Shown: one piece after another, positions 1 through 64,000 of the stretch
Layout of the letters: the number at the start of each line of letters is the position of its first letter
Position numbering within the stretch: position 1 is the first letter of the stretch
DNA from: Aromatoleum buckelii
GTDB taxonomy: Bacteria; Pseudomonadota; Gammaproteobacteria; Burkholderiales; Rhodocyclaceae
DNA: 64,000 bases
Direction of reading: 5' to 3'
Assembly (NCBI RefSeq): GCF_012910785.2
Contig: NZ_WTVH02000010.1
Location: 806,001 to 870,000 of the forward strand
Program-made: the position numbers and the translations under genes
The notes under the pieces: model-generated
The model's database searches: none
Told to the model about the DNA's origin: nothing
Seen by the model: only the letters and a program-made list of their open reading frames with translations

Positions 1-833
1 AGTTTCTCAGCGACGTCACCCAGATCTACCTGAACGAGATCGGGGCGAATCCGCTGCTTACGGCAGCCGAAGAGGCCGCGCTTGCGCGAAGAGTGCGGAC
101 TGGCGATTTTTCCGCTCGCCAGATCATGATCGAGCGCAATCTGCGCCTGGTCGTCAACATCGCGAAGCATTACCTCAATCGCGGCATCCCGCTGCTCGAT
201 CTGGTCGAAGAGGGAAATCTCGGCCTGATGCATGCGCTCGAGAAATTCGACCCCGAGCGCGGCTTCCGCTTCTCGACCTACGCAACCTGGTGGATTCGTC
301 AGAACATCGAGCGGGCGATCATGAACCAGTCGCGCACGATCCGCCTGCCGGTGCACGTGGTCAAGGAGCTGAATCAGGTGCTGCGCGCGCAGCGCACCCT
401 CGAAGCGTCGGGCAACGGCGAGTTCACGCTCGAGCAGGTCGCCCATCGTCTCGACAAGTCGGTCGAGGAGGTGCGCGCGATCCTCGCCTTGAGCGAACAC
501 ACCGCGTCGCTCGACGCGCCGCTCGAGATCGACCCGACTCTTTCGATCGGCGAATCGCTCGCTGACGATCAGGCCGAGCCTCCCGATACCCACATCCAGG
601 ATGCGGAGGTCGAGAGGCTGATCCAGGAATGGATCGGGATGTTGAACGAAAAGCAGCGCCTCGTGATCCGGCATCGATACGGGCTCGACGAATGCGAAGT
701 GATGACGCTTGAGGAGCTCGCGTCGCGGCTGTGCCTGACGCGTGAGCGGGTGCGCCAGATCCAGCTCGAGGCGCTGGGCCAGTTGCGAAGGACCGTCAAA
801 CGGCGCGGCATTTCGCGCGACGAACTGCTGTAA
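1..833 (+). CDS. rpoS: RNA polymerase sigma factor RpoS, 5' end cut by the window
   Basis: Stationary-phase/general stress sigma-70-family factor. The reading frame is open from base 3, so the N-terminus lies outside the window; about 276 residues are visible. Visible parts are the end of region 1.2 ([10 protein letters not shown]), region 2 with [16 protein letters not shown] and the -10-binding stretch [15 protein letters not shown], region 3, and a region 4 helix-turn-helix ending [14 protein letters not shown]. The NRG and [17 protein letters not shown] wording fits RpoS rather than RpoD or RpoH, and there is no long region 1.1-type insert. It is convergent with mltB, with only 21 bases between the stops. 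In betaproteobacteria rpoS usually follows nlpD, which would lie just upstream of this window. Confidence 0.93.
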
Positions 834-854
834 GCCCGTCCCGCTCGCGTTCGT

Positions 855-1868
855 TCACTCGACGCTTGCGGTTTCAGTCTTTTGCTGTTCACGCAAGGCC
901 TGCGACAGTTCAAACACGGCCATCGCATAGAAGCTGCTCTTGTTGTAGCGCGTGATCGTGTAGAAGTTCTGGTATCCGAGCCAGTATTCGGTTCCGGCAT
1001 CAGGCGTCGCAAGGTCGACGAGGGTTGCAGGAGTCGCGCGTAACGTGCCATCGAGGCTCGTCACGCCGGCCTGTGCCAGTTGTTCCGGTGTGAGCGCGGG
1101 TTTGATGCCTGCGTCGACCAGCGCCTGCAAGTCGGCTTCGGGCGTGACGCGTGCCGGCTCCGCTACGACCTCACCCCGCACCCAGCCATGTTCGGCGAGG
1201 TAGCGCGCGACACTGCCGATCGCATCGGTCGGTTCCAGATCGAAATCGATGCCGCCGCTGTGGTCGAAATCAACGCCGTAGCTGCGGATGCTGCTGGGCA
1301 GGAACTGCGGGTAGCCGATCGCTCCCGCATACGAGCCGTAGTAGCTGAAAAGGTCGCGTCGCTGCTCGCGTGCCAGTAGGAACAGGTTTTCGAGCTCGCG
1401 CAGGAACAGCCGCGCCCGTGGCGGATAGTCGAACGCCAGCGTCGTCAGCGCCGACAGCGTCTCGAAATTTCCCGTATTGCGGCCATAGTAGGTTTCCACG
1501 CCAATGATCGCGACGACGATTTCCGGGGGCACCCCGTAGCGTTCGTGCGCAGCCTGCAAGGTCGCCGCATGCTCCTGCCAGAACGCAACTCCGCCAACGA
1601 TGCGTGCCGAGTCGAGAAAGCGGGCGCGGTAGCGCTGCCATGAGCGGACGCCGGGCGAGCCGGAAGGACTGATGAGGCGGATGACGTCGGGCTCATGGCG
1701 GGCACGGTCGAGCGCGACGAGCACTTCCCCGCCGTCGAAGCCGTGTTTTTCCTCCATTGTGCGCACGAACGTCCTGACCTCTTCGCGCTGGACATAGGAC
1801 GCATCGGCGAGCGCTGTACCCGAGAGGAGGGCGAGCGCAAGGAGTGGGGTGATAACGCGTTGTTTCAT
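855..1868 (-). CDS. mltB: Membrane-bound lytic murein transglycosylase B
   Basis: Cleaves the MurNAc-GlcNAc bond of peptidoglycan with formation of 1,6-anhydro-MurNAc; acts in the periplasm. The start at 1868 gives 337 residues with a clear signal peptide (MKQRVITPLLALALLSGTALA); the open frame extends much further upstream but that part has no protein-like composition. The catalytic Glu is E125 in GVETYYGRNTG, followed by the family motifs FLPSSIRSYGVDFD and TEYWLGYQNFYTITRYN. No lipobox cysteine is seen, so the protein may be soluble or held by an uncleaved signal, unlike E. coli MltB. Transcribed towards rpoS. Identification is firm; attachment mode is inference. Confidence 0.92.
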   Translation of the reverse strand: MKQRVITPLLALALLSGTALADASYVQREEVRTFVRTMEEKHGFDGGEVLVALDRARHEPDVIRLISPSGSPGVRSWQRYRARFLDSARIVGGVAFWQEHAATLQAAHERYGVPPEIVVAIIGVETYYGRNTGNFETLSALTTLAFDYPPRARLFLRELENLFLLAREQRRDLFSYYGSYAGAIGYPQFLPSSIRSYGVDFDHSGGIDFDLEPTDAIGSVARYLAEHGWVRGEVVAEPARVTPEADLQALVDAGIKPALTPEQLAQAGVTSLDGTLRATPATLVDLATPDAGTEYWLGYQNFYTITRYNKSSFYAMAVFELSQALREQQKTETASVE

Positions 1869-2214
1869 TTGTGTCTCGGTGTCTCGGTGCTGGGTGGTCG
1901 CCGGGAACCCGTGGTCACCCTGTTCCGGCCAAAAAAAACCAGGGGGTCGGCAATATGCAGTGCGCTGATGCAGGGCGGGGCAGCTTGACTTGCCGGCGTA
2001 AAATCGTGGGGCCGTCCGAGGACGGGAAGGGCCGGGATTGCTTCGCCAGGCAGGGGCGGCATGGTCGTGAGGCATGGGGCTGCGCACTGTGAAATTGACC
2101 GGGAAGCGGTGATAATAGACGACAAAGATCATCAGGCTGCGCCCGACGCAGGCGACGAAACGGTTCGAAAGCCAGGCCGCGGTGATATCGCCTGCAACGA
2201 GTGAGGGGAGGGAT
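1869..2214. other. Intergenic region between divergent mltB and the deacetylase-family gene
   Basis: 346 bases that should hold promoters for both divergent genes. I see an A-tract at about 1931-1938 and an AT-richer patch around 2100-2130, but no convincing -35/-10 pair or operator. No small gene with a good ribosome-binding site was found. Confidence 0.5.
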
Positions 2215-3141
2215 ATGACGACGACAGCGTTCATTACGCACCGGGAATGCTGGCTGCACGATATGGGGACGTTCCATCCGGAATGCTCCGACCGGCTTGC
2301 GGCGATCAATGATCGCCTGATCGCAGCCGGCCTCGACCTTTATCTTTCATTTTACGACGCGCCCCAGGCGACACCCGAGCAGATCACTCGCGCACACCCT
2401 GCCGCGTACCTCGAAGAGCTGATGAACAGCGTGCCCGAGCATGGCATCCGTCACCTCGATCCCGATACCGCAATGAATCCGGAGACCATGAAGGCCGCGT
2501 TGCGTTCGGCCGGTGCGGGCGTGCTGGCGACGGATCTGGTGCTGAAGGGCGAGATCGAGAACGCGTTCTGCGCGGTGCGCCCGCCGGGTCACCATGCGGA
2601 ACGGGGCCGGGCGATGGGATTCTGCTTCCTCAACAATGTCGCGATCGCGGCGCGCCACGCTCTCGAAGCGCACGGACTGGAGCGCGTGGCAATCGTCGAT
2701 TTCGACGTTCACCACGGTAACGGCACCGAGGACATCTTCCGTGACGATCCCCGCGTGATGATGGCGAGCATTTTCCAACATCCGTTCTATCCGTACAGCG
2801 GCGCGGACTGCACAGCGACACACATGGTCAACGTGCCGGTCCCGGCCGGTACGCGCGGAGACACTTTCCGCCAGATCGTCAGCGACCTGTGGATCCCCGC
2901 GCTGAGAAACCACAACCCGCAGATGATCTTCATCTCCGCAGGTTTCGACGGGCACTACGAAGACGACATGGGATCGCTCGGTCTGGTCGAGTCCGACTAT
3001 GTCTGGGCGACGCAGCAGATCAAGGCGCTTGCGGCGGACTGCGGACACAAGAACATCGTTTCCGTCCTTGAAGGGGGATACGCGCTGTCTTCGCTCGCCC
3101 GTTCGGTGGTTGCGCATATCAAGGCGCTGGCCGATCTCTGA
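2215..3141 (+). CDS. Histone deacetylase family protein (acetylpolyamine amidohydrolase-like)
   Basis: Zinc-dependent deacetylase of the arginase/deacetylase fold, 308 residues. The start at 2215 follows a strong purine-rich site (2201-2212); the in-frame ATG at 2182 has none. Family motifs are in order: RPPGHHAE with the two catalytic histidines at 126-127, the zinc ligands D164 and H166 in VDFDVHHGNGTEDIF, the third zinc ligand in SAGFDGHYEDDMG, and the late LEGGY motif. Bacterial relatives act on acetylated polyamines or on acetylated proteins such as acetyl-CoA synthetase; the substrate cannot be told here. Single gene between mltB and dapA. Confidence 0.88.
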   Translation: MTTTAFITHRECWLHDMGTFHPECSDRLAAINDRLIAAGLDLYLSFYDAPQATPEQITRAHPAAYLEELMNSVPEHGIRHLDPDTAMNPETMKAALRSAGAGVLATDLVLKGEIENAFCAVRPPGHHAERGRAMGFCFLNNVAIAARHALEAHGLERVAIVDFDVHHGNGTEDIFRDDPRVMMASIFQHPFYPYSGADCTATHMVNVPVPAGTRGDTFRQIVSDLWIPALRNHNPQMIFISAGFDGHYEDDMGSLGLVESDYVWATQQIKALAADCGHKNIVSVLEGGYALSSLARSVVAHIKALADL

Positions 3142-3234
3142 TGGAGGGCACGCGCCGCGATCGACGCCTGCGCCAGGGTGGTCGTCTGCCGTTGATCGGG
3201 TAGAATCAGCGTTTTTAATCTTTCGGCCACTTCC

Positions 3235-4113
3235 ATGATTACCGGATCGATTGTCGCCATCGTCACGCCGATGCATGAGGATGGCGGCTTGGATTACCCC
3301 CGTCTGCGCAGTTTGATCGACTTCCACGTAGCCGAAGGCACCGACGGGATCGTGGTCGTCGGCACCACCGGCGAATCGCCTACGGTGAACGTCGAAGAGC
3401 ATTGCGAACTCATCCGCACGACTGTCGAGCATGCTGCCGGACGCATCCCGGTGATCGCCGGCGCCGGCGCCAACTCGACAGCCGAAGCGATCGAACTGGC
3501 CCGGTTTGCACAGGAGGCGGGGGCAGTCACGCAGCTTTCAGTCGTTCCGTATTACAACCGCCCGACCCAGGAAGGCCTTTACCGGCACTTCCGTTCGATC
3601 GCCGAAGCTGTCGAACTGCCGCTGATCCTTTATAACGTGCCCGGGCGCACCGTCGCCGATCTGTCGAACGACACGACGCTGCGCCTGGCCGAGATACCGA
3701 ACATCATCGGCATCAAGGACGCGACGGGCAGCATCGACCGCGCCTGCGACCTGATCGAGCGCGCGCCGAAGGACTTCGCCCTCTACACCGGCGACGACAT
3801 GACGGCAGCGGCTTTCATCCTTCTCGGCGGTCACGGCACGATTTCGGTCACCGCCAACGTCGCGCCGCGGGCAATGCACGAGATGTGCGCCGCGGCCCTC
3901 GCGGGAGATGCGCTGAGGGTGCGCGAGATCAACGCGCGCCTCGTCGGTCTGCATCGCGATCTCTTCTGCGAAGCCAATCCGATTCCGGTCAAGTGGGCCG
4001 TGGCCCGCATGGGCCTGATGGAGTCCGGCCTGCGCCTTCCGCTGACCCCGCTGTCGTCAGGCTCGCAGGAGCGCGTGCTGCTCGCGATGCGTCGTGCCGG
4101 CGTGAACGTTTGA
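3235..4113 (+). CDS. dapA: 4-hydroxy-tetrahydrodipicolinate synthase
   Basis: Condenses pyruvate with aspartate semialdehyde in the first committed step of lysine and diaminopimelate synthesis. The 292-residue length is standard for the family. Key residues are at canonical positions: T44-T45 in GTTGESPT, Y133 and R138 in LYNVPGRT, and the Schiff-base lysine K161 in IGIKDATG. It is followed 23 bases later by bamC, the usual dapA-bamC (nlpB) arrangement of proteobacteria, so the two are probably co-transcribed. Confidence 0.96.
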
Positions 4114-4136
4114 ATCTTCAGGACTTTCGGAAACTC

Positions 4137-5273
4137 ATGAATCGTAGCGTCCGCACTTCGGCTTCACTTCTCGCCCTTTCACTCGCCCTGGCCGGATGCT
4201 CCGGCTCACTGGTCGAATCGAAGAAGATCGACTATAAAAGTGCGCGCCAGCTGCCGCCGCTCGAGATCCCTCCCGACCTCACCGCTCCGACGCGCGACGA
4301 CCGGTATGCGGTGCCCGACGTCTCGCCGCGCGGCGTCGCGACCTACTCGGCCTATACCAATGACCGGGCTGCGCAGCCGCAGGCGACAGCAACCGAAGAC
4401 GTTCTGCCTGCAGTGCAAAGCATGCGCGTCGAACGTGCCGGCACGCAGCGCTGGCTGGTCGTTCCGGGGAATCCGGACGTGCTGTGGCCGCAGGTCAAGG
4501 ATTTCTGGCTCGAACTGGGCTTCATCGTGAACATAGAGCGCCCGCAAGTCGGGGTGATGGAAACCGATTGGGCCGAGGACAGAGCGAAAATTCCGCAGGA
4601 TTTCCTGCGTTCCGCGATCGGCGGCGTGCTCGACGGTTTGTTCTCGACGCCGGAGCGGGACAAATTCCGCACGCGACTCGAGCCGGGCAAGGAGCCGAAC
4701 ACGGTCGAGATCTATATCAGCCATCGCGGAATGGTGGAGATCTATCCCACCGAAGCGAAAGACACGACGATCTGGCAGCCCCGGGCAGCCGATCCGGACC
4801 TCGAGGCCGAGATGCTGCGCCGCCTGATGGTGCGGCTCGGCGCGAAGGAAGAGCGCGCGCAGGCAATCCTTGCCGCGGCCCCCGAGGCCGAGCGCGCAAC
4901 GCTGCAGAGTGCCGGCGGGAAGGCGAGCCTGTCGATGCAGGAGTCTTTCGATCGCGCGTGGCGGCGGGTCGGCCTCGCGTTGGACCGGATCGGTTTTACT
5001 GTCGAGGATCGCGACCGTTCGAAGGGACTGTATTTCGTGCGCTACGTCGACCCGGAGGTCGATGTCGAGTCGAAGAAATCCGAGGGCTTCCTGTCGAAGC
5101 TGGCGTTCTGGCGCGGCAAGGACGAAGTTGCGGCGAGCGGCAGCGAATATCGCCTGCGGGTGCAGGGTGAAGAGGATGCCTCGGTGATCACCGTGATGAC
5201 GCGCGAAGGCGGGGAAGATTCGTCGGCTACGGCGCGCAAGATTCTCACGCTGTTGCAAGAGCAACTGCGCTGA
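4137..5273 (+). CDS. bamC: Outer membrane protein assembly factor BamC, lipoprotein
   Basis: Accessory lipoprotein of the BAM complex that inserts beta-barrel proteins into the outer membrane. The chosen ATG at 4137 gives 378 residues with a lipoprotein signal ending in the lipobox LALAGC (Cys22); a much longer upstream frame that overlaps dapA is rejected. An unstructured proline-rich stretch (about residues 35-100) is followed by two helix-grip-like domains, as in the family, the second beginning near LSMQESFDRAWRRVGLALDRIG. Downstream of dapA, and closed by a bidirectional terminator. Confidence 0.92.
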   Translation: MNRSVRTSASLLALSLALAGCSGSLVESKKIDYKSARQLPPLEIPPDLTAPTRDDRYAVPDVSPRGVATYSAYTNDRAAQPQATATEDVLPAVQSMRVERAGTQRWLVVPGNPDVLWPQVKDFWLELGFIVNIERPQVGVMETDWAEDRAKIPQDFLRSAIGGVLDGLFSTPERDKFRTRLEPGKEPNTVEIYISHRGMVEIYPTEAKDTTIWQPRAADPDLEAEMLRRLMVRLGAKEERAQAILAAAPEAERATLQSAGGKASLSMQESFDRAWRRVGLALDRIGFTVEDRDRSKGLYFVRYVDPEVDVESKKSEGFLSKLAFWRGKDEVAASGSEYRLRVQGEEDASVITVMTREGGEDSSATARKILTLLQEQLR

Positions 5274-5331
5274 GGTGTGACGCCCCCCTGGCGGGACCCG
5301 GAGCGACGCGAAGATCGTTTCTGGACTCGTG

Positions 5332-5357
5332 AAAAAGCCGGCTCGCACCGGCTTTTT
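5332..5357. terminator. Bidirectional intrinsic terminator between bamC and the Ala-rich lipoprotein gene
   Basis: Perfect 10-bp stem 5332-5341 and 5348-5357 (AAAAAGCCGG / CCGGCTTTTT) with a 6-base loop. The A-run and T-run at either side let it work for bamC on the plus strand and for the lipoprotein gene on the minus strand. Confidence 0.9.
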
Positions 5358-5374
5358 CGTTGCGGAACCGGCAG

Positions 5375-5647
5375 TTACTTCTGAACGGCTTCCTTCGTTG
5401 CTTCGACTGCGGCCTCGGCACCTTCCTTGGCTGCTGCAACAGCTTGCTCGGCGCCTTCCTTCGCTGCTTCGACCGCGTTGGCCGCGCCTTCCTTGGCGCT
5501 TTCCACGGCTTCCTTAGCGGCTTCCTCGACGGCGGCTGCGGGGGCTGCTTCCTGCGCGGGAGGCGGAGGAGCGGCGGGCTCTTCCTTCTCGCCGCATGCG
5601 GACAGGGCGAAAGTGAGGAGGGCAGCGACGAGGAGCGATTGTTTCAT
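5375..5647 (-). CDS. Small alanine-rich lipoprotein with helical repeats
   Basis: A 90-residue predicted lipoprotein. The start at 5647 gives a lipoprotein signal peptide ending LSAC (Cys19). After a Glu/Pro linker (EEPAAPPPPAQEA) the rest is a low-complexity amphipathic helix built of roughly 11-residue units of the type AAKEGAExAV, repeated four to five times up to the C-terminus KEAVQK. The 11-residue period recalls apolipoprotein/LEA-type helices. No enzymatic motif is present. I do not recognise a named family. It ends at the bidirectional terminator shared with bamC. The repetitive codons make this stretch prone to repeat-length change between strains. Confidence 0.7.
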   Translation of the reverse strand: MKQSLLVAALLTFALSACGEKEEPAAPPPPAQEAAPAAAVEEAAKEAVESAKEGAANAVEAAKEGAEQAVAAAKEGAEAAVEATKEAVQK

Positions 5648-5981
5648 GTCTGGTTTCCTTATTAGATAGAGGTGATGACAGCAGTTGATCCGCCCTGGCT
5701 GCCGATCGTCAAAACGATTATGCAAGCGGTAGACCAATGGAAATTCTAGCATGTCAATGTCGCAATCATTCGTTATGTGTTGCAGTGCCGCACCGGGATA
5801 AACGGCACGACTCCGCACGACACAAGGGCTGTAGCCTTTCCCGCCGGCGTGTTTCCAGTTGTATGGGCGGCCGAGCAAGCCGATCGGACATTTACTGCGG
5901 TGAAGTTTTCCTGCCTGCGGTGTACCGCTGGGAAAAGTGCTGCGGAGAGACGTAAAATTACCGACTTTTGGCGGATCTTCA
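5648..5981. other. Intergenic region between divergent lipoprotein gene and rlmD
   Basis: 334 bases, clearly less GC-rich than the flanking genes and containing the promoters of the two divergent genes. No RNA gene, repeat or convincing small gene was recognised. Confidence 0.5.
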
Positions 5982-7283
5982 ATGCCTGTCGCAGTCATCG
6001 AGTCGCTGGATCACGAAGGTCGCGGGGTCGCGCACGTTGACGGCAAGGTCGTCTTCGTCGAAGGGGCACTTGCGGGCGAGCGGGTCGAATATACGGTCTA
6101 TCGTCAGCGCCCGAGTTACGACCTCGCCGAGGTGACACGCATCATCAAGGCCAGCGCCCAGCGCGTTCGACCTCGGTGCGAGCATTTCGGCGTGTGCGGC
6201 GGATGCTCGATGCAGCATCTCGACTCGGTCGCGCAGGCGGCCGCCAAGCAACGCGTGCTCGAGGACGCGTTGTGGCACGTCGGAAAGGTAAGGCCCGGCA
6301 TCATCTATGCAGCCATCCACGGCCCGTCCTGGGGGTATCGCTATCGTGCGCGGATCGGCGTGAGGGTGGTGCCGAAAAAAGGCGGAGTGCTGATCGGTTT
6401 CCACGAACGGCGCAGCAGCTACATCGCCGACATGCGTAGCTGCCCGGTCCTGCCTCCTCACGTCTCGGGGATGTTGCCGGCGCTGCACGAGCTCGTCGGC
6501 GGACTCTCGATCGCCGACCGGCTGCCGCAGATCGAAATCGCGATCGGCGACACGGCGACCGTGCTGGTGTTCCGTAACCTGTTGCCGTTGACTCCTGCCG
6601 ACGAGGCACGGCTGGCGGCCTTTGCCGACGAGCACGGCGTGCAGGTGTGGCTGCAGCCGGGGGCGCCGGCGACGGCGCATCCGCTTCACCCGAAAGGTGC
6701 AACGCCGCTCGCCTATACCCTGCCCGAGTTCGACGTTGCAATGGCGTTTCAGCCGACCGACTTCACCCAGGTGAATATCGACATCAACCGCCTGCTGATC
6801 CGCCGTTCGTTGCAGTTGCTCGATCCCCGGCCCGGCGAGCGTATCGCCGACCTGTTTTGCGGACTGGGAAATTTCAGTCTGCCGATCGCTCGCTGCGGAG
6901 CCACCGTGATAGGCGTCGAGGGCAGCGAATCCCTCGTCAGGCGTGGGGCCAAGAACGCGCGACGCAACGGCCTGCACGGCCGCAACGAATTCCACGCCGC
7001 AAACCTGTTCGAAGCGACCGAAGATAGCCTCGCTGCGCTCGGCAGGCTCGACAAGCTGCTGATCGATCCACCGCGGGAGGGAGCGATCGCGGTCGTCAAG
7101 GCACTTAGCGTGCTGCAATCGCCCGCACGCATCGTGTACGTATCCTGCAACCCGGCGACGCTTGCGCGCGATGCGGCCGTGCTGGTGCATGAGAAAGGCT
7201 ACGTGCTGCGAGGTGCCGGCATCGCCAACATGTTCCCGCAAACCTCGCATGTGGAGTCGATCGCCCTTTTCGAGCGGAATTGA
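5982..7283 (+). CDS. rlmD: 23S rRNA (uracil(1939)-C(5))-methyltransferase RlmD
   Basis: SAM-dependent methyltransferase that makes m5U1939 in 23S rRNA. 433 residues from the ATG at 5982. Domains in order: N-terminal TRAM domain (about 1-55), an iron-sulfur cluster site with C66, C72 and C75 in RCEHFGVCGGC and a fourth Cys at 154 (MRSCPVL), a central domain, then a Rossmann methyltransferase domain with DLFCGLGNFSLPIAR and the nucleophile Cys in YVSCNPATLARD. The C-terminal HVESIALFER is the usual end of the family. The iron-sulfur cysteines separate RlmD from TrmA and from RlmC-type paralogues of different spacing. Confidence 0.93.
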   Translation: MPVAVIESLDHEGRGVAHVDGKVVFVEGALAGERVEYTVYRQRPSYDLAEVTRIIKASAQRVRPRCEHFGVCGGCSMQHLDSVAQAAAKQRVLEDALWHVGKVRPGIIYAAIHGPSWGYRYRARIGVRVVPKKGGVLIGFHERRSSYIADMRSCPVLPPHVSGMLPALHELVGGLSIADRLPQIEIAIGDTATVLVFRNLLPLTPADEARLAAFADEHGVQVWLQPGAPATAHPLHPKGATPLAYTLPEFDVAMAFQPTDFTQVNIDINRLLIRRSLQLLDPRPGERIADLFCGLGNFSLPIARCGATVIGVEGSESLVRRGAKNARRNGLHGRNEFHAANLFEATEDSLAALGRLDKLLIDPPREGAIAVVKALSVLQSPARIVYVSCNPATLARDAAVLVHEKGYVLRGAGIANMFPQTSHVESIALFERN

Positions 7284-7422
7284 GGCGGAGGACTCCCCTG
7301 GGGCACAATCGCCCGCGCTGCGGCCGGCAACTTTCGTGTGGCAGTGCAGGGCGCGCCCGGTGGTATACTCCGCCGCTCTCGGCACCACGGCAGCGCAACC
7401 GGAAACCTGCCTGAACCGCCCG

Positions 7423-7510
7423 GGAAGCGTGGCAGAGTGGTCGATTGCACCGGTCTTGAAAACCGGCAACGGGCAACCGTTCGTGAGTTCGAATCTCACC
7501 GCTTCCGCCA
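7423..7510 (+). tRNA. tRNA-Ser (anticodon UGA)
   Basis: Acceptor strand GGAAGCG (7423-7429) pairs with CGCTTCC (7500-7506); discriminator G, encoded CCA at 7508-7510. Anticodon stem CCGGT/ACCGG holds the loop CTTGAAA, so the anticodon is TGA. The long variable arm and the T-loop TTCGAATC are typical of serine tRNAs. Confidence 0.97.
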
Positions 7511-7517
7511 AAATACG

Positions 7518-7550
7518 AGAAAAAGCGGCTTTTTGGGCTGCTTTTTCCGT
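7518..7550 (+). terminator. Intrinsic terminator after tRNA-Ser(UGA)
   Basis: GAAAAAGC followed by GCTTTTTC with a short loop, ending in a T-run, immediately behind the CCA end of the tRNA. Confidence 0.65.
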
Positions 7551-7748
7551 TCACCCCGCACCCCACGCAGCAAAGCCGAAACGAGATTGAGGGCAAGTCG
7601 CCCAGCCTTAGTGGGTCATGCCGTCGTGATTAGCTGAGTCACGACTGCGGCATCGCGCCGACCGGCTGACACTCCCGCGCCACCCCTGTTCGGTGGCGGA
7701 ATCAGATTTTCCCTGAACGCTTGCATTCCCGATTGACCGCGAGTAGAG

Positions 7749-7766
7749 TGAGTGTTCATTCAGTCG
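7749..7766. promoter_or_regulatory. TetR-type operator, site A (reductase operon)
   Basis: TGAGTGT-TCAT-TCAGTCG, one of four copies in the island of the pattern TGAnTGA-N4-TCAnTCA. It is the least perfect of the four in its outer bases. It abuts the FNR box, so a repressor bound here could interfere with FNR-type activation. The likely ligand-binding regulator is the TetR protein encoded at 23522-24262; that link is inference. Confidence 0.6.
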
Positions 7767-7767
7767 T

Positions 7768-7781
7768 TTGATTGACATCAA
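7768..7781. promoter_or_regulatory. FNR/CRP-family binding site, perfect FNR consensus
   Basis: TTGAT-TGAC-ATCAA matches the FNR consensus TTGAT-N4-ATCAA exactly, inside a longer inverted repeat GTTTGAT/ATCAAAC (7766-7783). It lies about 100 bases before the reductase start codon and about 30 bases before an AT-rich -10-like element. Anaerobic benzoyl-CoA genes in Azoarcus are known to be activated by an FNR-like protein (AcpR). Confidence 0.75.
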
Positions 7782-7879
7782 ACAAGTGAAGACCCGGGCA
7801 GAGGGGTTTATATCGCTCGATAGGTTTCTGAGATGGCCGGATCCGCCGCGCAGCGGAACATTCTTAAGGAGGCAGGTTC

Positions 7880-9019
7880 ATGAACGACGGATTGTTTGAC
7901 CAGTTCAAGGAGTGGTACGAGAAGCGTCACGACTACGCGCGGGCTTGGAAGGCGCGCACGGGGGGGCAGGTGGTGGCGACGATGTGTACCTATTCGCCCG
8001 AGGAATTGCTGATCGCTGCCGGCATGCTGCCGGTGCGCGTGCTCGGCGCCCATGAGCCGCAGAACGTGACCGAGCCGCACATCTTCGGCATGTTCTGCCC
8101 GTTCTGTCGCGATTCGCTCGCCCAAGGCCTGCTCGGCCGCTACGACTACGCCGAAGGCGTGACGCTGACGCAGTCGTGCATCCAGTACCGCCAGACCTAC
8201 AGTTCGTGGCGCCAGAATGTCCCGACGGTGAAGTGGGACTACTACGTCGCGATGCCGAACGACGTGCAGTCGCCACATTCGCGCAAGGCGCATATCGCCG
8301 AAGTGCAGCGTTTCCGCGTGTTCCTGCAGACGCTGACCGGCAAGGAAATCACCGACGACATGCTGCGCGAGTCGCTGGCCGTCGTCGACGAGAACCGTCG
8401 CCTGCTGCGCGAGCTCTTCGACTACCGCAAGGAAACGAACCCGCAGGTGACCGGCGTCGAAGCGCTGTATGCGTCGATCACTGCCCAGTTCATCGACAAG
8501 CGCGAGCACAACGAGCAGCTGAAGAAAGTGCTGGCGGCACTGCCGAAGCGCAATCTCGATCGTCCGCAGGGCGCGCGCTTCATGACGATCGGCTCAGAAA
8601 ACGACGACGTCGCGTTCATGGCGATGGTCGAGTCGGTCGGTGCGACGATCGTCATCGACGACCAGTGCTCGGGCACTCGTTACTTCTGGAACGCCTCGAA
8701 GCCCGGCGACGACGTCATCCGCGCGATCGCCGAGCGCTACTGCGACCGCCCGGCGTGTCCGACGAAGGATTACCCGGTCCACACGCGCTACGACCACGTG
8801 CTGAACCTGGCGAAGGAATACAACGTCCAGGCCGCGATTTTCCTGCAGCAGAAGTTCTGCGACCCCCACGAGGGCGACTACCCGGACCTGAAGCGTCACC
8901 TCGAAGCCAACGGCATCCCGACGCTGTTCCTCGAATTCGACATCACGAACCCGATCGGCCCGTTCCGCATCCGCATCGAAGCGATGCTCGAGACGCTGAG
9001 CGAAGAAGAGCTGTTCTGA
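7880..9019 (+). CDS. Class I benzoyl-CoA reductase-type subunit C (BcrC/BzdN-like)
   Basis: Member of the 2-hydroxyacyl-CoA dehydratase/benzoyl-CoA reductase family, 379 residues, close to the usual C subunit length. With subunit B it should form the substrate-binding, iron-sulfur-bearing half of an ATP-dependent dearomatising reductase. Cysteines that may bind the cluster are C36 ([10 protein letters not shown]), C73 and C76 (MFCPFCRDS) and C100; a late [14 protein letters not shown] stretch is typical of the family. It is followed 19 bases later by the B subunit gene. The wording looks closer to the Azoarcus (bzd) type than to the Thauera (bcr) type, but the true substrate (benzoyl-CoA or a substituted analogue) cannot be read from the sequence. 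No ferredoxin gene lies next to it. Confidence 0.85.
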
Positions 9020-9038
9020 GCCCTCAAGGAGACCAACC

Positions 9039-10343
9039 ATGACGAACCTGTACCCGACCGAACCGCTCAAGCTGTGGGGCAAGGCCAAGCAGCTGCGCGA
9101 GCAGTACTACCAGAACTTCGCGCGCGCGAAGGACAACGGCGGCATCCGCTGGTCGGCGGCCGGCTGGTCGTTCGACGCGATCCCGACTTCGCTCGGCGAC
9201 GACGTCTATCCGCTGACCGGCGAGCCGTATTCGGCTGGCGTGTCGCTCGACCGCAAATTCACGCAGCGCTGCCTCGATGCGGCCGAATCGTATGGCTTCG
9301 CGCGCGACATGTGCTCGTACATGCGCATCTACTGGGGCAGCATGCACCTGGACGAGTACTTCTACGGCGGCAAGTGGCCGACCTCGGACTTCATCTTCCA
9401 GACGCAGATCTGCTGCTCGCACGCGAAGTGGTATCAGCACGTCTCGCGCACGAAGAAAATCCCGGACTTCTACGTCGACGTGTCGGTCGGCGCGTACAAG
9501 GACCTGACGCCGGACCGCCTCGACTACGTGACGAGCCAGCTGCACGACTCGATCGAGTTCGTCGAGAAAGCCACGGGTCGCAAGTGCGACGACGAGCTGC
9601 TGATCCGCGCGATCAAGAACGAGATGCGCTCGACCGCGCGCTGGGCGCAGATCTGCGAACTGCAGAAAGCCGTGCCGGCGCCGCTCGATGAAAAGACGAT
9701 GTACTCGCTGTACGTGCTGGCGATCCTGCACAAGTCCTCGCAGTGGTGCGCGGACTTCTACGACGAGCTGTACGAGGAAGTGAAGGACCGCGTCGCGCGC
9801 GGCATCGCCGCAGTGCCCAACGAGCGCTGCCGTCTGATGTCGGACACGCAGCCGCCGTGGCCTTTCCTCAAGATCTTCCGCTATCTGGAGAGCTACGGCG
9901 CGGTGTCGATCGGCTCGCTCTACACCTTCGGCCTCGAAGGCACGTGGGAGACCAAGGCCGACGGTAGCTGGGGCGCGCGCACGCTGCCGTGGGAAAAGGG
10001 GGTCGAGATGAACGACCGCGACACCGCGCTGCGTCTCTATGCCGACTGGAACCTGTCGAAGCCGCTGTGGCAGCAGTTCTTCGATCCGTCGGTGAAGTCC
10101 GAGATGATGCTCAACATCGCGCGCGACTGGAACGTCGACGGCTGCATGATGCACTTGAACCGCGGCTGCGAAGGTCTGTCCGTCGGCATCATGGAGAACC
10201 GCCAGGCGATGGCGAAGGCGGGCATCCCGATCATGACTTATGAAGGGAACATGGGCGACGAGCGCGAATTCGACGAAGTCCGCACCCAGGCCCGCGTCGA
10301 TGCGTTCATGGAGCAGCTCGGCCTGCGCCGCCTCGCCGCCTGA
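9039..10343 (+). CDS. Class I benzoyl-CoA reductase-type subunit B (BcrB/BzdO-like)
   Basis: Partner of the preceding subunit, 434 residues, normal for the B subunit. Candidate cluster ligands are C92 ([11 protein letters not shown]) and C125-C126 (QICCSHAKW); a C-terminal [12 protein letters not shown] motif is characteristic of the family. Expected role is two-electron reduction of an aryl-CoA to a dienoyl-CoA, using electrons delivered by ATPase subunits A and D. Those partner subunits are not intact here (see 10472-11012), so the pair would need ATPase subunits encoded elsewhere. A good ribosome-binding site (AAGGAG) precedes the ATG. Confidence 0.87.
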
Positions 10344-10377
10344 TTTTTTCGCGCCGCCTGCGCGCCGTTCCGCCCTC

Positions 10378-10416
10378 GACGGCACCCGCCCTACCTTGCG
10401 TACCGCGGGTGCCGTC
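10378..10416 (+). terminator. Strong intercistronic hairpin between subunit B gene and ATPase remnant
   Basis: Perfect 12-bp stem GACGGCACCCGC (10378-10389) and GCGGGTGCCGTC (10405-10416), 15-base loop, no T-run after it. It could stabilise the upstream mRNA 3' end or attenuate read-through; which of the two is not decidable from sequence. Confidence 0.6.
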
Positions 10417-10471
10417 TCGGCGCGCCCAGTTCACAGGCATATCAGGATTGAATTCGACTGAGGACACGAGG

Positions 10472-11012
10472 ATGATTACCGCAGGAATCGACATGGGCTC
10501 GCGCAGCGTCACATGGGCGGCCAGGTCTGCAAGGCGATCCACTGCGACGAGAAAGGCAAGGTGACGAACTTCCTGATGAACGACAAGTGCGCGGCCGGTA
10601 CCGGGCGCGGCATGGAAGTCATCTCCGACCTGATGCAGATCCCGATCGCCGAACTGGGCCCGCGCTCGTTCGACGTCGATGTCGAGCCGGAAGCGGTGTC
10701 GTCGATCTGCGTCGTGTTCGCCAAGTCCGAAGCGCTGGGTTCTTGAAAGCCGGCTACACCAAGAACAAGGTGATCGCGGCCTACTGCCAGGCGATGGCCG
10801 AGCGCGTCGTGAGCTTGCTCGAGCGCATCGGCGTCGAGGAAGGCTTCTTCATCACCGGCGGCATCGCGAAGAACCCGGGTGTCGTGAAGCGCATCGAGCG
10901 CATCCTCGGCATCAAGCAGGTCGAGACCAAGATCGACAGCCAGATCGCCGGCGCGCTGGGCGCAGCGCTCTTTGGCTACACGCTGATGCAGAAGCAGGCG
11001 AAAGCGGCCTGA
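10472..11012 (+). pseudogene. Remnant of a benzoyl-CoA reductase ATPase subunit (BcrA/BcrD, BadF family)
   Basis: Broken gene of the ASKHA-type ATPase that drives electrons into the reductase. It opens with MITAGIDMGSRSV, the normal phosphate-1 start of the family, then jumps at 10511 into another frame with GGQVCKAI, so about 90-100 residues are missing and the frame is lost. The middle (10513-10746) keeps both cluster cysteines, in DKCAAGTGR and SSICVVFAKSE, but stops at a TGA at 10744. The rest, LKAGYTKNKVIAAYCQAMAERV through the adenosine motif FFITGGIAKNPGV to the end, continues in a third frame to 11012. The motif ACATGGGC occurs on both sides of the deletion (10491-10498, 10511-10518), which suggests a short-repeat deletion. 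Only one ATPase subunit is represented; a second one is absent. Confidence 0.85.
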
Positions 11013-11025
11013 AGTCGGGGCTGAA

Positions 11026-11053
11026 GCAGCGCCGGCATCCCTGCTGGCGCTGC
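11026..11053 (+). terminator. Hairpin between ATPase remnant and GNAT gene
   Basis: 12-bp stem with one mismatch, GCAGCGCCGGCA (11026-11037) and TGCTGGCGCTGC (11042-11053), loop TCCC, followed only by ATTTAT. Terminator or mRNA-stabilising hairpin. Confidence 0.5.
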
Positions 11054-11074
11054 ATTTATCGAGGAGAAGGGGAA

Positions 11075-11527
11075 ATGGCTGAAAAGAACCGTGTAATGCG
11101 CGTACTGAAGAAGGATGATCTCGGCGCGGTCGTCGCAATCGACGAAATCGGTGCCAAGCGCTCCCGTCACGATTACTACCAACGCAAGTTCGAGACGATC
11201 CTCAATTCCGCTCACAACATCAACTCGTCGATCGTCTGTGAAGTCGATGGCAGGATCGTGGGCTTCGTCATGGGGGACGTCTATTTCGGCGAGTTCGGAA
11301 TCCCCGAAACGTCGGCGACGATCGACACCATCGGCGTCCATCCGGAGTTCCAGAACCACGGCATCGCGAGTGAAATGCTCGACCAGTTCATGATGAACAT
11401 GAAGGTGGCGGGCGTGAAGAAAGTCTACACGCTGGTGAACTGGGACGACTTCGCGCTCGAGAAATTCTTCTCGCGGCAGAAGTTCACGCCATCCAAGCTG
11501 GTGAATCTGGAATATCAGCTGCCCTGA
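11075..11527 (+). CDS. GNAT-family N-acetyltransferase
   Basis: 150-residue protein with the GNAT acetyl-CoA signature IGVHPEFQNHGIASEML (Q93-A98 is the pyrophosphate-binding loop) and a C-terminal beta strand KKVYTLVNWDDFALEKFFSRQKF. A purine-rich site GAGGAGAAGGGG precedes the start. It stands in the reductase operon, 62 bases after the ATPase remnant. Acetyltransferases occur in other anaerobic aromatic clusters (for example badL of Rhodopseudomonas), where protein acetylation of acyl-CoA ligases is a known control. A similar role here is only inference; the acceptor is unknown. Confidence 0.82.
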   Translation: MAEKNRVMRVLKKDDLGAVVAIDEIGAKRSRHDYYQRKFETILNSAHNINSSIVCEVDGRIVGFVMGDVYFGEFGIPETSATIDTIGVHPEFQNHGIASEMLDQFMMNMKVAGVKKVYTLVNWDDFALEKFFSRQKFTPSKLVNLEYQLP

Positions 11528-11909
11528 CGGGAGAGCCGGCGCGGTGAGACCGGCAAGGTCTGCCCGCCGGCAGCGACATCTTGTCGCGCGACCACCTGCA
11601 GTCACCCGAAGCGCGCCGCGCTCCACACTCGCCGTGTTGAGCCGGGCCCTGGACAATCCCCAGGTCCGCATTGACCCTGCCTTCGCCCTCATCTCCTCCG
11701 TAAGAAACGAGCCTCATCCCCCCCATCCAGGGACCGGAAGAATTGTCCTTTCAACGTCGAATATGGCTTGACGTGTCGAGATGAATGAGTGACAATTCAT
11801 TCATTGATTTGGGAGCAGCGCAGCCTTGACGGGGTACGCGGCCGGCGCAACAGGAAGCGGAGTCCCGTGCAGAGGGCGGCGGGTTTCACTCAAGGAAGGA
11901 GATGATGAA
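11528..11909 (+). other. Intergenic region before the first SDR gene, with operator B
   Basis: 382 bases. Holds the palindrome at 11786-11803 and, close to the gene, a ribosome-binding site AAGGAAGGAGATG. The first 200 bases are GC-rich and show no gene. Confidence 0.55.
11786..11803. promoter_or_regulatory. TetR-type operator, site B (SDR/acyl-CoA dehydrogenase operon)
   Basis: TGAGTGA-CAAT-TCATTCA, an almost perfect match to the shared pattern TGAnTGA-N4-TCAnTCA. An outer repeat ATGAATGA/TCATTCAT (11781-11788, 11797-11804) overlaps it in a second register. It lies about 110 bases before the SDR start codon at 11910. Confidence 0.7.
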
Positions 11910-12692
11910 ATGAGTACGGTGCGCGAACTTTCCGGCAAGCACGCAGTGGTCACCGGAGGCGGCCGCGGCATCGGTGCCGCGATCGCCCAGCGCCTGGCCG
12001 AACAGGGCGCGTGCGTCACGCTGATGGGACGCACGCGCGAACCGCTCGAAGAGCGGGCGGAGGCGTTGCGCGCACTCACGGATATGCACTGCGAAGCTGT
12101 CGACGTCGCCGACCCGGCCTCCGTCGCGGCCGCTTTCGACGCTGCCGCACGTCGATTCGGGGCGGTCTCGATTCTGGTCAACAATGCCGGTCAGGCATCG
12201 AGCGCGCCGTTCGTCAAGACCGATCTCGCGCTGTGGCAGCAGATGCTCGACGTCAACCTCACCGGCACCTACCTCGGGACGAAGGCAGTGCTATCCGGAA
12301 TGCTCGCCGCCGGCTGGGGCCGCATCGTCAACGTCGCGAGCACCGCCGGGCAGAAAGGCTATCCCTACGTTTCGGCCTACTGCGCTGCCAAGCACGGCGT
12401 CATCGGCATGACGCGCGCGCTGGCGCTCGAACTGGCCCAGAAGAACATCACGGTGAATGCGGTTTGTCCCGGTTACACCGACACCGACATCGTGCGCGAG
12501 GCGATCACGAATATCCGCGCCAAGACGGGCCGCAGCGAAGCCGAAGCGCAAGTCGAGCTGGCTAAGCACAACCCCCAGGGCCGTCTGGTCCGTCCCGATG
12601 AAGTCGCGAACGCCGTGCTGTGGCTTTGCCTGCCGGGAGCGGAAGCGATCACCGGCCAGGCGATTTCGGTGTCCGGTGGAGAAGTCATGTGA
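11910..12692 (+). CDS. Short-chain dehydrogenase/reductase (3-hydroxyacyl-CoA dehydrogenase-like)
   Basis: Classical SDR of 260 residues: cofactor motif TGGGRGIG (15-22), NNAG at 91-94, catalytic S144, Y157 and K161 (YPYVSAYCAAK). The start at 11910 follows a good ribosome-binding site; an ATG 84 bases upstream in frame gives only a low-quality extension. The C-terminal PGYTDTDIV and ITGQAISVSGGEVM are typical of NAD(P)-dependent beta-oxidation-type alcohol dehydrogenases. In this island it is expected to oxidise a hydroxyacyl-CoA made after hydration of the reduced ring. First gene of a probable operon with the acyl-CoA dehydrogenase and TRAP genes. Confidence 0.85.
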   Translation: MSTVRELSGKHAVVTGGGRGIGAAIAQRLAEQGACVTLMGRTREPLEERAEALRALTDMHCEAVDVADPASVAAAFDAAARRFGAVSILVNNAGQASSAPFVKTDLALWQQMLDVNLTGTYLGTKAVLSGMLAAGWGRIVNVASTAGQKGYPYVSAYCAAKHGVIGMTRALALELAQKNITVNAVCPGYTDTDIVREAITNIRAKTGRSEAEAQVELAKHNPQGRLVRPDEVANAVLWLCLPGAEAITGQAISVSGGEVM

Positions 12693-12833
12693 GGTCGCGC
12701 GGGCCCCGGGCGGTGCAGGAATCGTCGCCCGGCGCCGGCTGAACACTACGGCCGGGGGCAGCGCCGACCGACGCAATGAACCAGAGGAGGAGGTGACATC
12801 GGCTCACCTTCCCGTATGCAGGAGGAGAAGTAG

Positions 12834-14012
12834 ATGAGTGATCAGACCTATCTCGAGTGGCCGTTCTTCGACGAGCGCCACCGTCAACTGCAGACCGAAC
12901 TCGAGGCCTGGGCGTCGGCCAACGTGACGGAACATCACGGCAGCGATCTGGACACCGCGTGCCGCGAGCTGGTGGCAAAGCTGGGCGCTGCCGGCTGGCT
13001 GCGCTACGTCGTCGGTGGCACCGCGTACGGGGGGTGCCACGACGTCATCGACACCCGCGCCGTGTGCCTGCTGCGCGAGACGCTGGGGCGTCACTCCGGA
13101 CTCGCCGACTTCGCGTTCGGCATGCAGGGGCTCGGTTCCGGCGCGATCACGCTGCATGGTACGGACGCGCAGAAACGCGACTACCTGCCGCGCGTCGCAG
13201 CCGGCCAGGCGATCGCCGCCTTCGCGCTGTCGGAACCCGGCTCCGGCTCGGACGTCGCCGCGATGGCGTGCAGCGCGCACCAGGACGGCGACGAGTACGT
13301 GATCGACGGCGAGAAGACGTGGATCTCGAACGGCGGCATTGCCGATTTTTACGTCGTCTTCGCCCGCACCGGCGAAGCGCCCGGTTCCCGCGGGCTCTCC
13401 GCGTTCATCGTCGATGCCGACAGGGCGGGGCTCGAGATCGCCGAACGCATCGACGTCATCGCGCCGCATCCGCTCGCCCGCCTGCGCTTTCGCGAGTGCC
13501 GCGTGCCGAAGTCCTGCCTCCTCGGGCTGCCCGGTCAGGGCTTTAAGGTCGCGATGCAGACGCTGGACATCTTCCGCACGTCGGTTGCTGCCGCGGCGCT
13601 GGGTTTTGCGCGGCGCGCGCTCGACGAAGCGCTCAAGCGCGCGACGACGCGCGACATGTTCGGCCAGAAGCTCGCCGATTTCCAGATCACGCAAGCGAAG
13701 CTCGCGCAAATGGCCACCGGAGTCGACACCTCGGCGCTGCTGACTTACCGCGCCGCGTGGCTGCGCGACCAGGGGCGGACCATCACCGGCGCCGCCGCGA
13801 TGGCGAAGATGACTTCCACCGAGACCGCGCAACAGGTCATCGATGCCGCGGTGCAGATGTGGGGCGGCTGCGGAGTCGTCAGCGATCATCCCGTCGAGCG
13901 CCTGTACCGCGAGATCCGCTCGCTGCGCATCTACGAAGGCGCGACCGAAGTCCAGCAACTCATCATCGCCCGGCAGACGCTTTCGGCGTACGCACGCGAG
14001 CAGGAGCACTGA
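12834..14012 (+). CDS. Acyl-CoA dehydrogenase
   Basis: FAD enzyme that introduces a double bond alpha,beta to a CoA thioester, 392 residues. Visible: flavin-binding [26 protein letters not shown], the C-terminal helical domain with [21 protein letters not shown], and the catalytic base E368 in [13 protein letters not shown]. Electrons would pass to ETF. The ATG follows GGAGGAGAAG. Located 141 bases after the SDR gene and before the TRAP transporter. Its presence fits a substrate with a saturated ring or side chain next to the carboxyl group, in addition to ring reduction. Confidence 0.9.
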
Positions 14013-14170
14013 CGCTGGCCGTGCGGTGGCGAGCGATCGGGAATCGTTTCGCCCTCGCGTCCGGCGTCCGCCCCAGCCACGACTTTGCGGCGTGGGCCGG
14101 GATCAATCGGGAAGATACCCGTTCCTGTGTGACTGGCTGTTGATGCAGTCCAGATAAGAGGAGACAGAAC

Positions 14171-14815
14171 ATGCATGCAAGCATTGCGAGCTACGATGCG
14201 ACGGCTACGCCGCGTGGCGTCGAAGGATTTCCGGTTCGGCCGAAAGTGCCCGCCGACGGAGAGGGAATCCAGCTCGAGCCCGGTTCCGTCGAACACGTCG
14301 CCCATCCCGAAGCGCTGCCGCACGGGCCGTGGGGGATGCGGCTGCACGCGGCTACGCGCGCCTTCGCGCTCGCGGGCGGCGTCCTGTTCATCGTGCTGAT
14401 CGCGATGTCGCTGGTTTCGATCGTCGGGCGCAAGCTGTTTTCAATGCCCGTTCCCGGTGATTTCGAGCTCCTGCAGATGGGTGCGGCCGTCGCCGCGGCG
14501 ACGTTCTTCGCGTACTGCCAGATGAGTGACGGACACGTGAAGGTCGATTTCTTCACGACCTGGATGCCGGAGCGCCTGCGCGCCTTCCTCGATGGCCTCG
14601 CTGCGCTCTTGATGTGTGCCGTCGCGCTGCTGATTTCGTGGCGCACCGCGATCGGCGCCGTGTCGTCGTTCGAGTCGGGTGAGGCATCGCTGATGCTCGG
14701 ATGGCCGGGATGGATCGCGATCGCGCTGATCGTGCCCAGCTTCATCCTGTTCGCGCTCACCGGCCTGTACATTGCTGGACGGCGCTTCCGTCATGCACTG
14801 GGAGAAGCCAAATGA
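14171..14815 (+). CDS. dctQ: TRAP transporter small permease (DctQ family)
   Basis: Small integral membrane subunit of a tripartite ATP-independent periplasmic transporter, 214 residues with four predicted membrane spans between about residues 65 and 205 and a long soluble N-terminus of about 55 residues, longer than usual. Family wording ELLQMGAAVAAATFFAYCQMSDGHVKVDFF and LMLGWPGW is clear. Its stop overlaps the DctM start by four bases (ATGA), showing translational coupling. Confidence 0.88.
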   Translation: MHASIASYDATATPRGVEGFPVRPKVPADGEGIQLEPGSVEHVAHPEALPHGPWGMRLHAATRAFALAGGVLFIVLIAMSLVSIVGRKLFSMPVPGDFELLQMGAAVAAATFFAYCQMSDGHVKVDFFTTWMPERLRAFLDGLAALLMCAVALLISWRTAIGAVSSFESGEASLMLGWPGWIAIALIVPSFILFALTGLYIAGRRFRHALGEAK

Positions 14816-16143
14816 GCGGCATCGAAATCGGCATCACGATGTTCGGCCTCCTGCTCGTGATGCTCGTGCTGCGGGTGCATATCGGCATCACGATGTTCAC
14901 GGTGGGGGCCGGCGGCTTCCTGACGATGACCGGCGGTGACTGGTCGCCTTTCCTCAACATGCTGAAGAACCTCGCGTATGCGCGGCTCTCGAACTACGAC
15001 CTCGCCGTCATCCCGATGTTCTTGCTGATGGGGCAGTTCGCGACGCATGGAGGGTTGTCGCGCGCGCTGTTCCGCTGCGTGAGTTCGCTGGTCGGTCACT
15101 GGCGCGGCGGCGTCGCGATGGCTTCGACGGGGGCCTGTGCGGGCTTCGGCGCGATCTGCGGCTCGTCGCTGGCGACGGCCGCGACGATGGGTCAGGTCGC
15201 GCTGCCGGAACTCAAGCGCTACAAGTATTCCGGCTCGCTGTCGACGGGCGCGTTGGCCGCAGGGGGCACGCTCGGCATCCTGATCCCGCCGTCGGTGCCG
15301 CTCGTGATCTACGCCGTGCTGACCCAGGAATCGATCGGCAAGCTGTTCATGGCGGCGGTGCTGCCGGGCCTCATCGCGATGCTCGGCTACATGCTCGTGA
15401 TCCGCATCATCGTCACGCTCAAGCCGGACGCCGGCCCTGCCGGACCGCACGTGCCGCTCGCCGAGAAGCTGCGCTCGGTGGTGAGCGTGATGCCGGTCGC
15501 GTTGATCTTCCTGGTCGTGATCGTCGGCATCTACGGCGGCTGGGCGAACCCGACCGAAGCGGCGTCGCTCGGCGCGGCCGCATGCGGCATCCTCGCGGTC
15601 GTCTCGGGCGGCATGCGCCTCGAAGGCGTCAAGGACAGCATCCTCGGTGCAGCCGAAGCGACAGCGATGATTTTTCTCGTGCTGCTGGGTGCGGACATGC
15701 TCAACACCGGCCTCGCACTCACGCAGATGCCGGCCGAGCTCGCCAACTGGGTCAAGGACAGCGGCCTGTCACCGCTGTTGGTGCTGACCGCGATCCTGCT
15801 GATCTACGTCTTCCTCGGCTGCGTCATGGACGCGCTGGCGATGATCCTGCTGACGATCCCGATTTTCTATCCGGTGGTGATGGGCCTGGAGTTCTGGAAT
15901 CTCAGCCAGGCGGACAAATCGATCTGGTTCGGCATCCTCGTGCTGATGGTCGTCGAGATCGGTCTGGTGCATCCGCCAGTCGGGATGAACATCTACATCA
16001 TCAACCGTCTCGCCAAGGACGTCCCGCTCAGCGACACGTTCAAGGGGGTGATGCCGTTCCTCGCCTCGGACCTTGCGCGCATCGTGTTGCTGATGTTCTT
16101 CCCGGTCATCACGCTGTACCTGGTACGGACCTTCGGCGGCTAG
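14812..16143 (+). CDS. dctM: TRAP transporter large permease (DctM family)
   Basis: Large membrane subunit that carries the Na+-coupled transport step, 443 residues with about 12 membrane spans. Typical stretches are GACAGFGAICGSSLATAATM, GGTLGILIPPSVPLVIYAVLT and FLGCVMDALAMILLTIPIFYP. The start at 14812 overlaps the dctQ stop. An in-frame ATG further upstream is within dctQ and is rejected. The C-terminus VHPPVGMNIYIIN is diagnostic of the family. Confidence 0.93.
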   Translation: MSGIEIGITMFGLLLVMLVLRVHIGITMFTVGAGGFLTMTGGDWSPFLNMLKNLAYARLSNYDLAVIPMFLLMGQFATHGGLSRALFRCVSSLVGHWRGGVAMASTGACAGFGAICGSSLATAATMGQVALPELKRYKYSGSLSTGALAAGGTLGILIPPSVPLVIYAVLTQESIGKLFMAAVLPGLIAMLGYMLVIRIIVTLKPDAGPAGPHVPLAEKLRSVVSVMPVALIFLVVIVGIYGGWANPTEAASLGAAACGILAVVSGGMRLEGVKDSILGAAEATAMIFLVLLGADMLNTGLALTQMPAELANWVKDSGLSPLLVLTAILLIYVFLGCVMDALAMILLTIPIFYPVVMGLEFWNLSQADKSIWFGILVLMVVEIGLVHPPVGMNIYIINRLAKDVPLSDTFKGVMPFLASDLARIVLLMFFPVITLYLVRTFGG

Positions 16144-16183
16144 CCCGGCCCGGTTCATTCGATCTGTTCAAAGGAAAAAACCG

Positions 16184-17218
16184 ATGAAAACCCGCAACCT
16201 GCTCACCCCGCTTTGCGCTTCCGTGCTGATGACGTTCGGCGCAGCCCAGGTCCAGGCCGCAGACGATGTCGTCACGCTGCGCGTGCATCACTTCCTGCCG
16301 CCGTCGTCGAACACGCAGCTGAAGTTCCTCGAACCGTGGTGCGCGAAGATCAGCGCGGAATCCGCGGGCCGGCTGAAATGCCAGATCTACCCGGCGATGC
16401 AGATGGGCGGCACGCCGCCGCAGCTCTTCGACCAGGCCAAGGACGGCATCGCCGACATCGTCTGGGCATTGCCCGGCTACCAGGCGGGACGCTTCCTCGT
16501 GACCGAAGCGTTCGAGCTGCCGTTCATGGGCATCTCCGGCGAGAAGTCGAGCCGGGCGTTGTGGACCTACGCGACGAAAAACGCGACCGACGAATACAAG
16601 GGCGTCCGGCCGCTCGTTTTCCACGTGATCTCGGGCATGGCGCTGCATACCTCGAAGAAGCAGGTCAAGACGATGGACGACCTGCGCGGCCTGAAAGTGC
16701 GGGCACCGACGCGCTTGGCGACGCGGATGCTCACCGCGCTGGGCGCGACGCCCGTGCCGATGCCGGTGCCGCTGGTCACCGAGAGCCTGGCGAAGGGGGT
16801 CATCGACGGAGCGATGATCCCGTGGGAAGTGGTGCCGGCGATGAAGGTGCAGGAAGTCGTGAAATACCACACCGAGACCGACCCGAGCATGCCGCTGCTG
16901 TCGACCTCGGCTTTCGTGCTGGCGATGAACCCGGCCAAATACGACAGCCTGCCCCCGGAGCTGAAGAAGGTCATCGACGCGAACAGCGGCGCCGAAGTGT
17001 CGGCATGGGCCGGCAAGGTCTGGGACGATGCGACGCTCGCGGGGCGGCAGTCCGGTGTCGAGCGCAAGAACACGTTCTACATGGTGCCTGCGGACGAAGT
17101 GAAGAAGTGGCAGAAAGCCTCCGAGTCGGTGACTGCCGACTGGGTCAAGGAGGTGACTGCGAAGGGGTATGACGGACAGAAACTGCTCGCCGAAGCCCAG
17201 GCGCTGCTGAGTAACTGA
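16184..17218 (+). CDS. dctP: TRAP transporter substrate-binding protein (DctP family)
   Basis: Periplasmic solute receptor, 344 residues, with a signal peptide ending about AQVQA/AD (residue 25). Family motifs include VTLRVHHFLPPSSNTQ near the N-terminus and the conserved LKVRAPTRLATRMLTALGATPVPMP region with the carboxylate-binding arginine. Together with DctQ and DctM it forms a full importer for an organic acid, here probably the aromatic or alicyclic acid degraded by the island. The DctP fold does not tell the ligand. A terminator follows. Confidence 0.9.
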   Translation: MKTRNLLTPLCASVLMTFGAAQVQAADDVVTLRVHHFLPPSSNTQLKFLEPWCAKISAESAGRLKCQIYPAMQMGGTPPQLFDQAKDGIADIVWALPGYQAGRFLVTEAFELPFMGISGEKSSRALWTYATKNATDEYKGVRPLVFHVISGMALHTSKKQVKTMDDLRGLKVRAPTRLATRMLTALGATPVPMPVPLVTESLAKGVIDGAMIPWEVVPAMKVQEVVKYHTETDPSMPLLSTSAFVLAMNPAKYDSLPPELKKVIDANSGAEVSAWAGKVWDDATLAGRQSGVERKNTFYMVPADEVKKWQKASESVTADWVKEVTAKGYDGQKLLAEAQALLSN

Positions 17219-17237
17219 CCCGAAGGTCGTCTCGCTT

Positions 17238-17264
17238 CCCGGTCCTTGCGCCGGGGATTTTTTT
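17238..17264 (+). terminator. Intrinsic terminator after dctP
   Basis: Stem CCCGG (17238-17242) and CCGGG (17251-17255) followed by a seven-T run (17258-17264). Confidence 0.75.
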
Positions 17265-17283
17265 CTGTCGTTGTGGAGCAGAC

Positions 17284-18855
17284 ATGAGTTTTGACAATAC
17301 CGCGCGATACGGAACGATGAACGCGGCCGACGAAATCATCGGTCGCCCCCTTTCCCTGGGTCTCGGCGAGCAGGCCGCGATCGTCAGCGGCGACCGCTCG
17401 GTGAGCTATCGCGAACTGAATGCGATGGTCAATCGCACCGGTAACGCGCTGAAGGAGCACGGCCTCGTCAAGGGAGAGCGAGTACTTTTCCTCATGGACG
17501 ACTCCCCCGAAATGGTCGCGGCCTACCTTGGCACGCTGCGCATCGGCGCCGTCTCGGTCGCGCTCAACGTCCGCCTCGCGCCGCGCGACGTACGCTACGT
17601 CATCGAGGACAGCGAGTGCCGGGTGCTGATGATCGATGCCGAGTTTGTGCACCTGTACGAGGAAATCGCCGGTGAGCTCGCATCCCGGCCGTTGGTGGTC
17701 GTCCGCGGCGCCGCGCCTCCCGCGGGTTGCGTGTCGCTCGAGAGCTTCGTCGCGGGCTGCTCCGATGCGCTCGAATCGGAGCCGGCGGCACCGAACGACG
17801 TCGCATTCTGGGTCTACTCGTCCGGCACCACCGGCCGGCCGAAGGCGGTGATGCATACGCACGAATGCGTGCTGATCGCCGACCAGATGGAGCGCGAGTA
17901 TTTCGGCGTCGTGCCGGGAGACCGCATCTTCACCACATCCAAGATGTTTTTCGGCTGGGCGCTCGGCCATTCGCTGATGGGCGGGCTGCGTTGCGGGGCG
18001 ACCGTGATCATCGCGCCGGGCTGGCCGGACCCGGCACTTATGGCCGGCATCATCGAGCGCCACAAGCCGACGCTTTTTTTCAGCACACCGGTGATGTATC
18101 GCAACCTGCTGCGCGAAGGCGTCGCCGAAACGCCCGCCTGCCGCGAGATCCGCTATTTCCTGTCGGCCGGCGAGAAGCTCCCCGAAACGCTTTACCAGCG
18201 CTGGCTCGAAGTCTGCGGCAAACCGATCATCGACGGCATCGGCGCTTCCGAGACGATCTTCCTGTTTCTCGTCAACGACTCGCTCGAGCAGCGGCCGGGT
18301 TCCTGCGGCAAGAAGGTGCCGTGGGCCGAAGTCCGCCTCGTCGATGAAGCCGGCGAAGAGATCGTCACCCCTGACGTGCCCGGGCTGATCGCGATCAGGA
18401 CGCCGTCACAGTTCGCCGGTTACTGGAAGCAGCCCGAGCTGACCGCGAAGGCGCTGCGGGACGGCTGGTACTACCCGGGCGACATGTTCAGTTTCGACCG
18501 CGACGGGTACTGGTACCACAACGGGCGCGCCGACGACATGCTGAAAATCTCCGGGCAATGGGTGAGCCCGTCGGAGATCGAATCCTGTGCAATGACCGCG
18601 CCGGGTATCTCCGAGGCCGCGGTCGTCGGCATCCAGCAGGACGACGGGCTGATGCGTCTCGCGCTGATCGCCGTGGCGAAGGATCCGACGGCCAACGAGG
18701 CGCGGCTGTCCGAGGAAGTGCTCAAGACGCTGAAAGCGAACCTGTCGATCTACAAGTGCCCGCGCACGATCCGCTTCGTCGAGGAGCTGCCGCGCACCGC
18801 CACCGGCAAGATCCAGAAATACCGTTTGCGGGAAATGATGAAAACGGCCGCATGA
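17284..18855 (+). CDS. Acid-CoA ligase, benzoate-CoA-ligase-like
   Basis: ATP- and CoA-dependent ligase of the ANL superfamily, 523 residues, the size typical of benzoate-type aryl-CoA ligases. Motifs: P-loop-like YSSGTTGRPK (about 178-187) with MHTH after it, the substrate pocket TSKMFFGWALGHSLMGGLRCGATVII, hinge DGWYYPGDMF, and the C-terminal catalytic lysine in GKIQKYRLRE. The FFxYGLG-like sequence of benzoate-CoA ligases is here FFGWALG, consistent with a somewhat different acyl pocket. It should activate the imported acid as the first step of the pathway. The gene begins 19 bases after the dctP terminator. Confidence 0.88.
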   Translation: MSFDNTARYGTMNAADEIIGRPLSLGLGEQAAIVSGDRSVSYRELNAMVNRTGNALKEHGLVKGERVLFLMDDSPEMVAAYLGTLRIGAVSVALNVRLAPRDVRYVIEDSECRVLMIDAEFVHLYEEIAGELASRPLVVVRGAAPPAGCVSLESFVAGCSDALESEPAAPNDVAFWVYSSGTTGRPKAVMHTHECVLIADQMEREYFGVVPGDRIFTTSKMFFGWALGHSLMGGLRCGATVIIAPGWPDPALMAGIIERHKPTLFFSTPVMYRNLLREGVAETPACREIRYFLSAGEKLPETLYQRWLEVCGKPIIDGIGASETIFLFLVNDSLEQRPGSCGKKVPWAEVRLVDEAGEEIVTPDVPGLIAIRTPSQFAGYWKQPELTAKALRDGWYYPGDMFSFDRDGYWYHNGRADDMLKISGQWVSPSEIESCAMTAPGISEAAVVGIQQDDGLMRLALIAVAKDPTANEARLSEEVLKTLKANLSIYKCPRTIRFVEELPRTATGKIQKYRLREMMKTAA

Positions 18856-18870
18856 CGTGAACGACGTCGG

Positions 18871-18905
18871 GGGTTGGCCGGGCATGGCTCCAGCCCGGCC
18901 AACCC
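18871..18905. terminator. Hairpin between convergent CoA ligase and MFS genes
   Basis: Perfect 13-bp stem GGGTTGGCCGGGC (18871-18883) and GCCCGGCCAACCC (18893-18905), 9-base loop. No T-run, but the position between converging genes supports a terminator role for both. Confidence 0.65.
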
Positions 18906-18975
18906 GACGCGGCTTTGCAGCAGCAAGCACATAAACGTCGGTCAAAAGACCGCCGTTGTTTCGTCCCGGCGTTCT

Positions 18976-20220
18976 TCAGCAGCCCGAGCTGCCTCCTTCT
19001 GCGACCGCATGTTCCGCGGGAGCGCTGCGCGTATCCCGCTTCGGGCGTTCGATCCCCAGCAGCAACAGGCCGGCGGCAACTCCGGTCACGGCGGCCCCCG
19101 CCATGAGACCGGTCGCGGCGCGCCAGTCTCCGCCGCCCGCGGTAACGGCTGCCGCGATCGCCGGCGGCCCGACGAACTGGCCGAGGTTCGACCCCTGCAC
19201 GAGCAGTCCATTGACCGCCCCGATGTGCCGCGGCGACGGCGCATGGGCGGTCAGGCCCGAGAACGCGGCAGCCGGGAGAATGCCGCCGACAGACGTAAAC
19301 AGCAGGCACAGGCCGTAGCGCAGCGCGTCCGGCAGGCGCTCGTCGAAAATGCCGAACGCGCACGCCAGCATGAACAGCGAGGTCCCGCAGATGAGGGTGC
19401 CGCGGCGGATATTGCGGTGGACGAGCCAGCCGCCGAATATGTTGCCCGGCACGTTTGCCGCGACCACCCCTGCGGTCAGCGCGCCGGCGAGCGACACCGA
19501 AAGGCCGCGGTGCTCGACGAGGAAGCTCGGCAGCCACACCATCAGCGTGAACCACTGCAGCGTATACGTGAAAAACGCGGCGGTCAGGCACCACGCGCCC
19601 GGACTGCGCAGGGTGTCGAGGATCACGCCGGAAGCGGGGCCCCTGGCGACGTTCGCCGGGGCGACGAAACGCTGGCGCATGCGGTAGAGCAGCGTCGCGC
19701 AGGCGAGCGTGGCGCCGGCGAGAACGAGCCACAGTCCCCGCCAGCCGAGCGACGGGAGCAGGAACGGCGCCGTCAGCATCACAATACTGCTGCCGAACGG
19801 CAGGTAGATGCTCCACAGGCCGAGCGCGAGGCGGTAGTCCCGTGGCGCCGTGCTGCGCGTGATCAGCGAGGGGAGGGTGACGACGACGGCGATGAAGCCG
19901 CTGCCTTCGAGCACGCGGGACACCAGCAGCAGCGTGTAACTCTGCGCGAAAGCGCCGAGGAGCGCGCCCAACACCATCATCGTGAGCCCGAGCAGCGCCA
20001 GGCGAAGCTCGCCGACGCGGGCGCTTGCGCCGCCGAAAAACAGCGCGCAACAGCCGCCCAACGTCGCGAACGTCGACATCACCCAGCCCGCCTCGACCAT
20101 CGTCAGCCCGAGCTGGTCGCGCACCGCCGGCAGCGCGGGCGGGACTTTGCCGATGGCGGCTGCCGCCACCATGCCTGAAAAGATCGCGATGCCTACCGCG
20201 GCCCATGACGTCTTCTGCAT
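18976..20220 (-). CDS. Major facilitator superfamily transporter
   Basis: 414-residue membrane protein with 12 predicted spans. Family signs include the long hydrophobic segments from residue 1, the GGASARVGELR loop 2-3 stretch (a relaxed form of the MFS GxxxDRxGRR motif) and the central cytoplasmic loop near residue 200. Probably exports or imports an acid or an intermediate of the island pathway; direction and substrate are unknown. It is divergent from the second SDR gene, and operator C lies only about 25 bases before its start codon, so it is very likely under the same repressor as the catabolic genes. Confidence 0.85.
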   Translation of the reverse strand: MQKTSWAAVGIAIFSGMVAAAAIGKVPPALPAVRDQLGLTMVEAGWVMSTFATLGGCCALFFGGASARVGELRLALLGLTMMVLGALLGAFAQSYTLLLVSRVLEGSGFIAVVVTLPSLITRSTAPRDYRLALGLWSIYLPFGSSIVMLTAPFLLPSLGWRGLWLVLAGATLACATLLYRMRQRFVAPANVARGPASGVILDTLRSPGAWCLTAAFFTYTLQWFTLMVWLPSFLVEHRGLSVSLAGALTAGVVAANVPGNIFGGWLVHRNIRRGTLICGTSLFMLACAFGIFDERLPDALRYGLCLLFTSVGGILPAAAFSGLTAHAPSPRHIGAVNGLLVQGSNLGQFVGPPAIAAAVTAGGGDWRAATGLMAGAAVTGVAAGLLLLGIERPKRDTRSAPAEHAVAEGGSSGC

Positions 20221-20245
20221 TGCTTTCCCCCGAAGTGTGGATGAA

Positions 20246-20263
20246 TGATTGAGCGCTCAGTCA
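20246..20263. promoter_or_regulatory. TetR-type operator, site C (MFS gene)
   Basis: TGATTGA-GCGC-TCAGTCA, matching TGAnTGA-N4-TCAnTCA at every fixed base; the inner ten bases TGAGCGCTCA are a perfect palindrome. It is about 25 bases upstream of the minus-strand MFS start codon. Confidence 0.72.
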
Positions 20264-20528
20264 CAACAGTCAACTGCGTGCGATGCGAAAACCGTTGCCC
20301 GGCTTCTCGATCCGACGCCTTCCCAAGGTGGCGAACGTCGATCGACAACCGGTGTCCGCGAGCGTCGTAGATAAAGGGTCGATCTCTTTCGTGTTACATC
20401 ATGCAACGGGATATTTCTTGTTCCCGCGACGATGACGCTCGCCTGATCGGGGCTGTGCCAACGCGTGCCAGGGTGGCTTTAACGCGTAGACGAGAGGATT
20501 CCTGCATCAGGGGGTTGACTTGATAGAC

Positions 20529-20546
20529 TGACTGAACAATCATTCA
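20529..20546. promoter_or_regulatory. TetR-type operator, site D (second SDR/crotonase operon)
   Basis: TGACTGA-ACAA-TCATTCA, again matching every fixed base of the shared pattern. It begins 8 bases after a -35-like TTGACT. Confidence 0.72.
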
Positions 20547-20671
20547 TACACCGGCTGCGCTTCCATACGAAACCAGGCGCGGCGTGTGACAAAAGGGGTT
20601 CGTGAGTGGCAAGGCCGGCATCCGGACACCCGACCAGGCAAAAACTTTGTGAATCAGGAGGCGAGAACAAA

Positions 20672-21418
20672 ATGCGGCTTGACGGAAAAACTGCAGTAGT
20701 CACCGGCGGAGCATCGGGGATCGGCCTGGCGACCGCGGAAACGCTGGCGCGCGCCGGGGCTTATGTGCTGATCGGCGACATCAACGAGCAGAAAGGCGCC
20801 GCCGTCGCCGGCGCGTTGTGCGAACAGCATCTGGGCGTGGATTTCATCCGCCTCGACGTCACCGATCTCGATTCGATCGCCGCGTTCAAGGACGAGGCCT
20901 ACCGCCGCCGCCCCCAGATCGACATCGTCGCGAACGTCGCGGGGTGGGGCAAGATCCAGCCGTTCATGGAGAACACGCCGGACTTCTGGCGCAAGGTCAT
21001 CGACCTCAACCTCCTCGGGCCGATCGCGGTTTCGCACGCGTTCCTGCCGCAGATGATCGAGCGCGGCGCGGGCAAGATCGTCACCGTCGCGAGCGATGCG
21101 GGGCGCGTCGGCAGCCTCGGGGAAACCGTGTATTCCGGAGCGAAGGGCGGTGCGATCGCATTCACCAAGTCGCTCGCCCGCGAAGTCGCGCGTTACAACA
21201 TCAACGTCAATTGTGTCTGCCCGGGACCGACCGACACGCCGCTGTTGCAGGCGGTGCCGGAGAAGCACCGCGAGGCCTTCGTCAAGGCGACGCCGATGCG
21301 GCGCCTTGCCAAGCCGTCCGAACTTGCCGATGCAGTGCTGTTCTTCGCCAGCGACCGGGCGAGTTTCATCACCGGCCAGGTCATCAGCGTGAGCGGCGGT
21401 CTGACCCTCGCGGGCTGA
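20672..21418 (+). CDS. Short-chain dehydrogenase/reductase
   Basis: Classical SDR of 248 residues: TGGASGIG at 11-18, catalytic S141, Y154 and K158 ([10 protein letters not shown]), C-terminal [11 protein letters not shown]. The start at 20672 is chosen for its strong ribosome-binding site; an upstream in-frame ATG lacks one. It leads an operon with two crotonase-type genes and TetR. With the other SDR of the island it could oxidise successive hydroxyacyl-CoA intermediates. Position 90-91 reads VAGWG instead of NNAG (ANVAGWG), a variant of the usual NNAG motif. Confidence 0.85.
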
Positions 21419-21485
21419 CCGGTTCCCTGCCAGCCCAATCCCAAACCCCAATCCTTTCCCAACAGTCAATCATCAGGAGAATTTC

Positions 21486-22304
21486 ATGTACAAGCTGAAA
21501 GCTGCCGAATGGCGCCCCGAGCATTTCAAGCTGGAAGTCGCCGACCGCGTTGCGACGATCACCCTGAACCGTCCCGAGCGCAAGAATCCGCTGACCTTCG
21601 AGAGCTACGCCGAGCTGCGCGACACCTTCCACAAGCTGCAGTATGTCGATGACGTCCGCAGCGTGGTCATCACCGGCGCCGGCGGCAACTTCTGCTCGGG
21701 CGGCGACGTGCACGACATCATCGGGCCGCTGACGAAGATGGACATGAACGGCCTGCTGACTTTCACGCGCATGACCGGCAACCTCGTCAAGGAAATGCGC
21801 AACTGCCCGCAGCCGATTATCTCGGCGGTCGACGGCATCTGCGCCGGCGCCGGCGCGATCGTGTCGATGGCGTCCGACCTGCGCTACGCAACGCCCGAAG
21901 CGAAGACCGCGTTCCTGTTCGTGCGCGTGGGCCTCGCCGGCTGCGACATGGGTGCGTGCAGCATCCTGCCGCGCATCATCGGCCAGGGGCGCGCTTCAGA
22001 GCTCCTTTACACCGGCCGCTCGATGAGCGCCGAGGAAGGCCGCGCCTGGGGCTACTTCAACGACATCGTGCCCGCCGAGAAGGTGCTCGAACGCGCGCAG
22101 GAGATGGCGCTGTCGCTCGCCAACGGCCCGGCGTTTGCGCATTCGATGACGAAGAAGTGCCTGCACCAGGAATGGAACCAGACGATCGAGCAGGCGCTCG
22201 AGACCGAGGCCGAAGCCCAGGCGATCTGCATGCAGACGAAGGACTTCACGCGCGCCTACAACGCGTTCGTGAACAAGCAGGTGCCGAAGTTCGAAGGCAA
22301 CTGA
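21486..22304 (+). CDS. Crotonase-fold protein (enoyl-CoA hydratase/isomerase family)
   Basis: 272-residue crotonase family member. The first oxyanion-hole loop is [10 protein letters not shown] (66-75) and the second [11 protein letters not shown] (114-124). At the place where hydratases carry the first catalytic Glu (GxPE), this protein reads [22 protein letters not shown], so that Glu is missing. It may therefore be a hydratase acting with other residues on a dienoyl-CoA, an isomerase or a C-C lyase or hydrolase. It is 67 bases after the SDR gene and has a good ribosome-binding site. The exact reaction is unassigned. Confidence 0.82.
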
Positions 22305-22623
22305 GCCGCAAACGGCAGCGCCCCGGTGTCGGTACGGCGTCGGGGCAGGGAGGGGAAGACATGGCCGCGCGGCCATGGGAGGCGGCGCCAGAGGGCGTCG
22401 TCCCTTGCGCCGCTGCGGCTTCCGCCGGAACGTGGCTCTGGCGATCCGCTTTCGGGGCATCGCATCGAACGGCTTGCGTGATACCACGCTGCTCATCTCC
22501 TCCGACGTCCGCAAACGCCGGCGATGCCCCTTTTTATTCTTGACCGCGCCGTGCCGATTCCCCTTTCAGCGGACGCCGTAGCAGCGCCCCGGGCCGGGAG
22601 TCGGGTTCCATCGGGAGGGATTT
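22305..22623 (+). other. Gap between the two crotonase genes, with hairpin and 18-bp palindrome
   Basis: 319 bases. Right after the stop is a stem GCCCCG/CGGGGC (about 22320-22346), a possible terminator. A perfect 18-bp palindrome lies at 22360-22377. Short open frames here lack ribosome-binding sites and protein-like composition, so no gene is called. Confidence 0.5.
22360..22377. repeat. Perfect 18-bp palindrome
   Basis: CATGGCCGCGCGGCCATG is its own reverse complement. Function unknown; it is unrelated to the TGA-type operators of the island. Confidence 0.7.
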
Positions 22624-23385
22624 ATGATTTCGCTAACTATTGAAGCTTCGGTCGCGACGGTGACGCTGTGCCGCTCCCCGGTCAATGCGATCAACGAGGA
22701 ATGGATCGAGCAGCTCGACGGCATCCTGGCCGAGATCGAACGCATGCCGCGCGTCAACGTGCTGTGGATTCGCAGCGGCGAGCGGGTGTTCTGCGCCGGC
22801 GCGGACCTGGAGCTGATCCGCTCGCTGTTCGACAGCGAGACCGGGCGCAGGCAGATGATCGCGATGACGCGCCGAATGCAGGAAGTGTATGCGCGCCTCG
22901 AACGTCTCCCGCAGGTGTCGGTCGTCGAGATCGGCGGTGCGGCGATGGGCGGCGGCTTCGAACTCGCGCTGGCGTGCGATCTGCGCGTCGTCGCCGACTC
23001 CGCCCGGATCGGCCTGCCCGAAGCGCGGCTGGGCCTCCTGCCGGCGGCCGGCGGCACGCAGCGCATGACGCGCATCTGCGGCGAGGCGGTCGCCCGGCGG
23101 CTGATCCTCGGTGCCGAAGTCATCGGCGGCGCAGAAGCGGTGGCGCTCGGCTGTGCCCACTGGGTCGCGCCTGCTGCCGAGCTGGAATCGGTCACGCGCG
23201 CCGTGGTCGAACGCATTGCGGCGCTGCCGGGTATGGCGCTTGCCGAATGCAAGCGCTGCATCGACGTTGCGGTCGCCGCCGAGGAAAATGGATTCGAAGT
23301 GGAACTCGCCGGCAGCGCGGCGCTGCTCGCCGACGCCGAGACGCAGCGGCGCGTGCAGCAATTCCTCGACAAGCAGCGGCAGTAA
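22624..23385 (+). CDS. Enoyl-CoA hydratase/isomerase family protein
   Basis: 253-residue crotonase family member. Oxyanion-hole loops are ERVFCAGADLELI (53-65) and GGAAMGGGFELALACDLR (104-121), and the catalytic Glu is present as E133 in GLPEARLGLLPAAGGTQRM. Expected to hydrate or isomerise an enoyl- or dienoyl-CoA in the island pathway. It is separated from the preceding crotonase gene by 319 bases and is 136 bases before the TetR gene. Confidence 0.87.
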   Translation: MISLTIEASVATVTLCRSPVNAINEEWIEQLDGILAEIERMPRVNVLWIRSGERVFCAGADLELIRSLFDSETGRRQMIAMTRRMQEVYARLERLPQVSVVEIGGAAMGGGFELALACDLRVVADSARIGLPEARLGLLPAAGGTQRMTRICGEAVARRLILGAEVIGGAEAVALGCAHWVAPAAELESVTRAVVERIAALPGMALAECKRCIDVAVAAEENGFEVELAGSAALLADAETQRRVQQFLDKQRQ

Positions 23386-23521
23386 ATGGCACAGGCACCG
23401 CGGTGCCGGGCTGGCATGACGGCGGGCGCGGAAACACGCACGCACTGGTGGCACAATACGATGTCCAGCGCGATTCCGGCGCCGGCCAGCGGCAGCAACA
23501 GAACATCCCCGAGGAACGATC

Positions 23522-24262
23522 ATGAGTTCAGCAGAGAGCGTCAAGAGCGTGGTTTCCGACCCGAAACTGGTCGAGGAGCGCCGTCACCAGATCATCCGCG
23601 CGGCGACGAAGCTTTTTTCCGAAGAAGGCTACTACACGACGACCATTCTGCAGATCGCCCGCGAGGCCAAGGTGAGCACCGGGCTGATCTACCAGTACTT
23701 CGGCGACAAGGACGACATCCTGTTCCTGACGCTGAAGCAGGTGCTCGACACTTACGAGAACGAGATTCCGCGCCAGATCGAAGGCCTGACGCACCCGGTC
23801 GAGCGACTGTGCCGGGCGATCTGGGCGTATTGCGCGATCGTCGATGCGCAGCGCGACGCGACGGTGCTCGCCTATCGCTCGACGAAGTCGTTGCGTGCCG
23901 ATCGGCGCGGTCTGATCATGGACGGCGAAACCCGTACCAATCGCCTGATCGAGAAGGCGATTCGCGCGTGCACCACGGGCGGTTTCATGCGCCCGATCAA
24001 TGAGCATCTCCTGTCTTACCAGTGCGTCACGTTCGCGCATGCGTGGGCGCTGAAATACTGGGCGTTCCGCGATCGCTACACGCTCGCCGAATACGTCGAT
24101 GAAGGCCTCCAGCTGATGGTCGAACCTTTCCTCACGACCAAGGGCAAGACGGTGCTGACGCGAATCCGCCAGAGCGCAGCGGAGGCGGTGAGCGAAGCTC
24201 CCGCCTCCGCTGCGGCAACTGCCACCGCCGCCTCGGCCGGCGTCAAATCGTCCAACGACTGA
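23522..24262 (+). CDS. TetR/AcrR-family transcriptional regulator, probable regulator of the island
   Basis: 246 residues. The N-terminal DNA-binding domain (about 20-66) reads HQIIRAATKLFSEEGYYTTTILQIAREAKVSTGLIYQYFGDKDDI, a textbook TetR helix-turn-helix. The C-terminal ligand domain contains LTHPVERLCRAIWAYCAIVDAQRDATVLAYRSTKSL, and a low-complexity Ala/Ser tail follows. The four palindromes in the island resemble the TGAATGA-type sites of acyl-CoA-responsive TetR repressors such as Bacillus FadR, so a CoA thioester is the likely inducer; this is inference. No copy of the palindrome precedes its own gene, so autoregulation is not evident. Confidence 0.88.
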   Translation: MSSAESVKSVVSDPKLVEERRHQIIRAATKLFSEEGYYTTTILQIAREAKVSTGLIYQYFGDKDDILFLTLKQVLDTYENEIPRQIEGLTHPVERLCRAIWAYCAIVDAQRDATVLAYRSTKSLRADRRGLIMDGETRTNRLIEKAIRACTTGGFMRPINEHLLSYQCVTFAHAWALKYWAFRDRYTLAEYVDEGLQLMVEPFLTTKGKTVLTRIRQSAAEAVSEAPASAAATATAASAGVKSSND

Positions 24263-24349
24263 ACGGGGGTGGCGGTTCGCGAGAGCCGGGCCGCGGGACG
24301 CGGAGCGCCGCGCGCCGCACCGGAGGCGGCCGGCCGAAGCAGCGATCCG

Positions 24350-24961
24350 ATGTCCCGTCTGATCCTCCTCAACAAGCCATACGGCGTGATCTGCCAGTTT
24401 TCCGGCGACGGCGCGCACGTCACGCTCAAGGCTTTCGTCCCCGTGCCCGGCGTCTATCCCGCCGGCCGGCTAGACACCGACAGCGAAGGCCTGTTGCTGC
24501 TCACGGACGACGGCGCCCTGCAGCACCGCATCGCCGATCCGCGCCACAAGCTGCCGAAAACCTACGTCGTGCAGGTCGAGGGCGAGCCCGACGACGCGGC
24601 GCTGGCTGCGCTGCGGGGCGGGCTCGATCTGGGCGATTTCGTCACCCGTCCATGCGGCGCGCGCCGAGTCGCCGAGCCGGAGTGGCTGTGGCCGCGTGAT
24701 CCGCCCGTGCGGTTCCGCAAGAACGTGCCGACGTCGTGGCTCGAAATCGTGCTGCACGAGGGTAAGAACCGCCAGGTACGACGGATGACGGCGAAAGCCG
24801 GTTTTCCGACGCTGCGGCTGATCCGGGTCGCGATCGGCGACTGGTCGCTGTCCGGGCTCGCTCCCGGACAGTGGCGCAGCGAGCAAGTGGAAAGCGCGGC
24901 AGTGCCCGATGCGAAGCCATCCGCGGGCGGGGACGGACAGCGCAGAGGTGGGCGAAGGTAG
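24350..24961 (+). CDS. rluE: 23S rRNA pseudouridine(2457) synthase-type enzyme (RluE)
   Basis: RsuA-family pseudouridine synthase of 203 residues with no S4 domain, the layout of RluE. The catalytic Asp is in [18 protein letters not shown], and [28 protein letters not shown] is the family C-terminal motif. The start at 24350 gives the family N-terminus [18 protein letters not shown]; the longer upstream frame is GC-driven. It marks the end of the catabolic island and return to housekeeping genes. Confidence 0.88.
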
Positions 24962-24996
24962 AATTCCGCGTCGAAAACCGCCCCTGGGCTGCTGCC

Positions 24997-25455
24997 ATGT
25001 TCCTGCCACGTCGTTCCGTCCGTCACACCGTACTGTTTCTCGTGAGCTGTCTGCTCCAGGTTCCGGCCGCGCAGGCCGACTTGCCGCTCGTCGAACTCGG
25101 GGCGGGGATGTACCGCATCGAGGCGGAACTCGCGCACACCGACGAAGCGCGCCAGACCGGCCTGATGAACAGGCCCGCGATGCCGGCGCACCGCGGCATG
25201 ATCTTCGTCTTCGCCCACGACGCCCGCCATTGCATGTGGATGAAGAACACGCTGATCCCGCTGTCGGTCGCGTTTCTCGACGACGAAGGGCGCATCCTCA
25301 ACATCGAGCAGATGCAGCCGCGAAGCGAGGACAGCCACTGTGCCGCCGGCCCGGCACGCTTCGCGCTGGAAATGAACCGGGACTGGTTTGCGGGACGCAA
25401 TATCGCGCCCGGCGCCCGGATCCGCGGCATCGACCGGCTCCCCGCCGCGCGCTGA
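24997..25455 (+). CDS. DUF192 family protein, secreted
   Basis: 152 residues with an N-terminal signal peptide (to about residue 28, VPAAQA). The DUF192 core is clear: EARQTGLMNRPAMPAHRGMIFVF, then CMWMKNTLIPLSVAFLDDEGRI and C-terminal ALEMNRDWFAGRNIAPGARI. DUF192 proteins are small beta-barrel periplasmic proteins of unknown function. Starts 35 bases after rluE. Confidence 0.85.
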   Translation: MFLPRRSVRHTVLFLVSCLLQVPAAQADLPLVELGAGMYRIEAELAHTDEARQTGLMNRPAMPAHRGMIFVFAHDARHCMWMKNTLIPLSVAFLDDEGRILNIEQMQPRSEDSHCAAGPARFALEMNRDWFAGRNIAPGARIRGIDRLPAAR

Positions 25456-25621
25456 GCACACTGGTTCGTCCCGGTTTCGCCTTCCGGCTCCTGAATTAAG
25501 GGTCTTTCCCGCCGCTTATCGGCCACCGTCGCCTGTCGCCGCGCCGCGATAATTGCCGCTGCTCGTCGTTCGCCCGCATCGCGCGGGCGGCTTGCGGCGC
25601 GATGCAGGCAAGGAGCCGGCG

Positions 25622-26761
25622 ATGGCCGAAGACAGCGATCTCGAGAAAACGGAACAGGCATCGCCACGGCGACTGGAGCAGGCCCGCGAGGAAGGCCAGG
25701 TTCCGCAGTCGCGCGAGCTGTCGACTTTCCTCGTCCTGATCACCGGCGCGAGCGGCCTGTGGCTGATGGGCGAGTGGATCGGCGAACGCGTGCTCGGCAT
25801 CCTGCGCCACGGCTTCCGCTTCGAGCGCGCAGTCGCGTTCGACCCGCAGCTGATGCTGAAGGACTTCGGCGACCTGTTCACGCAAGCCTTGCTGACGATG
25901 CTGCCGCTGTTCGGCGTGTTGATGGTGGCGGCGGTCGGCGCGCCGATCCTGCTCGGCGGCTTCGTGTTCTCGCCGAAGGCGCTCGGGCTCAAGTTCGACC
26001 GCATGGATCCGCTCAAGGGCTTCGGCCGGATGTTCTCGCTGCACGGGCTGGTCGAAATGCTGAAGTCGCTGCTCAAGGCGGCGGTCGTCGGCGGCGTCGG
26101 CGTTTTCGCAATGTGGCGCGAACGCGATCACATCTTCGCGCTGACGTCCGAGGCGGTGGAGAGCGCGGTGCCGGATTTTCTGCAGGCGGTGCTGTTTTCC
26201 GCGCTGCTGATCATCATGGGGCTCGCGCTGCTGGCGCTGGTCGACGTGCCGTTCCAGCTGTGGCAATACCACAAGCGCCTGCGCATGACGAAGGAAGAGG
26301 TCAAGCGCGAAGGCAAGGAGCAGGAAGGCGATCCTCACGTCAAGGGTCGCATTCGCAGCATGCAGCGCGAGATGGCGCGCCGGCGGATGATGGCCGAAGT
26401 CCCAAAGGCAGACGTCGTCGTGACGAACCCGACGCATTTCTCGGTCGCGCTGAAGTACGACGCGCAGAAAATGGGCGCGCCGGTCGTCGTCGCGAAAGGG
26501 CGCGGCGAGGTCGCGCTGAAGATCCGCGAGCTGGCGAAGGAACACAAGGTGCCGTTGCTCGAGGCGCCGCCGCTCGCGCGCGCGCTGTACAAGCACTGCG
26601 ACCTGGAGCAGGCGGTGCCGGGCGCGCTCTACACCGCGGTGGCCGAAGTCATGGCCTACGTGTACCAGCTCAACCGCTGGATGGCCGGCGGCGGCCTTCC
26701 GCCCGCCGTGCCGGGCAAGCTGCCGGTGCCCGAAGACATGGACCCCGGCGCACCCGCCTGA
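25622..26761 (+). CDS. flhB: Flagellar type III export protein FlhB
   Basis: Export-gate component and substrate-specificity switch of the flagellar secretion system, 379 residues. Four membrane spans in the N-terminal two thirds, then a cytoplasmic domain that self-cleaves at N269-P270 in TNPTHFSVAL, the same residue number as in E. coli. The start at 25622 gives the family start MAEDSDLEKTEQASPRRL. First gene of the flhB-flhA-flhF-flhG-fliA-motC-motD run, 32 bases before flhA. Confidence 0.95.
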   Translation: MAEDSDLEKTEQASPRRLEQAREEGQVPQSRELSTFLVLITGASGLWLMGEWIGERVLGILRHGFRFERAVAFDPQLMLKDFGDLFTQALLTMLPLFGVLMVAAVGAPILLGGFVFSPKALGLKFDRMDPLKGFGRMFSLHGLVEMLKSLLKAAVVGGVGVFAMWRERDHIFALTSEAVESAVPDFLQAVLFSALLIIMGLALLALVDVPFQLWQYHKRLRMTKEEVKREGKEQEGDPHVKGRIRSMQREMARRRMMAEVPKADVVVTNPTHFSVALKYDAQKMGAPVVVAKGRGEVALKIRELAKEHKVPLLEAPPLARALYKHCDLEQAVPGALYTAVAEVMAYVYQLNRWMAGGGLPPAVPGKLPVPEDMDPGAPA

Positions 26762-26793
26762 TGCGCCACTCCCCGACTCTCTTGAGGTAGGCA

Positions 26794-28899
26794 ATGTTCC
26801 AAGCCCTGAACCTGCGCGCGTTGATGACGCCGGCGAACCTGCGAATGCTCGGCGCGCCGGTCTTCATCATCATGGTGCTGTCGATGATGGTGCTGCCGCT
26901 GCCGGCGTTCGCGCTCGACGTGTTCTTCACGTTCAACATCGCGATCTCGGTGATGGTGATGCTGGTGGCGATGTACACGAAGAAGCCGCTGGAGTTCTCG
27001 GTGTTCCCGACCGTGCTGCTGGTGACCACCCTGTTGCGCCTCGCGCTGAACGTCGCCTCGACGCGCATCGTGTTGCTCGAAGGCCACACCGGTCCGGATG
27101 CGGCGGGCAAGGTCATCGAGGCGTTCGGCCATTTCCTCGTCGGCGGCAACACCGCGATCGGCCTCGTCGTGTTCGTGATCCTCGTGCTGATCAACTTCGT
27201 CGTCGTCACGAAAGGCGCCGGGCGGATCGCGGAAGTCAGCGCGCGCTTCACGCTCGATGCGATGCCGGGCAAGCAGATGGCGATCGACGCCGACCTCAAC
27301 GCCGGCCTCGTCGACGAGGCCGAGGCGAAACGCCGCCGCAAGGAGGTCGCGCAGGAATCCGAGTTCTACGGCGCGATGGACGGCGCGTCGAAGTTCGTGC
27401 GCGGCGACGCCGTCGCCGGCATCCTGATCCTGCTGATCAACATCCTCGGCGGGCTGATGGTCGGCATCGTGCAGCACGACATGGACGCCGGCGTTGCGAT
27501 CGAGACCTACACGCTGCTGACGATCGGCGACGGCCTCGTCGCGCAGATCCCGGCGCTGATCATCTCGGTCGCGGCCGGCATGGTCGTGTCGCGGGTCGGT
27601 GACGAGTCCGACATCGGCAACCTCGTCATCGCGCAGGTGTTCTCGAACCCGCAGGTGCTGATGCTGACTGCCGGCATCATCGGCGTGCTCGGGCTGATTC
27701 CGGGGATGCCGAACCTCGTGTTCATCCTGATCGCCGGCCTGCTCGGCTGGCTCGCGTGGCGCCGCATGGGCGACGCCGGGCGCGACGCGGTCGAGGGTGC
27801 GCGTACCGCGCCCGAAGCTGCCGCCGCCCTCGAACCGCCGGCCGAGAACCTCGAGGCGAGCTGGAACGACGTCGCGCCGGTTGACGTGCTGGGGCTCGAA
27901 GTCGGCTACCGCCTGATCCCGATGGTCGACAAGGGGCAGGACGGTGAGCTGCTGAAGCGCATCCGCGGCCTGCGCAAGAAGTTCGCGCAGGACGTGGGCT
28001 TCCTGTCCGCGCCGGTGCATATCCGCGACAACCTCGAACTCAAGCCGAACGCTTACCGCATCGCGTTGAAGGGCGTCGAAATCGGCAACGGCGAGGCCTA
28101 TCCCGGCCAGTTCCTCGCGATCAACCCAGGCCGCGTCACCGGGCCGCTCGCCGGGCGCGAGACGCGCGACCCGGCGTTCGATCTGCCCGCATTCTGGATC
28201 GACGCCGGCCAGCGCGAACAGGCGCACGCGCTCGGCTACACGGTTGTCGACGCGAGCACGGTCGTCGCGACCCACCTGAACCACCTGATCCTCAGTCACG
28301 CCGCCGAACTGCTCGGACGCCAGGAAACCCAGGCGCTGCTCGACCATATCGGCAAGAACACGCCGAAACTCGTCGAGGACCTCGTGCCGGCGCTGCTGTC
28401 CGTATCGACGGTGCAGCGGGTGCTGCAGAATCTTCTCGAAGAGGGGGTCAATATTCGCGACATGCGCACGATCATCGAGATCCTCGCCGAGAACGCGCCG
28501 CGCACGCAGGACCCGCTGGAGCTCACGTCGCGCGTGCGCCAGGGACTGGGCCGCTCGATCCTGCAGAGCCTGTTTCCCGGCAATGCCGAGATCCAGGTCA
28601 TGGCGCTCGATCCTTCGCTCGAACGCATCCTCGGCCAGGCGGTCGGCGCCGGCGGCGGGGAGGGTGGCGTCATCGAGCCGAGCCTCGCCGACGGCCTGTT
28701 GCGTCACGCTGCGGAAGTCGCGCAGCGCCAGGAGGACATCGGGCTGCCGCCGGTGCTGCTGGTGCCGCCGCAACTGCGCTGGCTGCTGTCGCGCTTCCTG
28801 CGGCGGGCCGTGCCTTCGCTCAAGGTCATCGCGAATTCCGAAGTGCCCGAGACGCGCACGATTCGTGTCACCGCGATGGTCGGTGGCGCGGCACGCTGA
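26794..28899 (+). CDS. flhA: Flagellar biosynthesis protein FlhA
   Basis: Largest membrane component of the flagellar export gate, 701 residues. Eight N-terminal membrane spans; the FHIPEP-type cytoplasmic motif region appears as DAMPGKQMAIDADLNAGLVDEAEAKRRR; the C-terminal cytoplasmic ring domain begins near residue 350. Length and order behind flhB are canonical. Confidence 0.96.
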   Translation: MFQALNLRALMTPANLRMLGAPVFIIMVLSMMVLPLPAFALDVFFTFNIAISVMVMLVAMYTKKPLEFSVFPTVLLVTTLLRLALNVASTRIVLLEGHTGPDAAGKVIEAFGHFLVGGNTAIGLVVFVILVLINFVVVTKGAGRIAEVSARFTLDAMPGKQMAIDADLNAGLVDEAEAKRRRKEVAQESEFYGAMDGASKFVRGDAVAGILILLINILGGLMVGIVQHDMDAGVAIETYTLLTIGDGLVAQIPALIISVAAGMVVSRVGDESDIGNLVIAQVFSNPQVLMLTAGIIGVLGLIPGMPNLVFILIAGLLGWLAWRRMGDAGRDAVEGARTAPEAAAALEPPAENLEASWNDVAPVDVLGLEVGYRLIPMVDKGQDGELLKRIRGLRKKFAQDVGFLSAPVHIRDNLELKPNAYRIALKGVEIGNGEAYPGQFLAINPGRVTGPLAGRETRDPAFDLPAFWIDAGQREQAHALGYTVVDASTVVATHLNHLILSHAAELLGRQETQALLDHIGKNTPKLVEDLVPALLSVSTVQRVLQNLLEEGVNIRDMRTIIEILAENAPRTQDPLELTSRVRQGLGRSILQSLFPGNAEIQVMALDPSLERILGQAVGAGGGEGGVIEPSLADGLLRHAAEVAQRQEDIGLPPVLLVPPQLRWLLSRFLRRAVPSLKVIANSEVPETRTIRVTAMVGGAAR

Positions 28900-29011
28900 C
28901 GCCGGTCCGAATAGGCGGGGGAAACCGCTTTTATTCCACCCTATCGGGGTCCGCGGCGCCGACGATAATCGGAACCATCCTGCGCCGAGTGCGTAGCCGG
29001 GGGACACTCAA

Positions 29012-30556
29012 ATGAACGTGAAGCGCTATTTCGCCCAGACCGCCCGCGAGGCACTGCGTGCACTCAAGGCCGAACTCGGCGCCGATGCGATCGTGCTGGC
29101 GAACCGCCCCGTCGAAGGCGGCGTCGAGATCCTCGCGCTGCCGGCCGACGCAGTCGGGGCCTTGCACAGCGCGACCCGTCCGACGCCCCCGGCCCCTGCC
29201 GCTCCGGTTGCGGCCGCTCCCGCCCGGACGCCGTTCTTGGCGCCGCTGCCCGATATCGACGACGATTTTCACGTCAGCCTGTCCGCTCAGCGACCTGCTG
29301 CGGCGAGACCGTCCGCAGCGCCCAAGGCGGCGGCACCGGTCGTCCGGCCGTTTCAGCCACCGCGACTCGAAACCCCCGACTACCTGCTGCGCACACCGGC
29401 AATGCCGCAGGGCACGGACCTGCTGCGCACACCGGCAATGCCGCGGAGCACAGATCCGCTCGTGGACGACTGGTACGCGCCCGAACCCGCTGCGCACGCG
29501 GTGCCTGCCGAACGGCCGCAGACAGGGCCTGCAGCGCAAGCACGTCCTGTCGCGGCGGTTCCGGGCGGGGCGCCTTGCGCCCCACCCCAGGCGGATGACA
29601 TGCGCCTCCGCGACCTGCAGCAGGCGAATGCGCGGCTGATGGACGAGCTGACCGGCATCCGTGAACTGATCGAGCGCCAGCTCTCCGGCTTCGCCTGGGG
29701 TGAAGCGCGGCGCACCGCGCCGGCGCGTGCCGACATCGTCGGCGAACTGCTCGAAGCCGGTTTTTCCGGCCCTCTGGCGCGCCGGCTGGCTGGCGCCGTC
29801 GCCGACGACGCCAGCACCGAGAACGCCCGAATCGCAGTCAGGAATGCGTTGGGCCGCGAACTGCGTGTCAAGTCGTCGGATACCGACATCATCGACCGGG
29901 GCGGCGTCTACGCGCTGGTCGGGCCGACCGGTGTCGGCAAGACGACAACGACTGCCAAGCTCGCCGCGCGCTGCGTCGTCCGCCATGGCGCCGAGAAGCT
30001 CGCGCTGATCACGACCGACGGTTACCGGATCGGCGCACAGGAGCAGCTGCGCATCTACGGACGGATTCTCGGTGTGCCAGTGTTCTCGGTGCGCGACGCC
30101 GCCGACCTGCGCCAGACGCTTGCCGAACTGCGCGGCAAGCACATGGTGCTGATCGACACCATGGGCATGAGCCAGCGCGACCGCATGGTCGCTGAACAGG
30201 CAGCGATGCTGATGGGCGCCGGCAATGTGCGCCGGCTGCTGCTGCTGAACGCGACGTGCCGCGGCGACACGCTCGCCGATGTCGTGCGCGCGTATCGCGG
30301 CCCGGATCTCGCCGGCTGCGTGTTGACCAAAGTCGATGAGGCGGCATCGCTCGCTCCGGCGATCGATGTCGCGGTCAGCAACGAACTGGACGTTTTCTAC
30401 GTCGCCAACGGCCAGCGCGTTCCGGAGGACCTCCACCTGCCCAATCGCGCCTACCTGCTGCATCGCGCGCTGCGCGAGCAGGCGGCCGGTTCGGCATGGA
30501 AGCTGGAGGGCGACGAGGCGGCGCTGATGCTCGCGGCATCGGGCCGGGGGGCGTGA
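29012..30556 (+). CDS. flhF: Flagellar biosynthesis regulator GTPase FlhF
   Basis: SRP-type GTPase that sets flagellum position and number, 514 residues. The N-terminal basic domain starts MNVKRYFAQTAREALRALKAELG; a long Pro/Ala-rich linker (about 50-190) contains a direct repeat; the NG domain has the P-loop GPTGVGKTTTTAKLAA, TTDGYRIGAQEQL, LIDTMGMSQRD and the guanine motif LTKVDEA. Its stop precedes the next start by one base. The linker is longer than in many relatives, but all GTPase motifs are intact. Confidence 0.95.
   Translation: MNVKRYFAQTAREALRALKAELGADAIVLANRPVEGGVEILALPADAVGALHSATRPTPPAPAAPVAAAPARTPFLAPLPDIDDDFHVSLSAQRPAAARPSAAPKAAAPVVRPFQPPRLETPDYLLRTPAMPQGTDLLRTPAMPRSTDPLVDDWYAPEPAAHAVPAERPQTGPAAQARPVAAVPGGAPCAPPQADDMRLRDLQQANARLMDELTGIRELIERQLSGFAWGEARRTAPARADIVGELLEAGFSGPLARRLAGAVADDASTENARIAVRNALGRELRVKSSDTDIIDRGGVYALVGPTGVGKTTTTAKLAARCVVRHGAEKLALITTDGYRIGAQEQLRIYGRILGVPVFSVRDAADLRQTLAELRGKHMVLIDTMGMSQRDRMVAEQAAMLMGAGNVRRLLLLNATCRGDTLADVVRAYRGPDLAGCVLTKVDEAASLAPAIDVAVSNELDVFYVANGQRVPEDLHLPNRAYLLHRALREQAAGSAWKLEGDEAALMLAASGRGA
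29394..29465 (+). repeat. In-frame 36-bp tandem duplication in the flhF linker
   Basis: Two nearly identical 36-base units (29394-29429 and 29430-29465) encode LLRTPAMPQGTD and LLRTPAMPRSTD. Being in frame, it changes only linker length. Confidence 0.85.
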
Positions 30557-30557
30557 C

Positions 30558-31364
30558 ATGATCGACACGCGCGAGGACCAGGCGGCCGGACTGCGCCGGC
30601 TTTTCCGGCGGGCGCCGCCGACCGTGGTCGCGCTGTATGCGACCGGGGCACATCGCGCGGCGGCGGCGATCCACGTCGCCCACCGGGTCGCGCGTCGGAG
30701 CGGCCGGGTGCTGCTGCTCGACGAGGCTGCCGGGCACGAATCACTTGCCGTCCCGCTCGGGCTCGCCGACGGCCCCGACCTGCTGGGTGTGCTCGGCGGG
30801 CGCCTCGCCGCGCGCGAACTGCTGCAGCCGGTGCCGGGATTGTTGGGCCGGGTTCCGGTGGCGGCCGCGGCGCTCGCGCTGCCGTTGCTCGACGAGGAGC
30901 GCCGCCAGTGCCTCGTCGGCGCGCTGCACAGCCTGCATCGCCTCGCCGGCTTCGTGCTGATTCACGCGAGCTGCGCCTCGGCAGGCGATCCGTCGCCGTT
31001 CGTCTTCGCCGCGCCGCGCCGGCTCGTCGTCGCCGAAGCGAGCCGCAGCGGCGCGACCGAGGCATACCGCACAATCAAGCATATCGCTGCTGCCGGAGCC
31101 GGAGCGCTGCATGTTGCCGTCTCGCGTGCGCGTCATCGCGACGACGCGAGCGCGTTCTTTGCGAGTCTGAACGCTCTGGTGCGGCGCCACGTCGGGGTGC
31201 CGCTGGCGTGGCTCGGCGAGGTCGAGCGCGACGACATTGCGGCGGGCTTGGCCGCCGACGCGCAGTGCACGGCTGCGTCAGAAGGCGAAACCGCGTTCCT
31301 GCGCCGCCTCGCGCTGTCCGCGCGCCGGCCCGCCGTGACGGCGCACGCGGACCGGCGACCATGA
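30558..31364 (+). CDS. FlhG/FleN-position MinD-like protein lacking the Walker A motif
   Basis: 268 residues in the place normally held by flhG, between flhF and fliA. The overall plan matches a shortened MinD-type ATPase: VVALYATGAHRAAAAIHVAHRVARRSGRVLLLDEAAG at the N-terminus aligns with where FlhG has its nucleotide loop, followed by LADGPDLLGVLGGR and later FVLIHASC and YRTIKHI. However the KGGxGKT loop is replaced by YATGAHRAA, so ATP binding is doubtful. It overlaps fliA by four bases (ATGA). It may be a non-hydrolysing partner of FlhF or a decaying gene; it is a full open frame with normal codon use. Confidence 0.7.
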   Translation: MIDTREDQAAGLRRLFRRAPPTVVALYATGAHRAAAAIHVAHRVARRSGRVLLLDEAAGHESLAVPLGLADGPDLLGVLGGRLAARELLQPVPGLLGRVPVAAAALALPLLDEERRQCLVGALHSLHRLAGFVLIHASCASAGDPSPFVFAAPRRLVVAEASRSGATEAYRTIKHIAAAGAGALHVAVSRARHRDDASAFFASLNALVRRHVGVPLAWLGEVERDDIAAGLAADAQCTAASEGETAFLRRLALSARRPAVTAHADRRP

Positions 31365-32245
31365 TCGGACTGACTTATCCGCGAGGCAAGGCGCAACCCG
31401 CCGGACCCTGGCAGGCCGACGAAAAGCAGGAAGCCCCGGCGCCGCGGCCGGGAGCCCGGAAAATACAGGCGAAGTGGATGTACGACCCCGAAGGAAACCT
31501 CGACAAGAGCCAGCTGGTGGAGACTTATGCTCCGCTGGTCAAGCGCCTCGCTTACCACCTGATGGCGAAGCTGCCGGCGAGCGTGCACATCGACGACGTC
31601 ATCCAGAACGGCATGCTCGGGCTACTCGACGCGATCAACCGCTACGAGGATGGTCTCGGCGCGCAATTCGAGACCTACGCGGTGCAGCGCGTGCGCGGGG
31701 CGATGCTCGACGGGCTGCGCGACAACGACTGGCTGCCGCGCAGCATCCGCCGCGACATGCGGCGCATCGAGGGCGCGATCCACAGCCTCGAGCAGCGCCA
31801 CGGCCGTCAGCCGACCGAAGTCGAGCTCGCCGAGTCGCTCGAAATGCCGCTCGCCGAATACCAGCGCATGCTGCAGGACGCGCGCGGCTATCAGCTGGTG
31901 CACTTCGAGGATTTCGCCGGCGACGAAGGCGAGGACTACTTCGAGCGCCACCTCGGCGAGCACGAATCGAATCCGCTCGATCTTCTCGAAGCGTCGGACA
32001 TGCGCAACACCCTGGTGCGGGCGATCGAGGACCTGCCCGAGCGCGAAAAGCTGATGATGGCACTGTATTACGACGAGGAGCTCAATCTGCGCGAGATCGG
32101 CGAAGTGTTCGGCGTCTCCGAGTCGCGCGTGTGCCAACTGCACAGCCAGGCCGTCGCGCGGCTGCGGGCACGCGTGCTCGGCGCGGGCGAGGCGGCGGGC
32201 GAGCGTCGCGGCAGGCCGCGCAAGACGCGGGCCGCCGCCGTCTGA
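31361..32245 (+). CDS. fliA: RNA polymerase sigma factor for flagellar genes (sigma-28)
   Basis: FliA directs late flagellar and chemotaxis transcription. Regions 2 (LVKRLAYHLMAKLPASVHIDDVIQNGMLGLLDAI), 3 (RRIEGAIHSLEQRHGRQPTEVELAESL) and 4 (LNLREIGEVFGVSESRVCQLHSQAVARLRA) are clear. The frame from 31361 gives 294 residues, about 40 more than usual at the N-terminus; an internal ATG at 31478 (MYDPEGNLDKSQ) would give the normal length and could be the true start. The upstream start overlaps the flhG stop, favouring coupled translation. A basic tail GRPRKTRAAAV is unusual. Confidence 0.92.
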   Translation: MIGLTYPRGKAQPAGPWQADEKQEAPAPRPGARKIQAKWMYDPEGNLDKSQLVETYAPLVKRLAYHLMAKLPASVHIDDVIQNGMLGLLDAINRYEDGLGAQFETYAVQRVRGAMLDGLRDNDWLPRSIRRDMRRIEGAIHSLEQRHGRQPTEVELAESLEMPLAEYQRMLQDARGYQLVHFEDFAGDEGEDYFERHLGEHESNPLDLLEASDMRNTLVRAIEDLPEREKLMMALYYDEELNLREIGEVFGVSESRVCQLHSQAVARLRARVLGAGEAAGERRGRPRKTRAAAV

Positions 32246-32268
32246 ACGGCGCGCCACGGACTCCCGAC

Positions 32269-33018
32269 ATGGACAAGACCAGTCTCATCGGCCTCACGCT
32301 CGGGATCGCCGCGATCCTGTCGGGGCAGGTGCTCGAGGGTGGCCATATTTCGTCGCTGGTGCAGCCAACCGCGTTCCTGATCGTCGTCGGCGGCACGCTC
32401 GGTGCAGTGATGCTGCAGAGCCCGCTGCCGGTGTTTCGCGACGGCATGCGGATGGCGAAATGGGTGTTCGTGCCGCCGCCCTCGAACCACGCCGACCTCA
32501 TCGCGCAGGCCACCAACTGGAGCCACATCGCGCGCAAGGAAGGCCTGCTTGCGCTCGAAGAGCGCATCGATGCGCTGCCCGACCCGTTCATGCGCAAGGG
32601 GCTGCAGCTGCTCGTCGATGGCGTCGAGCCGCAGCACCTGCGCGACGTGCTCGAAGTCGAAATCGACGCATGGAGTGCGCAGAGGCGGCTCGGCGCGAAG
32701 ATCTGGGAAGCGGCCGGAGGCTACGCGCCGACGATCGGCATTCTCGGCGCGGTCATGGGCCTGATCCACGTGATGGAAAACCTCTCCGATCCGTCCCGGC
32801 TCGGCTCGGGCATCGCCGTCGCCTTCGTCGCGACGGTCTATGGCGTCGCCTTTGCAAACCTGATTTTCCTGCCGATTTCGAAGAAGCTTCTGGCGCATGT
32901 CGCGAGCGGTGTCTCGCAGCGCGAGATGCTGGTGGACGGACTCGTCGGCATCGCCAACGGCGACAACCCGCGCATCATCGAGAGCCGCATGCAGGGCTAT
33001 GTGAGCCGAAGTCGGTGA
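32269..33018 (+). CDS. motC: Flagellar motor stator protein MotC (MotA family)
   Basis: 249-residue inner membrane protein with four spans. The MotA/PomA family loop with AAGGYAPTIGILGAVMGLIHVMENLSDPSRLGSGIAVAFVATVYGVAFANLIFLP is diagnostic. With MotD it forms the second type of stator known from Pseudomonas and betaproteobacteria. It starts 23 bases after fliA. Confidence 0.9.
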   Translation: MDKTSLIGLTLGIAAILSGQVLEGGHISSLVQPTAFLIVVGGTLGAVMLQSPLPVFRDGMRMAKWVFVPPPSNHADLIAQATNWSHIARKEGLLALEERIDALPDPFMRKGLQLLVDGVEPQHLRDVLEVEIDAWSAQRRLGAKIWEAAGGYAPTIGILGAVMGLIHVMENLSDPSRLGSGIAVAFVATVYGVAFANLIFLPISKKLLAHVASGVSQREMLVDGLVGIANGDNPRIIESRMQGYVSRSR

Positions 33019-33072
33019 ACCGATTCCTCCTGTCGTCGCGCGCCGCTCGGCCCTAGCCCCCAGCCCCCGCCC

Positions 33073-33921
33073 ATGTCGCGTCGCCGCACCCCTGACGAAG
33101 ACTACGAGAATCACGAGCGCTGGCTCGTCTCCTACGCGGACTTCATCACGCTGCTGTTCGCGTTCTTCGTCGTGATGTATTCGCTGTCGTCCGTCAACGA
33201 GGGCAAGTACCGCGTCCTGTCCGATTCCCTCGTCAGCGCTTTTCGCAGTGGTGCGATCAGCCCGACAGGGGCGCAGATCATCGCTGTCTCGAGCTCCGCC
33301 GCGCCGCCGCCGGCGCCCGCGGCGCGCCCCGTCCGCGAGTCGGCAACCGCCGCGCGGCGCGAAGCCGAAATGAAGCGTCTCAACAGCATCGCGGACGAAA
33401 TACGCCGCGTGCTGCAACCGCTCACCGCGGCCGGACAGGTCGGCGTTGCCGAAGGCGTGCATGGAATCACGGTCGAGATCAACGCCAGCGTGCTGTTCGC
33501 GCCCGGTGACGCGACGCTCGCCGCGCCGGCGATCGCGGTGCTGCAAGCCGTCGCGCAGGTGCTCGCCGGCGCGGATTTCCCGATCACCGTCGAAGGCCAC
33601 ACCGACAGCCTGCCGATCCGCACCGAACGCTTCCCGTCGAACTGGGAGCTGTCTGCGGTGCGGGCGTCATCGGTCGTGCGGCTGTTCATCGACACCGGGG
33701 TGCGCGGCGATCGCCTAACCGCGGCCGGCTATGCCGACCAGCGCCCGCTTACCGACAATGCGAACGAAGAAGGCCGGGCGCGCAACCGGCGGGTCACGAT
33801 CCTGATCGAGTCGATGCTCGGCGATCCCGCGCCGCGCACCCCCGGACGAATCCGCGCTGGCGATCCGATACGGTCGATCATGCCGGACGCGACGGAGGCA
33901 GGCGCCGAGCGGGTGCAGTAA
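33073..33921 (+). CDS. motD: Flagellar motor stator protein MotD (MotB family, OmpA-like domain)
   Basis: 282 residues: short cytoplasmic start, one membrane span containing the proton-binding Asp in SYADFITLLFAFFVVMYSLS, periplasmic linker, and a C-terminal OmpA-type peptidoglycan-binding domain with TVEGHTDSLPI and NRRVTILIE. Partner of MotC. Ends 73 bases before the stop of the convergent parC. Confidence 0.92.
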   Translation: MSRRRTPDEDYENHERWLVSYADFITLLFAFFVVMYSLSSVNEGKYRVLSDSLVSAFRSGAISPTGAQIIAVSSSAAPPPAPAARPVRESATAARREAEMKRLNSIADEIRRVLQPLTAAGQVGVAEGVHGITVEINASVLFAPGDATLAAPAIAVLQAVAQVLAGADFPITVEGHTDSLPIRTERFPSNWELSAVRASSVVRLFIDTGVRGDRLTAAGYADQRPLTDNANEEGRARNRRVTILIESMLGDPAPRTPGRIRAGDPIRSIMPDATEAGAERVQ

Positions 33922-33994
33922 ACGCGGGGTTCGCCGAACGCGCGGGCGGGCCGGTGTCGCGGACCCCCAACGCGCGCGCTTGCGCCGGCTGGGT

Positions 33995-36355
33995 TCAGAG
34001 CAGCCCGGTCGGCTTGATCCGGATCGCCAGCGGCGCGCCTTTGCGCGCGCGGCGGTGGACCAGCGTCGCGAGCTGCGCGGGCTTCAGGTCGACGCTCGTC
34101 GCCTTGTTGCCGCGGCCGATGCCTGCGACTTTCAGCACCGCGGCATCGGCCGGCGCCGCGACCGCGACCATCGATTCGCCCTCGTCGAGCCCCATGACGA
34201 TGACGCCGCGCCCGCCGGCCTGCACTTTCATCTCGCTGCGCGGAAACACCAGCAGGCGGCCGTTCTCCGAGACCGCGGCGATGCGCTCGCCGAGCACGCG
34301 CGCCGGCGCCAGCACTTTTTCGCCTTTCTCGATATTCATGAACGCCTTGCCGGCGCGCTGGCGGCTCGTCGCTTCGAGGAGCGTGCAGATGAAACCGTAG
34401 CCGCCGGAGTTGGCGAACAGCCACGCCGATTCCGGCTCGGCGGAGACGAGCTGCGTGAGCTTGGCGCCGTTCTGGAAGTCCACCAGCGTTGCGATCGGCA
34501 CGCCGTCGCCGCGCCCGCCGGGCAGCTCGGCGACGCGTATCGTGTAGGCGCGGCCGTGGGTGTCGAGGACGACGAGCGGCCACGTGCTGCGCGTCTCGAT
34601 GACCGCGAACGCGAAGTCGCCCGCCTTGTACGTGACGGCCGCGGCGTCGATGCCGTGGCCCTGGCGCGCGCGCACCCAGCCGTTCTTCGACACGAGCACC
34701 GTCACCGGCTCGTCGGGCACGCTGATTTCGGCGGGCGCGACGGCAGCGACGCTCTCGATCAGCGTACGGCGCTCGTCGCCGTATTTCTTCGCGTCGTCGG
34801 TGATCTCCTTGAGGATCAGCTTCGTCATCGCCGCGCGGCTGTCGAGCAGGTGCTGCAGCTTCCCGCGCTCTTCCTTGAGCTCGGCGAGCTCCTTCTCGAT
34901 GCGGAAACCTTCGAGGCGCGCGAGCTGGCGCAGGCGGATCTCGAGGATGTCCTCGGCCTGGATCTCGGACAGGCCGAACGCCTCGATCAGCGCCGGCTTC
35001 GGCTCGTCGGATTCGCGGATCACGCGGATCACGTCCTCGATGTGCAGGAACGCGATCATCCGGCCTTCGAGGATGTGCAGGCGCCGGTCGACTTCGTCGA
35101 GGCGGTGACGCGTGCGCCGCTCGACGGTAACGTAGCGGAAGTCGATCCACTCGCGCAGGATCTGCACGAGGTTTTTCTGCTGCGGCCGGCCCCCCTGTAC
35201 GGGACCATGCCCGATCATCGTCATGTTCACCGACACCGAGCTTTCGAGGCTGGTGTGCGCGAGCAGCACCGCCATGAACTCGTCGCGGCTCTGGCGCGAA
35301 GAACGCGGCTCCAGCACGATGCGCACCGGCGACTTGTCGCTCGACTCGTCGCGCACCGTCTCGACCACGCCGAGCACGAGCTGCTTGAGGTTCTTCTGCT
35401 CCTGGCTGACGTCCTTCTTGCCGCCGCGCGGCTGAGGGTTCGTCAACGCCTCGATCTCGGCGAGCACGCCGGCAGCCGATACGCCGTGCGGCAATTGTTC
35501 GACGATGACGCGCCACTGGCCGCGCGCGAGTTCCTCGATGCGCCAGCGCGCGCGCATCCTCAGGCTACCGCGCCCGGACGCGTAGGCGTCGCGGATCGCG
35601 TCGGGCGACGAGATGAGCTGGCCGCCGCCGGGGAAATCCGGGCCGGGCAACAGCGGCAGGACGTCGTCGAGCCCGGCATCCGGATTGCGGATCAGGTGGC
35701 AGACAGCGTCGGCGACTTCACGCAGGTTGTGCGGCGGGATCTCGGTCGCCATGCCGACGGCGATGCCCGAAGCGCCGTTGAGCAGCACGAACGGCAGGCG
35801 CGCGGGCAAGAGCTGTGGCTCTTCGAACGCGCCGTCGTAGTTCGGCACGAAATCGACGGTGCCGCGGTCGATCTCGGCAAGCAGGAGTTCGGCGATCGGG
35901 GTCAGCCGGCACTCCGTGTAGCGCATCGCCGCAGCCGAGTCGCCGTCGCGCGAACCGAAGTTGCCCTGGCCGTCGACGAGCGGATAGCGCAGCGAGAAGT
36001 CCTGCGCGACGCGCACCATCGCGTCATAGACGCTGGTGTCGCCGTGCGGGTGGTACTTGCCGATGACGTCGCCGACGACGCGCGCCGACTTGACGTGCTT
36101 CGATGCCGCCGACAGGCGCATCTCGTTCATCGCGTACAGGATGCGCCGCTGCACCGGCTTCATGCCGTCCTCGACCTGCGGCAGCGCGCGCGACTTGACG
36201 ACGCTCATCGCGTACGCGAGGTAGGCGCGCTCGGCATAGCGGTCGAGGGCGAGCGTGCCGTCGTCGGGAGGCAAAGCGTCCTTGCCGGCGGAAGCGGGCG
36301 GAGAGGGCGGCGTCGGCGGGGGGCTGCTGAAAAGGTCCAGGGATTCGATAGTCAT
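33995..36355 (-). CDS. parC: DNA topoisomerase IV subunit A
   Basis: Decatenating type II topoisomerase subunit, 786 residues. N-terminal disorder of about 30 residues, then winged-helix and tower domains with [13 protein letters not shown], the quinolone-region [27 protein letters not shown], and active-site Y146 in [11 protein letters not shown]; a C-terminal beta-pinwheel with few GyrA-box signs, as in ParC. The start codon overlaps the vapC stop by four bases (ATGA on the minus strand), so parC is probably translated together with the toxin gene. parE lies upstream, beyond the HAD gene. Confidence 0.95.
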
Positions 36356-36792
36356 GGAGCGGTGAAGTAAGAGGCAGGGGATTCCATCAGGCGCTGGTCG
36401 GCCCAGTTTTCCAGGCGCAGGCCATCAACCCGTTCGAATTCGCGCGTGTTGTTGGTGACCAGCGTGCAGTCGAGCGCAAGCGCATGCGCGGCGATCTGGG
36501 TGTCGAGCGCGCCGATCGGCGTGCCGCGCCGCATCCGTTGCGTGCGCAGTTCCGCATAGCGCCAGATTGCCTTGTCGTCAAAGGGTGCCACCTCGAGCGG
36601 CAGCAGAAAGGTTTCCAGCGCCGCGCGGTTGCGGGTCGAAGCGCTTTTCGTTACGCCATACGCGAGCTCCGCGGCGGTGATGACCGATACGCCGATGTCG
36701 CCGATCGGGTGCGCATCGAAGCGGGCGCGCACGTGGGCCGGGCGATGATTGATGAGGTAGATGCAGATGTTGGTATCGAGCATGTACCTCAC
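36352..36792 (-). CDS. vapC: Type II toxin VapC, PIN-domain ribonuclease
   Basis: 146-residue PIN domain protein. Acidic residues of the active site are D6 ([14 protein letters not shown]), the Glu in [12 protein letters not shown] and the Asp in [22 protein letters not shown]. VapC toxins cut tRNA or rRNA. The frame opens with GTG at 36792 overlapping the vapB stop (GTGA); an ATG at 36783 is an alternative. Its end overlaps the parC start codon. Confidence 0.88.
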
Positions 36793-37019
36793 GGCAACAG
36801 CGCCTCGCGTTCCGCTTGTTCCGGCTCGTCGCGCTTGATCGTGAACCCCGGCTCGAAGGCATCCAGCGCCCCGAACAGCGTACCCCAGCCGTGGCGCGGC
36901 AGCAGCACCACCGCATCGCCGACGCGCTTGATGAACACTTCGTCGCCCTCGAAGCGGAACTCCTTGGGCAGGCGTACCGCCTGGCTGCGGCCGTTCGTGA
37001 AAAGCTTGGCGGTATCCAT
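36789..37019 (-). CDS. vapB: VapB antitoxin, SpoVT-AbrB domain
   Basis: 76 residues beginning [23 protein letters not shown], a typical swapped-hairpin AbrB DNA-binding domain; the acidic C-terminus would wrap the toxin. The start at 37019 is preferred over a longer frame that would begin in the intergenic region. Overlaps vapC by four bases. Confidence 0.88.
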
Positions 37020-37141
37020 GGCGGCTCCAAAATCAGGGAATCTATCGTCAGTATATATCATTGCCCCGGGACGTTCACTCACCTGGCTGCAGCGCGGCAG
37101 GGGGGTCTGCCCCCCGCGCGCGTCGCTGCGGTGAGGCACAG

Positions 37142-37957
37142 TCAGTCGAGCGCGAGCAGCCGATCGACCGCCCCGGCGAAGTCGTCCGCGATGCAGTCGG
37201 GACGGATTGCCGGGTCGGCGTCGTCGCCGGGGCGGAACTTGCCGGTGCGCACGAGGATCGCCGGAATGCCTGCGGCAAGGGCCGCGCCGACGTCGTCGTG
37301 CAGGTCGTCGCCGATCACGACCGCTTCGGCGGGCGCTATGCCGAGCTCCGCGAGCGCGCTGTGGAAGAAGCTTGCGGCCGGCTTGCCGACGATCTCGGCC
37401 GGCACGCCGCTGCTGAACTCGAGGCCGGTGACGAAAGCGCCCATGTCGAGCGACAGGCCGTCTTCCTCCATGAAGTAGCGGTTCTTCGCCATCGCGATGA
37501 AGGCGCCTCCGGCCATCAGCAGGCGGAACGCGGCGTTCAACTGCGCGTAGTCCAGGTACGGTCCCATGTCGCCCATCACGACCGCATCGGGCGCTGAGGC
37601 GCTCGGGCCCATCTCCTCCGCGAGGTCCGGGTGGACCACGTAGAGCGGCTTCAGGCCGCGCTGCCTGACGAGCTGCTGCGCGGCATGGGCGGCGGTCTGG
37701 ATCTCGTCCTCGGCGACGTCGAACCCCATCCGGCGCAGCTTCGCGACAATCGTGCGGCGCGGCGAACGTGTCGTGTTGGTGAGAAAGCGCAGCGGCAGCG
37801 CCGCCTGCCGCAGTCGCGCGAGTGCGGCGACCGAACCCTCGAGGGCCTGATCGCCGACGTGCAGCACGCCGGCCAGGTCGATCAGCAGCGCCTTAGGGCG
37901 ACGTGCGAGGCGGGCGGTGGCGGCGGATACGGGTTGTGACGAGGGTTGTGACGACAT
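37142..37957 (-). CDS. HAD-superfamily hydrolase, subfamily IIA (LHPP-like)
   Basis: 271 residues. Motif I is [13 protein letters not shown], with the nucleophile Asp but with Ala where most HAD phosphatases have the second Asp; this is also seen in the LHPP-like subgroup (DLSGVL). Motif II is [12 protein letters not shown], the C2A cap follows, and motif IV is [19 protein letters not shown] with [12 protein letters not shown] after it. Relatives act on phospholysine/phosphohistidine or pyrophosphate; the substrate here is unknown. Lies between parE and the vapBC-parC unit, same strand. Confidence 0.83.
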
Positions 37958-38092
37958 GTCATTCGGGTGTCGGACTCGTTGCCGGGACTGTGCAGGATCG
38001 GTCCGCCGGCAACCCGGCGGCGCCTTTTCGGTGCCTTCTTTATAGGAGGTTTGCTGCGTTGCGGAAAGGTCGCCCGCGCCGCGGGCACCGCG

Positions 38093-40069
38093 TCAGACGT
38101 CCGCTTCGACGCTGTCGCCTTTCTCCTCCATCCACGCGCGCCGACCGGACGCTTCGCCCTTGCCCATCAGCAGCGTGAACATGCGCTTCGTGTCCTCGAG
38201 GGCGTCGGCGCGCACCTGCACCGGCAGCACGCGGCGTGTCGCCGGGTCCATCGTCGTCTCGCGCAGCTGGTCGGGGTTCATCTCGCCCAGGCCCTTGAAG
38301 CGGCCGACTTCGATCGCGTCCGGCTTGAAGCCTTCCTTCTCGAGCCGGTCGCGGATCGCGGCGAGCTCGCCGTCATCGAGCGCGTAGAGCCTGCGCGCGG
38401 GGCGTTTCTTGCCCTGCGCGGGCACGTCGACGCGGTACAGCGGCGGCTGCGCGACGTGGATGTGGCCGCGCGCGATCAGTTCCGGGAAATGGCGGAAGAA
38501 CAGCGTCAGGAGCAGCGTCTGGATGTGCGCGCCGTCGACGTCGGCGTCGGACATGATGACGACCTTGCCGTAGCGCAGGCCGGACAGATCGGGGTTGCTT
38601 CCGGCTGCATGCGCATCCACGCCGAGCGCGACTGCGATGTCGTGGATCTCGGCGTTCGCGAGCAGGCGGTCGGGGTCGATCTCCCACGAGTTCTGCACCT
38701 TGCCGCGCAGCGGCAGGATCGCCTGGGTTTCCTTGTTGCGCGCCATCTTCGCCGAGCCCCCGGCCGAGTCGCCCTCGACGAGAAAAAGCTCGTTATCGGC
38801 AAGGTCCTCGGATTCGCAGTCGGAGAGCTTGCCCGGCAGCACCGCGACGCCGGAAGTCTTTCTCTTCTCGACTTTCTGTGCGCTCTTCTGCCGCGCGAGC
38901 GCCTGCCGGATCGACAGTTCCGCGATCGCGCGGCCGGCTTCGACGTGATTGTTGAGCCAGATTTCGAACGGGTCGCGGATCATCGACGAAACGAGCTTCA
39001 CCGCCTCGCGCGAGTTGAGCTTTTCCTTCACCTGGCCCTGGAACTGCGGGTCCAAGAGCCGCGCCGACAGCACGTAGCTCATGCGGCCGCAGACGTCCTC
39101 CTGCTGCAGCTTGACGCCGCGCGGCAAAAGCGCGTGGTGTTCGATGAAGCTCTTCACCGCGTCGAAGATGCCGGCGCGCAGGCCGCTTTCGTGGGTGCCG
39201 CCGGCGACGGTCGGGATCAGGTTGACGAAGGATTCGCTCGGCACCGTGTGCTCGAACCATGCCAGCGCCCAAGCCGCGCCTTCGCCGGGAGCATAGGCGG
39301 GGTCGTCCTTGCCGGCGTATTTTTCGCCGGTATAGAGCGGCGCGACCGCTTCGATGTCGCCGGCCTGCTCGCGCAGATAGCCGGCCAGGCCTTCGGGGTA
39401 GGTCCAGGTCTTCGTCAGCGCCGCGCCGCCCGCCTGCTCGATGTCGAGCCGTACCGACACGCCTGGCAGCAGCACCGCTTTCGAGCGCAGCAGGCGCTCG
39501 AGCTCGCCTTGCGGCACGCGCGGCGCCTCGAAATACTTCGCGTCCGGCCACACGCGAACGCGCGTGCCGCTTTGCCGGCCGCAATCGTCCGCCATAGTGA
39601 TCGCGCCGACCTTCTCGCCGCCCTCACTGAACTCGATGCGATGGATCTTGCCGTCGCGCTTGACCTCGACGTCGACGCGCGTCGACAGCGCGTTCGTCAC
39701 GGCGACGCCGACACCGTGCAGGCCGCCGGAAAACGCGTACGCGCCGTTGCCGTCGCGCTTGTCGAACTTGCCGCCGGCGTGCAGCCGCGTGAAGGCGAGC
39801 ACGACGACCGGCACGCCTTCCTCGGGATGCAGGCCGACCGGGATGCCGCGGCCGTCGTCGGCGACGCTGATCGAGCCGTCGGGGTGCAGCGTCACGTGGA
39901 TTTTTTTCGCGAAGCCGCCGAGTGCCTCGTCGGCGGCGTTGTCGATGACTTCCTGGATGATGTGGGCGGGCGAGTCGGTGCGAGTGTACATCCCGGGGCG
40001 CTCGCGCACCGGTTCGAGCCCCTTGAGGACGCGAAAGGACGATTCGTCGTAGTGGTGCTTGCCTGTCAT
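38093..40069 (-). CDS. parE: DNA topoisomerase IV subunit B
   Basis: ATPase subunit of topoisomerase IV, 658 residues. GHKL ATP-binding domain with QEVIDNAADEALGG, DDGRGIPVG and GLHGVGVAVTNALS; TOPRIM domain with FLVEGDSAGGSAKMARNKETQAI and the metal-binding DADVDGAHI. C-terminal domain is short, as in ParE rather than GyrB. The start at 40069 gives MTGKHHYDESSFRVLKGLEPVRERPGMY. Confidence 0.95.
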   Translation of the reverse strand: MTGKHHYDESSFRVLKGLEPVRERPGMYTRTDSPAHIIQEVIDNAADEALGGFAKKIHVTLHPDGSISVADDGRGIPVGLHPEEGVPVVVLAFTRLHAGGKFDKRDGNGAYAFSGGLHGVGVAVTNALSTRVDVEVKRDGKIHRIEFSEGGEKVGAITMADDCGRQSGTRVRVWPDAKYFEAPRVPQGELERLLRSKAVLLPGVSVRLDIEQAGGAALTKTWTYPEGLAGYLREQAGDIEAVAPLYTGEKYAGKDDPAYAPGEGAAWALAWFEHTVPSESFVNLIPTVAGGTHESGLRAGIFDAVKSFIEHHALLPRGVKLQQEDVCGRMSYVLSARLLDPQFQGQVKEKLNSREAVKLVSSMIRDPFEIWLNNHVEAGRAIAELSIRQALARQKSAQKVEKRKTSGVAVLPGKLSDCESEDLADNELFLVEGDSAGGSAKMARNKETQAILPLRGKVQNSWEIDPDRLLANAEIHDIAVALGVDAHAAGSNPDLSGLRYGKVVIMSDADVDGAHIQTLLLTLFFRHFPELIARGHIHVAQPPLYRVDVPAQGKKRPARRLYALDDGELAAIRDRLEKEGFKPDAIEVGRFKGLGEMNPDQLRETTMDPATRRVLPVQVRADALEDTKRMFTLLMGKGEASGRRAWMEEKGDSVEADV

Positions 40070-40169
40070 GAGTGTGTGATCTGCGCTTCGTGGCCGCACG
40101 GCGAAAAGCCGGGGGGTGCAAGGATACTCGTTGAACGGGGATCGGGCATGCGGCTGCGAGCCGCGCAGC

Positions 40170-42077
40170 TCATTGCCCGCGCATGAAAAAGCGGTCGAGA
40201 TCGCCCATCGTCAGCTGCGTCCAGGTCGGCCGGCCGTGGTTGCACTGGTCGGCGCGCTCGGTCGCTTCCATGTCGCGCAACAGCGCATTCATCTCCGGGA
40301 TCGTCAGATTGCGGTGCGCCCGCACCGCGCCGTGGCACGCCATCGTCGCGAGCAGCTCGTTGCGTCGTGCGGTGACGACTTCGGACGCCGGGAATTCGCG
40401 CAGCTCCTCGATGAGCTTTCTCAGCAGTTCGCCGATCGGTGCGGACGCGAGCAGCGCCGGGACGCTCCGCACCGCGAGTTCGGCCGGCCCGACGGGTGCG
40501 ACTTCGAAGCCCATGCGGGCGAGGACTTCGGCGCACTCTTCGGCGGCCGCCATGTCCTTCGCGCCGACCGACAGCACCGCCGGGATCAGGAGGTGCTGCA
40601 CCGCGGGCTGGCCGTCGAGCACCGTCTTGAGCTTCTCGTAGAGGATGCGCTCGTGCGCGGCATGCATGTCGACGAGGACGAGGCCGGCGGCGTTCTGCGC
40701 GAGGACATAGATGCCGTGGAGCTGCGCGATTGCGTAGCCGAGCGGAGCGCCTGTGGCTTCCGCCGGGAGGTGCGCTTCGGCCAGGCCGGCCTCGCCCGGC
40801 AGGCGGCCTGCGGACGGGGGGAAGGCCGTCGGGCGGAATCCGCTGGCGTCGGGCGGGGACGAGGCGCTTTCGGCCGTCGGCCGGGCGCTCGCGGCGAAGT
40901 CGTAATAGCTGCGGCTCGCCGACTCCATTGCGAGGCGGCCCTGCACAGGGGGTGCGCCGCGCCCGACAGCGCTTGCATACCGAAGCGGATTCGCAGCGCG
41001 TGCCGGCGCGGGGGAATCGGCCGGCTCCGCTTCCGTCGCAGCCTTGGCCGCATCGGCATTACCGCCCGTGATGTCGATGCCGGCGCCGGAGGCGGCGAGG
41101 CTGCGCGTCAGTGCATGGAACACGAACTGATGGACAGCTCGCGGCTCGCGGAAGCGCACCTCGATTTTCGCCGGATGCACGTTGACGTCGACGCCGGCGG
41201 GGTCGAGCTCGAGGAACAGCACGTAGGCCGGATGGCGGCTGCCGTGCAGGATGTCGGCGTAGGCTTGGCGCACCGCGTGCGTCAGCAGCTTGTCGCGCAC
41301 GAAGCGGCCGTTGACGAACAGGTACTGCGCGTCGCGGCTCGTGCGGGAATATGCCGGCAGCGCGGCGAAGCCGGCAAGGCGCAGCGGCCCGGCATCGGCA
41401 TCGAGGCTGCGCGCGTGCTGCAGGAAATCGTCGCCCATCAGTGCCGCGACACGCCGCAGCGGATCCCCTGTGGGCAGGCGATGGACGACGCGGCCGTTGT
41501 GCGCGAGCTGCAGGCCGATGTCGGGGCGTGCAAGTGCGACGCGGCGGAACACCTCGTCGCAGTGCGCATACTCGGTTGCCTCGGATTTCAGGAATTTGCG
41601 TCGCGCCGGCGTGCTGTAGAAAAGCTCGGCGACGTCGACGACGGTGCCCTGGTTCAGCGCGGCCGGCGCGAGGCTGCGGTCGGTGCCGTCGATGCGCCAC
41701 GCGTGCGCGCTGCCTTCGGCGCGGCTCGTCAGCGTGAGGCGTGCGACGGCCGCGATCGCCGCGAGCGCTTCGCCGCGAAAGCCCATCGTGCCGACCTGTT
41801 CGAGATCATCGAGCGTCGCGATCTTGCTCGTCGCGTGGCGTTCGAGCGCCAGCGCGAGATCGTCGCGTTCGATGCCCCAGCCGTCGTCGGCGACGCGGAT
41901 GCGGCGCACGCCGCCCTGTTCGAGCTGCACGTCGATCGCACGAGCGCCGGCGTCGAGGGCGTTTTCGAGCACTTCCTTCAGGACCGACGCAGGCCGCTCG
42001 ACGACCTCGCCGGCAGCGATCTGGTTGACGAGGATGTCGGCGAGCGGTCGGATGGCGGCGGGGCGATGGGCAGACAT
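40170..42077 (-). CDS. mutL: DNA mismatch repair protein MutL
   Basis: 635 residues. The GHKL domain has ENALDAGA, DDGWGI and GFRGEALAAI; then a transducer domain, a Pro/Ala-rich linker (about 330-440) and a C-terminal dimerisation domain. In that domain VDMHAAHERILYEKLK matches the endonuclease signature DxHA-x2-E-x4-E of MutL proteins from bacteria without MutH, so this protein probably nicks DNA itself. Divergent from purN. Confidence 0.95.
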   Translation of the reverse strand: MSAHRPAAIRPLADILVNQIAAGEVVERPASVLKEVLENALDAGARAIDVQLEQGGVRRIRVADDGWGIERDDLALALERHATSKIATLDDLEQVGTMGFRGEALAAIAAVARLTLTSRAEGSAHAWRIDGTDRSLAPAALNQGTVVDVAELFYSTPARRKFLKSEATEYAHCDEVFRRVALARPDIGLQLAHNGRVVHRLPTGDPLRRVAALMGDDFLQHARSLDADAGPLRLAGFAALPAYSRTSRDAQYLFVNGRFVRDKLLTHAVRQAYADILHGSRHPAYVLFLELDPAGVDVNVHPAKIEVRFREPRAVHQFVFHALTRSLAASGAGIDITGGNADAAKAATEAEPADSPAPARAANPLRYASAVGRGAPPVQGRLAMESASRSYYDFAASARPTAESASSPPDASGFRPTAFPPSAGRLPGEAGLAEAHLPAEATGAPLGYAIAQLHGIYVLAQNAAGLVLVDMHAAHERILYEKLKTVLDGQPAVQHLLIPAVLSVGAKDMAAAEECAEVLARMGFEVAPVGPAELAVRSVPALLASAPIGELLRKLIEELREFPASEVVTARRNELLATMACHGAVRAHRNLTIPEMNALLRDMEATERADQCNHGRPTWTQLTMGDLDRFFMRGQ

Positions 42078-42317
42078 GCGGGCGGCGGGAAGCTCGGAGA
42101 GCGACGATTATACGAGCCCGCGCGCCCGCATCGGCCGCTGGCGCCGGGATACCCATTTGCCCCGCCGGCCTGAAGCTTCGGCGGCCTTCCGGTATCATGC
42201 CGGCGAAGCTTCGGCCGCATCGTCCCGGCCGGCTTCGCGGCGCTGCAGCGCATGGGCCGCCGTTTTTCCCGCCGGCGCGTTCAAGGCGCGCCCGATTCAA
42301 ACCTCAAGAATCCACCT

Positions 42318-43001
42318 ATGAAGTCGATCGTCATTCTCGTTTCCGGCCGCGGCAGCAACATGGAAGCCATCGTGCGTGCCGCCATCCCCGGTGCGACCAT
42401 CAGCGCGGTGATCAGCAACCGGCCGGACGCGAAGGGGCTGGAGTTCGCCGCTTCCCGCGGCATCGCGACGGCCGTCGTCGATCATAAGGCGTTCGCGACG
42501 CGCGAAGCGTTCGACAAGGCGCTGGCCGAAGCGATCGACGTGCACCGGCCGGACCTGGTCGTTCTCGCCGGCTTCATGCGCGTGCTGAGCGACGATTTCG
42601 TGCGGCATTACGAAGGCCGCCTGCTCAACATCCATCCGTCGCTGCTGCCCGCATTCCCGGGCCTGCACACCCATCGGCGCGCGCTCGACGCGGGCATCCG
42701 CATCCATGGCGCGACGGTGCATTTCGTCACCGCGGCGCTCGATTGCGGCCCAGTGGTGATCCAGGCGGCCGTGCCGGTGCTGTCCGGCGACGACGAGGAA
42801 ACTCTCGCCGCGCGGGTGCTGGCGCAGGAACACCGCATCTATCCGCAGGCCGTGCGCTGGTTCGTCGAAGGCCGCCTGGCGCTTTCCCCCGCGGGCAGGG
42901 TGTCGGTGCAGGGCGAAGCACGGCCCGACGCCGGGTGGACCGTCCCGGCGCTCGAAGCGGCGCCGATCACCGCGAGCGGAGCATGCGGCACCGGCTCCTG
43001 A
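42318..43001 (+). CDS. purN: Phosphoribosylglycinamide formyltransferase
   Basis: Transfers a formyl group from 10-formyl-THF to GAR in purine synthesis. N-terminal SGRGSNMEAI binds the ribonucleotide phosphate; catalytic N-H-D triad in NIHPSLLPAFPG and later LDCGPVVIQAAVPV. The 227 residues include about 20 extra at the C-terminus. Those overlap the start of the DUF3108 gene by 19 bases. Confidence 0.95.
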   Translation: MKSIVILVSGRGSNMEAIVRAAIPGATISAVISNRPDAKGLEFAASRGIATAVVDHKAFATREAFDKALAEAIDVHRPDLVVLAGFMRVLSDDFVRHYEGRLLNIHPSLLPAFPGLHTHRRALDAGIRIHGATVHFVTAALDCGPVVIQAAVPVLSGDDEETLAARVLAQEHRIYPQAVRWFVEGRLALSPAGRVSVQGEARPDAGWTVPALEAAPITASGACGTGS

Positions 43002-43954
43002 TCGCCGCGATCGGCGTATCCCTGGCGGTCCATGTCGCGCTGGCCGGCGCGGCTGAAACTCTCGTCGCGCCGGCGCAGTCCGCCGTCCGGCTGCAGCCGG
43101 TGGCCGCGCCTTCGGCAGCACCCGGTCAGCCCGCTGCCGTGCCGCACGGCGATCCGCGCAAGCCGGGCGTCGCTGCGTGGCCTGCGCACGGCAGCATCCG
43201 CTATCGCGTGATGTACGGGGAAGGCGGCTTCGAAGTCGGCGAGGCGGTGCACGACTGGACGCACGACGACAAGCGCTACCGCATGAGCGTGACGGTCAAG
43301 ACCACCGGCGTCATGGGTCTGCTGCGCTCGCTGCAGTACGAGCAGCGCAGCGAGGGGAGGATCGGCCCGAAAGGGCTCGTCCCCGAGCAGTTCCGCGTCG
43401 AGCAGTCGGGCAAGAAGCCCGAGACGGCGGAGTTCGACTGGAACACCGCGCAGGTGACGATGCGACGCGGCAGCCGCACTCGTACCGCGCCCGTCGAGCG
43501 CGGCGACCAGGACCTGCTGAGCCTGTGGCACCAGATCGGCCTGACCGAGACCGCTGCCCTGCCGGATCAACTCCAGGTCGTCAGCGGCAAGTCGGCGACG
43601 CCTTCGGTGCTCGAGCGGGTCGGCGCCGAACGGCTGGTGCTGCCGATCGGCAGGCTCGACACACAACGCCTGCGCACTCGGGCGCTGAACGGGAAACTCT
43701 CGATCGACGTGTGGCTGGCGCCGGAATACGGCACGTTGCCGGTGCGCATCCGCATCACCGACGACAAGGGCGACGTGCTCGATCAGCAGGCGGTGGAAGT
43801 GCGCCTGGCGCCGGCGGGCAAGCCCGCCGCGAAGCCTGTTGGTCCCGGCGATGGCAAAGGCGCTTCGTCCGGGCCGATCGGGACGCTTGCCGCAGTGCAG
43901 GAAAAGATCGAATTGCGGGCGGACGATCGCGCCGCCGCATCCAACCACCAGTGA
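42983..43954 (+). CDS. DUF3108 domain protein, exported
   Basis: 323 residues with a signal peptide or signal anchor (to about residue 23), a Pro/Ala-rich linker, then the DUF3108 beta-rich domain (about 65-270) beginning GSIRYRVMYGEGGFEVGEAVHDW. DUF3108 proteins often follow purN in betaproteobacteria and are of unknown function. Start chosen at 42983 inside the end of purN. Confidence 0.85.
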   Translation: MRHRLLIAAIGVSLAVHVALAGAAETLVAPAQSAVRLQPVAAPSAAPGQPAAVPHGDPRKPGVAAWPAHGSIRYRVMYGEGGFEVGEAVHDWTHDDKRYRMSVTVKTTGVMGLLRSLQYEQRSEGRIGPKGLVPEQFRVEQSGKKPETAEFDWNTAQVTMRRGSRTRTAPVERGDQDLLSLWHQIGLTETAALPDQLQVVSGKSATPSVLERVGAERLVLPIGRLDTQRLRTRALNGKLSIDVWLAPEYGTLPVRIRITDDKGDVLDQQAVEVRLAPAGKPAAKPVGPGDGKGASSGPIGTLAAVQEKIELRADDRAAASNHQ

Positions 43955-43967
43955 GAACCGATTGACG

Positions 43968-45251
43968 ATGTCCAAACACGACGAGGCTGCCTCGCGCAGC
44001 CTGCTGATCCATGCCGCCCGCGTTCTCGGGACGGTGCTCACTTTCGAACACCCGGCTGACGTGGTGCTGTCGCGCTACTTCCGCGAGAACCGCGAAATCG
44101 GGCACCGCGACCGCGGCTTCATCGCCGAAGCGGTGTATGGCATCGTGCGCCGCCTGCGTTGGCTGCGCCGGCTGGTAGGCGAGGATGTGCGGCCGCGCAC
44201 GCTGCTGCTCGCGTGGCTCGCGCGCGGCGAAGGCTGGCCGATGCGCCATTTCGAAGGGCTTGCATCGGCGACCGAGCGCGACTGGATCTCCGGCATCAAG
44301 GCACGCGAACTCGACGAAGGCTCGTTCGCCGAGCGCGCCGACCTGCCCGACTGGCTCGCCGAGCGGCTGCTCGCCACGCACGGCGAAGCGGAGGTGCTCG
44401 AACTCGCGCACAGCCTGAACCGCCCGGCGCCGCTCGACCTGCGCGTCAACGTGCTGAAGGCCGATCGCGGCGAAGTGCTCGAAAAGCTGAAGTTCGCCGG
44501 CATCGAGGCGAAGCCGTGTCCGTTGTCGCCGCACGGCATCCGCCTCGGCGCCAAGCCCGCGCTGCAGAAGCATCCGCTGTTTCTCGAAGGCGCGTTCGAA
44601 GTGCAGGACGAAGGCAGCCAGCTGCTCGGCTTCCTCGTGCAGCCCAAGCGTGGCGAGCTGGTCGTCGATTTCTGCGCCGGCGCCGGCGGCAAGACGCTGC
44701 AGCTCGGGGCGCTGATGCGCTCGACCGGCCGGCTGTACGCGTTCGACGTGTCGGAGAAGCGGCTCGCGAAGCTCAAGCCGCGCGTCGCGCGCGCCGGCCT
44801 GTCGAACGTGCATCCGGTGCTGATCGCGCACGAGCGCGACGCGAAGGTCAAGCGCCTCGCCGGCAAGGCCGACCGGGTGTTCGTCGATGCGCCGTGCAGC
44901 GGCCTCGGCACCTTGCGCCGCAACCCGGACCTGAAATGGCGTCAGACGCCGGAATCGGTCGCGGAAATGATCGCGAAGCAGGGCGCGATCCTGGAATCGG
45001 CGGCGCGCCTCGTAAAGCCGGCAGGGCGGCTCGTCTATGCGACCTGCAGCCTGCTCGTCGAGGAAAACGATGCCGTCGTCGACGCATTCCTCGCGGCGCA
45101 CCCGGAGTTCCGCGAGGTCGACGCGACCGAGGTGCTGAAGAAGCAGGGCATCGCGCTCGACACCGGGGCACGCCTGCGCCTGTCGCCGCGCAAGCACGAT
45201 ACCGACGGCTTCTTCGCCGCGGTGCTGGAGCGGGCGCCGGCCGATGCGTGA
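43968..45251 (+). CDS. rsmB: RsmB/NOP2-type rRNA (cytosine-C5)-methyltransferase
   Basis: 427 residues: an N-terminal NusB-like RNA-binding region (about 1-150), then a SAM methyltransferase domain with VVDFCAGAGGKTLQLGALM, the proton-relay DAPCSGLGTLRRNPDLKW and the nucleophile Cys in VYATCSLLVEEND. RsmB methylates C967 of 16S rRNA; the family is certain but the target base is inferred from the usual role. It overlaps the next gene by eight bases. Confidence 0.85.
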   Translation: MSKHDEAASRSLLIHAARVLGTVLTFEHPADVVLSRYFRENREIGHRDRGFIAEAVYGIVRRLRWLRRLVGEDVRPRTLLLAWLARGEGWPMRHFEGLASATERDWISGIKARELDEGSFAERADLPDWLAERLLATHGEAEVLELAHSLNRPAPLDLRVNVLKADRGEVLEKLKFAGIEAKPCPLSPHGIRLGAKPALQKHPLFLEGAFEVQDEGSQLLGFLVQPKRGELVVDFCAGAGGKTLQLGALMRSTGRLYAFDVSEKRLAKLKPRVARAGLSNVHPVLIAHERDAKVKRLAGKADRVFVDAPCSGLGTLRRNPDLKWRQTPESVAEMIAKQGAILESAARLVKPAGRLVYATCSLLVEENDAVVDAFLAAHPEFREVDATEVLKKQGIALDTGARLRLSPRKHDTDGFFAAVLERAPADA

Positions 45252-45819
45252 CCCTCTGTGCCGTGTGTTGCTGGTGCTCGTCGCGCTCGCGGCACCGGCG
45301 CTCGCGTTCGCGTCCGGCGGGCGCACGCTACCGGCGCGCGGTTCGATCGAAGTCGTGTTCTCGCCTGAGGACGGCGGCGAGGAGGCGCTGCTGCGCGTCA
45401 TCGGCGCGGCGCGCGAAACGCTGCATATGCAGGCATACGTATTCACCAGTCGTCCGATCGCCGATGCGCTCGTTAAGGCTCACCGGCGCGGCGTGCATGT
45501 CCAGGTGCTCGCCGATGCCCAGATGAACCGGCGCGGCAAAGGCAATGCGCTGCCGAGCCTCCTCGAGGCCGGCGTGCCGGTCGCGCTGGAGACGCGTTAC
45601 GCCGCGGCCCACAACAAGGTGCTGATCGCCGACGGGGGCGGACCGTCGTGCGTGGTCGCGACCGGTTCGTACAATTTCACATGGTCGGCGAACAAGCGCA
45701 ATGCCGAAAACTTGCTCGTGCTGCGTGACAACTGTCCGCTCGCCGCTGCCTATCTCGACAACTGGCGTCGCCATCGCGAGGACGCGACGCCGGTCACCCG
45801 TCTGCCCTGGAAGCCCTGA
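45244..45819 (+). CDS. Secreted phospholipase D-family endonuclease (Nuc-like)
   Basis: 191 residues with a signal peptide (to about residue 23). A single HKD motif, AAAHNKVLIADGG followed by TGSYNFTWSANKRNAENLL, is that of the small dimeric Nuc nucleases, which need two chains for one active site. It should cut nucleic acids in the periplasm. Overlaps rsmB at its start and is 2 bases before the channel gene. Confidence 0.85.
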   Translation: MRDPLCRVLLVLVALAAPALAFASGGRTLPARGSIEVVFSPEDGGEEALLRVIGAARETLHMQAYVFTSRPIADALVKAHRRGVHVQVLADAQMNRRGKGNALPSLLEAGVPVALETRYAAAHNKVLIADGGGPSCVVATGSYNFTWSANKRNAENLLVLRDNCPLAAAYLDNWRRHREDATPVTRLPWKP

Positions 45820-45821
45820 AC

Positions 45822-47234
45822 GTGCGTGATGACTCGCAGTTTGCACTGCTGCTGACCGAAACCTGGCGTGATCTGCAAAGCCCTGCCGTGCTGTGGCAGC
45901 TTGCGGCGCTCGCCGGCTGCCTGCTGCTCGCATGGCTGTTCGCGCGCTCGACGCTGCTGCGGGTCGCGGCCAACAACCACGCCGACACCCCGGCTTACCG
46001 ATTCGGGCGCAGCGGATTGCGCCGCGTGCTGTTTCCGCTTGCGGCGCTGGTGCTGGTCATCGGCGCGCGTGCCGTGCTGGACGAGTTTCACAACGTGAGC
46101 CTGCTCAATGTCGCGGTGCCGTTGCTGATCTCGCTCGCGCTGATCCGCCTCGTCATGTTCGCGGTGCGGCAGGCCGTCGGCCGATCGAGCTGGATCGCGA
46201 GTTTCGAGCGGATCTTCGCCGCCGTCGCGTGGTCGGTCGTCGCGCTGCACATCGTCGGCTGGCTGCCGCAGGTCATTGGCGGGCTGGACTCCGTTTCGTT
46301 CACGCTCGGCAGCCAGCGGCTTTCGCTGTGGACCCTGCTGCAGGGCATCGCGATGGTGCTGTTGACGCTGCTCGTTGCGCTCTGGGCAGCCGGGCTGCTG
46401 GAGCGTCGCTTGGCGACCACGGCGGGCCTCGACGAGAACGTGCGCATTGTGATGCTGCGCGTCGCGAAGGCGGCGCTGGTGCTGGTGGCAGTGCTCGTCG
46501 CGCTGCCGATGGTCGGCATCGACCTGACGACGCTGTCGGTGTTCGGCGGCGCGCTCGGTGTCGGTCTCGGCTTCGGCCTGCAGAAGATCGCTGCGAACTA
46601 TGTTTCCGGCTTCATCATCCTGCTCGACCGCTCGCTGCGAATCGGCAACATGATCAGCGTCGGCGCCGAGCGCGGCATCGTCACGCAGATCAACACCCGA
46701 TACACCGTCATCCGTGCGCCCAGCGGCGTCGAATCGCTGGTGCCGAACGAGGTGCTGGTCGGTTCGGTGGTGCAGAACGAAACGTACACCGACACCCGGG
46801 TGGCGGTGCCGCTGAACTTTCAGGTGAGTTACGGTTCTGACGTCGAGCGTGCAATGGCAATCCTCGTGGAGATTGCCCAGGCTCAGCCCCGAGTGCTCGA
46901 CCAACCGGCTCCGAACGCCTTTCTGGTGGGATTTGCCGACAGCGGAATCAATTTGCGCTTGGGACTGTGGATTGCTGACCCCCAGGAAGGCACGCTCGGC
47001 GTGAGTTCGGACATCAACCTCACGGTGTGGCAGCGCTTCCGCGCGGAAGGAATCGAGTTTCCGTTCCCGCAACGCGAAGTGCGGCTGCTGTCGCCGCTGC
47101 CTTCGGTCGTTTTTTCGGAAACGGGCAAGATTTCGGGTGCAAACCATGCGATCGACGACGCGACTCGCGGGGACAAGGCGGCAAGATCGCGCGCAGCACT
47201 CCTCCGCGATGATTCGGAGGACATCGACATCTAA
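45822..47234 (+). CDS. Mechanosensitive ion channel, MscS family, large form
   Basis: 470 residues starting with GTG at 45822. Several N-terminal spans, then the pore helix and the beta domain: LTTLSVFGGALGVGLGFGLQKIAANYVSGFIILLDRSLRIGNMI is the MscS signature, and the C-terminal alpha/beta domain contains LRLGLWIADP. It opens under membrane tension to release solutes in osmotic downshock. The neighbouring nuclease and desaturase are on the same strand. Confidence 0.9.
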   Translation: MRDDSQFALLLTETWRDLQSPAVLWQLAALAGCLLLAWLFARSTLLRVAANNHADTPAYRFGRSGLRRVLFPLAALVLVIGARAVLDEFHNVSLLNVAVPLLISLALIRLVMFAVRQAVGRSSWIASFERIFAAVAWSVVALHIVGWLPQVIGGLDSVSFTLGSQRLSLWTLLQGIAMVLLTLLVALWAAGLLERRLATTAGLDENVRIVMLRVAKAALVLVAVLVALPMVGIDLTTLSVFGGALGVGLGFGLQKIAANYVSGFIILLDRSLRIGNMISVGAERGIVTQINTRYTVIRAPSGVESLVPNEVLVGSVVQNETYTDTRVAVPLNFQVSYGSDVERAMAILVEIAQAQPRVLDQPAPNAFLVGFADSGINLRLGLWIADPQEGTLGVSSDINLTVWQRFRAEGIEFPFPQREVRLLSPLPSVVFSETGKISGANHAIDDATRGDKAARSRAALLRDDSEDIDI

Positions 47235-47248
47235 GGAACGGGTTCCAC

Positions 47249-48418
47249 ATGCTTGCAGGACTTATCGATCTTCCGTGGTGGGGTTACATTCTCGTCGCGC
47301 TGGGACTCACTCACGTGACCATTGCCTCGGTGACGATCTTCCTGCACCGGCATCAGGCGCACCGTGCGCTCGAACTTCACCCGATCGCGAGTCATTTCTT
47401 TCGCGCCTGGCTGTGGCTCACGACCGGCATGGTGACGAAGGAATGGGCCGCCGTGCACCGCAAGCACCACGCCAAGTGCGAAACCGCCGACGACCCGCAC
47501 AGCCCGCAAGTGCTGGGGATTCGGAAGGTCCTGTTCCAGGGCGCGGAACTCTATCGTGCCGAAGCGGGCAACAAGGAAACTCTCGCCCGCTACGGCCACG
47601 GCACGCCGGACGACTGGCTCGAACGCCATGTCTACCGGCATTCGATCGTCGGCGTCTCAATCATGCTGATCGCGGACCTCGTGCTGTTCGGCCCGCTCGG
47701 GCTGACGATCTGGGCGGTGCAGATGATGTGGATACCGATCTGGGCAGCCGGCGTCGTTAACGGACTCGGGCATTACGTCGGCTATCGCAACTTCGCTTGC
47801 AGCGATGCGGCGACGAATCTCGTGCCGTGGGGCATCCTCATCGGCGGCGAGGAGCTGCACAACAATCATCACAGTTTCGCGACTTCGGCCAAGCTTTCGG
47901 CGAAGTGGTACGAGTTCGACATCGGCTGGATGTATATCCGCGTGCTCGCGCTGCTCGGCCTCGCGAAAGTGCGGAAGGTCATTCCGTCGCCGAAGTTCGG
48001 CGAGGCCAAGAATGTTCCCGACCTCGACACGCTGCAGGCGATCATCACACACCGCTACGACGTGATGACCCGCTATGTCGCATCGCTCAAGCGCCTCTGC
48101 GGCGACGAGATCGAGCGGCTCGCCGCGACCCACGGCCGGAACTTCAACCCGCGGGCGCTGCGCCGCTGGGTGCTGTCGGGAGAGGACAGAAATCTCGCGC
48201 CGGACGACCGGCGCGCGCTCGAGCTCGCGCTTGTCGACAGCGCAGCATTATCGACGATCGCCTCGATGCGGCGGGATCTCGTCGCGATCTGGGCGCGTTC
48301 GACGGCTTCCCGCGAGCAGTTGCTCACGCAGTTGCACGACTGGATCGCGCGCGCCGAGCAGAGCGGCATCGCGCAATTGCAGGAATTTTCGTTCCGCTTG
48401 CGCCAGTACACCGCCTGA
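47249..48418 (+). CDS. Fatty acid desaturase, acyl-CoA delta-9 type
   Basis: 389-residue membrane di-iron desaturase. The three His boxes are HRHQAH, HRKHH and HNNHH, spaced as in delta-9 acyl-CoA or phospholipid desaturases, with hydrophobic segments between them. A soluble C-terminal part of about 170 residues follows the last box, longer than in the core enzyme. Introduces a cis double bond to adjust membrane fluidity. Confidence 0.88.
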   Translation: MLAGLIDLPWWGYILVALGLTHVTIASVTIFLHRHQAHRALELHPIASHFFRAWLWLTTGMVTKEWAAVHRKHHAKCETADDPHSPQVLGIRKVLFQGAELYRAEAGNKETLARYGHGTPDDWLERHVYRHSIVGVSIMLIADLVLFGPLGLTIWAVQMMWIPIWAAGVVNGLGHYVGYRNFACSDAATNLVPWGILIGGEELHNNHHSFATSAKLSAKWYEFDIGWMYIRVLALLGLAKVRKVIPSPKFGEAKNVPDLDTLQAIITHRYDVMTRYVASLKRLCGDEIERLAATHGRNFNPRALRRWVLSGEDRNLAPDDRRALELALVDSAALSTIASMRRDLVAIWARSTASREQLLTQLHDWIARAEQSGIAQLQEFSFRLRQYTA

Positions 48419-48471
48419 TTTCCGATGCCCGGCACACCGGCCGATCGGGCATCGCGGGAACCGGAAAGGGC

Positions 48472-48921
48472 TCACTCGCCAGGGCGCAGCGCGTCGGCCC
48501 AGCAGTTGGGGGTTTCATAAAGGCGGACGCGTTCGAGTCGCAGGTGATTGCCGTAGAGGTCGCGATAGCACGAGTCGAGGATGCGGAACGCTTCGCTGGC
48601 GAGGTTTTCAGCGGTCGGCACGGTGTCGAGCACGACCGTTTTGTGGGCCGGCATCGTCGCGAGGAAATCGACGACGGCGCTGTCGCCGCGGTATACGAGG
48701 AATGCGTGATCCCAGCGGTCGACGACGTGCGTCTTGGCGATCAGCTTGACGTCGCCGAAATCCATCACCATGCCGTTGACGGCTTCGCCTGCGGCATTAA
48801 TGATATCGCCCGACAGCGTGATCTCGATCGCGTAGCGATGGCCGTGCAGGTGGCGGCACTGGCTGGCGTGATCGGGAATCCGGTGGCCGGCATCGAATTC
48901 CAGTCGGCGAGTGATGCGCAT
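48472..48921 (-). CDS. queD: 6-carboxy-5,6,7,8-tetrahydropterin synthase QueD
   Basis: Converts 7,8-dihydroneopterin triphosphate to CPH4 in queuosine/preQ0 synthesis. 149 residues; zinc ligands in CRHLHGHRY plus the N-terminal His of FDAGHRI, and the catalytic VVDRWDHAFLVY and C-terminal LYETPNCWA. The start at 48921 gives MRITRRLEFDAGH. Divergent from the radical SAM gene. Confidence 0.92.
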   Translation of the reverse strand: MRITRRLEFDAGHRIPDHASQCRHLHGHRYAIEITLSGDIINAAGEAVNGMVMDFGDVKLIAKTHVVDRWDHAFLVYRGDSAVVDFLATMPAHKTVVLDTVPTAENLASEAFRILDSCYRDLYGNHLRLERVRLYETPNCWADALRPGE

Positions 48922-49017
48922 GATTGATCCCGGGGAAAACAGGCCCGAATTATAGCCGCTTCCCGACGCTCTTCCCGGCGCGCCCTTTGGCACCTTTTCA
49001 TTCACCGGCTTCGACCC

Positions 49018-49872
49018 ATGACGGCACGCGACCAGACCCTTTCCATACGCAACCATGACCGCGACCTGGCCGGGCTGACCTATGTTTACCCGGTGCTGTC
49101 GCGGCGCGCTGGCGGGGTTTCCGTCGGCATCAACCTCAATCCGAACAGCGCCTGCAACTGGCATTGCGCGTATTGCCAAGTGCCCGGTCTCGTGCGGGGG
49201 CGGGCGCCCGAGATCGACCTGTCGCTGCTCGAAGCCGAACTGTCGGGTTTCCTCCATGCGCTGGTCGAAGGCGATTACCTCGAGCGCCATGTCCCGGAAG
49301 GCCTGCGCGTCGTGCGCGACATCGCGTTCTCCGGCAATGGCGAGCCGACCAGCGCGGCCGCATTCCCGGAAGCGGTGTCGCTCGTCGTGCGGTTGCGCGA
49401 CGCCGTCGGTCTCGGTCGAGAGGGGCCGCTGCGCCTGATCACGAACGGCAGCCTGGTCGGGCAGGCGAGGGTGAGAGAAGGACTAAGGCTTCTTGGCGAG
49501 GCGGGCGGAGAAGTCTGGTTCAAGGTCGATGCGGGAACGCAGGCGTCGATCGAGCGCATCAACGGCGTGTCGCTCGACCCCGACGTCGTGGCGCGCAACC
49601 TGGCGGTCAGCGCCGGCTTGTGCACGACGTGGGTCCAGACCTGCATGTTCCGCTGGGATGGCGCTTCACCGTCGGGTGACGATATCGATGCTTATATCGA
49701 GTTGCTTATGCGCGCCGGGCCGGAACGTCTTGCCGGCGTGCTGCTATATGGAATCGCGCGGCCGTCGATGCAGCCCGAGGCCGTGCATCTGGCGCCGCTC
49801 GATGAGGCCGAGCTCGAGGCGATCGCGGCGAAGGTGCGAAAAAAAGGGCTGATGGTTCGCATCAGCCCCTGA
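49018..49872 (+). CDS. Radical SAM protein of unknown substrate
   Basis: 284 residues. The [4Fe-4S]-SAM motif CxxxCxxC is CNWHCAYC near residues 43-50; the GGE-like SAM motif is FSGNGEPTSAAAFPEA. This pattern and the KVDAGTQASIERIN stretch resemble the MoaA/wyosine-type radical SAM family. It is divergent from queD with 96 bases between, so a link to queuosine or another tRNA modification is possible, but it is too long and differently worded to be called QueE. Confidence 0.75.
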   Translation: MTARDQTLSIRNHDRDLAGLTYVYPVLSRRAGGVSVGINLNPNSACNWHCAYCQVPGLVRGRAPEIDLSLLEAELSGFLHALVEGDYLERHVPEGLRVVRDIAFSGNGEPTSAAAFPEAVSLVVRLRDAVGLGREGPLRLITNGSLVGQARVREGLRLLGEAGGEVWFKVDAGTQASIERINGVSLDPDVVARNLAVSAGLCTTWVQTCMFRWDGASPSGDDIDAYIELLMRAGPERLAGVLLYGIARPSMQPEAVHLAPLDEAELEAIAAKVRKKGLMVRISP

Positions 49873-49895
49873 TCCGGCGGGAAGTGACGATCGGG

Positions 49896-50198
49896 TCAGC
49901 GCGTCGTGCGTTCCTTGCGCTTGGCACGCGCTTCCTTCTTTAGCGACTTGTACAGCTCGGGGTTCGACGTCTTCAGGAATTCCGCGACTTCCACGTCTTC
50001 CTTCTTGACCTTGTTGATGTCGATCTGCTCGATATGCACGAGGCGCAGCAGGGCCTGCACGGGGCGCGGAATGTTGCGTCCGCTCTCGTAGCGCGAGCCG
50101 CCGCTCTGCGTGACCCCGATTTTCGACCAGAACTGCGATTGGTTCAGACCCAGCTTGCGCCGAATCTCGCGAACGTCGATGGTGTCGGTGTTTTTCAT
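49896..50198 (-). CDS. XRE-family helix-turn-helix regulator
   Basis: 100 residues. The HTH is VREIRRKLGLNQSQFWSKIGVTQSGGSRYESGRNIPRPVQALLRLVHI, with the typical xRYESGRN turn. A charged C-terminal tail (KSLKKEARAKRKERTTR) follows. The start at 50198 has a GAGGATGTGAGC leader. A palindrome at 50260-50279 lies about 62 bases upstream and could be its operator. No toxin-like partner is next to it, so it is not an obvious antitoxin. Confidence 0.78.
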   Translation of the reverse strand: MKNTDTIDVREIRRKLGLNQSQFWSKIGVTQSGGSRYESGRNIPRPVQALLRLVHIEQIDINKVKKEDVEVAEFLKTSNPELYKSLKKEARAKRKERTTR

Positions 50199-50259
50199 GC
50201 TCACATCCTCTGTAGGGTATCCAGCCCGCTTATAAGACAAGGCGGTACGTAGCCGAGTT

Positions 50260-50279
50260 CCTACGACTTAAGTTGTAGG
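50260..50279. promoter_or_regulatory. 20-bp palindrome upstream of the XRE gene
   Basis: CCTACGACTTAAGTTGTAGG is a palindrome with one mismatched base pair. A related half-unit TGTAGGGTA-CC occurs twice, near 50211 and 50275. The place between the divergent XRE and lysC genes suggests an operator for the XRE protein; unproven. Confidence 0.45.
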
Positions 50280-50453
50280 GTAGCCGAAGTATAGATCACT
50301 ATTCTTTCCACATACAATGAAAAAAACCGGCGCATCCGAACCTAGTCAAAATCAATAAATCGTGCGATCGGGAGGTGGCACGACGCCGGCCTGCAAATTT
50401 TCGCCGCATTCGATAGAATTCCTCCCTTTATCCACAGGCACTTGGATACGACG

Positions 50454-51677
50454 ATGGCACTGATAGTTCAGAAATACGGCGGCACTTCCGTGGGTAACCC
50501 GGAGCGCATCAAGAACGTCGCCCGCAAAGTGGCGAAATTCCAGGCGCAGGGGCACAAGGTCGTGGTGGTGGTGTCGGCGATGAGCGGCGAGACGAACCGT
50601 CTGATCGCGCTGACCAAGGAGGTCGCGACGCACCCCGATGCCCGCGAACTCGACGTCGTCGTATCGACCGGCGAGCAGGTCACGATCGGCCTGCTGTGCA
50701 TGGCCCTGCACGACATCGGCGTCAAGGCGAAGAGCTATACCGGCGGCCAGGTCCGCATCCTCACCGACAGCGCCCACACCAAGGCACGGATCCTCAATAT
50801 CGACGAAGCTCCGATCAAGAAGGACCTGGACGAAGGCAATATCGTCGTCGTTGCGGGTTTCCAGGGCGTGGACGAGCACGGCAACATCACGACGCTCGGC
50901 CGCGGCGGTTCGGATACCACCGGCGTGGCGCTCGCTGCCGCGCTGAAGGCCGACGAGTGCCAGATCTACACCGACGTCGATGGCGTCTATACGACCGACC
51001 CGCGCGTCGTCCCGGAAGCCCGCAAGCTCGACACGATCACCTTCGAGGAAATGCTCGAACTCGCGAGCCTCGGCTCGAAGGTCCTGCAGATCCGCTCGGT
51101 CGAATTCGCCGGCAAGTACAAGGTCAAGTTGCGCGTCCTGTCGAGCTTCCAGGAGGAAGGCGAGGGCACGCTCATCACAGTTGAGGAAGATCAGAACATG
51201 GAACAACCCGTCATCTCCGGCATCGCCTTCACGCGCGACGAGGCCAAGCTCACGGTGCTCGGTGTGCCCGACAAGCCCGGCATCGCGTACCAGATCCTCG
51301 GTCCGGTCGCCGACGCCAACATCGACGTCGACATGATCATCCAGAACATCGGCCATGACGGCACGACGGACTTCTCGTTCACGATCCCGCGCGGCGAGCT
51401 CGACAAGACAGTCAAGGTGCTCGAAACCGTCAGGGCCCACATCGGCGCCCGCGCGATCGAGGCCGACAAGACGATGGCCAAGGTGTCGGTCGTCGGCGTC
51501 GGCATGCGCTCGCATCCGGGCGTCGCATCGAAAATGTTCCGTACGCTCGCCGAAGAGGGCATCAACATCCAGATGATCTCGACGTCCGAGATCAAGATCT
51601 CGGTGGTCATCGAGGAGAAGTACCTCGAACTCGCCGTGCGCGTGCTGCACAAGGCTTTCGGTCTCGAATCCGCCTGA
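50454..51677 (+). CDS. lysC: Aspartate kinase
   Basis: First enzyme of the aspartate pathway (lysine, threonine, methionine, diaminopimelate). 407 residues with the kinase start [15 protein letters not shown], the aspartate/ATP region [14 protein letters not shown] and two C-terminal ACT domains (about 265-407) for feedback by lysine and threonine. In this form an internal start often makes a separate beta subunit in other bacteria; an ATG at 51198 (MEQPVISG) is a candidate. Confidence 0.96.
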
Positions 51678-51737
51678 ATTGCTGCCGAAGTTTGACCGGT
51701 GGCCGCAGAATCGTTATGATCACGGCCTCTAAAGGTT

Positions 51738-51831
51738 GGAGAGTTGGCCGAGAGGTCGAAGGCACTCCCCTGCTAAGGGAGCATGCGGGCTAAAACTCGC
51801 ATCGAGGGTTCGAATCCCTCACTCTCCGCCA
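51738..51831 (+). tRNA. tRNA-Ser (anticodon GCU), attachment site of the integrated element
   Basis: Acceptor GGAGAGT (51738-51744) pairs with ACTCTCC (51821-51827), discriminator G, encoded CCA at 51829-51831. Anticodon stem CTCCC/GGGAG with loop CTGCTAA gives GCT. Long variable arm as in serine tRNAs. Its last 17 bases are the left copy of the attachment repeat, so the integration rebuilt an intact gene. Confidence 0.97.
51815..51831 (+). repeat. attL: 17-bp direct repeat at the tRNA 3' end
   Basis: TCCCTCACTCTCCGCCA, identical to 61831-61847. The copy is the end of tRNA-Ser(GCU), the classic target for tyrosine integrases. Confidence 0.9.
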
Positions 51832-51844
51832 GTACCACGTTAGG

Positions 51845-51885
51845 GCCACATTTTCTAGTCGAAACAAAGACTTAGAGAATGTGGC
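51845..51885. terminator. Hairpin just inside attL
   Basis: GCCACATTTTCTA (51845-51857) and TAGAGAATGTGGC (51873-51885) form a 13-bp stem with one G-T pair. It may end tRNA transcription now that the native terminator has been moved to the far side of the element. Confidence 0.5.
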
Positions 51886-51895
51886 TCTTCCCTTA

Positions 51896-51920
51896 TATAC
51901 CACATCCTCTTACCACCTCC
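51896..51920. promoter_or_regulatory. Probable integrase arm-type sites, attL side
   Basis: ATACCACATC and TTACCACCT units (about 51897-51918) recur on the attR side at 61747-61769. Direct repeats next to both ends of an integrated element are typical arm-binding sites for the integrase. Confidence 0.45.
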
Positions 51921-52072
51921 CCGGTGGTAGCCCGGTTATGAGTAGTTGTCCGCTTCGTCGGGACCGGGATTCCTGCCTATCGGTCCGCATCATGGATGCT
52001 TCGACGAACCTCCGCGAGGTTGCGGGGGTAGGGCGGGGACATCATTTTCGACCGCCCCTCGCCCACCCTCGC

Positions 52073-53155
52073 CTAAGCGTAATAGGCGGCTGCCGTCTTC
52101 AACTGCTCGGAAAACTGATAGATGTCGTCGAGGCAGCTTACTGGGTGCCGGGTCTCATTCTTCGCCTCATCGAACAGCCCCAGGTACTTCTGGCTGCGGT
52201 TGAAGTGCAGCCGACAGATCGGTTTCCGGTTGTTGTCGTCCGCCAAGACCCCGCAGTAACTCTGTGTGTCGCGCATTACGATTCGCTTCGCGTCTAGTAC
52301 CGAGCGAACAATCGCCTTGACGATGTGGAACCCTTCGAGTTCTTCCAGCGTGGTAGCTACCTTGTCCGCATCGTTAGGCGCGGTCTCCTTGCTGGTTTCT
52401 TCCGGGGTATGCGTCTGAGTCGGTGTGCCCGCCACCGCTCCGGTGCTGATGGCGGACTTGAGCCGCTCGTTCACTTGATCGCTCAGGAACTGAACGGTGG
52501 CCTTCCGGGTGAGGATAGCGAACTGTTCACGCACCTTCTGGGTGATCGCACCTTCGTACACGCGGGCGGCGACGAACCGAATGAAGTCGTCCTCCGGCGA
52601 AGTGAACTGGGAGCCGATGAGCTTTTTGATCTGGCTGACGTACTTCAGCTCCCCCGCAGCACTGAGGATCGACTCGACGTCGAAGGCAGACTTGGTCAGC
52701 TTGAGAAGTTCAGGGACCGAGTGTTCATCGATGTCGAGAAGGTCCAGCTCAAGGAACGGCTTCTCGTCCATCTTGTTGGGCGCGTCAAGATCCGTGAAGA
52801 ACTTGTAAACCTGTCCGTTCGTGAGGATTGAGATTCTCGCGCTCGTGACATGGAAGTACCGGAACAACTGTCCCGCATGACTGATGTTCAGCGGCTCGCC
52901 GATCTTCTTGCACTCGACAAGTATCTGGATCTCGCCGTTCTTCAGGATCGCATAGTCGATCTTCTCGCCCTTCTTCGTGCCCACGTCGCACACGTACTCG
53001 GGAATCACTTCGGTCGGGTCGAAGACGTCGTATCCGAGTACCGAACTGATGAAGGGCATCACGAAGGCGTTCTTGGTGGCCTCCTCTGTTTGGATCGCGC
53101 TGGCTTGCTGGCGGATCTTCTCGGCAAGTCCCTTCAGCTTATCAATAAATTCCAT
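52073..53155 (-). CDS. Stand-alone HsdR N-terminal-type nuclease domain protein
   Basis: 360 residues. The N-terminal half matches the type I restriction endonuclease R-subunit N-terminal nuclease fold: TEEATKNAFVMPFISSVLGYDVFDPTEVIPEYVCDVG, then the PD-(D/E)xK catalytic set D68, E81 and K83 in KIDYAILKNGEIQILVECKK. The helicase/translocase of HsdR is absent, as are hsdM and hsdS genes, so it is not a type I system. The C-terminal half carries a small domain ending QKYLGLFDEAKNETRHPVSCLDDIYQFSEQLKTA. Such proteins occur on prophages and plasmids; role unknown, defence possible. Confidence 0.8.
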   Translation of the reverse strand: MEFIDKLKGLAEKIRQQASAIQTEEATKNAFVMPFISSVLGYDVFDPTEVIPEYVCDVGTKKGEKIDYAILKNGEIQILVECKKIGEPLNISHAGQLFRYFHVTSARISILTNGQVYKFFTDLDAPNKMDEKPFLELDLLDIDEHSVPELLKLTKSAFDVESILSAAGELKYVSQIKKLIGSQFTSPEDDFIRFVAARVYEGAITQKVREQFAILTRKATVQFLSDQVNERLKSAISTGAVAGTPTQTHTPEETSKETAPNDADKVATTLEELEGFHIVKAIVRSVLDAKRIVMRDTQSYCGVLADDNNRKPICRLHFNRSQKYLGLFDEAKNETRHPVSCLDDIYQFSEQLKTAAAYYA

Positions 53156-53309
53156 GGCTCCCTCGTTGGCCGGTCAAACTGGCCTATCGTATTTCCATAC
53201 TTGCAAGGAATGCAACAGGAGGTAACCGGCGCTGATGCGAGCGTAAGCGGAGGATGAACTCGTTCACCTTTCCAGCTGCCGCATGCTCTGAAGCAGCTAT
53301 GCCTGTGCG

Positions 53310-53543
53310 ATGCTGCTGATTTCAGAGAGTGACGATCACGGCGGGATTGGAGTCACGTGGCGGGAAGGGCCGCTAGTCCTCATCGAAGCGAAGGTGAAAC
53401 TTCCGACGGTTGGAGAGCTGATGCGGCAACTTCAGTTATACCGAACTGCCTTCCGGGGAAAGTTGGTCGTGGTCTCCCCTGATGACGCATACGTGGACTT
53501 GCTGCGGGAGCAGGACGTAACGTTCATCAAGTGCGAGATGTGA
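53310..53543 (+). CDS. Small nuclease-like fragment (PD-(D/E)xK-type strand)
   Basis: 77 residues, with LVLIEAKVKLPTVGELMRQLQLYRTAFRGKLVVVSPDDAYVDLLREQDVTFIKCEM. The ExK of LIEAK followed by a helix with QLQLYR resembles the second half of a PD-(D/E)xK nuclease core, and the N-terminal part with the first acidic residue is missing. No good ribosome-binding site precedes it. Probably the 3' remnant of a larger gene rather than a functional protein. Confidence 0.45.
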   Translation: MLLISESDDHGGIGVTWREGPLVLIEAKVKLPTVGELMRQLQLYRTAFRGKLVVVSPDDAYVDLLREQDVTFIKCEM

Positions 53544-53939
53544 GAAGGGACCGTCAATAGTTTCACCGCAAATTTCTCTGAGGTCTCCTGACTTCGGCAG
53601 GCTGCAAGAGTCCCCCGTGGTCCCCTTCGGCCTCTACAGCGGTCAGAGCCTCATGTCATCCGATGACACACAGACTTCTCCACTGAAGCACTGCCCCCTG
53701 TCGATGATGAGCTGTCGTGCCTCTCCACAGTTGCGTATCTCAGGTCACTACAGGGGTGGTAACACCTACCCACCGACGACCGAGCGAGACCGGCGATAGC
53801 GGACATGAGAGTTGGATCAGAAGGTACGCCCTGTGAGCCATTCTGCAGCGATCCCCTGCGGTATGGATCATTGCTGTTGATTTTGTTCTGATCCATCTTT
53901 ACACTCTGATCCATACCATTTGAGCCAGAGGAGCAGAGC
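53544..53939 (+). other. Region upstream of the resolvase gene
   Basis: 396 bases with no convincing gene; short open frames lack ribosome-binding sites. The last 80 bases hold the res-like repeat cluster (53860-53917) and a ribosome-binding site (GAGGAGCAG). Confidence 0.5.
53860..53917. repeat. Res-like repeat cluster upstream of the serine resolvase gene
   Basis: GGTATGGATCA at 53860-53870 is the exact inverse of TGATCCATACC at 53907-53917, and a third copy TGATCCAT lies at 53889-53896. Three half-sites in a 58-base stretch before a resolvase gene fit resolvase binding subsites and autoregulation. Confidence 0.6.
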
Positions 53940-54509
53940 ATGTCCGCCACCATCGCCTACGTCCGAGTCAGCACTGACGATCAGACCACGGAGAACCAGA
54001 GAAGGGCCATAGAAGCCCGCTACAAGGTTGCGAAATGGTTCAGTGACGATGGGATGTCCGGTGCGATTCCAGCCGGCCAGCGTCCTGCTATGGCCTCCCT
54101 GCTGGCCTATGTCCGGGAGGGGGATACGGTTGTTGTTGTTGCCATTGATCGGCTAGGAAGGAACACGATTGATGTTCTATCCACTGTGGAAGCTCTGAAG
54201 GCGAAAGGCGTGTCCGTGGTGTCCATGCGGGAAGGGTTCGACCTTGCGACCCCTGCTGGGAAACTGATGCTCACCATGCTTGCCGCTGTGGCGGAACTGG
54301 AGCGGGAGAACATCAAGGCACGGCAGATGGCAGGGATAGAGCGGAGCCGGGCAGAAGGGAAAAACCTTGGACGGGAGAAAGTGATCGATGATGCTGCGGT
54401 GGCTCGGTGGCGTCTGGAGAACGAAGCCAGCATCAAGGCCACCGCGGAACACTTCGGGATTTCTACGGCATCGGTGAAGCGAGCGTGTGCTGCTGTAATC
54501 CCGGGGTAG
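53940..54509 (+). CDS. Serine recombinase (resolvase/invertase family)
   Basis: 189 residues. Catalytic S11 in IAYVRVSTDDQTTENQ, the conserved VVVVAIDRLGRNTIDVL and the long helix LMLTMLAAVAELERENIKARQMAGIERSRAEGK, then a C-terminal HTH (IKATAEHFGISTASVKRACA). Size and layout are those of plasmid/transposon resolvases that break dimers at a res site. Repeats upstream could be its binding sites. Followed by a good terminator. Confidence 0.9.
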   Translation: MSATIAYVRVSTDDQTTENQRRAIEARYKVAKWFSDDGMSGAIPAGQRPAMASLLAYVREGDTVVVVAIDRLGRNTIDVLSTVEALKAKGVSVVSMREGFDLATPAGKLMLTMLAAVAELERENIKARQMAGIERSRAEGKNLGREKVIDDAAVARWRLENEASIKATAEHFGISTASVKRACAAVIPG

Positions 54510-54549
54510 TCGGGAGGCGATAGTCAAGCGGCTGAGTTGGATGGGAAGC

Positions 54550-54584
54550 AAAAGGGGCGGTCTTCGGATCGCCCTTTTTCTTTT
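54550..54584 (+). terminator. Intrinsic terminator after the resolvase gene
   Basis: Stem around GGGGCGGTC / GATCGCCC with a TTCG loop, followed by TTTTTCTTTT. Confidence 0.75.
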
Positions 54585-54793
54585 CAGTACAGCGAAACGA
54601 GCAGTTCGCTTTGTCCGATCAGGCTATGCGAACGACGTAATCAGCGGACGGGATGGTTTTGCACGATCCCTGCAAGATCGCCGACGTTCGTCAAAAGAGC
54701 CACCAGAGAAGAGAAAGCGGGATTTTGTCAGCACGTTTTTCGCGACACGTTCCGTTTGTCCCTTCTCTTCTCGGCGTCCGCCGGGGAGGTGAC
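54585..54793 (+). other. Short region between resolvase terminator and IS21
   Basis: About 210 bases, less GC-rich, with no gene that I can support. It probably held the promoter of the small operon that now begins at 57576, from which the IS21-type insertion separated it. Confidence 0.45.
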
Positions 54794-55026
54794 TGCGGAT
54801 TCCGACCCAACGTGACCGGTGAATCCGAAATAGTGTGACCGGTGATTCCGCGGGTCGTGACCGCGGATTCCGATTTGATCGTGACCGATTTCGGCCAGTT
54901 GTCGGAATGGGCGGTCACGATGTCGGAATCAATGGTCACGATCAAATCGGAACGGGTTTGTGAGGCCAAGCGTGGCAACGTCGTTTGTCAGGCCGGCTAC
55001 CCTCGCGTGCTTTGCGCGGAGACGGG

Positions 55027-56586
55027 ATGCCGGCGGAGCGGATTGCCATGCACAAGATCAGGGAGCTGTTACGGCTCAAATACGACTGCGCGCTGTCGCA
55101 CGAGCGCATTGCCCGCGCGCTGTCGATTTCAAAGGGGGTGGTCGCCAAGTATGTGAAGGCGGCCGAGGAGTGCGGCCGGCCATGGGCCGAATTGTCCGCG
55201 GCCGACGAGGCGCAGCTGCGCGGGTGGCTCGGAGGGACGATGCGCCCGCGCGGGGCGACGGCGGGCTACGTGCCGCCGGATCTGGCGGCGGTGCATCAGG
55301 GGCTCAAGCGAAAGAACGTCACGCTGGCGTTGCTGTGGGAAGAGTACGTGCAGACGGCCGACGGGCCGAGCTATCAGTACTCGCGCTTTTGCGACCTGTA
55401 CCGCGCGTTCGCCCGCACGCTCAAGCGCTCGATGCGCCAAGTGCACCGCGCCGGCGAGAAACTCTTCATCGATTACGCGGGCCACACGGTGCCGATCGTC
55501 GACGCCGACACGGGCGAGATTTCGCGCGCGCAGATCTTCGTCGCGGTGCTCGGCGCCTCGAGCTATACGTTCGCCTGCGCCACGGCGACGCAGTCGCAGG
55601 CCGACTGGCTGGGCTCGCTCGCCCGGGCGCTGGCCTTCATCGGCGGCGTGCCCGAGCTCGTCGTGCCCGACAATACGCGCTCGCTCATCGGTCAAGCCGA
55701 CCGGTATGAGCCGCAACTGCAGCGCACCACCGCCGAGTTCGCCGCGCACTACGGCGTGGCGATCCTGCCCGCGCGCCCTTACAAGCCGCAGGACAAAGCC
55801 AAGGTCGAAGTCGGCGTGCAGATCGTGCAGCGCTGGATTCTGGCGCGGCTGCGTCACCGGCGCTTTTTCTCGCTGGGGGAGTTGAACGAGGCGATCGCCG
55901 CGTTACTCGAGCCGCTGAACACGCGTGCCTTCCGGCGCCTGCCAGGCTCGCGCCACGAAGCGTTCGAGACGCTCGATCGGCCGGCGCTGCGCCCGTTGCC
56001 CGCCACCGCGTTCCAGTTCGCCCAGTGGAAACGGGCCAAGCCCAACATCGACTACCACGTCGAGTTCGACGGGCATTACTACAGCGTGCCGTATGCGCTC
56101 GCCGGCCAACCGGTGGAGTTGCGCCTCACCGCGAGCAGCATCGAATGCTTTGCCGCAGGCCGTCGCGTTGCGGTGCATGCGAGAAGCCACCGGCACGGGG
56201 CTTTCACCACGCTCACCGAACACATGCCCGCATCGCATCAGGCGCACCGCCAGTGGTCCCCGGGCAAACTCATCGGCTGGGGCGCCACGGTCGGACCTCA
56301 CACCGAGCAGGTGGTCAGCCACCAACTCGAACGCATGCCGCACCCCGAGCAGGGCTACCGGGCATGCCTCGGGCTGATGCGCCTCGGTCGTCAATACGGC
56401 AACGAACGCCTCGAAGCCGCGGCGACCCGCGCCGTCACCCTCGGGGCGATGCGTTACCGCAACGTCGCCTCGATCCTCAAGAGCGGGCTCGACCGCGCGC
56501 CGCTGCCCGCATCCACTGCGCAGCAAAGCGAGCTTGCGCTACCGGCCGCTCACGAGAACCTGCGCGGTGCGCGCTACTACCACTGA
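55027..56586 (+). CDS. istA: IS21-family transposase IstA
   Basis: DDE transposase of 519 residues from the ATG at 55027 (starts at 54985 or 55048 are possible). N-terminal HTH region [35 protein letters not shown]; catalytic core with D in [16 protein letters not shown] in [10 protein letters not shown] and E in [20 protein letters not shown]. The C-terminal beta-barrel region ([16 protein letters not shown]) is typical. Followed 22 bases later by istB. Confidence 0.93.
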
Positions 56587-56608
56587 TTCCACCCACCGGA
56601 GAACATCG

Positions 56609-57343
56609 ATGCTGATGCAACACAGCCTGCAACAACTGCGCACCCTGCGCCTGGAAGGCATGGCCCGCGCCTTCGAGGAGCAGCTCACCCAGCCCGCCAT
56701 CACCGCGCTCAGCTTCGAGGAGCGTTTCGCCCAGCTCATCGATCGCGAGATTCTGCTGCGCGACGGCAAACGCATCGAGCGGCTGCTCAAGGCCGCCCGC
56801 ATCAAAGCCGCTGCCGCGTGCCTGGAGGACGTCGACTACCGCGCCGGGCGCGGCCTCGAGCGCAGCCAGATCGCCGCGCTCGGCACCGGTCAATGGATTC
56901 GTCACCACCAGAACTGCCTCATCACGGGCCCCACCGGCAGCGGCAAGACGTGGCTCGCCTGCGCGCTCGCCAACGCGGCGTGCCGGCAGGGCCTCGCGGC
57001 CTACTACGTGCGTCTGCCGCGGCTCTTCGAGGAGCTGCGCATCGCGCATGCCGACGGCAGCTTCAGCCGACGCCTCATGCAGCTCGCGCGCATGGATCTC
57101 ATCGTCATCGACGATTGGGGCCTGGCCGCGCCGTCGGCTCAGGAGCGAAGCGACCTGCTGGAGCTGCTCGACGACCGGGTCGGCACGCGTTCGACCGTGA
57201 TCACCAGCCAGCTGCCGATCGAGCACTGGCACACCTACTTGGGCGACCCGACCTTCGCCGATGCCATTCTCGATCGCGTCGTGCACGCCGCGCACAAGCT
57301 CGCCCTCAAGGGCGAGTCGATGAGAAGAAAGGAAAAGGCATGA
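56609..57343 (+). CDS. istB: IS21-family helper ATPase IstB
   Basis: AAA+ ATPase that selects the target and activates IstA, 244 residues. Walker A GPTGSGKT at 107-114, Walker B region [11 protein letters not shown], sensor [15 protein letters not shown]-terminal helical domain [18 protein letters not shown] is usual. Confidence 0.94.
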
Positions 57344-57363
57344 GGCCGTGCGCGCGAGACGCC

Positions 57364-57422
57364 TTACCCACAGGCGCCCGCCCGCCAGCGTATGAGGCGC
57401 GCTGGCGGGCGCCTGTGGATAA
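57364..57422 (+). repeat. Large inverted repeat near the right end of IS21
   Basis: Outer bases TTACCCACA (57364-57372) and TGTGGATAA (57414-57422) close a GC-rich arm of about 25 bp around TATGAGGCG. It follows istB and may act as its terminator. TTATCCACA on the minus strand equals the DnaA-box consensus, probably by chance. Confidence 0.65.
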
Positions 57423-57575
57423 GCCTGCATCAGCCCTCGAATCGAGCATCATCGTGACCGACGCGGTTAGAATCTGAACACCACGCTTCGCGCGCAGACC
57501 CCACCGGTCACGTTCGTCGGTGCAGGCGGTCACGTTCGTCGGAATGCGCAGGTGACCAACTTGAAGGAAGCATCC

Positions 57576-57767
57576 ATGCAGTATGAAGACCTCGTAAGCC
57601 TCACCCAGAAACAACTCGAACTTATTGGCTCACTCACCGACACCGTAAGACGGCTAGCCGATATGCAGGAAGAACTTCGGTGGCGGGTCAGGTTCCTCGA
57701 AAGTGCTCTGGAAGAGTTCAGCTGCGACCTTGGCGACCCGCTGGAGGATACCGACCATGCAGCATGA
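57576..57767 (+). CDS. Small coiled-coil protein of the integrated element
   Basis: 63 residues, MQYEDLVSLTQKQLELIGSL followed by heptad-like leucines up to RFLESALEEFSCDLG. The start at 57576 has a GAAGGAAG ribosome-binding site, which lies just beyond the IS21 target duplication. It overlaps the next gene by 11 bases. No family recognised; first gene of a three-gene operon with a ParB-like protein. Confidence 0.6.
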   Translation: MQYEDLVSLTQKQLELIGSLTDTVRRLADMQEELRWRVRFLESALEEFSCDLGDPLEDTDHAA

Positions 57768-57966
57768 GAAGGCAGTTTTCCGGCAGTTCGCCTTGCCGGT
57801 GTCGGTGTTCGACCACCTGAAGCAGTTCCAGCGAGCCTACGAGGCCCGGCACGGGGTTCGTCTCACGAACAACGAAGTCCTGAGCATCATCGTGAAGCAG
57901 CACCAGAGCATGACCGCCAACGTAGAGGGAGCAGTTCCCAGCCATGACCGTAGCGAACGTCACTGA
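57757..57966 (+). CDS. Small hypothetical protein, possibly ribbon-helix-helix type
   Basis: 69 residues starting MQHEKAVFRQFALPVSVFDHLKQFQRA. A beta-strand-like start and two helices (LTNNEVLSIIVKQHQ) resemble a ribbon-helix-helix DNA-binding protein, but the match is weak. It overlaps both neighbours, showing a tight operon. Confidence 0.55.
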   Translation: MQHEKAVFRQFALPVSVFDHLKQFQRAYEARHGVRLTNNEVLSIIVKQHQSMTANVEGAVPSHDRSERH

Positions 57967-58747
57967 ACAGCACGCGCAGTTCTTCGGACGACTAATCGAG
58001 GAGAGCCAGCAGAGACAGCCGATGGAGGTTCCCGGGGACATTCTCCCTGTGAAGGACATTCAGATTCGCGAGAGCGTGTTCCAGCACAGGGAGCGCGGCA
58101 GCGGGCAGTCTCTGTACCACGAAGCCGAACTGACAAAGGCGCTACAAGGCCTCCGCAGTGATGAGGACTTGGAGCCGATTACGGTTTGGTGGTCTGGGGC
58201 AGCGTGGTACTGCATTGACGGTCATCATCGACTGAAGGCGTACCGGAGCGCTCGTCCTGATCGTCACGTTCCCGCCAAGGCGTTTGAAGGGACGCTCACA
58301 GAAGCGTATGCGGAAGCCCTGCGAGCGAACTCTCGTACCAAGCTTCCGATGACCCCCCGGGAGCGGAGGGAAGCAGCATGGCGGCTGGTAATGCTGGGGA
58401 TCGGGACCAAGAAGGAGCAGCGTCTCAATGCAGGTGTCAGCGATGGACTGATAGCGACAATGCGCCGGGTCCGTACGTCGCTCAAAGACGCGAAGCCTTC
58501 AGAGCCACTGCCGGCGTCTTGGTGGCAGGCCCAGTGTGCTGCGAAGGGACTGGAGGCACAGCCTTACACCGAGGAAATGCACGACGAGAAGGTGACCGAG
58601 ATCGTGGAGAAACTGGCGAAGACCTTCGGGCGGACTCTCTCGAACAAGCCGCACATGTTCTGGGATGCCCTTGAGCGATATGACCTGAATCTCTTCAAGC
58701 AGATGTGGCAGATGCCCAAAGAAGAAGGCCGGTGGGATGATGACTAA
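57944..58747 (+). CDS. ParB-like nuclease-domain protein
   Basis: 267 residues. The ParB/Sulfiredoxin-type N-terminal domain contains LPVKDIQIRE, EPITVWWSGAAWYCIDGHHRLKAYR (the GHHR motif of ParB-like proteins) and a following region RANSRTKLPMTPRERREAAWRLV. A helix-turn-helix-like TKKEQRLNAGVSDGLIATMRRVR follows. It is shorter and differs from chromosomal ParB, and no ParA is nearby, so a partition role is not shown; a plasmid-type regulator or nuclease is possible. It overlaps the preceding gene by 23 bases and ends at a strong terminator. Confidence 0.72.
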   Translation: MTVANVTEQHAQFFGRLIEESQQRQPMEVPGDILPVKDIQIRESVFQHRERGSGQSLYHEAELTKALQGLRSDEDLEPITVWWSGAAWYCIDGHHRLKAYRSARPDRHVPAKAFEGTLTEAYAEALRANSRTKLPMTPRERREAAWRLVMLGIGTKKEQRLNAGVSDGLIATMRRVRTSLKDAKPSEPLPASWWQAQCAAKGLEAQPYTEEMHDEKVTEIVEKLAKTFGRTLSNKPHMFWDALERYDLNLFKQMWQMPKEEGRWDDD

Positions 58748-58772
58748 TCCCAGCCCCTGACGAAGTGTTTAG

Positions 58773-58800
58773 CCCCGCCTCTGTGGTGGGGTATTTTTTT
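58773..58800 (+). terminator. Intrinsic terminator after the ParB-like gene
   Basis: Stem CCCCGCC (58773-58779) and GGTGGGG (58785-58791) with a following run of seven T. Confidence 0.8.
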
Positions 58801-58845
58801 CGTCATCATCCTGAGACCCACTTATGGAGGCAGGGGATGACCGCA

Positions 58846-60275
58846 GAGCTAAAGTCAATTCTGGTGTATGGACCCGTCCGGCATGGCTGATCAGGCGGCG
58901 AGCCGCTGCTGTTCGTGCTCTTCGTCTTTCACGGGTTCGCCGTCCTTGAAGACGACGCCGCCCATCAGTTCGGCAATGCGCTCAACGCCGCGAATCCGCC
59001 GCCAGGATTTCTCGGCTTCCTGCACGAGCTTGAAGGCGAGACCGAGGAAGCTCGAGCGCGACACGCAGTTCTTCGTGCGGGTAGTGCGGTGACGCACGGT
59101 GGCGAAAGTCGACTCGATCGGGTTGGTCGTGCGCAGGTGAATCCAGTGCTCGGCCGGGAAGTCGTAGAAGGCGAGCAGCGCGTCGCGATCCCTGACGAGC
59201 TTGTCGGCCGCCTTCGGGTACTTCGCCTGGTAGCTCTCGACGAAGCGCTCGAAGGCGCTCACGGCCGCGGCGCGCGTCGGGGCCATCCAGATCTCGTGGA
59301 GCTGCGCCTTCGCCTTGGCCTGCAGGCTCTTGGGCAGCGCGTTGAGCACGTTGGCGCTCTTGTGCACCCAGCAGCGCTGCCGGCGGGTTTCGGGGTAGAG
59401 CTCGTCGAGCGCCCCCCAGAAGCCCAGCGCCCCGTCGCCTACTGCCAGGCGCGGACCGACTTCGAGGCCACGAGCCTTGAGGTCGCGCAGCAACTCGAGC
59501 CAGGACGCCTTCGATTCGCGGTGCCCGTCGCCGATCGTGACCAGTTCCTTGGTGCCGTCGAGCCGCACGCCGATGACGACCAGCAGACACTGGCGGGCAT
59601 CGTCCTCGCCGCGCAGGCTGGTGTGCACGCCGTCGGCCCACCAATAGACGTAGCGGCTGCCGGACAAATCCCGCTTCATCCAGCCGGCGTAGTCGCTCGC
59701 CCACTCGGCCTTCAGGCGGCTCACCACGTTGGGGGAGAGGCCCTTGGCCTCATCGCCGAGCAGCACGGTGAGCGCCTCGCGCATGTCGCCCGTCGAGATG
59801 CCCTTCAGGTACAGCCACGGCAACGCCGCCGACACCCGCGCCGAGCGGCGAACATACGGCGGCACCAAGGCGGAATTGAACTTCACCCCAGCGCCCGAGC
59901 GGTCACGCACCTTGGGTACCCGCACCTCGACGTTGCCGACCGCCGTGAGCACCTCGCGTGCCGGCAGGTAGCCATTTCTGACCACCGCTCGGCTCCCGCC
60001 CAGCATCCGCACGTTCTCGTACTCGGCCAACAACTGCTGCACCTCCACTTCAATCGCCCGCTCGATGAGATCCCGCGCGCCGCGCCGGATCAGCTCCTCC
60101 AGCGACAGCCCCACTTCCGATTGCTCAACCGACTGCTCACTCGTATCCTTCTTCAAGGCGCGCCTCCGTGGTTGCTGAAAATTTGGTCTCGACAACTCAA
60201 TTCTCAGCAGAGGCACGCCGCCTCATCAAGCCCTTCTATCAGGATCTGGTCATACACCAGTCTTGACTATATCTC
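58846..60275 (-). mobile_element. IS256-family insertion sequence, complete, 9-bp target duplication
   Basis: 1430 bases bounded by 25-bp imperfect inverted repeats (58846-58870 and 60251-60275; 21 of 25 match, sharing CTGGTGTATG). ATGACCGCA lies directly before (58837-58845) and after (60276-60284) as the target duplication, the length known for IS256. Encodes one transposase on the minus strand. Confidence 0.9.
58891..60156 (-). CDS. IS256-family (Mutator-type) transposase
   Basis: 421 residues if translation begins at the TTG at 60156, which has a GGAGG site six bases upstream; a GTG at 60216 would add 20 residues without such a site. The DDE core is seen as YVYWWADGVHTSLRGE, VGDGALGFWGALDELYP and TTNPIESTFATVRHRT. 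The frame is intact, so the element may be active. Confidence 0.92.
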   Translation of the reverse strand: MKKDTSEQSVEQSEVGLSLEELIRRGARDLIERAIEVEVQQLLAEYENVRMLGGSRAVVRNGYLPAREVLTAVGNVEVRVPKVRDRSGAGVKFNSALVPPYVRRSARVSAALPWLYLKGISTGDMREALTVLLGDEAKGLSPNVVSRLKAEWASDYAGWMKRDLSGSRYVYWWADGVHTSLRGEDDARQCLLVVIGVRLDGTKELVTIGDGHRESKASWLELLRDLKARGLEVGPRLAVGDGALGFWGALDELYPETRRQRCWVHKSANVLNALPKSLQAKAKAQLHEIWMAPTRAAAVSAFERFVESYQAKYPKAADKLVRDRDALLAFYDFPAEHWIHLRTTNPIESTFATVRHRTTRTKNCVSRSSFLGLAFKLVQEAEKSWRRIRGVERIAELMGGVVFKDGEPVKDEEHEQQRLAA

Positions 60276-60413
60276 ATGACCGCAGAGACTGAGGAGCACT
60301 TGAGGCGGCGGACTGCGGACGGGGTTGAGGGGTCTGCGGTGGTCCCCTGTGCAACCATAAGGCGGGATTTCTGCATATCTGGGTGTGCAAAATGCACAGG
60401 GGTGTGCAGTTCG

Positions 60414-61697
60414 CTAGGAGGTGGCATTGCTGGTGCCCAGAGGGTACCGAATGCGCTCGATGGCCTCCCGCATCACTTCCAGCGACGCTCCGCCCGAGTA
60501 CAGACCGTAGGTAATCCGTGGCTTGTCGTGCCCGACGATATCCGCCGTGAGGTTCTCCGATACGCCCGCGTTCTCCAACATGGTCACAACGGTCTTCCTG
60601 ATCGAGTGGAAGACTTGCTGCTCCCCGTAGCCGAGTTCATCCTTCAGTCTCCCGAACCGCTTTCCGATTGCGTTGGATCGGTCACCGTATTTGTTGAACG
60701 TCAGGCCCGATAGCAGGTAGCCGTCATCGCTTCCAGTCTCCGGATTCGCCTTCCGCGTCTTCTTCAGTCTCTCGACAGTCTCGACCAAGGCTGAGTGGAT
60801 CGGGACAGTTCGGTTACCCGCTTCGGTCTTTGCATCAGTGATACGGAGGTAATCCGCTCCAACGTCAGCCAACTTGAGGGAACACAGTTCCTCGATCCGT
60901 GCCCCGGTGTAGGCACCGAGGAGGATCAAGTCGGCTAGAGGCTGATCGTTCTTGGTGGCTTCAGCGTGGAGTCGCACCACGTCGGATGGATGGAATGGTA
61001 TCCAGCCCTTCTTGGTCCCGTTGCGCTTGGAAACCTTGGCGAAGGAGGGGACCACGAACGGCGTGTCTTCGTCTTCAGGGACTTCCTGAGTCTCCTGCAG
61101 GTAACGCCAGAAGTTCCGGCAGAAGCCGACGATACGGGTGATGGAGGAGGGAGAGAGCGGCTTATCGCCTTTGCTCAAACCGTCGAGCCACTCACGAACG
61201 GACTTCCTGTTGATCCCCTCGATGGTCGGGAACTGCTGAACCATCCGGCCTACGTCCTTCACCATCTGATCAACGGTCTTCGCTGCTAAATGCTGCTGGC
61301 TCGCTTTCCATTCGGGGATGATCTGTGACAAGGGACGATACTGACCGATGGCGATGGATACGAAAGCTCTGGCAGCAGCGAGACCCTTGGAAGGCTCTAC
61401 AACCTCCTCAGCATGCTCCAGCATCAAGCTATGAACTACTTCGGGGTCAGGGTTGTGTTGAAGCTCCCGGCGCCATACCAAGGCTTCCTCGATGAAGGGG
61501 TCCGAAGCTCCTCCCCGAGCTTGAGTAATCTCAGTCTTCCATCGGGCAACCAGAACTGATGCTCGACTCTCAGCAGTAGCCTTGTGGGATGTCTTCAAGG
61601 TCTGGAAGAACTTCGACTTCCCGAGCTTCTCGCGGACATCTGAAGGTACGTGGAGAGTGGCATACCAAGTGTTGTTTCGACGTTCGATGTTGGGCAT
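60414..61697 (-). CDS. int: Tyrosine recombinase (integrase) of the integrated element
   Basis: 427 residues, phage-type integrase. An N-terminal arm-binding region and SAM-like core-binding domain precede the catalytic domain. Catalytic residues: R267 in GAYTGARIEELCSLKL, H364 and R367 in VFHSIRKTVV, H390 in VGHDKPR, and the nucleophile Y400 (or Y397) in TYGLYSGG. Next to attR and reading inward, the usual arrangement for tRNA-integrated elements. Complete frame, so it may still act on the att sites. Confidence 0.92.
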   Translation of the reverse strand: MPNIERRNNTWYATLHVPSDVREKLGKSKFFQTLKTSHKATAESRASVLVARWKTEITQARGGASDPFIEEALVWRRELQHNPDPEVVHSLMLEHAEEVVEPSKGLAAARAFVSIAIGQYRPLSQIIPEWKASQQHLAAKTVDQMVKDVGRMVQQFPTIEGINRKSVREWLDGLSKGDKPLSPSSITRIVGFCRNFWRYLQETQEVPEDEDTPFVVPSFAKVSKRNGTKKGWIPFHPSDVVRLHAEATKNDQPLADLILLGAYTGARIEELCSLKLADVGADYLRITDAKTEAGNRTVPIHSALVETVERLKKTRKANPETGSDDGYLLSGLTFNKYGDRSNAIGKRFGRLKDELGYGEQQVFHSIRKTVVTMLENAGVSENLTADIVGHDKPRITYGLYSGGASLEVMREAIERIRYPLGTSNATS

Positions 61698-61733
61698 CGC
61701 GGGAGGCTCTGAAGGAGTGGCGGAGAGGTGATA

Positions 61734-61769
61734 TTACCATATCAAGTTACCACCTGTTCTTACCACATC
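61734..61769. promoter_or_regulatory. Probable integrase arm-type sites, attR side
   Basis: TTACCATATC (61734-61743), TTACCACCT (61747-61755) and TTACCACATC (61760-61769) are near copies of the units at the attL side and lie just before the integrase start. Confidence 0.5.
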
Positions 61770-61830
61770 ATACGGTCTATAAGCCTATAACTGGCGTGTT
61801 TACTGGGCTTTCATGCCTTCGTGCGGAGTG

Positions 61831-61847
61831 TCCCTCACTCTCCGCCA
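61831..61847 (+). repeat. attR: 17-bp direct repeat
   Basis: TCCCTCACTCTCCGCCA, an exact copy of the tRNA-Ser(GCU) 3' end at 51815-51831, here without the rest of a tRNA. Confidence 0.9.
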
Positions 61848-61861
61848 CTGCATCAGGAATC

Positions 61862-61888
61862 AAGCGCCTTTCGAGGCGCTTTTTTCTT
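61862..61888 (+). terminator. Displaced tRNA-Ser terminator beyond attR
   Basis: AAGCGCC (61862-61868) and GGCGCTT (61875-61881) with a T-run. Before the integration it must have stood 15 bases behind the tRNA, which supports the att assignment. Confidence 0.8.
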
Positions 61889-62070
61889 GCACCCAGCATC
61901 CAGAACCACAAAGAAAAACGCTTCTATCAGGGGCACCGCCTTTGCCGATGCCACTCGACGGCCCGCTCGCCGATCAACGGAGAAAAACAGCGGTTAGTGC
62001 CCTGGTAATCCCCCCGCCAGATAAGGGCCGTCAGAAGTAGAATTTTCTCGAAGTGAGGGAGTTCTACAAG

Positions 62071-62334
62071 ATGAAGAAATCGAGGTTTTCGGACAGCCAG
62101 ATCATCGAGGCACTCAAGCGCGTGGAGGGCGGGCTGTCGGTGCCGGAGCTATGCCGGGAGTTGGGCATCAGCTCGGCGACGTTCTATAAGTGGCGGGCGA
62201 AATTCGGCGGCATGGATACCTCCATGATGGCCCGGATGAAGGAGCTGGAAGCCCAGAATGCCCGGCTGAAGAAGATGTACGCCGAAGAGCGACTGAAGGC
62301 GGACATCCTCAAGGAGGCGATGGCAAAAAAGTAA
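62071..62334 (+). CDS. IS3-family transposase OrfA
   Basis: 87 residues from [21 protein letters not shown]: an HTH ([25 protein letters not shown]) and a leucine-zipper-like tail ([25 protein letters not shown]). It ends at the slippery A AAA AAG (62325-62331) followed by TAA, the usual place of a programmed -1 frameshift that makes the OrfAB transposase; the downstream frame of orfB is indeed -1. Confidence 0.92.
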
Positions 62335-62357
62335 CGCGGCCATCTCGTAGGCGTGAG

Positions 62358-63158
62358 ATGGCCAAGGAAGTGGTTGCGCGACGCGGCATCCCGATCCGCT
62401 TGGCCTGCGATATCTTCCAAGTGAGCGAAACCTGCTATCGCTACGAGGCCAAGCGAAACAGCGAGAACCAGGAAATCGCCGACTGGCTGATGAGGCTGAC
62501 CGACAACCATCGCAACTGGGGCTTCGGGTTGTGCTACCTGTATCTGCGCAACGTGAAGGGCTTCGCCTGGAACCATAAACGGATCTATCGAATTTACCGG
62601 GAGCTCGAACTCAATCTGCGGATCAAACCCCGCAAGCGGCTCGTCAGGGAGAAGCCGGAAGCGTTGGCGGTGCCGACAGCGATCAACCAAGTCTGGTCGA
62701 TGGATTTCATGCATGATCAGCTCGAAGACGGTCGCTGCTTGCGCCTGTTCAACGTGATCGACGACTTCAATCGCGAAGCCTTGGGCATCGAGATCGACTT
62801 CTCGTTGCCAGCCGAGCGCGTGATTCGGGCTCTGGAGCAGATCATCGAGTGGCGCGGCAAACCCGTGGCGATTCGTTGCGACAACGGCCCGGAGAACATC
62901 AGTGGCCTGGTTCAGCGCTGGGCCGAGCAGCGGCAGATCCGGATGGATTACATTCAGCCGGGAAAGCCCGCGCAGAACGCTTACGTCGAGCGCTTCAACC
63001 GCACGGTGCGTTACGAGTGGCTATCGCAGTATTACTGGTCGGACCTCGACGAGGTCCAGCTCTTCGCCACGCAGTGGATGTACAACTACAATCACGACCG
63101 CCCAAACATGGCCTTGGGCGGCATCACTCCAAAACAGCGGCTGGCTATGGCCGCGTAG
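62358..63158 (+). CDS. IS3-family transposase OrfB, DDE catalytic part
   Basis: 266 residues from the internal ATG; in OrfAB it is read from the frameshift at 62325-62331. DDE residues lie in [26 protein letters not shown] and [21 protein letters not shown]. The helical [31 protein letters not shown] stretch is typical of the family. Intact. Confidence 0.93.
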
Positions 63159-63219
63159 CTCTACTTCCGAGCGCCCCTAAATCCGGGGGGATTACCCCCT
63201 GGGATGAAGCATGGCGCAA

Positions 63220-63780
63220 TCATCTCGACCCCGATTCCCGCCCCCAGCAGCGAATGGTGCGCTGGAAGAAGAGGCTGTTCGGCACTCGCAGCACCGTTTC
63301 GGCCTGCTCGGCGGAGGTCTCTTGCAATGTCGTGTAGATCAGGTTGATATCGATCACGCGGCCTTTGAGTCCGGGTTTTTCGCCGTTTTCCAACAGCTCG
63401 ATCTCATCGAAGAGGCGAAACGGCCGGACGGTGAGGATCAGCAGCGTGCAGAAGATGTTCGACAGCACGCTCCACGCGGCGAAGAAGGCCACCGCTGCGA
63501 CGGCGGCGAATCCGGTCAGGGCGGTCCACAGGACGGTGGCCGATACGCCGAGGCGGTCGAGGATCAGCAGCAGCGCGCCGGAGTAGATGAGGAACGTGCT
63601 CCCCCTGCGTGCGCCGATGACCATTTCCGCCGGCAGGCTGTAGCGCTCGCCGATCCGCCGGATCAGGCGTTTCACCAGCATGCGCAGCGCGCCGGCGCCG
63701 ACGAAGATCAGAATGATCTGCAGGCCGAGGGTGATCGTTGCGAGCCAGGGAAGGGCCCATTCGGGAAGAATCTGTGTCAT
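63220..63780 (-). CDS. Small mechanosensitive channel protein (MscS family)
   Basis: 186 residues from the ATG at 63780. Two or three N-terminal spans and the pore region LIYSGALLLILDRLGVSATVLWTALTGFAAVAAVAFFAAWSVLSNIFCTLLILTVRPFRLFDEIELL, then a short beta domain ending about residue 185. The usual C-terminal alpha/beta domain of MscS is absent, as in the minimal members of the family. The IS3-family element ends 24 bases from its stop codon but does not cut the visible frame. Confidence 0.82.
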   Translation of the reverse strand: MTQILPEWALPWLATITLGLQIILIFVGAGALRMLVKRLIRRIGERYSLPAEMVIGARRGSTFLIYSGALLLILDRLGVSATVLWTALTGFAAVAAVAFFAAWSVLSNIFCTLLILTVRPFRLFDEIELLENGEKPGLKGRVIDINLIYTTLQETSAEQAETVLRVPNSLFFQRTIRCWGRESGSR

Positions 63781-63913
63781 CGGCGTCGGAAGGATCTGAA
63801 CTTGCGGCAGGAGCCCGCGCCGCGAGGCGCAGATTGTAGTCGACCGGCTCGGCGGGCAGCCGCGCGGCGACGGGCAACAGGATTGAAGCCACTGCGCTCG
63901 CAAGAACAAGCCC

Positions 63914-64000
63914 ATGCTCGGCCTGACCGCGCGGCGCAAGGAACTCGTCATCATGGTCGAGCGGATGCTGCTCGATGCAGCGCGACAATCAGCATGGGCC
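63914..64000 (+). CDS. Possible start of a gene running off the window
   Basis: An open frame from the ATG at 63914 (MLGLTARRKELVIMVERMLL...) reaches the window edge. It is divergent from the small MscS gene. There is no strong ribosome-binding site and too little sequence for recognition. Confidence 0.25.
   Translation, partial: MLGLTARRKELVIMVERMLLDAARQSAWA

Follow-up and report, generated by a model that had tools for sequence, protein, structure and literature searches.

The closest described counterpart of the locus analysed here is HbdR of Aromatoleum sp. CIB, which is said to have been reported in Microbiol. Res. in 2024 and which reportedly represses three hbd promoters, with 3-hydroxybenzoyl-CoA and benzoyl-CoA as its effectors; its palindromes are reported to lie at the hbdN, hbdE and hbdH promoters. 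The regulon reading that we set out below for Aromatoleum buckelii is reportedly already known from that strain, whose cluster is the same, whose TetR protein is orthologous and whose palindrome is reported to be of the same kind. Sites of the TGAnTGA-N4-TCAnTCA type, the reported consensus, are found in A. buckelii at the promoters of hbdN (one mismatch) and of the dehydrogenase genes SDR1 and SDR2 (both exact). Genome G002, whose TetR is 83% identical, carries one-mismatch sites before the same three genes, all with the left half TGAACGA and not the TGAATGA of the reported consensus. A second TetR repressor, MbdR of Azoarcus sp. CIB, comes from a strain of the same group as our organism, controls an anaerobic aromatic pathway through several operators over promoters and is induced by the first CoA thioester (PMC4424350); both its pathway and its operator, ATAC-N10-GTAT, differ from those found here.

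The window, by which we mean the whole 64-kb stretch of A. buckelii DNA under study, contains an island that, judged by its genes and its named relatives, is an Aromatoleum cluster for anaerobic 3-hydroxybenzoate breakdown (hbd). The pathway is assigned to 3-hydroxybenzoate because of hbdA (17284–18855; plus strand, as are all features below unless stated), which matches the 3-hydroxybenzoate-CoA ligase family NF053567 with 1062.3 bits (cut-off 1000) and is the only place in the genome above that cut-off. The cluster includes hbdN (7880–9019) and hbdO (9039–10343), encoding BzdN- and BzdO-type reductase subunits (TIGR03190, 865.9 bits, cut-off 453.8; TIGR03191, 988.4 bits, cut-off 448.6), and further on a GNAT-family acetyltransferase gene (11075–11527; Pfam), which has a tblastn match at the same place in 11 of the 15 genus loci, the window included. 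Profile matches identify the genes that follow as the SDR dehydrogenase SDR1 (11910–12692), an acyl-CoA dehydrogenase (12834–14012) and the TRAP transporter dctQ, dctM and dctP (14171–17218). Beyond hbdA lie an MFS transporter gene on the minus strand (18976–20220), which occupies this position in four relatives as well as in the window, then SDR2 (20672–21418; best NCBIfam match BadH, below the BadH cut-off), the enoyl-CoA hydratase family genes ECH1 (21486–22304; NF006107, 488.7 bits, cut-off 330) and ECH2 (22624–23385), and the tetR gene (23522–24262), the hbdR orthologue. The gene positions given in the first-pass annotation were confirmed, the genes concerned being those for the bzdN/O-type reductase, the operon of an SDR and an acyl-CoA dehydrogenase, the minus-strand MFS gene, and an SDR with crotonases followed by tetR. 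A tRNA-Ser(TGA) gene lies ahead of the cluster at 7423–7510; tRNA-linked integration was considered and rejected, and no att pair is claimed, because the window holds no second copy of the tRNA 3′ end (at least 18 bases).

The genes for the reductase's own activase, hbdP and hbdQ, which we take to belong to the hbd cluster, are represented by a remnant at 10472–11013. Here approximately 1.2 kb is absent by comparison with the longer stretch of the relative L053, so that hbdP is missing, and hbdQ is broken, its BzdQ-like rest being split over two frames. This loss is a feature of the pathway and not of the regulator, and with it the pathway of the A. buckelii strain may be impaired.

Four copies of TGAnTGA-N4-TCAnTCA had been claimed across the island. 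Our pattern scan of the window found three of them to be exact (11786–11803, 20246–20263 and 20529–20546), whereas the first, TGAGTGT-TCAT-TCAGTCG at 7749, has two mismatches and is better read in the register 7745–7762, AGAGTGA-GTGT-TCATTCA, with one. The accompanying claim, that no comparable site occurs elsewhere in the window, proved true at up to two mismatches: all eight matches represent two registers, shifted by 4 bp, at each of the four places, compared with a mean of 1.21 (S.D. 1.13, largest 4) in 100 shuffles of the window. When the scan was extended to the whole 4.16 Mb genome, the exact palindrome was found three times, always within the hbd island, and the reversed-pattern control gave none. 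With one mismatch allowed there are six places, namely the four hbd promoters together with C4:583001 and C5:548019, against five for the reversed control, so that operator 1 is not significant genome-wide by its letters alone. This weaker operator is nevertheless supported by its position and its conservation, the identical 18 letters standing before hbdN in each of the four subclade loci, the window among them, whose sequence extends that far, and all five other aligned genus loci reading TGAACGA-N4-TCAGTCA there. Outside the genus, L069 has a one-mismatch site before hbdN, and L071 has no palindrome directly before that gene. The palindromes are judged to be real and specific to the hbd cluster.

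Each of the four places can also be read as a promoter. Before hbdN, inspection reveals a putative promoter at 7721–7749, with TTGCAT (7721–7726), a 17-base spacer and TAGAGT (7744–7749), and the form TTG(C/A)(A/T)T-N17-TAGAGT is present in all nine aligned hbdN upstream regions, the window included. Operator 1 (7745–7766) overlaps it and consists of the register 7745–7762 and a second, two-mismatch register at 7749–7766. Just 3′ of it, at 7768–7781, lies the sole FNR-type box in the window, TTGATTGACATCAA, identified with the consensus quoted in PMC9765128. Its pattern TTGAT-N4-ATCAA recurs in eight of the nine aligned regions; we did not adopt the reading that it activates hbdN from a class II position, since it is preceded by the conserved pair of promoter-like hexamers and followed by a stretch that is not conserved. 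Operator–promoter 2 (11768–11803) combines TTGACG (11768–11773) with the exact operator at 11786–11803 and an extra TGAA half-site from 11782. Operator–promoter 3, on the minus strand before the MFS gene (20273–20245), comprises TTGACT (20273–20268), the exact operator (20263–20246) and AATCAT (20250–20245), and operator–promoter 4 (20515–20546) comprises TTGACT (20515–20520), the exact operator (20529–20546) and a partial extra half-site, AGAC, from 20525, the hexamers of both being assigned by inspection. We regard the boxes ahead of the palindromes as putative −35 elements. Of 195 strand-sites (up to one mismatch, both readings of each place being counted), 60 have TTGAC no more than 30 bases upstream, and its offsets are dominated by −18 (22), −14 (24) and −10 (8), a 4-bp lattice, with 11 more occurrences at other offsets. 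A 22-bp operator with an additional TGAn half-site 4 bp upstream was rejected as a general rule: that position reads TGA at two of the four window sites and AGA at the other two, and the half-site is present at none of the nine CIB-like SDR1 sites (L058–L066), seven of which have AAAA there. By comparison with the CIB system, the window has lost hbdP and carries a broken hbdQ, its site before dctQ (14130–14147) is decayed where L057 (A. diolicum) and L062 have an exact one, it has no site with up to two mismatches before ECH1, and it possesses a fourth operator–promoter on an MFS gene, where G002 has no such gene.

This MFS gene is probably a working target of the TetR protein. In all five MFS-bearing genomes the palindrome is exact, TTGACT precedes it by ten bases on the MFS strand, and the ATG of the MFS gene comes after it. 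A narrower form of the regulon would leave the gene outside it and treat its palindrome as the relic of an earlier site behind hbdA. In keeping with this, six of the ten genus loci that lack MFS here (L057–L066) retain a weaker palindrome, with one or two mismatches and adjoining a G+C-rich inverted repeat, between hbdA and SDR2, and the regulon reported for CIB comprises three promoters. However, none of these six weaker sites has TTGAC at the corresponding position, as against the complete arrangement in all five MFS-bearing genomes, and we consider the narrower form rather unlikely. What is new here is this fourth, divergent operator–promoter on the MFS gene in the five genomes of the window's subclade, together with the loss of the reductase-activase genes.

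The further claim that the palindromes belong with the TetR protein encoded at 23522 gained support from comparison across genomes. The exact palindrome is present in 18 of 23 genomes with this TetR and in 7 of 127 without it (Fisher P = 1.6e-13, a value overstated because the genomes are related), and for 42 of the 53 exact sites the tetR gene is no more than 20 kb away. Among 20 loci from the 22 other TetR-matching genomes, every one has a site with at most one mismatch and 16 have an exact one; likewise, 38 of 48 loci with a relative of the TetR contain the exact palindrome (reversed control, 0), compared with none of 27 with unrelated TetRs. Five of the 23 TetR-bearing genomes lack an exact site, and four of these (L058, L060, L063 and L065) have one-mismatch sites at hbd promoters. 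No site with up to one mismatch was found within the 3.6 kb examined in the fifth, G014 (L025), whose TetR is 48% identical, or within the 3.6–3.7 kb examined around the paralogous TetRs of L027 and L028 (45–46% identity).

It might be supposed that the sites serve another FadR- or FadP-like TetR encoded elsewhere and that the 23522 protein does something else, given a half-site which, on the word of the first-pass annotation, resembles that of Bacillus FadR, and a lone palindrome in seven genomes without this TetR. We read the lone copies as background, and the genome of A. buckelii, in which every exact site falls inside the island and a single TetR passes E = 1e-30 against the 23522 protein, argues against this explanation, as does the way the palindrome tracks the 23522-type TetR across genera. 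Nor did the distant palindromes qualify as extra regulon members, since the five examined out of eleven lie near no hbd homologues (no tblastn match at 1e-8 to 16 window proteins); we therefore hold this explanation to be very improbable. Chance likeness of AT-rich promoter words, with no regulon at all, finds some echo in the one-mismatch class, which is near background in the A. buckelii genome, but is rendered negligible by the window shuffles, the exact genome scan and the co-occurrence of TetR and palindrome.

The 23522 protein itself has a TetR_N helix-turn-helix (PF00440, 57.2 bits, cut-off 24), and its predicted model (pLDDT 85.4) is helical almost throughout, with an all-helical C-terminal domain. 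Among known structures, those most like the predicted fold belong to TetR regulators that bind CoA esters: AibR, solved with a CoA ester and operator DNA and matched here in its isovaleryl-CoA form, ranks first, and Bacillus subtilis FadR (YsiA) ranks fifth (E = 2.0e-7). Each shows approximately 19% identity in the fold alignment and serves a different pathway, that of FadR being fatty-acid and not aromatic. The predicted fold fits the likeness to FadR proposed in the first-pass annotation, as does the proposed CoA-thioester logic, but the protein is not FadR by the curated cut-off (NF053878, 60.1 bits against 200), and the FadR operator letters quoted there were not found in the literature searched. 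Four plasmid records carry relatives of the TetR, the best being 48% identical. The gene sits in a cluster with the HbdA ligase, the HbdN/O reductase, SDRs, the acyl-CoA dehydrogenase, crotonases and the TRAP transporter; it is perhaps co-transcribed from operator–promoter 4, and perhaps self-regulated through it.

With the sites, the promoter geometry, the co-conservation of regulator and site and the identity of the pathway read from the sequence, the palindromes are, with high confidence, the predicted operators of this HbdR orthologue at the hbd promoters. For binding, repression and induction we infer the following scheme. When substrate is absent, HbdR dimers would cover the −10 region at the promoters of hbdN, SDR1/acyl-CoA dehydrogenase, MFS and SDR2/crotonases/hbdR, and would exclude RNA polymerase from them. 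Once taken up, 3-hydroxybenzoate would be activated by HbdA to its CoA thioester, the presumed inducer, which would bind the C-terminal domain of HbdR, release it from the DNA and so open the regulon; oxygen probably exerts a further control through the FNR-type box at the promoter of hbdN.

A sequence-only reading has in this way rebuilt a regulon reportedly described by experiment in a sister strain. The pairing of TetR and palindrome reaches past Aromatoleum, into MAGs whose titles name other beta-, alpha- and gammaproteobacteria, so that the operator and ligand predictions are testable there. The operator of the MFS gene and the loss of the activase genes represent small, checkable evolutionary changes in a lignin-type phenol pathway. 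More tentatively, it is possible that the HbdR regulon of the subclade gained a divergent MFS carrier when a −35/operator module of its own arose at a weak palindrome already present behind hbdA, and that in the A. buckelii strain the 3-hydroxybenzoyl-CoA reductase, lacking HbdP and HbdQ, must rely on the benzoate pathway's BzdP/BzdQ to power it. If this is true, shared BzdP/BzdQ would make the 3-hydroxybenzoate and benzoate pathways mutually dependent.

A search of the window for TGAnTGA-N4-TCAnTCA with up to two mismatches returned eight matches, which represent two registers, 4 bp apart, at four places, namely before hbdN (7745-7766), SDR1 (11786-11803), the MFS gene (20246-20263, minus strand) and SDR2 (20529-20546); 100 shuffled windows gave a mean of 1.21 such matches and a maximum of 4. 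The first-pass annotation had proposed that all four sites fit this palindrome and are bound by the TetR protein encoded at 23522-24262 (plus strand), to be released by a CoA thioester of the pathway. Three of the four are indeed exact, but the first, in the register proposed for it (7749), carries two mismatches, and one in register 7745-7762. Scanning of the whole genome (4,161,042 bases, 10 contigs), as had been suggested, found the exact palindrome at those three window sites only, and the reversed-pattern control gave none. With one mismatch permitted, three more places appeared, including the hbdN site in register 7745-7762, against five for the reversed control, so that the letters of the hbdN site alone prove nothing.

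Comparison across genomes indicates that the regulator and the palindromes travel together. Among 150 related genomes (its own included), with TetR matches accepted at E up to 1e-30, 23 contained the TetR and 25 the exact palindrome: 18 had both, five TetR only, seven the palindrome only and 120 neither (Fisher P=1.6e-13, a value that overstates the evidence because the genomes are related). Of the 53 exact sites, 42 were no more than 20 kb from tetR, and at the five sites fetched from the 11 distant ones no hbd homologues were seen. Besides the window's own, 22 genomes had a TetR match, and loci around the gene were taken from 20 of them, leaving out G014 and G144; all 20 held a site with no more than one mismatch, which was exact in 16. 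An exact site is also present in the short locus of G144; the short G014 locus, whose TetR is 48% identical, has none. A second scan covered 75 loci from genomes partly overlapping the first set, 48 of them with a TetR relative, including two weak ones (L129, 35%; L130, 64 residues matched), and 27 with a helix-turn-helix match only. Exact palindromes occurred at 38 of the 48, which together span 790,561 bases with no reversed-control match; the 27 (457,061 bases) had none. Of the ten remaining TetR-relative loci, five have a one-mismatch site, four have less than 1.5 kb of upstream sequence and one is that of the 35% relative.

The tetR product combines a helix-turn-helix of the TetR type with a helical domain at its C terminus, and the columns invariant across 28 relatives include S52, G54, L55, Y57, Q58 and Y59, which we infer to mark the recognition helix region. 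The structure nearest to its predicted model (pLDDT 85.4) by Foldseek was AibR with isovaleryl-CoA; Bacillus FadR was also among the top ten, although the protein fails FadR's own curated model. These fold neighbours support a predicted sensing of CoA thioesters. PMC6449761, which compares aromatic regulons across betaproteobacteria, contains no word beginning with TetR in its main text.

The reading frame at 17284-18855 passes the curated 3-hydroxybenzoate-CoA ligase model NF053567 (1062.3 bits, cut-off 1000), a cut-off reached nowhere else in the genome. HbdN and HbdO pass bzd-type reductase models, which by themselves cannot separate 3-hydroxybenzoyl-CoA from benzoyl-CoA; on the basis of HbdA and gene order, the predicted substrate of the cluster is 3-hydroxybenzoate. 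The remaining members are two SDRs, an acyl-CoA dehydrogenase, two crotonases, a TRAP transporter and an MFS carrier. The window was assigned to Aromatoleum via the named relatives of its TetR, and the genome search took in 16 further genomes of the genus. A GNAT acetyltransferase gene (11075-11527) precedes SDR1 in 11 of 15 genus loci. A tRNA-Ser(TGA) at 7423-7510 lies a few hundred bases ahead of the cluster; ARAGORN finds this tRNA in two (L053 and L055) of eight relatives' loci scanned, and no second copy of the tRNA-Ser(TGA) 3' end occurs in the window.

Compared with L053, approx. 1.2 kb is absent within hbdP-hbdQ: hbdP is missing and what remains of hbdQ is frameshifted and spread across two frames (10472-11013), yet hbdN and hbdO are intact. 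A search for BzdN and BzdQ elsewhere in the genome located BzdN (730641) and BzdQ (734011), both above cut-off, on contig C4, with a weaker BzdQ-family match between them (733122) that is perhaps BzdP, and a third, weaker set at C2:1798670-1801743. These are candidate sources of the missing activase.

In upstream regions aligned across species, TTGAC precedes the palindrome at the SDR2 promoter, except that L071 and L072 lack it in the stretch compared; at SDR1 most species share this arrangement, L057 being an exception. Scanning of 21 loci gave 195 strand-sites with one mismatch or none, about half of which are the wrong reading since both strands of each palindrome were counted. Of these, 60 had TTGAC within 30 bases upstream; it occurred at offsets (in bases) of 18 (22), 14 (24) and 10 (8), which form a 4-bp lattice matching the TGAn repeat, and 11 times at other offsets. 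On inspection, a 17-base spacer puts the -10 hexamer within the operator (GACAAT at SDR1; AATCAT at SDR2 and the MFS gene), and at hbdN TAGAGT, behind TTGCAT, overlaps the left end of its operator. A dimer on the operator would cover the -10 region, the geometry of simple repression. Directly behind the hbdN operator, TTGATTGACATCAA (7768-7781) is the sole FNR-type box in the window, judged by the consensus as quoted in PMC9765128, and TTGAT-N4-ATCAA recurs in eight of nine aligned hbdN upstream regions. The box sits downstream of the promoter-like hexamers of hbdN.

The MFS gene separates hbdA from SDR2 both in the window and in four relatives (G005, G007, G008 and G011). Its orthologue (at least 92% identity) occurs in five of 17 genus genomes, always at the hbd locus; matches of only 36-40% occur in eight further genomes and at another place in the window's own genome. 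In all five MFS-bearing genomes the palindrome is exact, and TTGACT stands ten bases upstream of it when the MFS strand is read. At ten genus loci (L057-L066) the gene is missing from this place. Four of these show no palindrome between hbdA and SDR2 apart from the SDR2 site, and the other six have a weaker one, which lacks TTGAC and lies next to a G+C-rich inverted repeat. In A. anaerobium (G008), approx. 2.8 kb of extra sequence between hbdA and the MFS gene contains a reading frame resembling, by eye, a serine recombinase.

The operator upstream of dctQ is decayed in the window (14130-14147), but its counterparts in L057 (A. diolicum) and in L062 are exact. Further sites with up to two mismatches precede dctQ and ECH1 in all ten loci L057-L066, from which the ancestral regulon was probably richer in operators than that of the window.

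HbdR of Aromatoleum sp. CIB, in work said to have appeared in Microbiological Research in 2024, is reported to be a TetR-type dimer that represses three hbd promoters; its operator is given as ATGAATGA-N4-TCATTCAT and its effectors as 3-hydroxybenzoyl-CoA and benzoyl-CoA, and the cluster is also said to be under oxygen control by AcpR. On this account the palindrome regulon, the proposal of which was largely correct, belongs to a previously described system, and what the window probably adds to it is one extra target.
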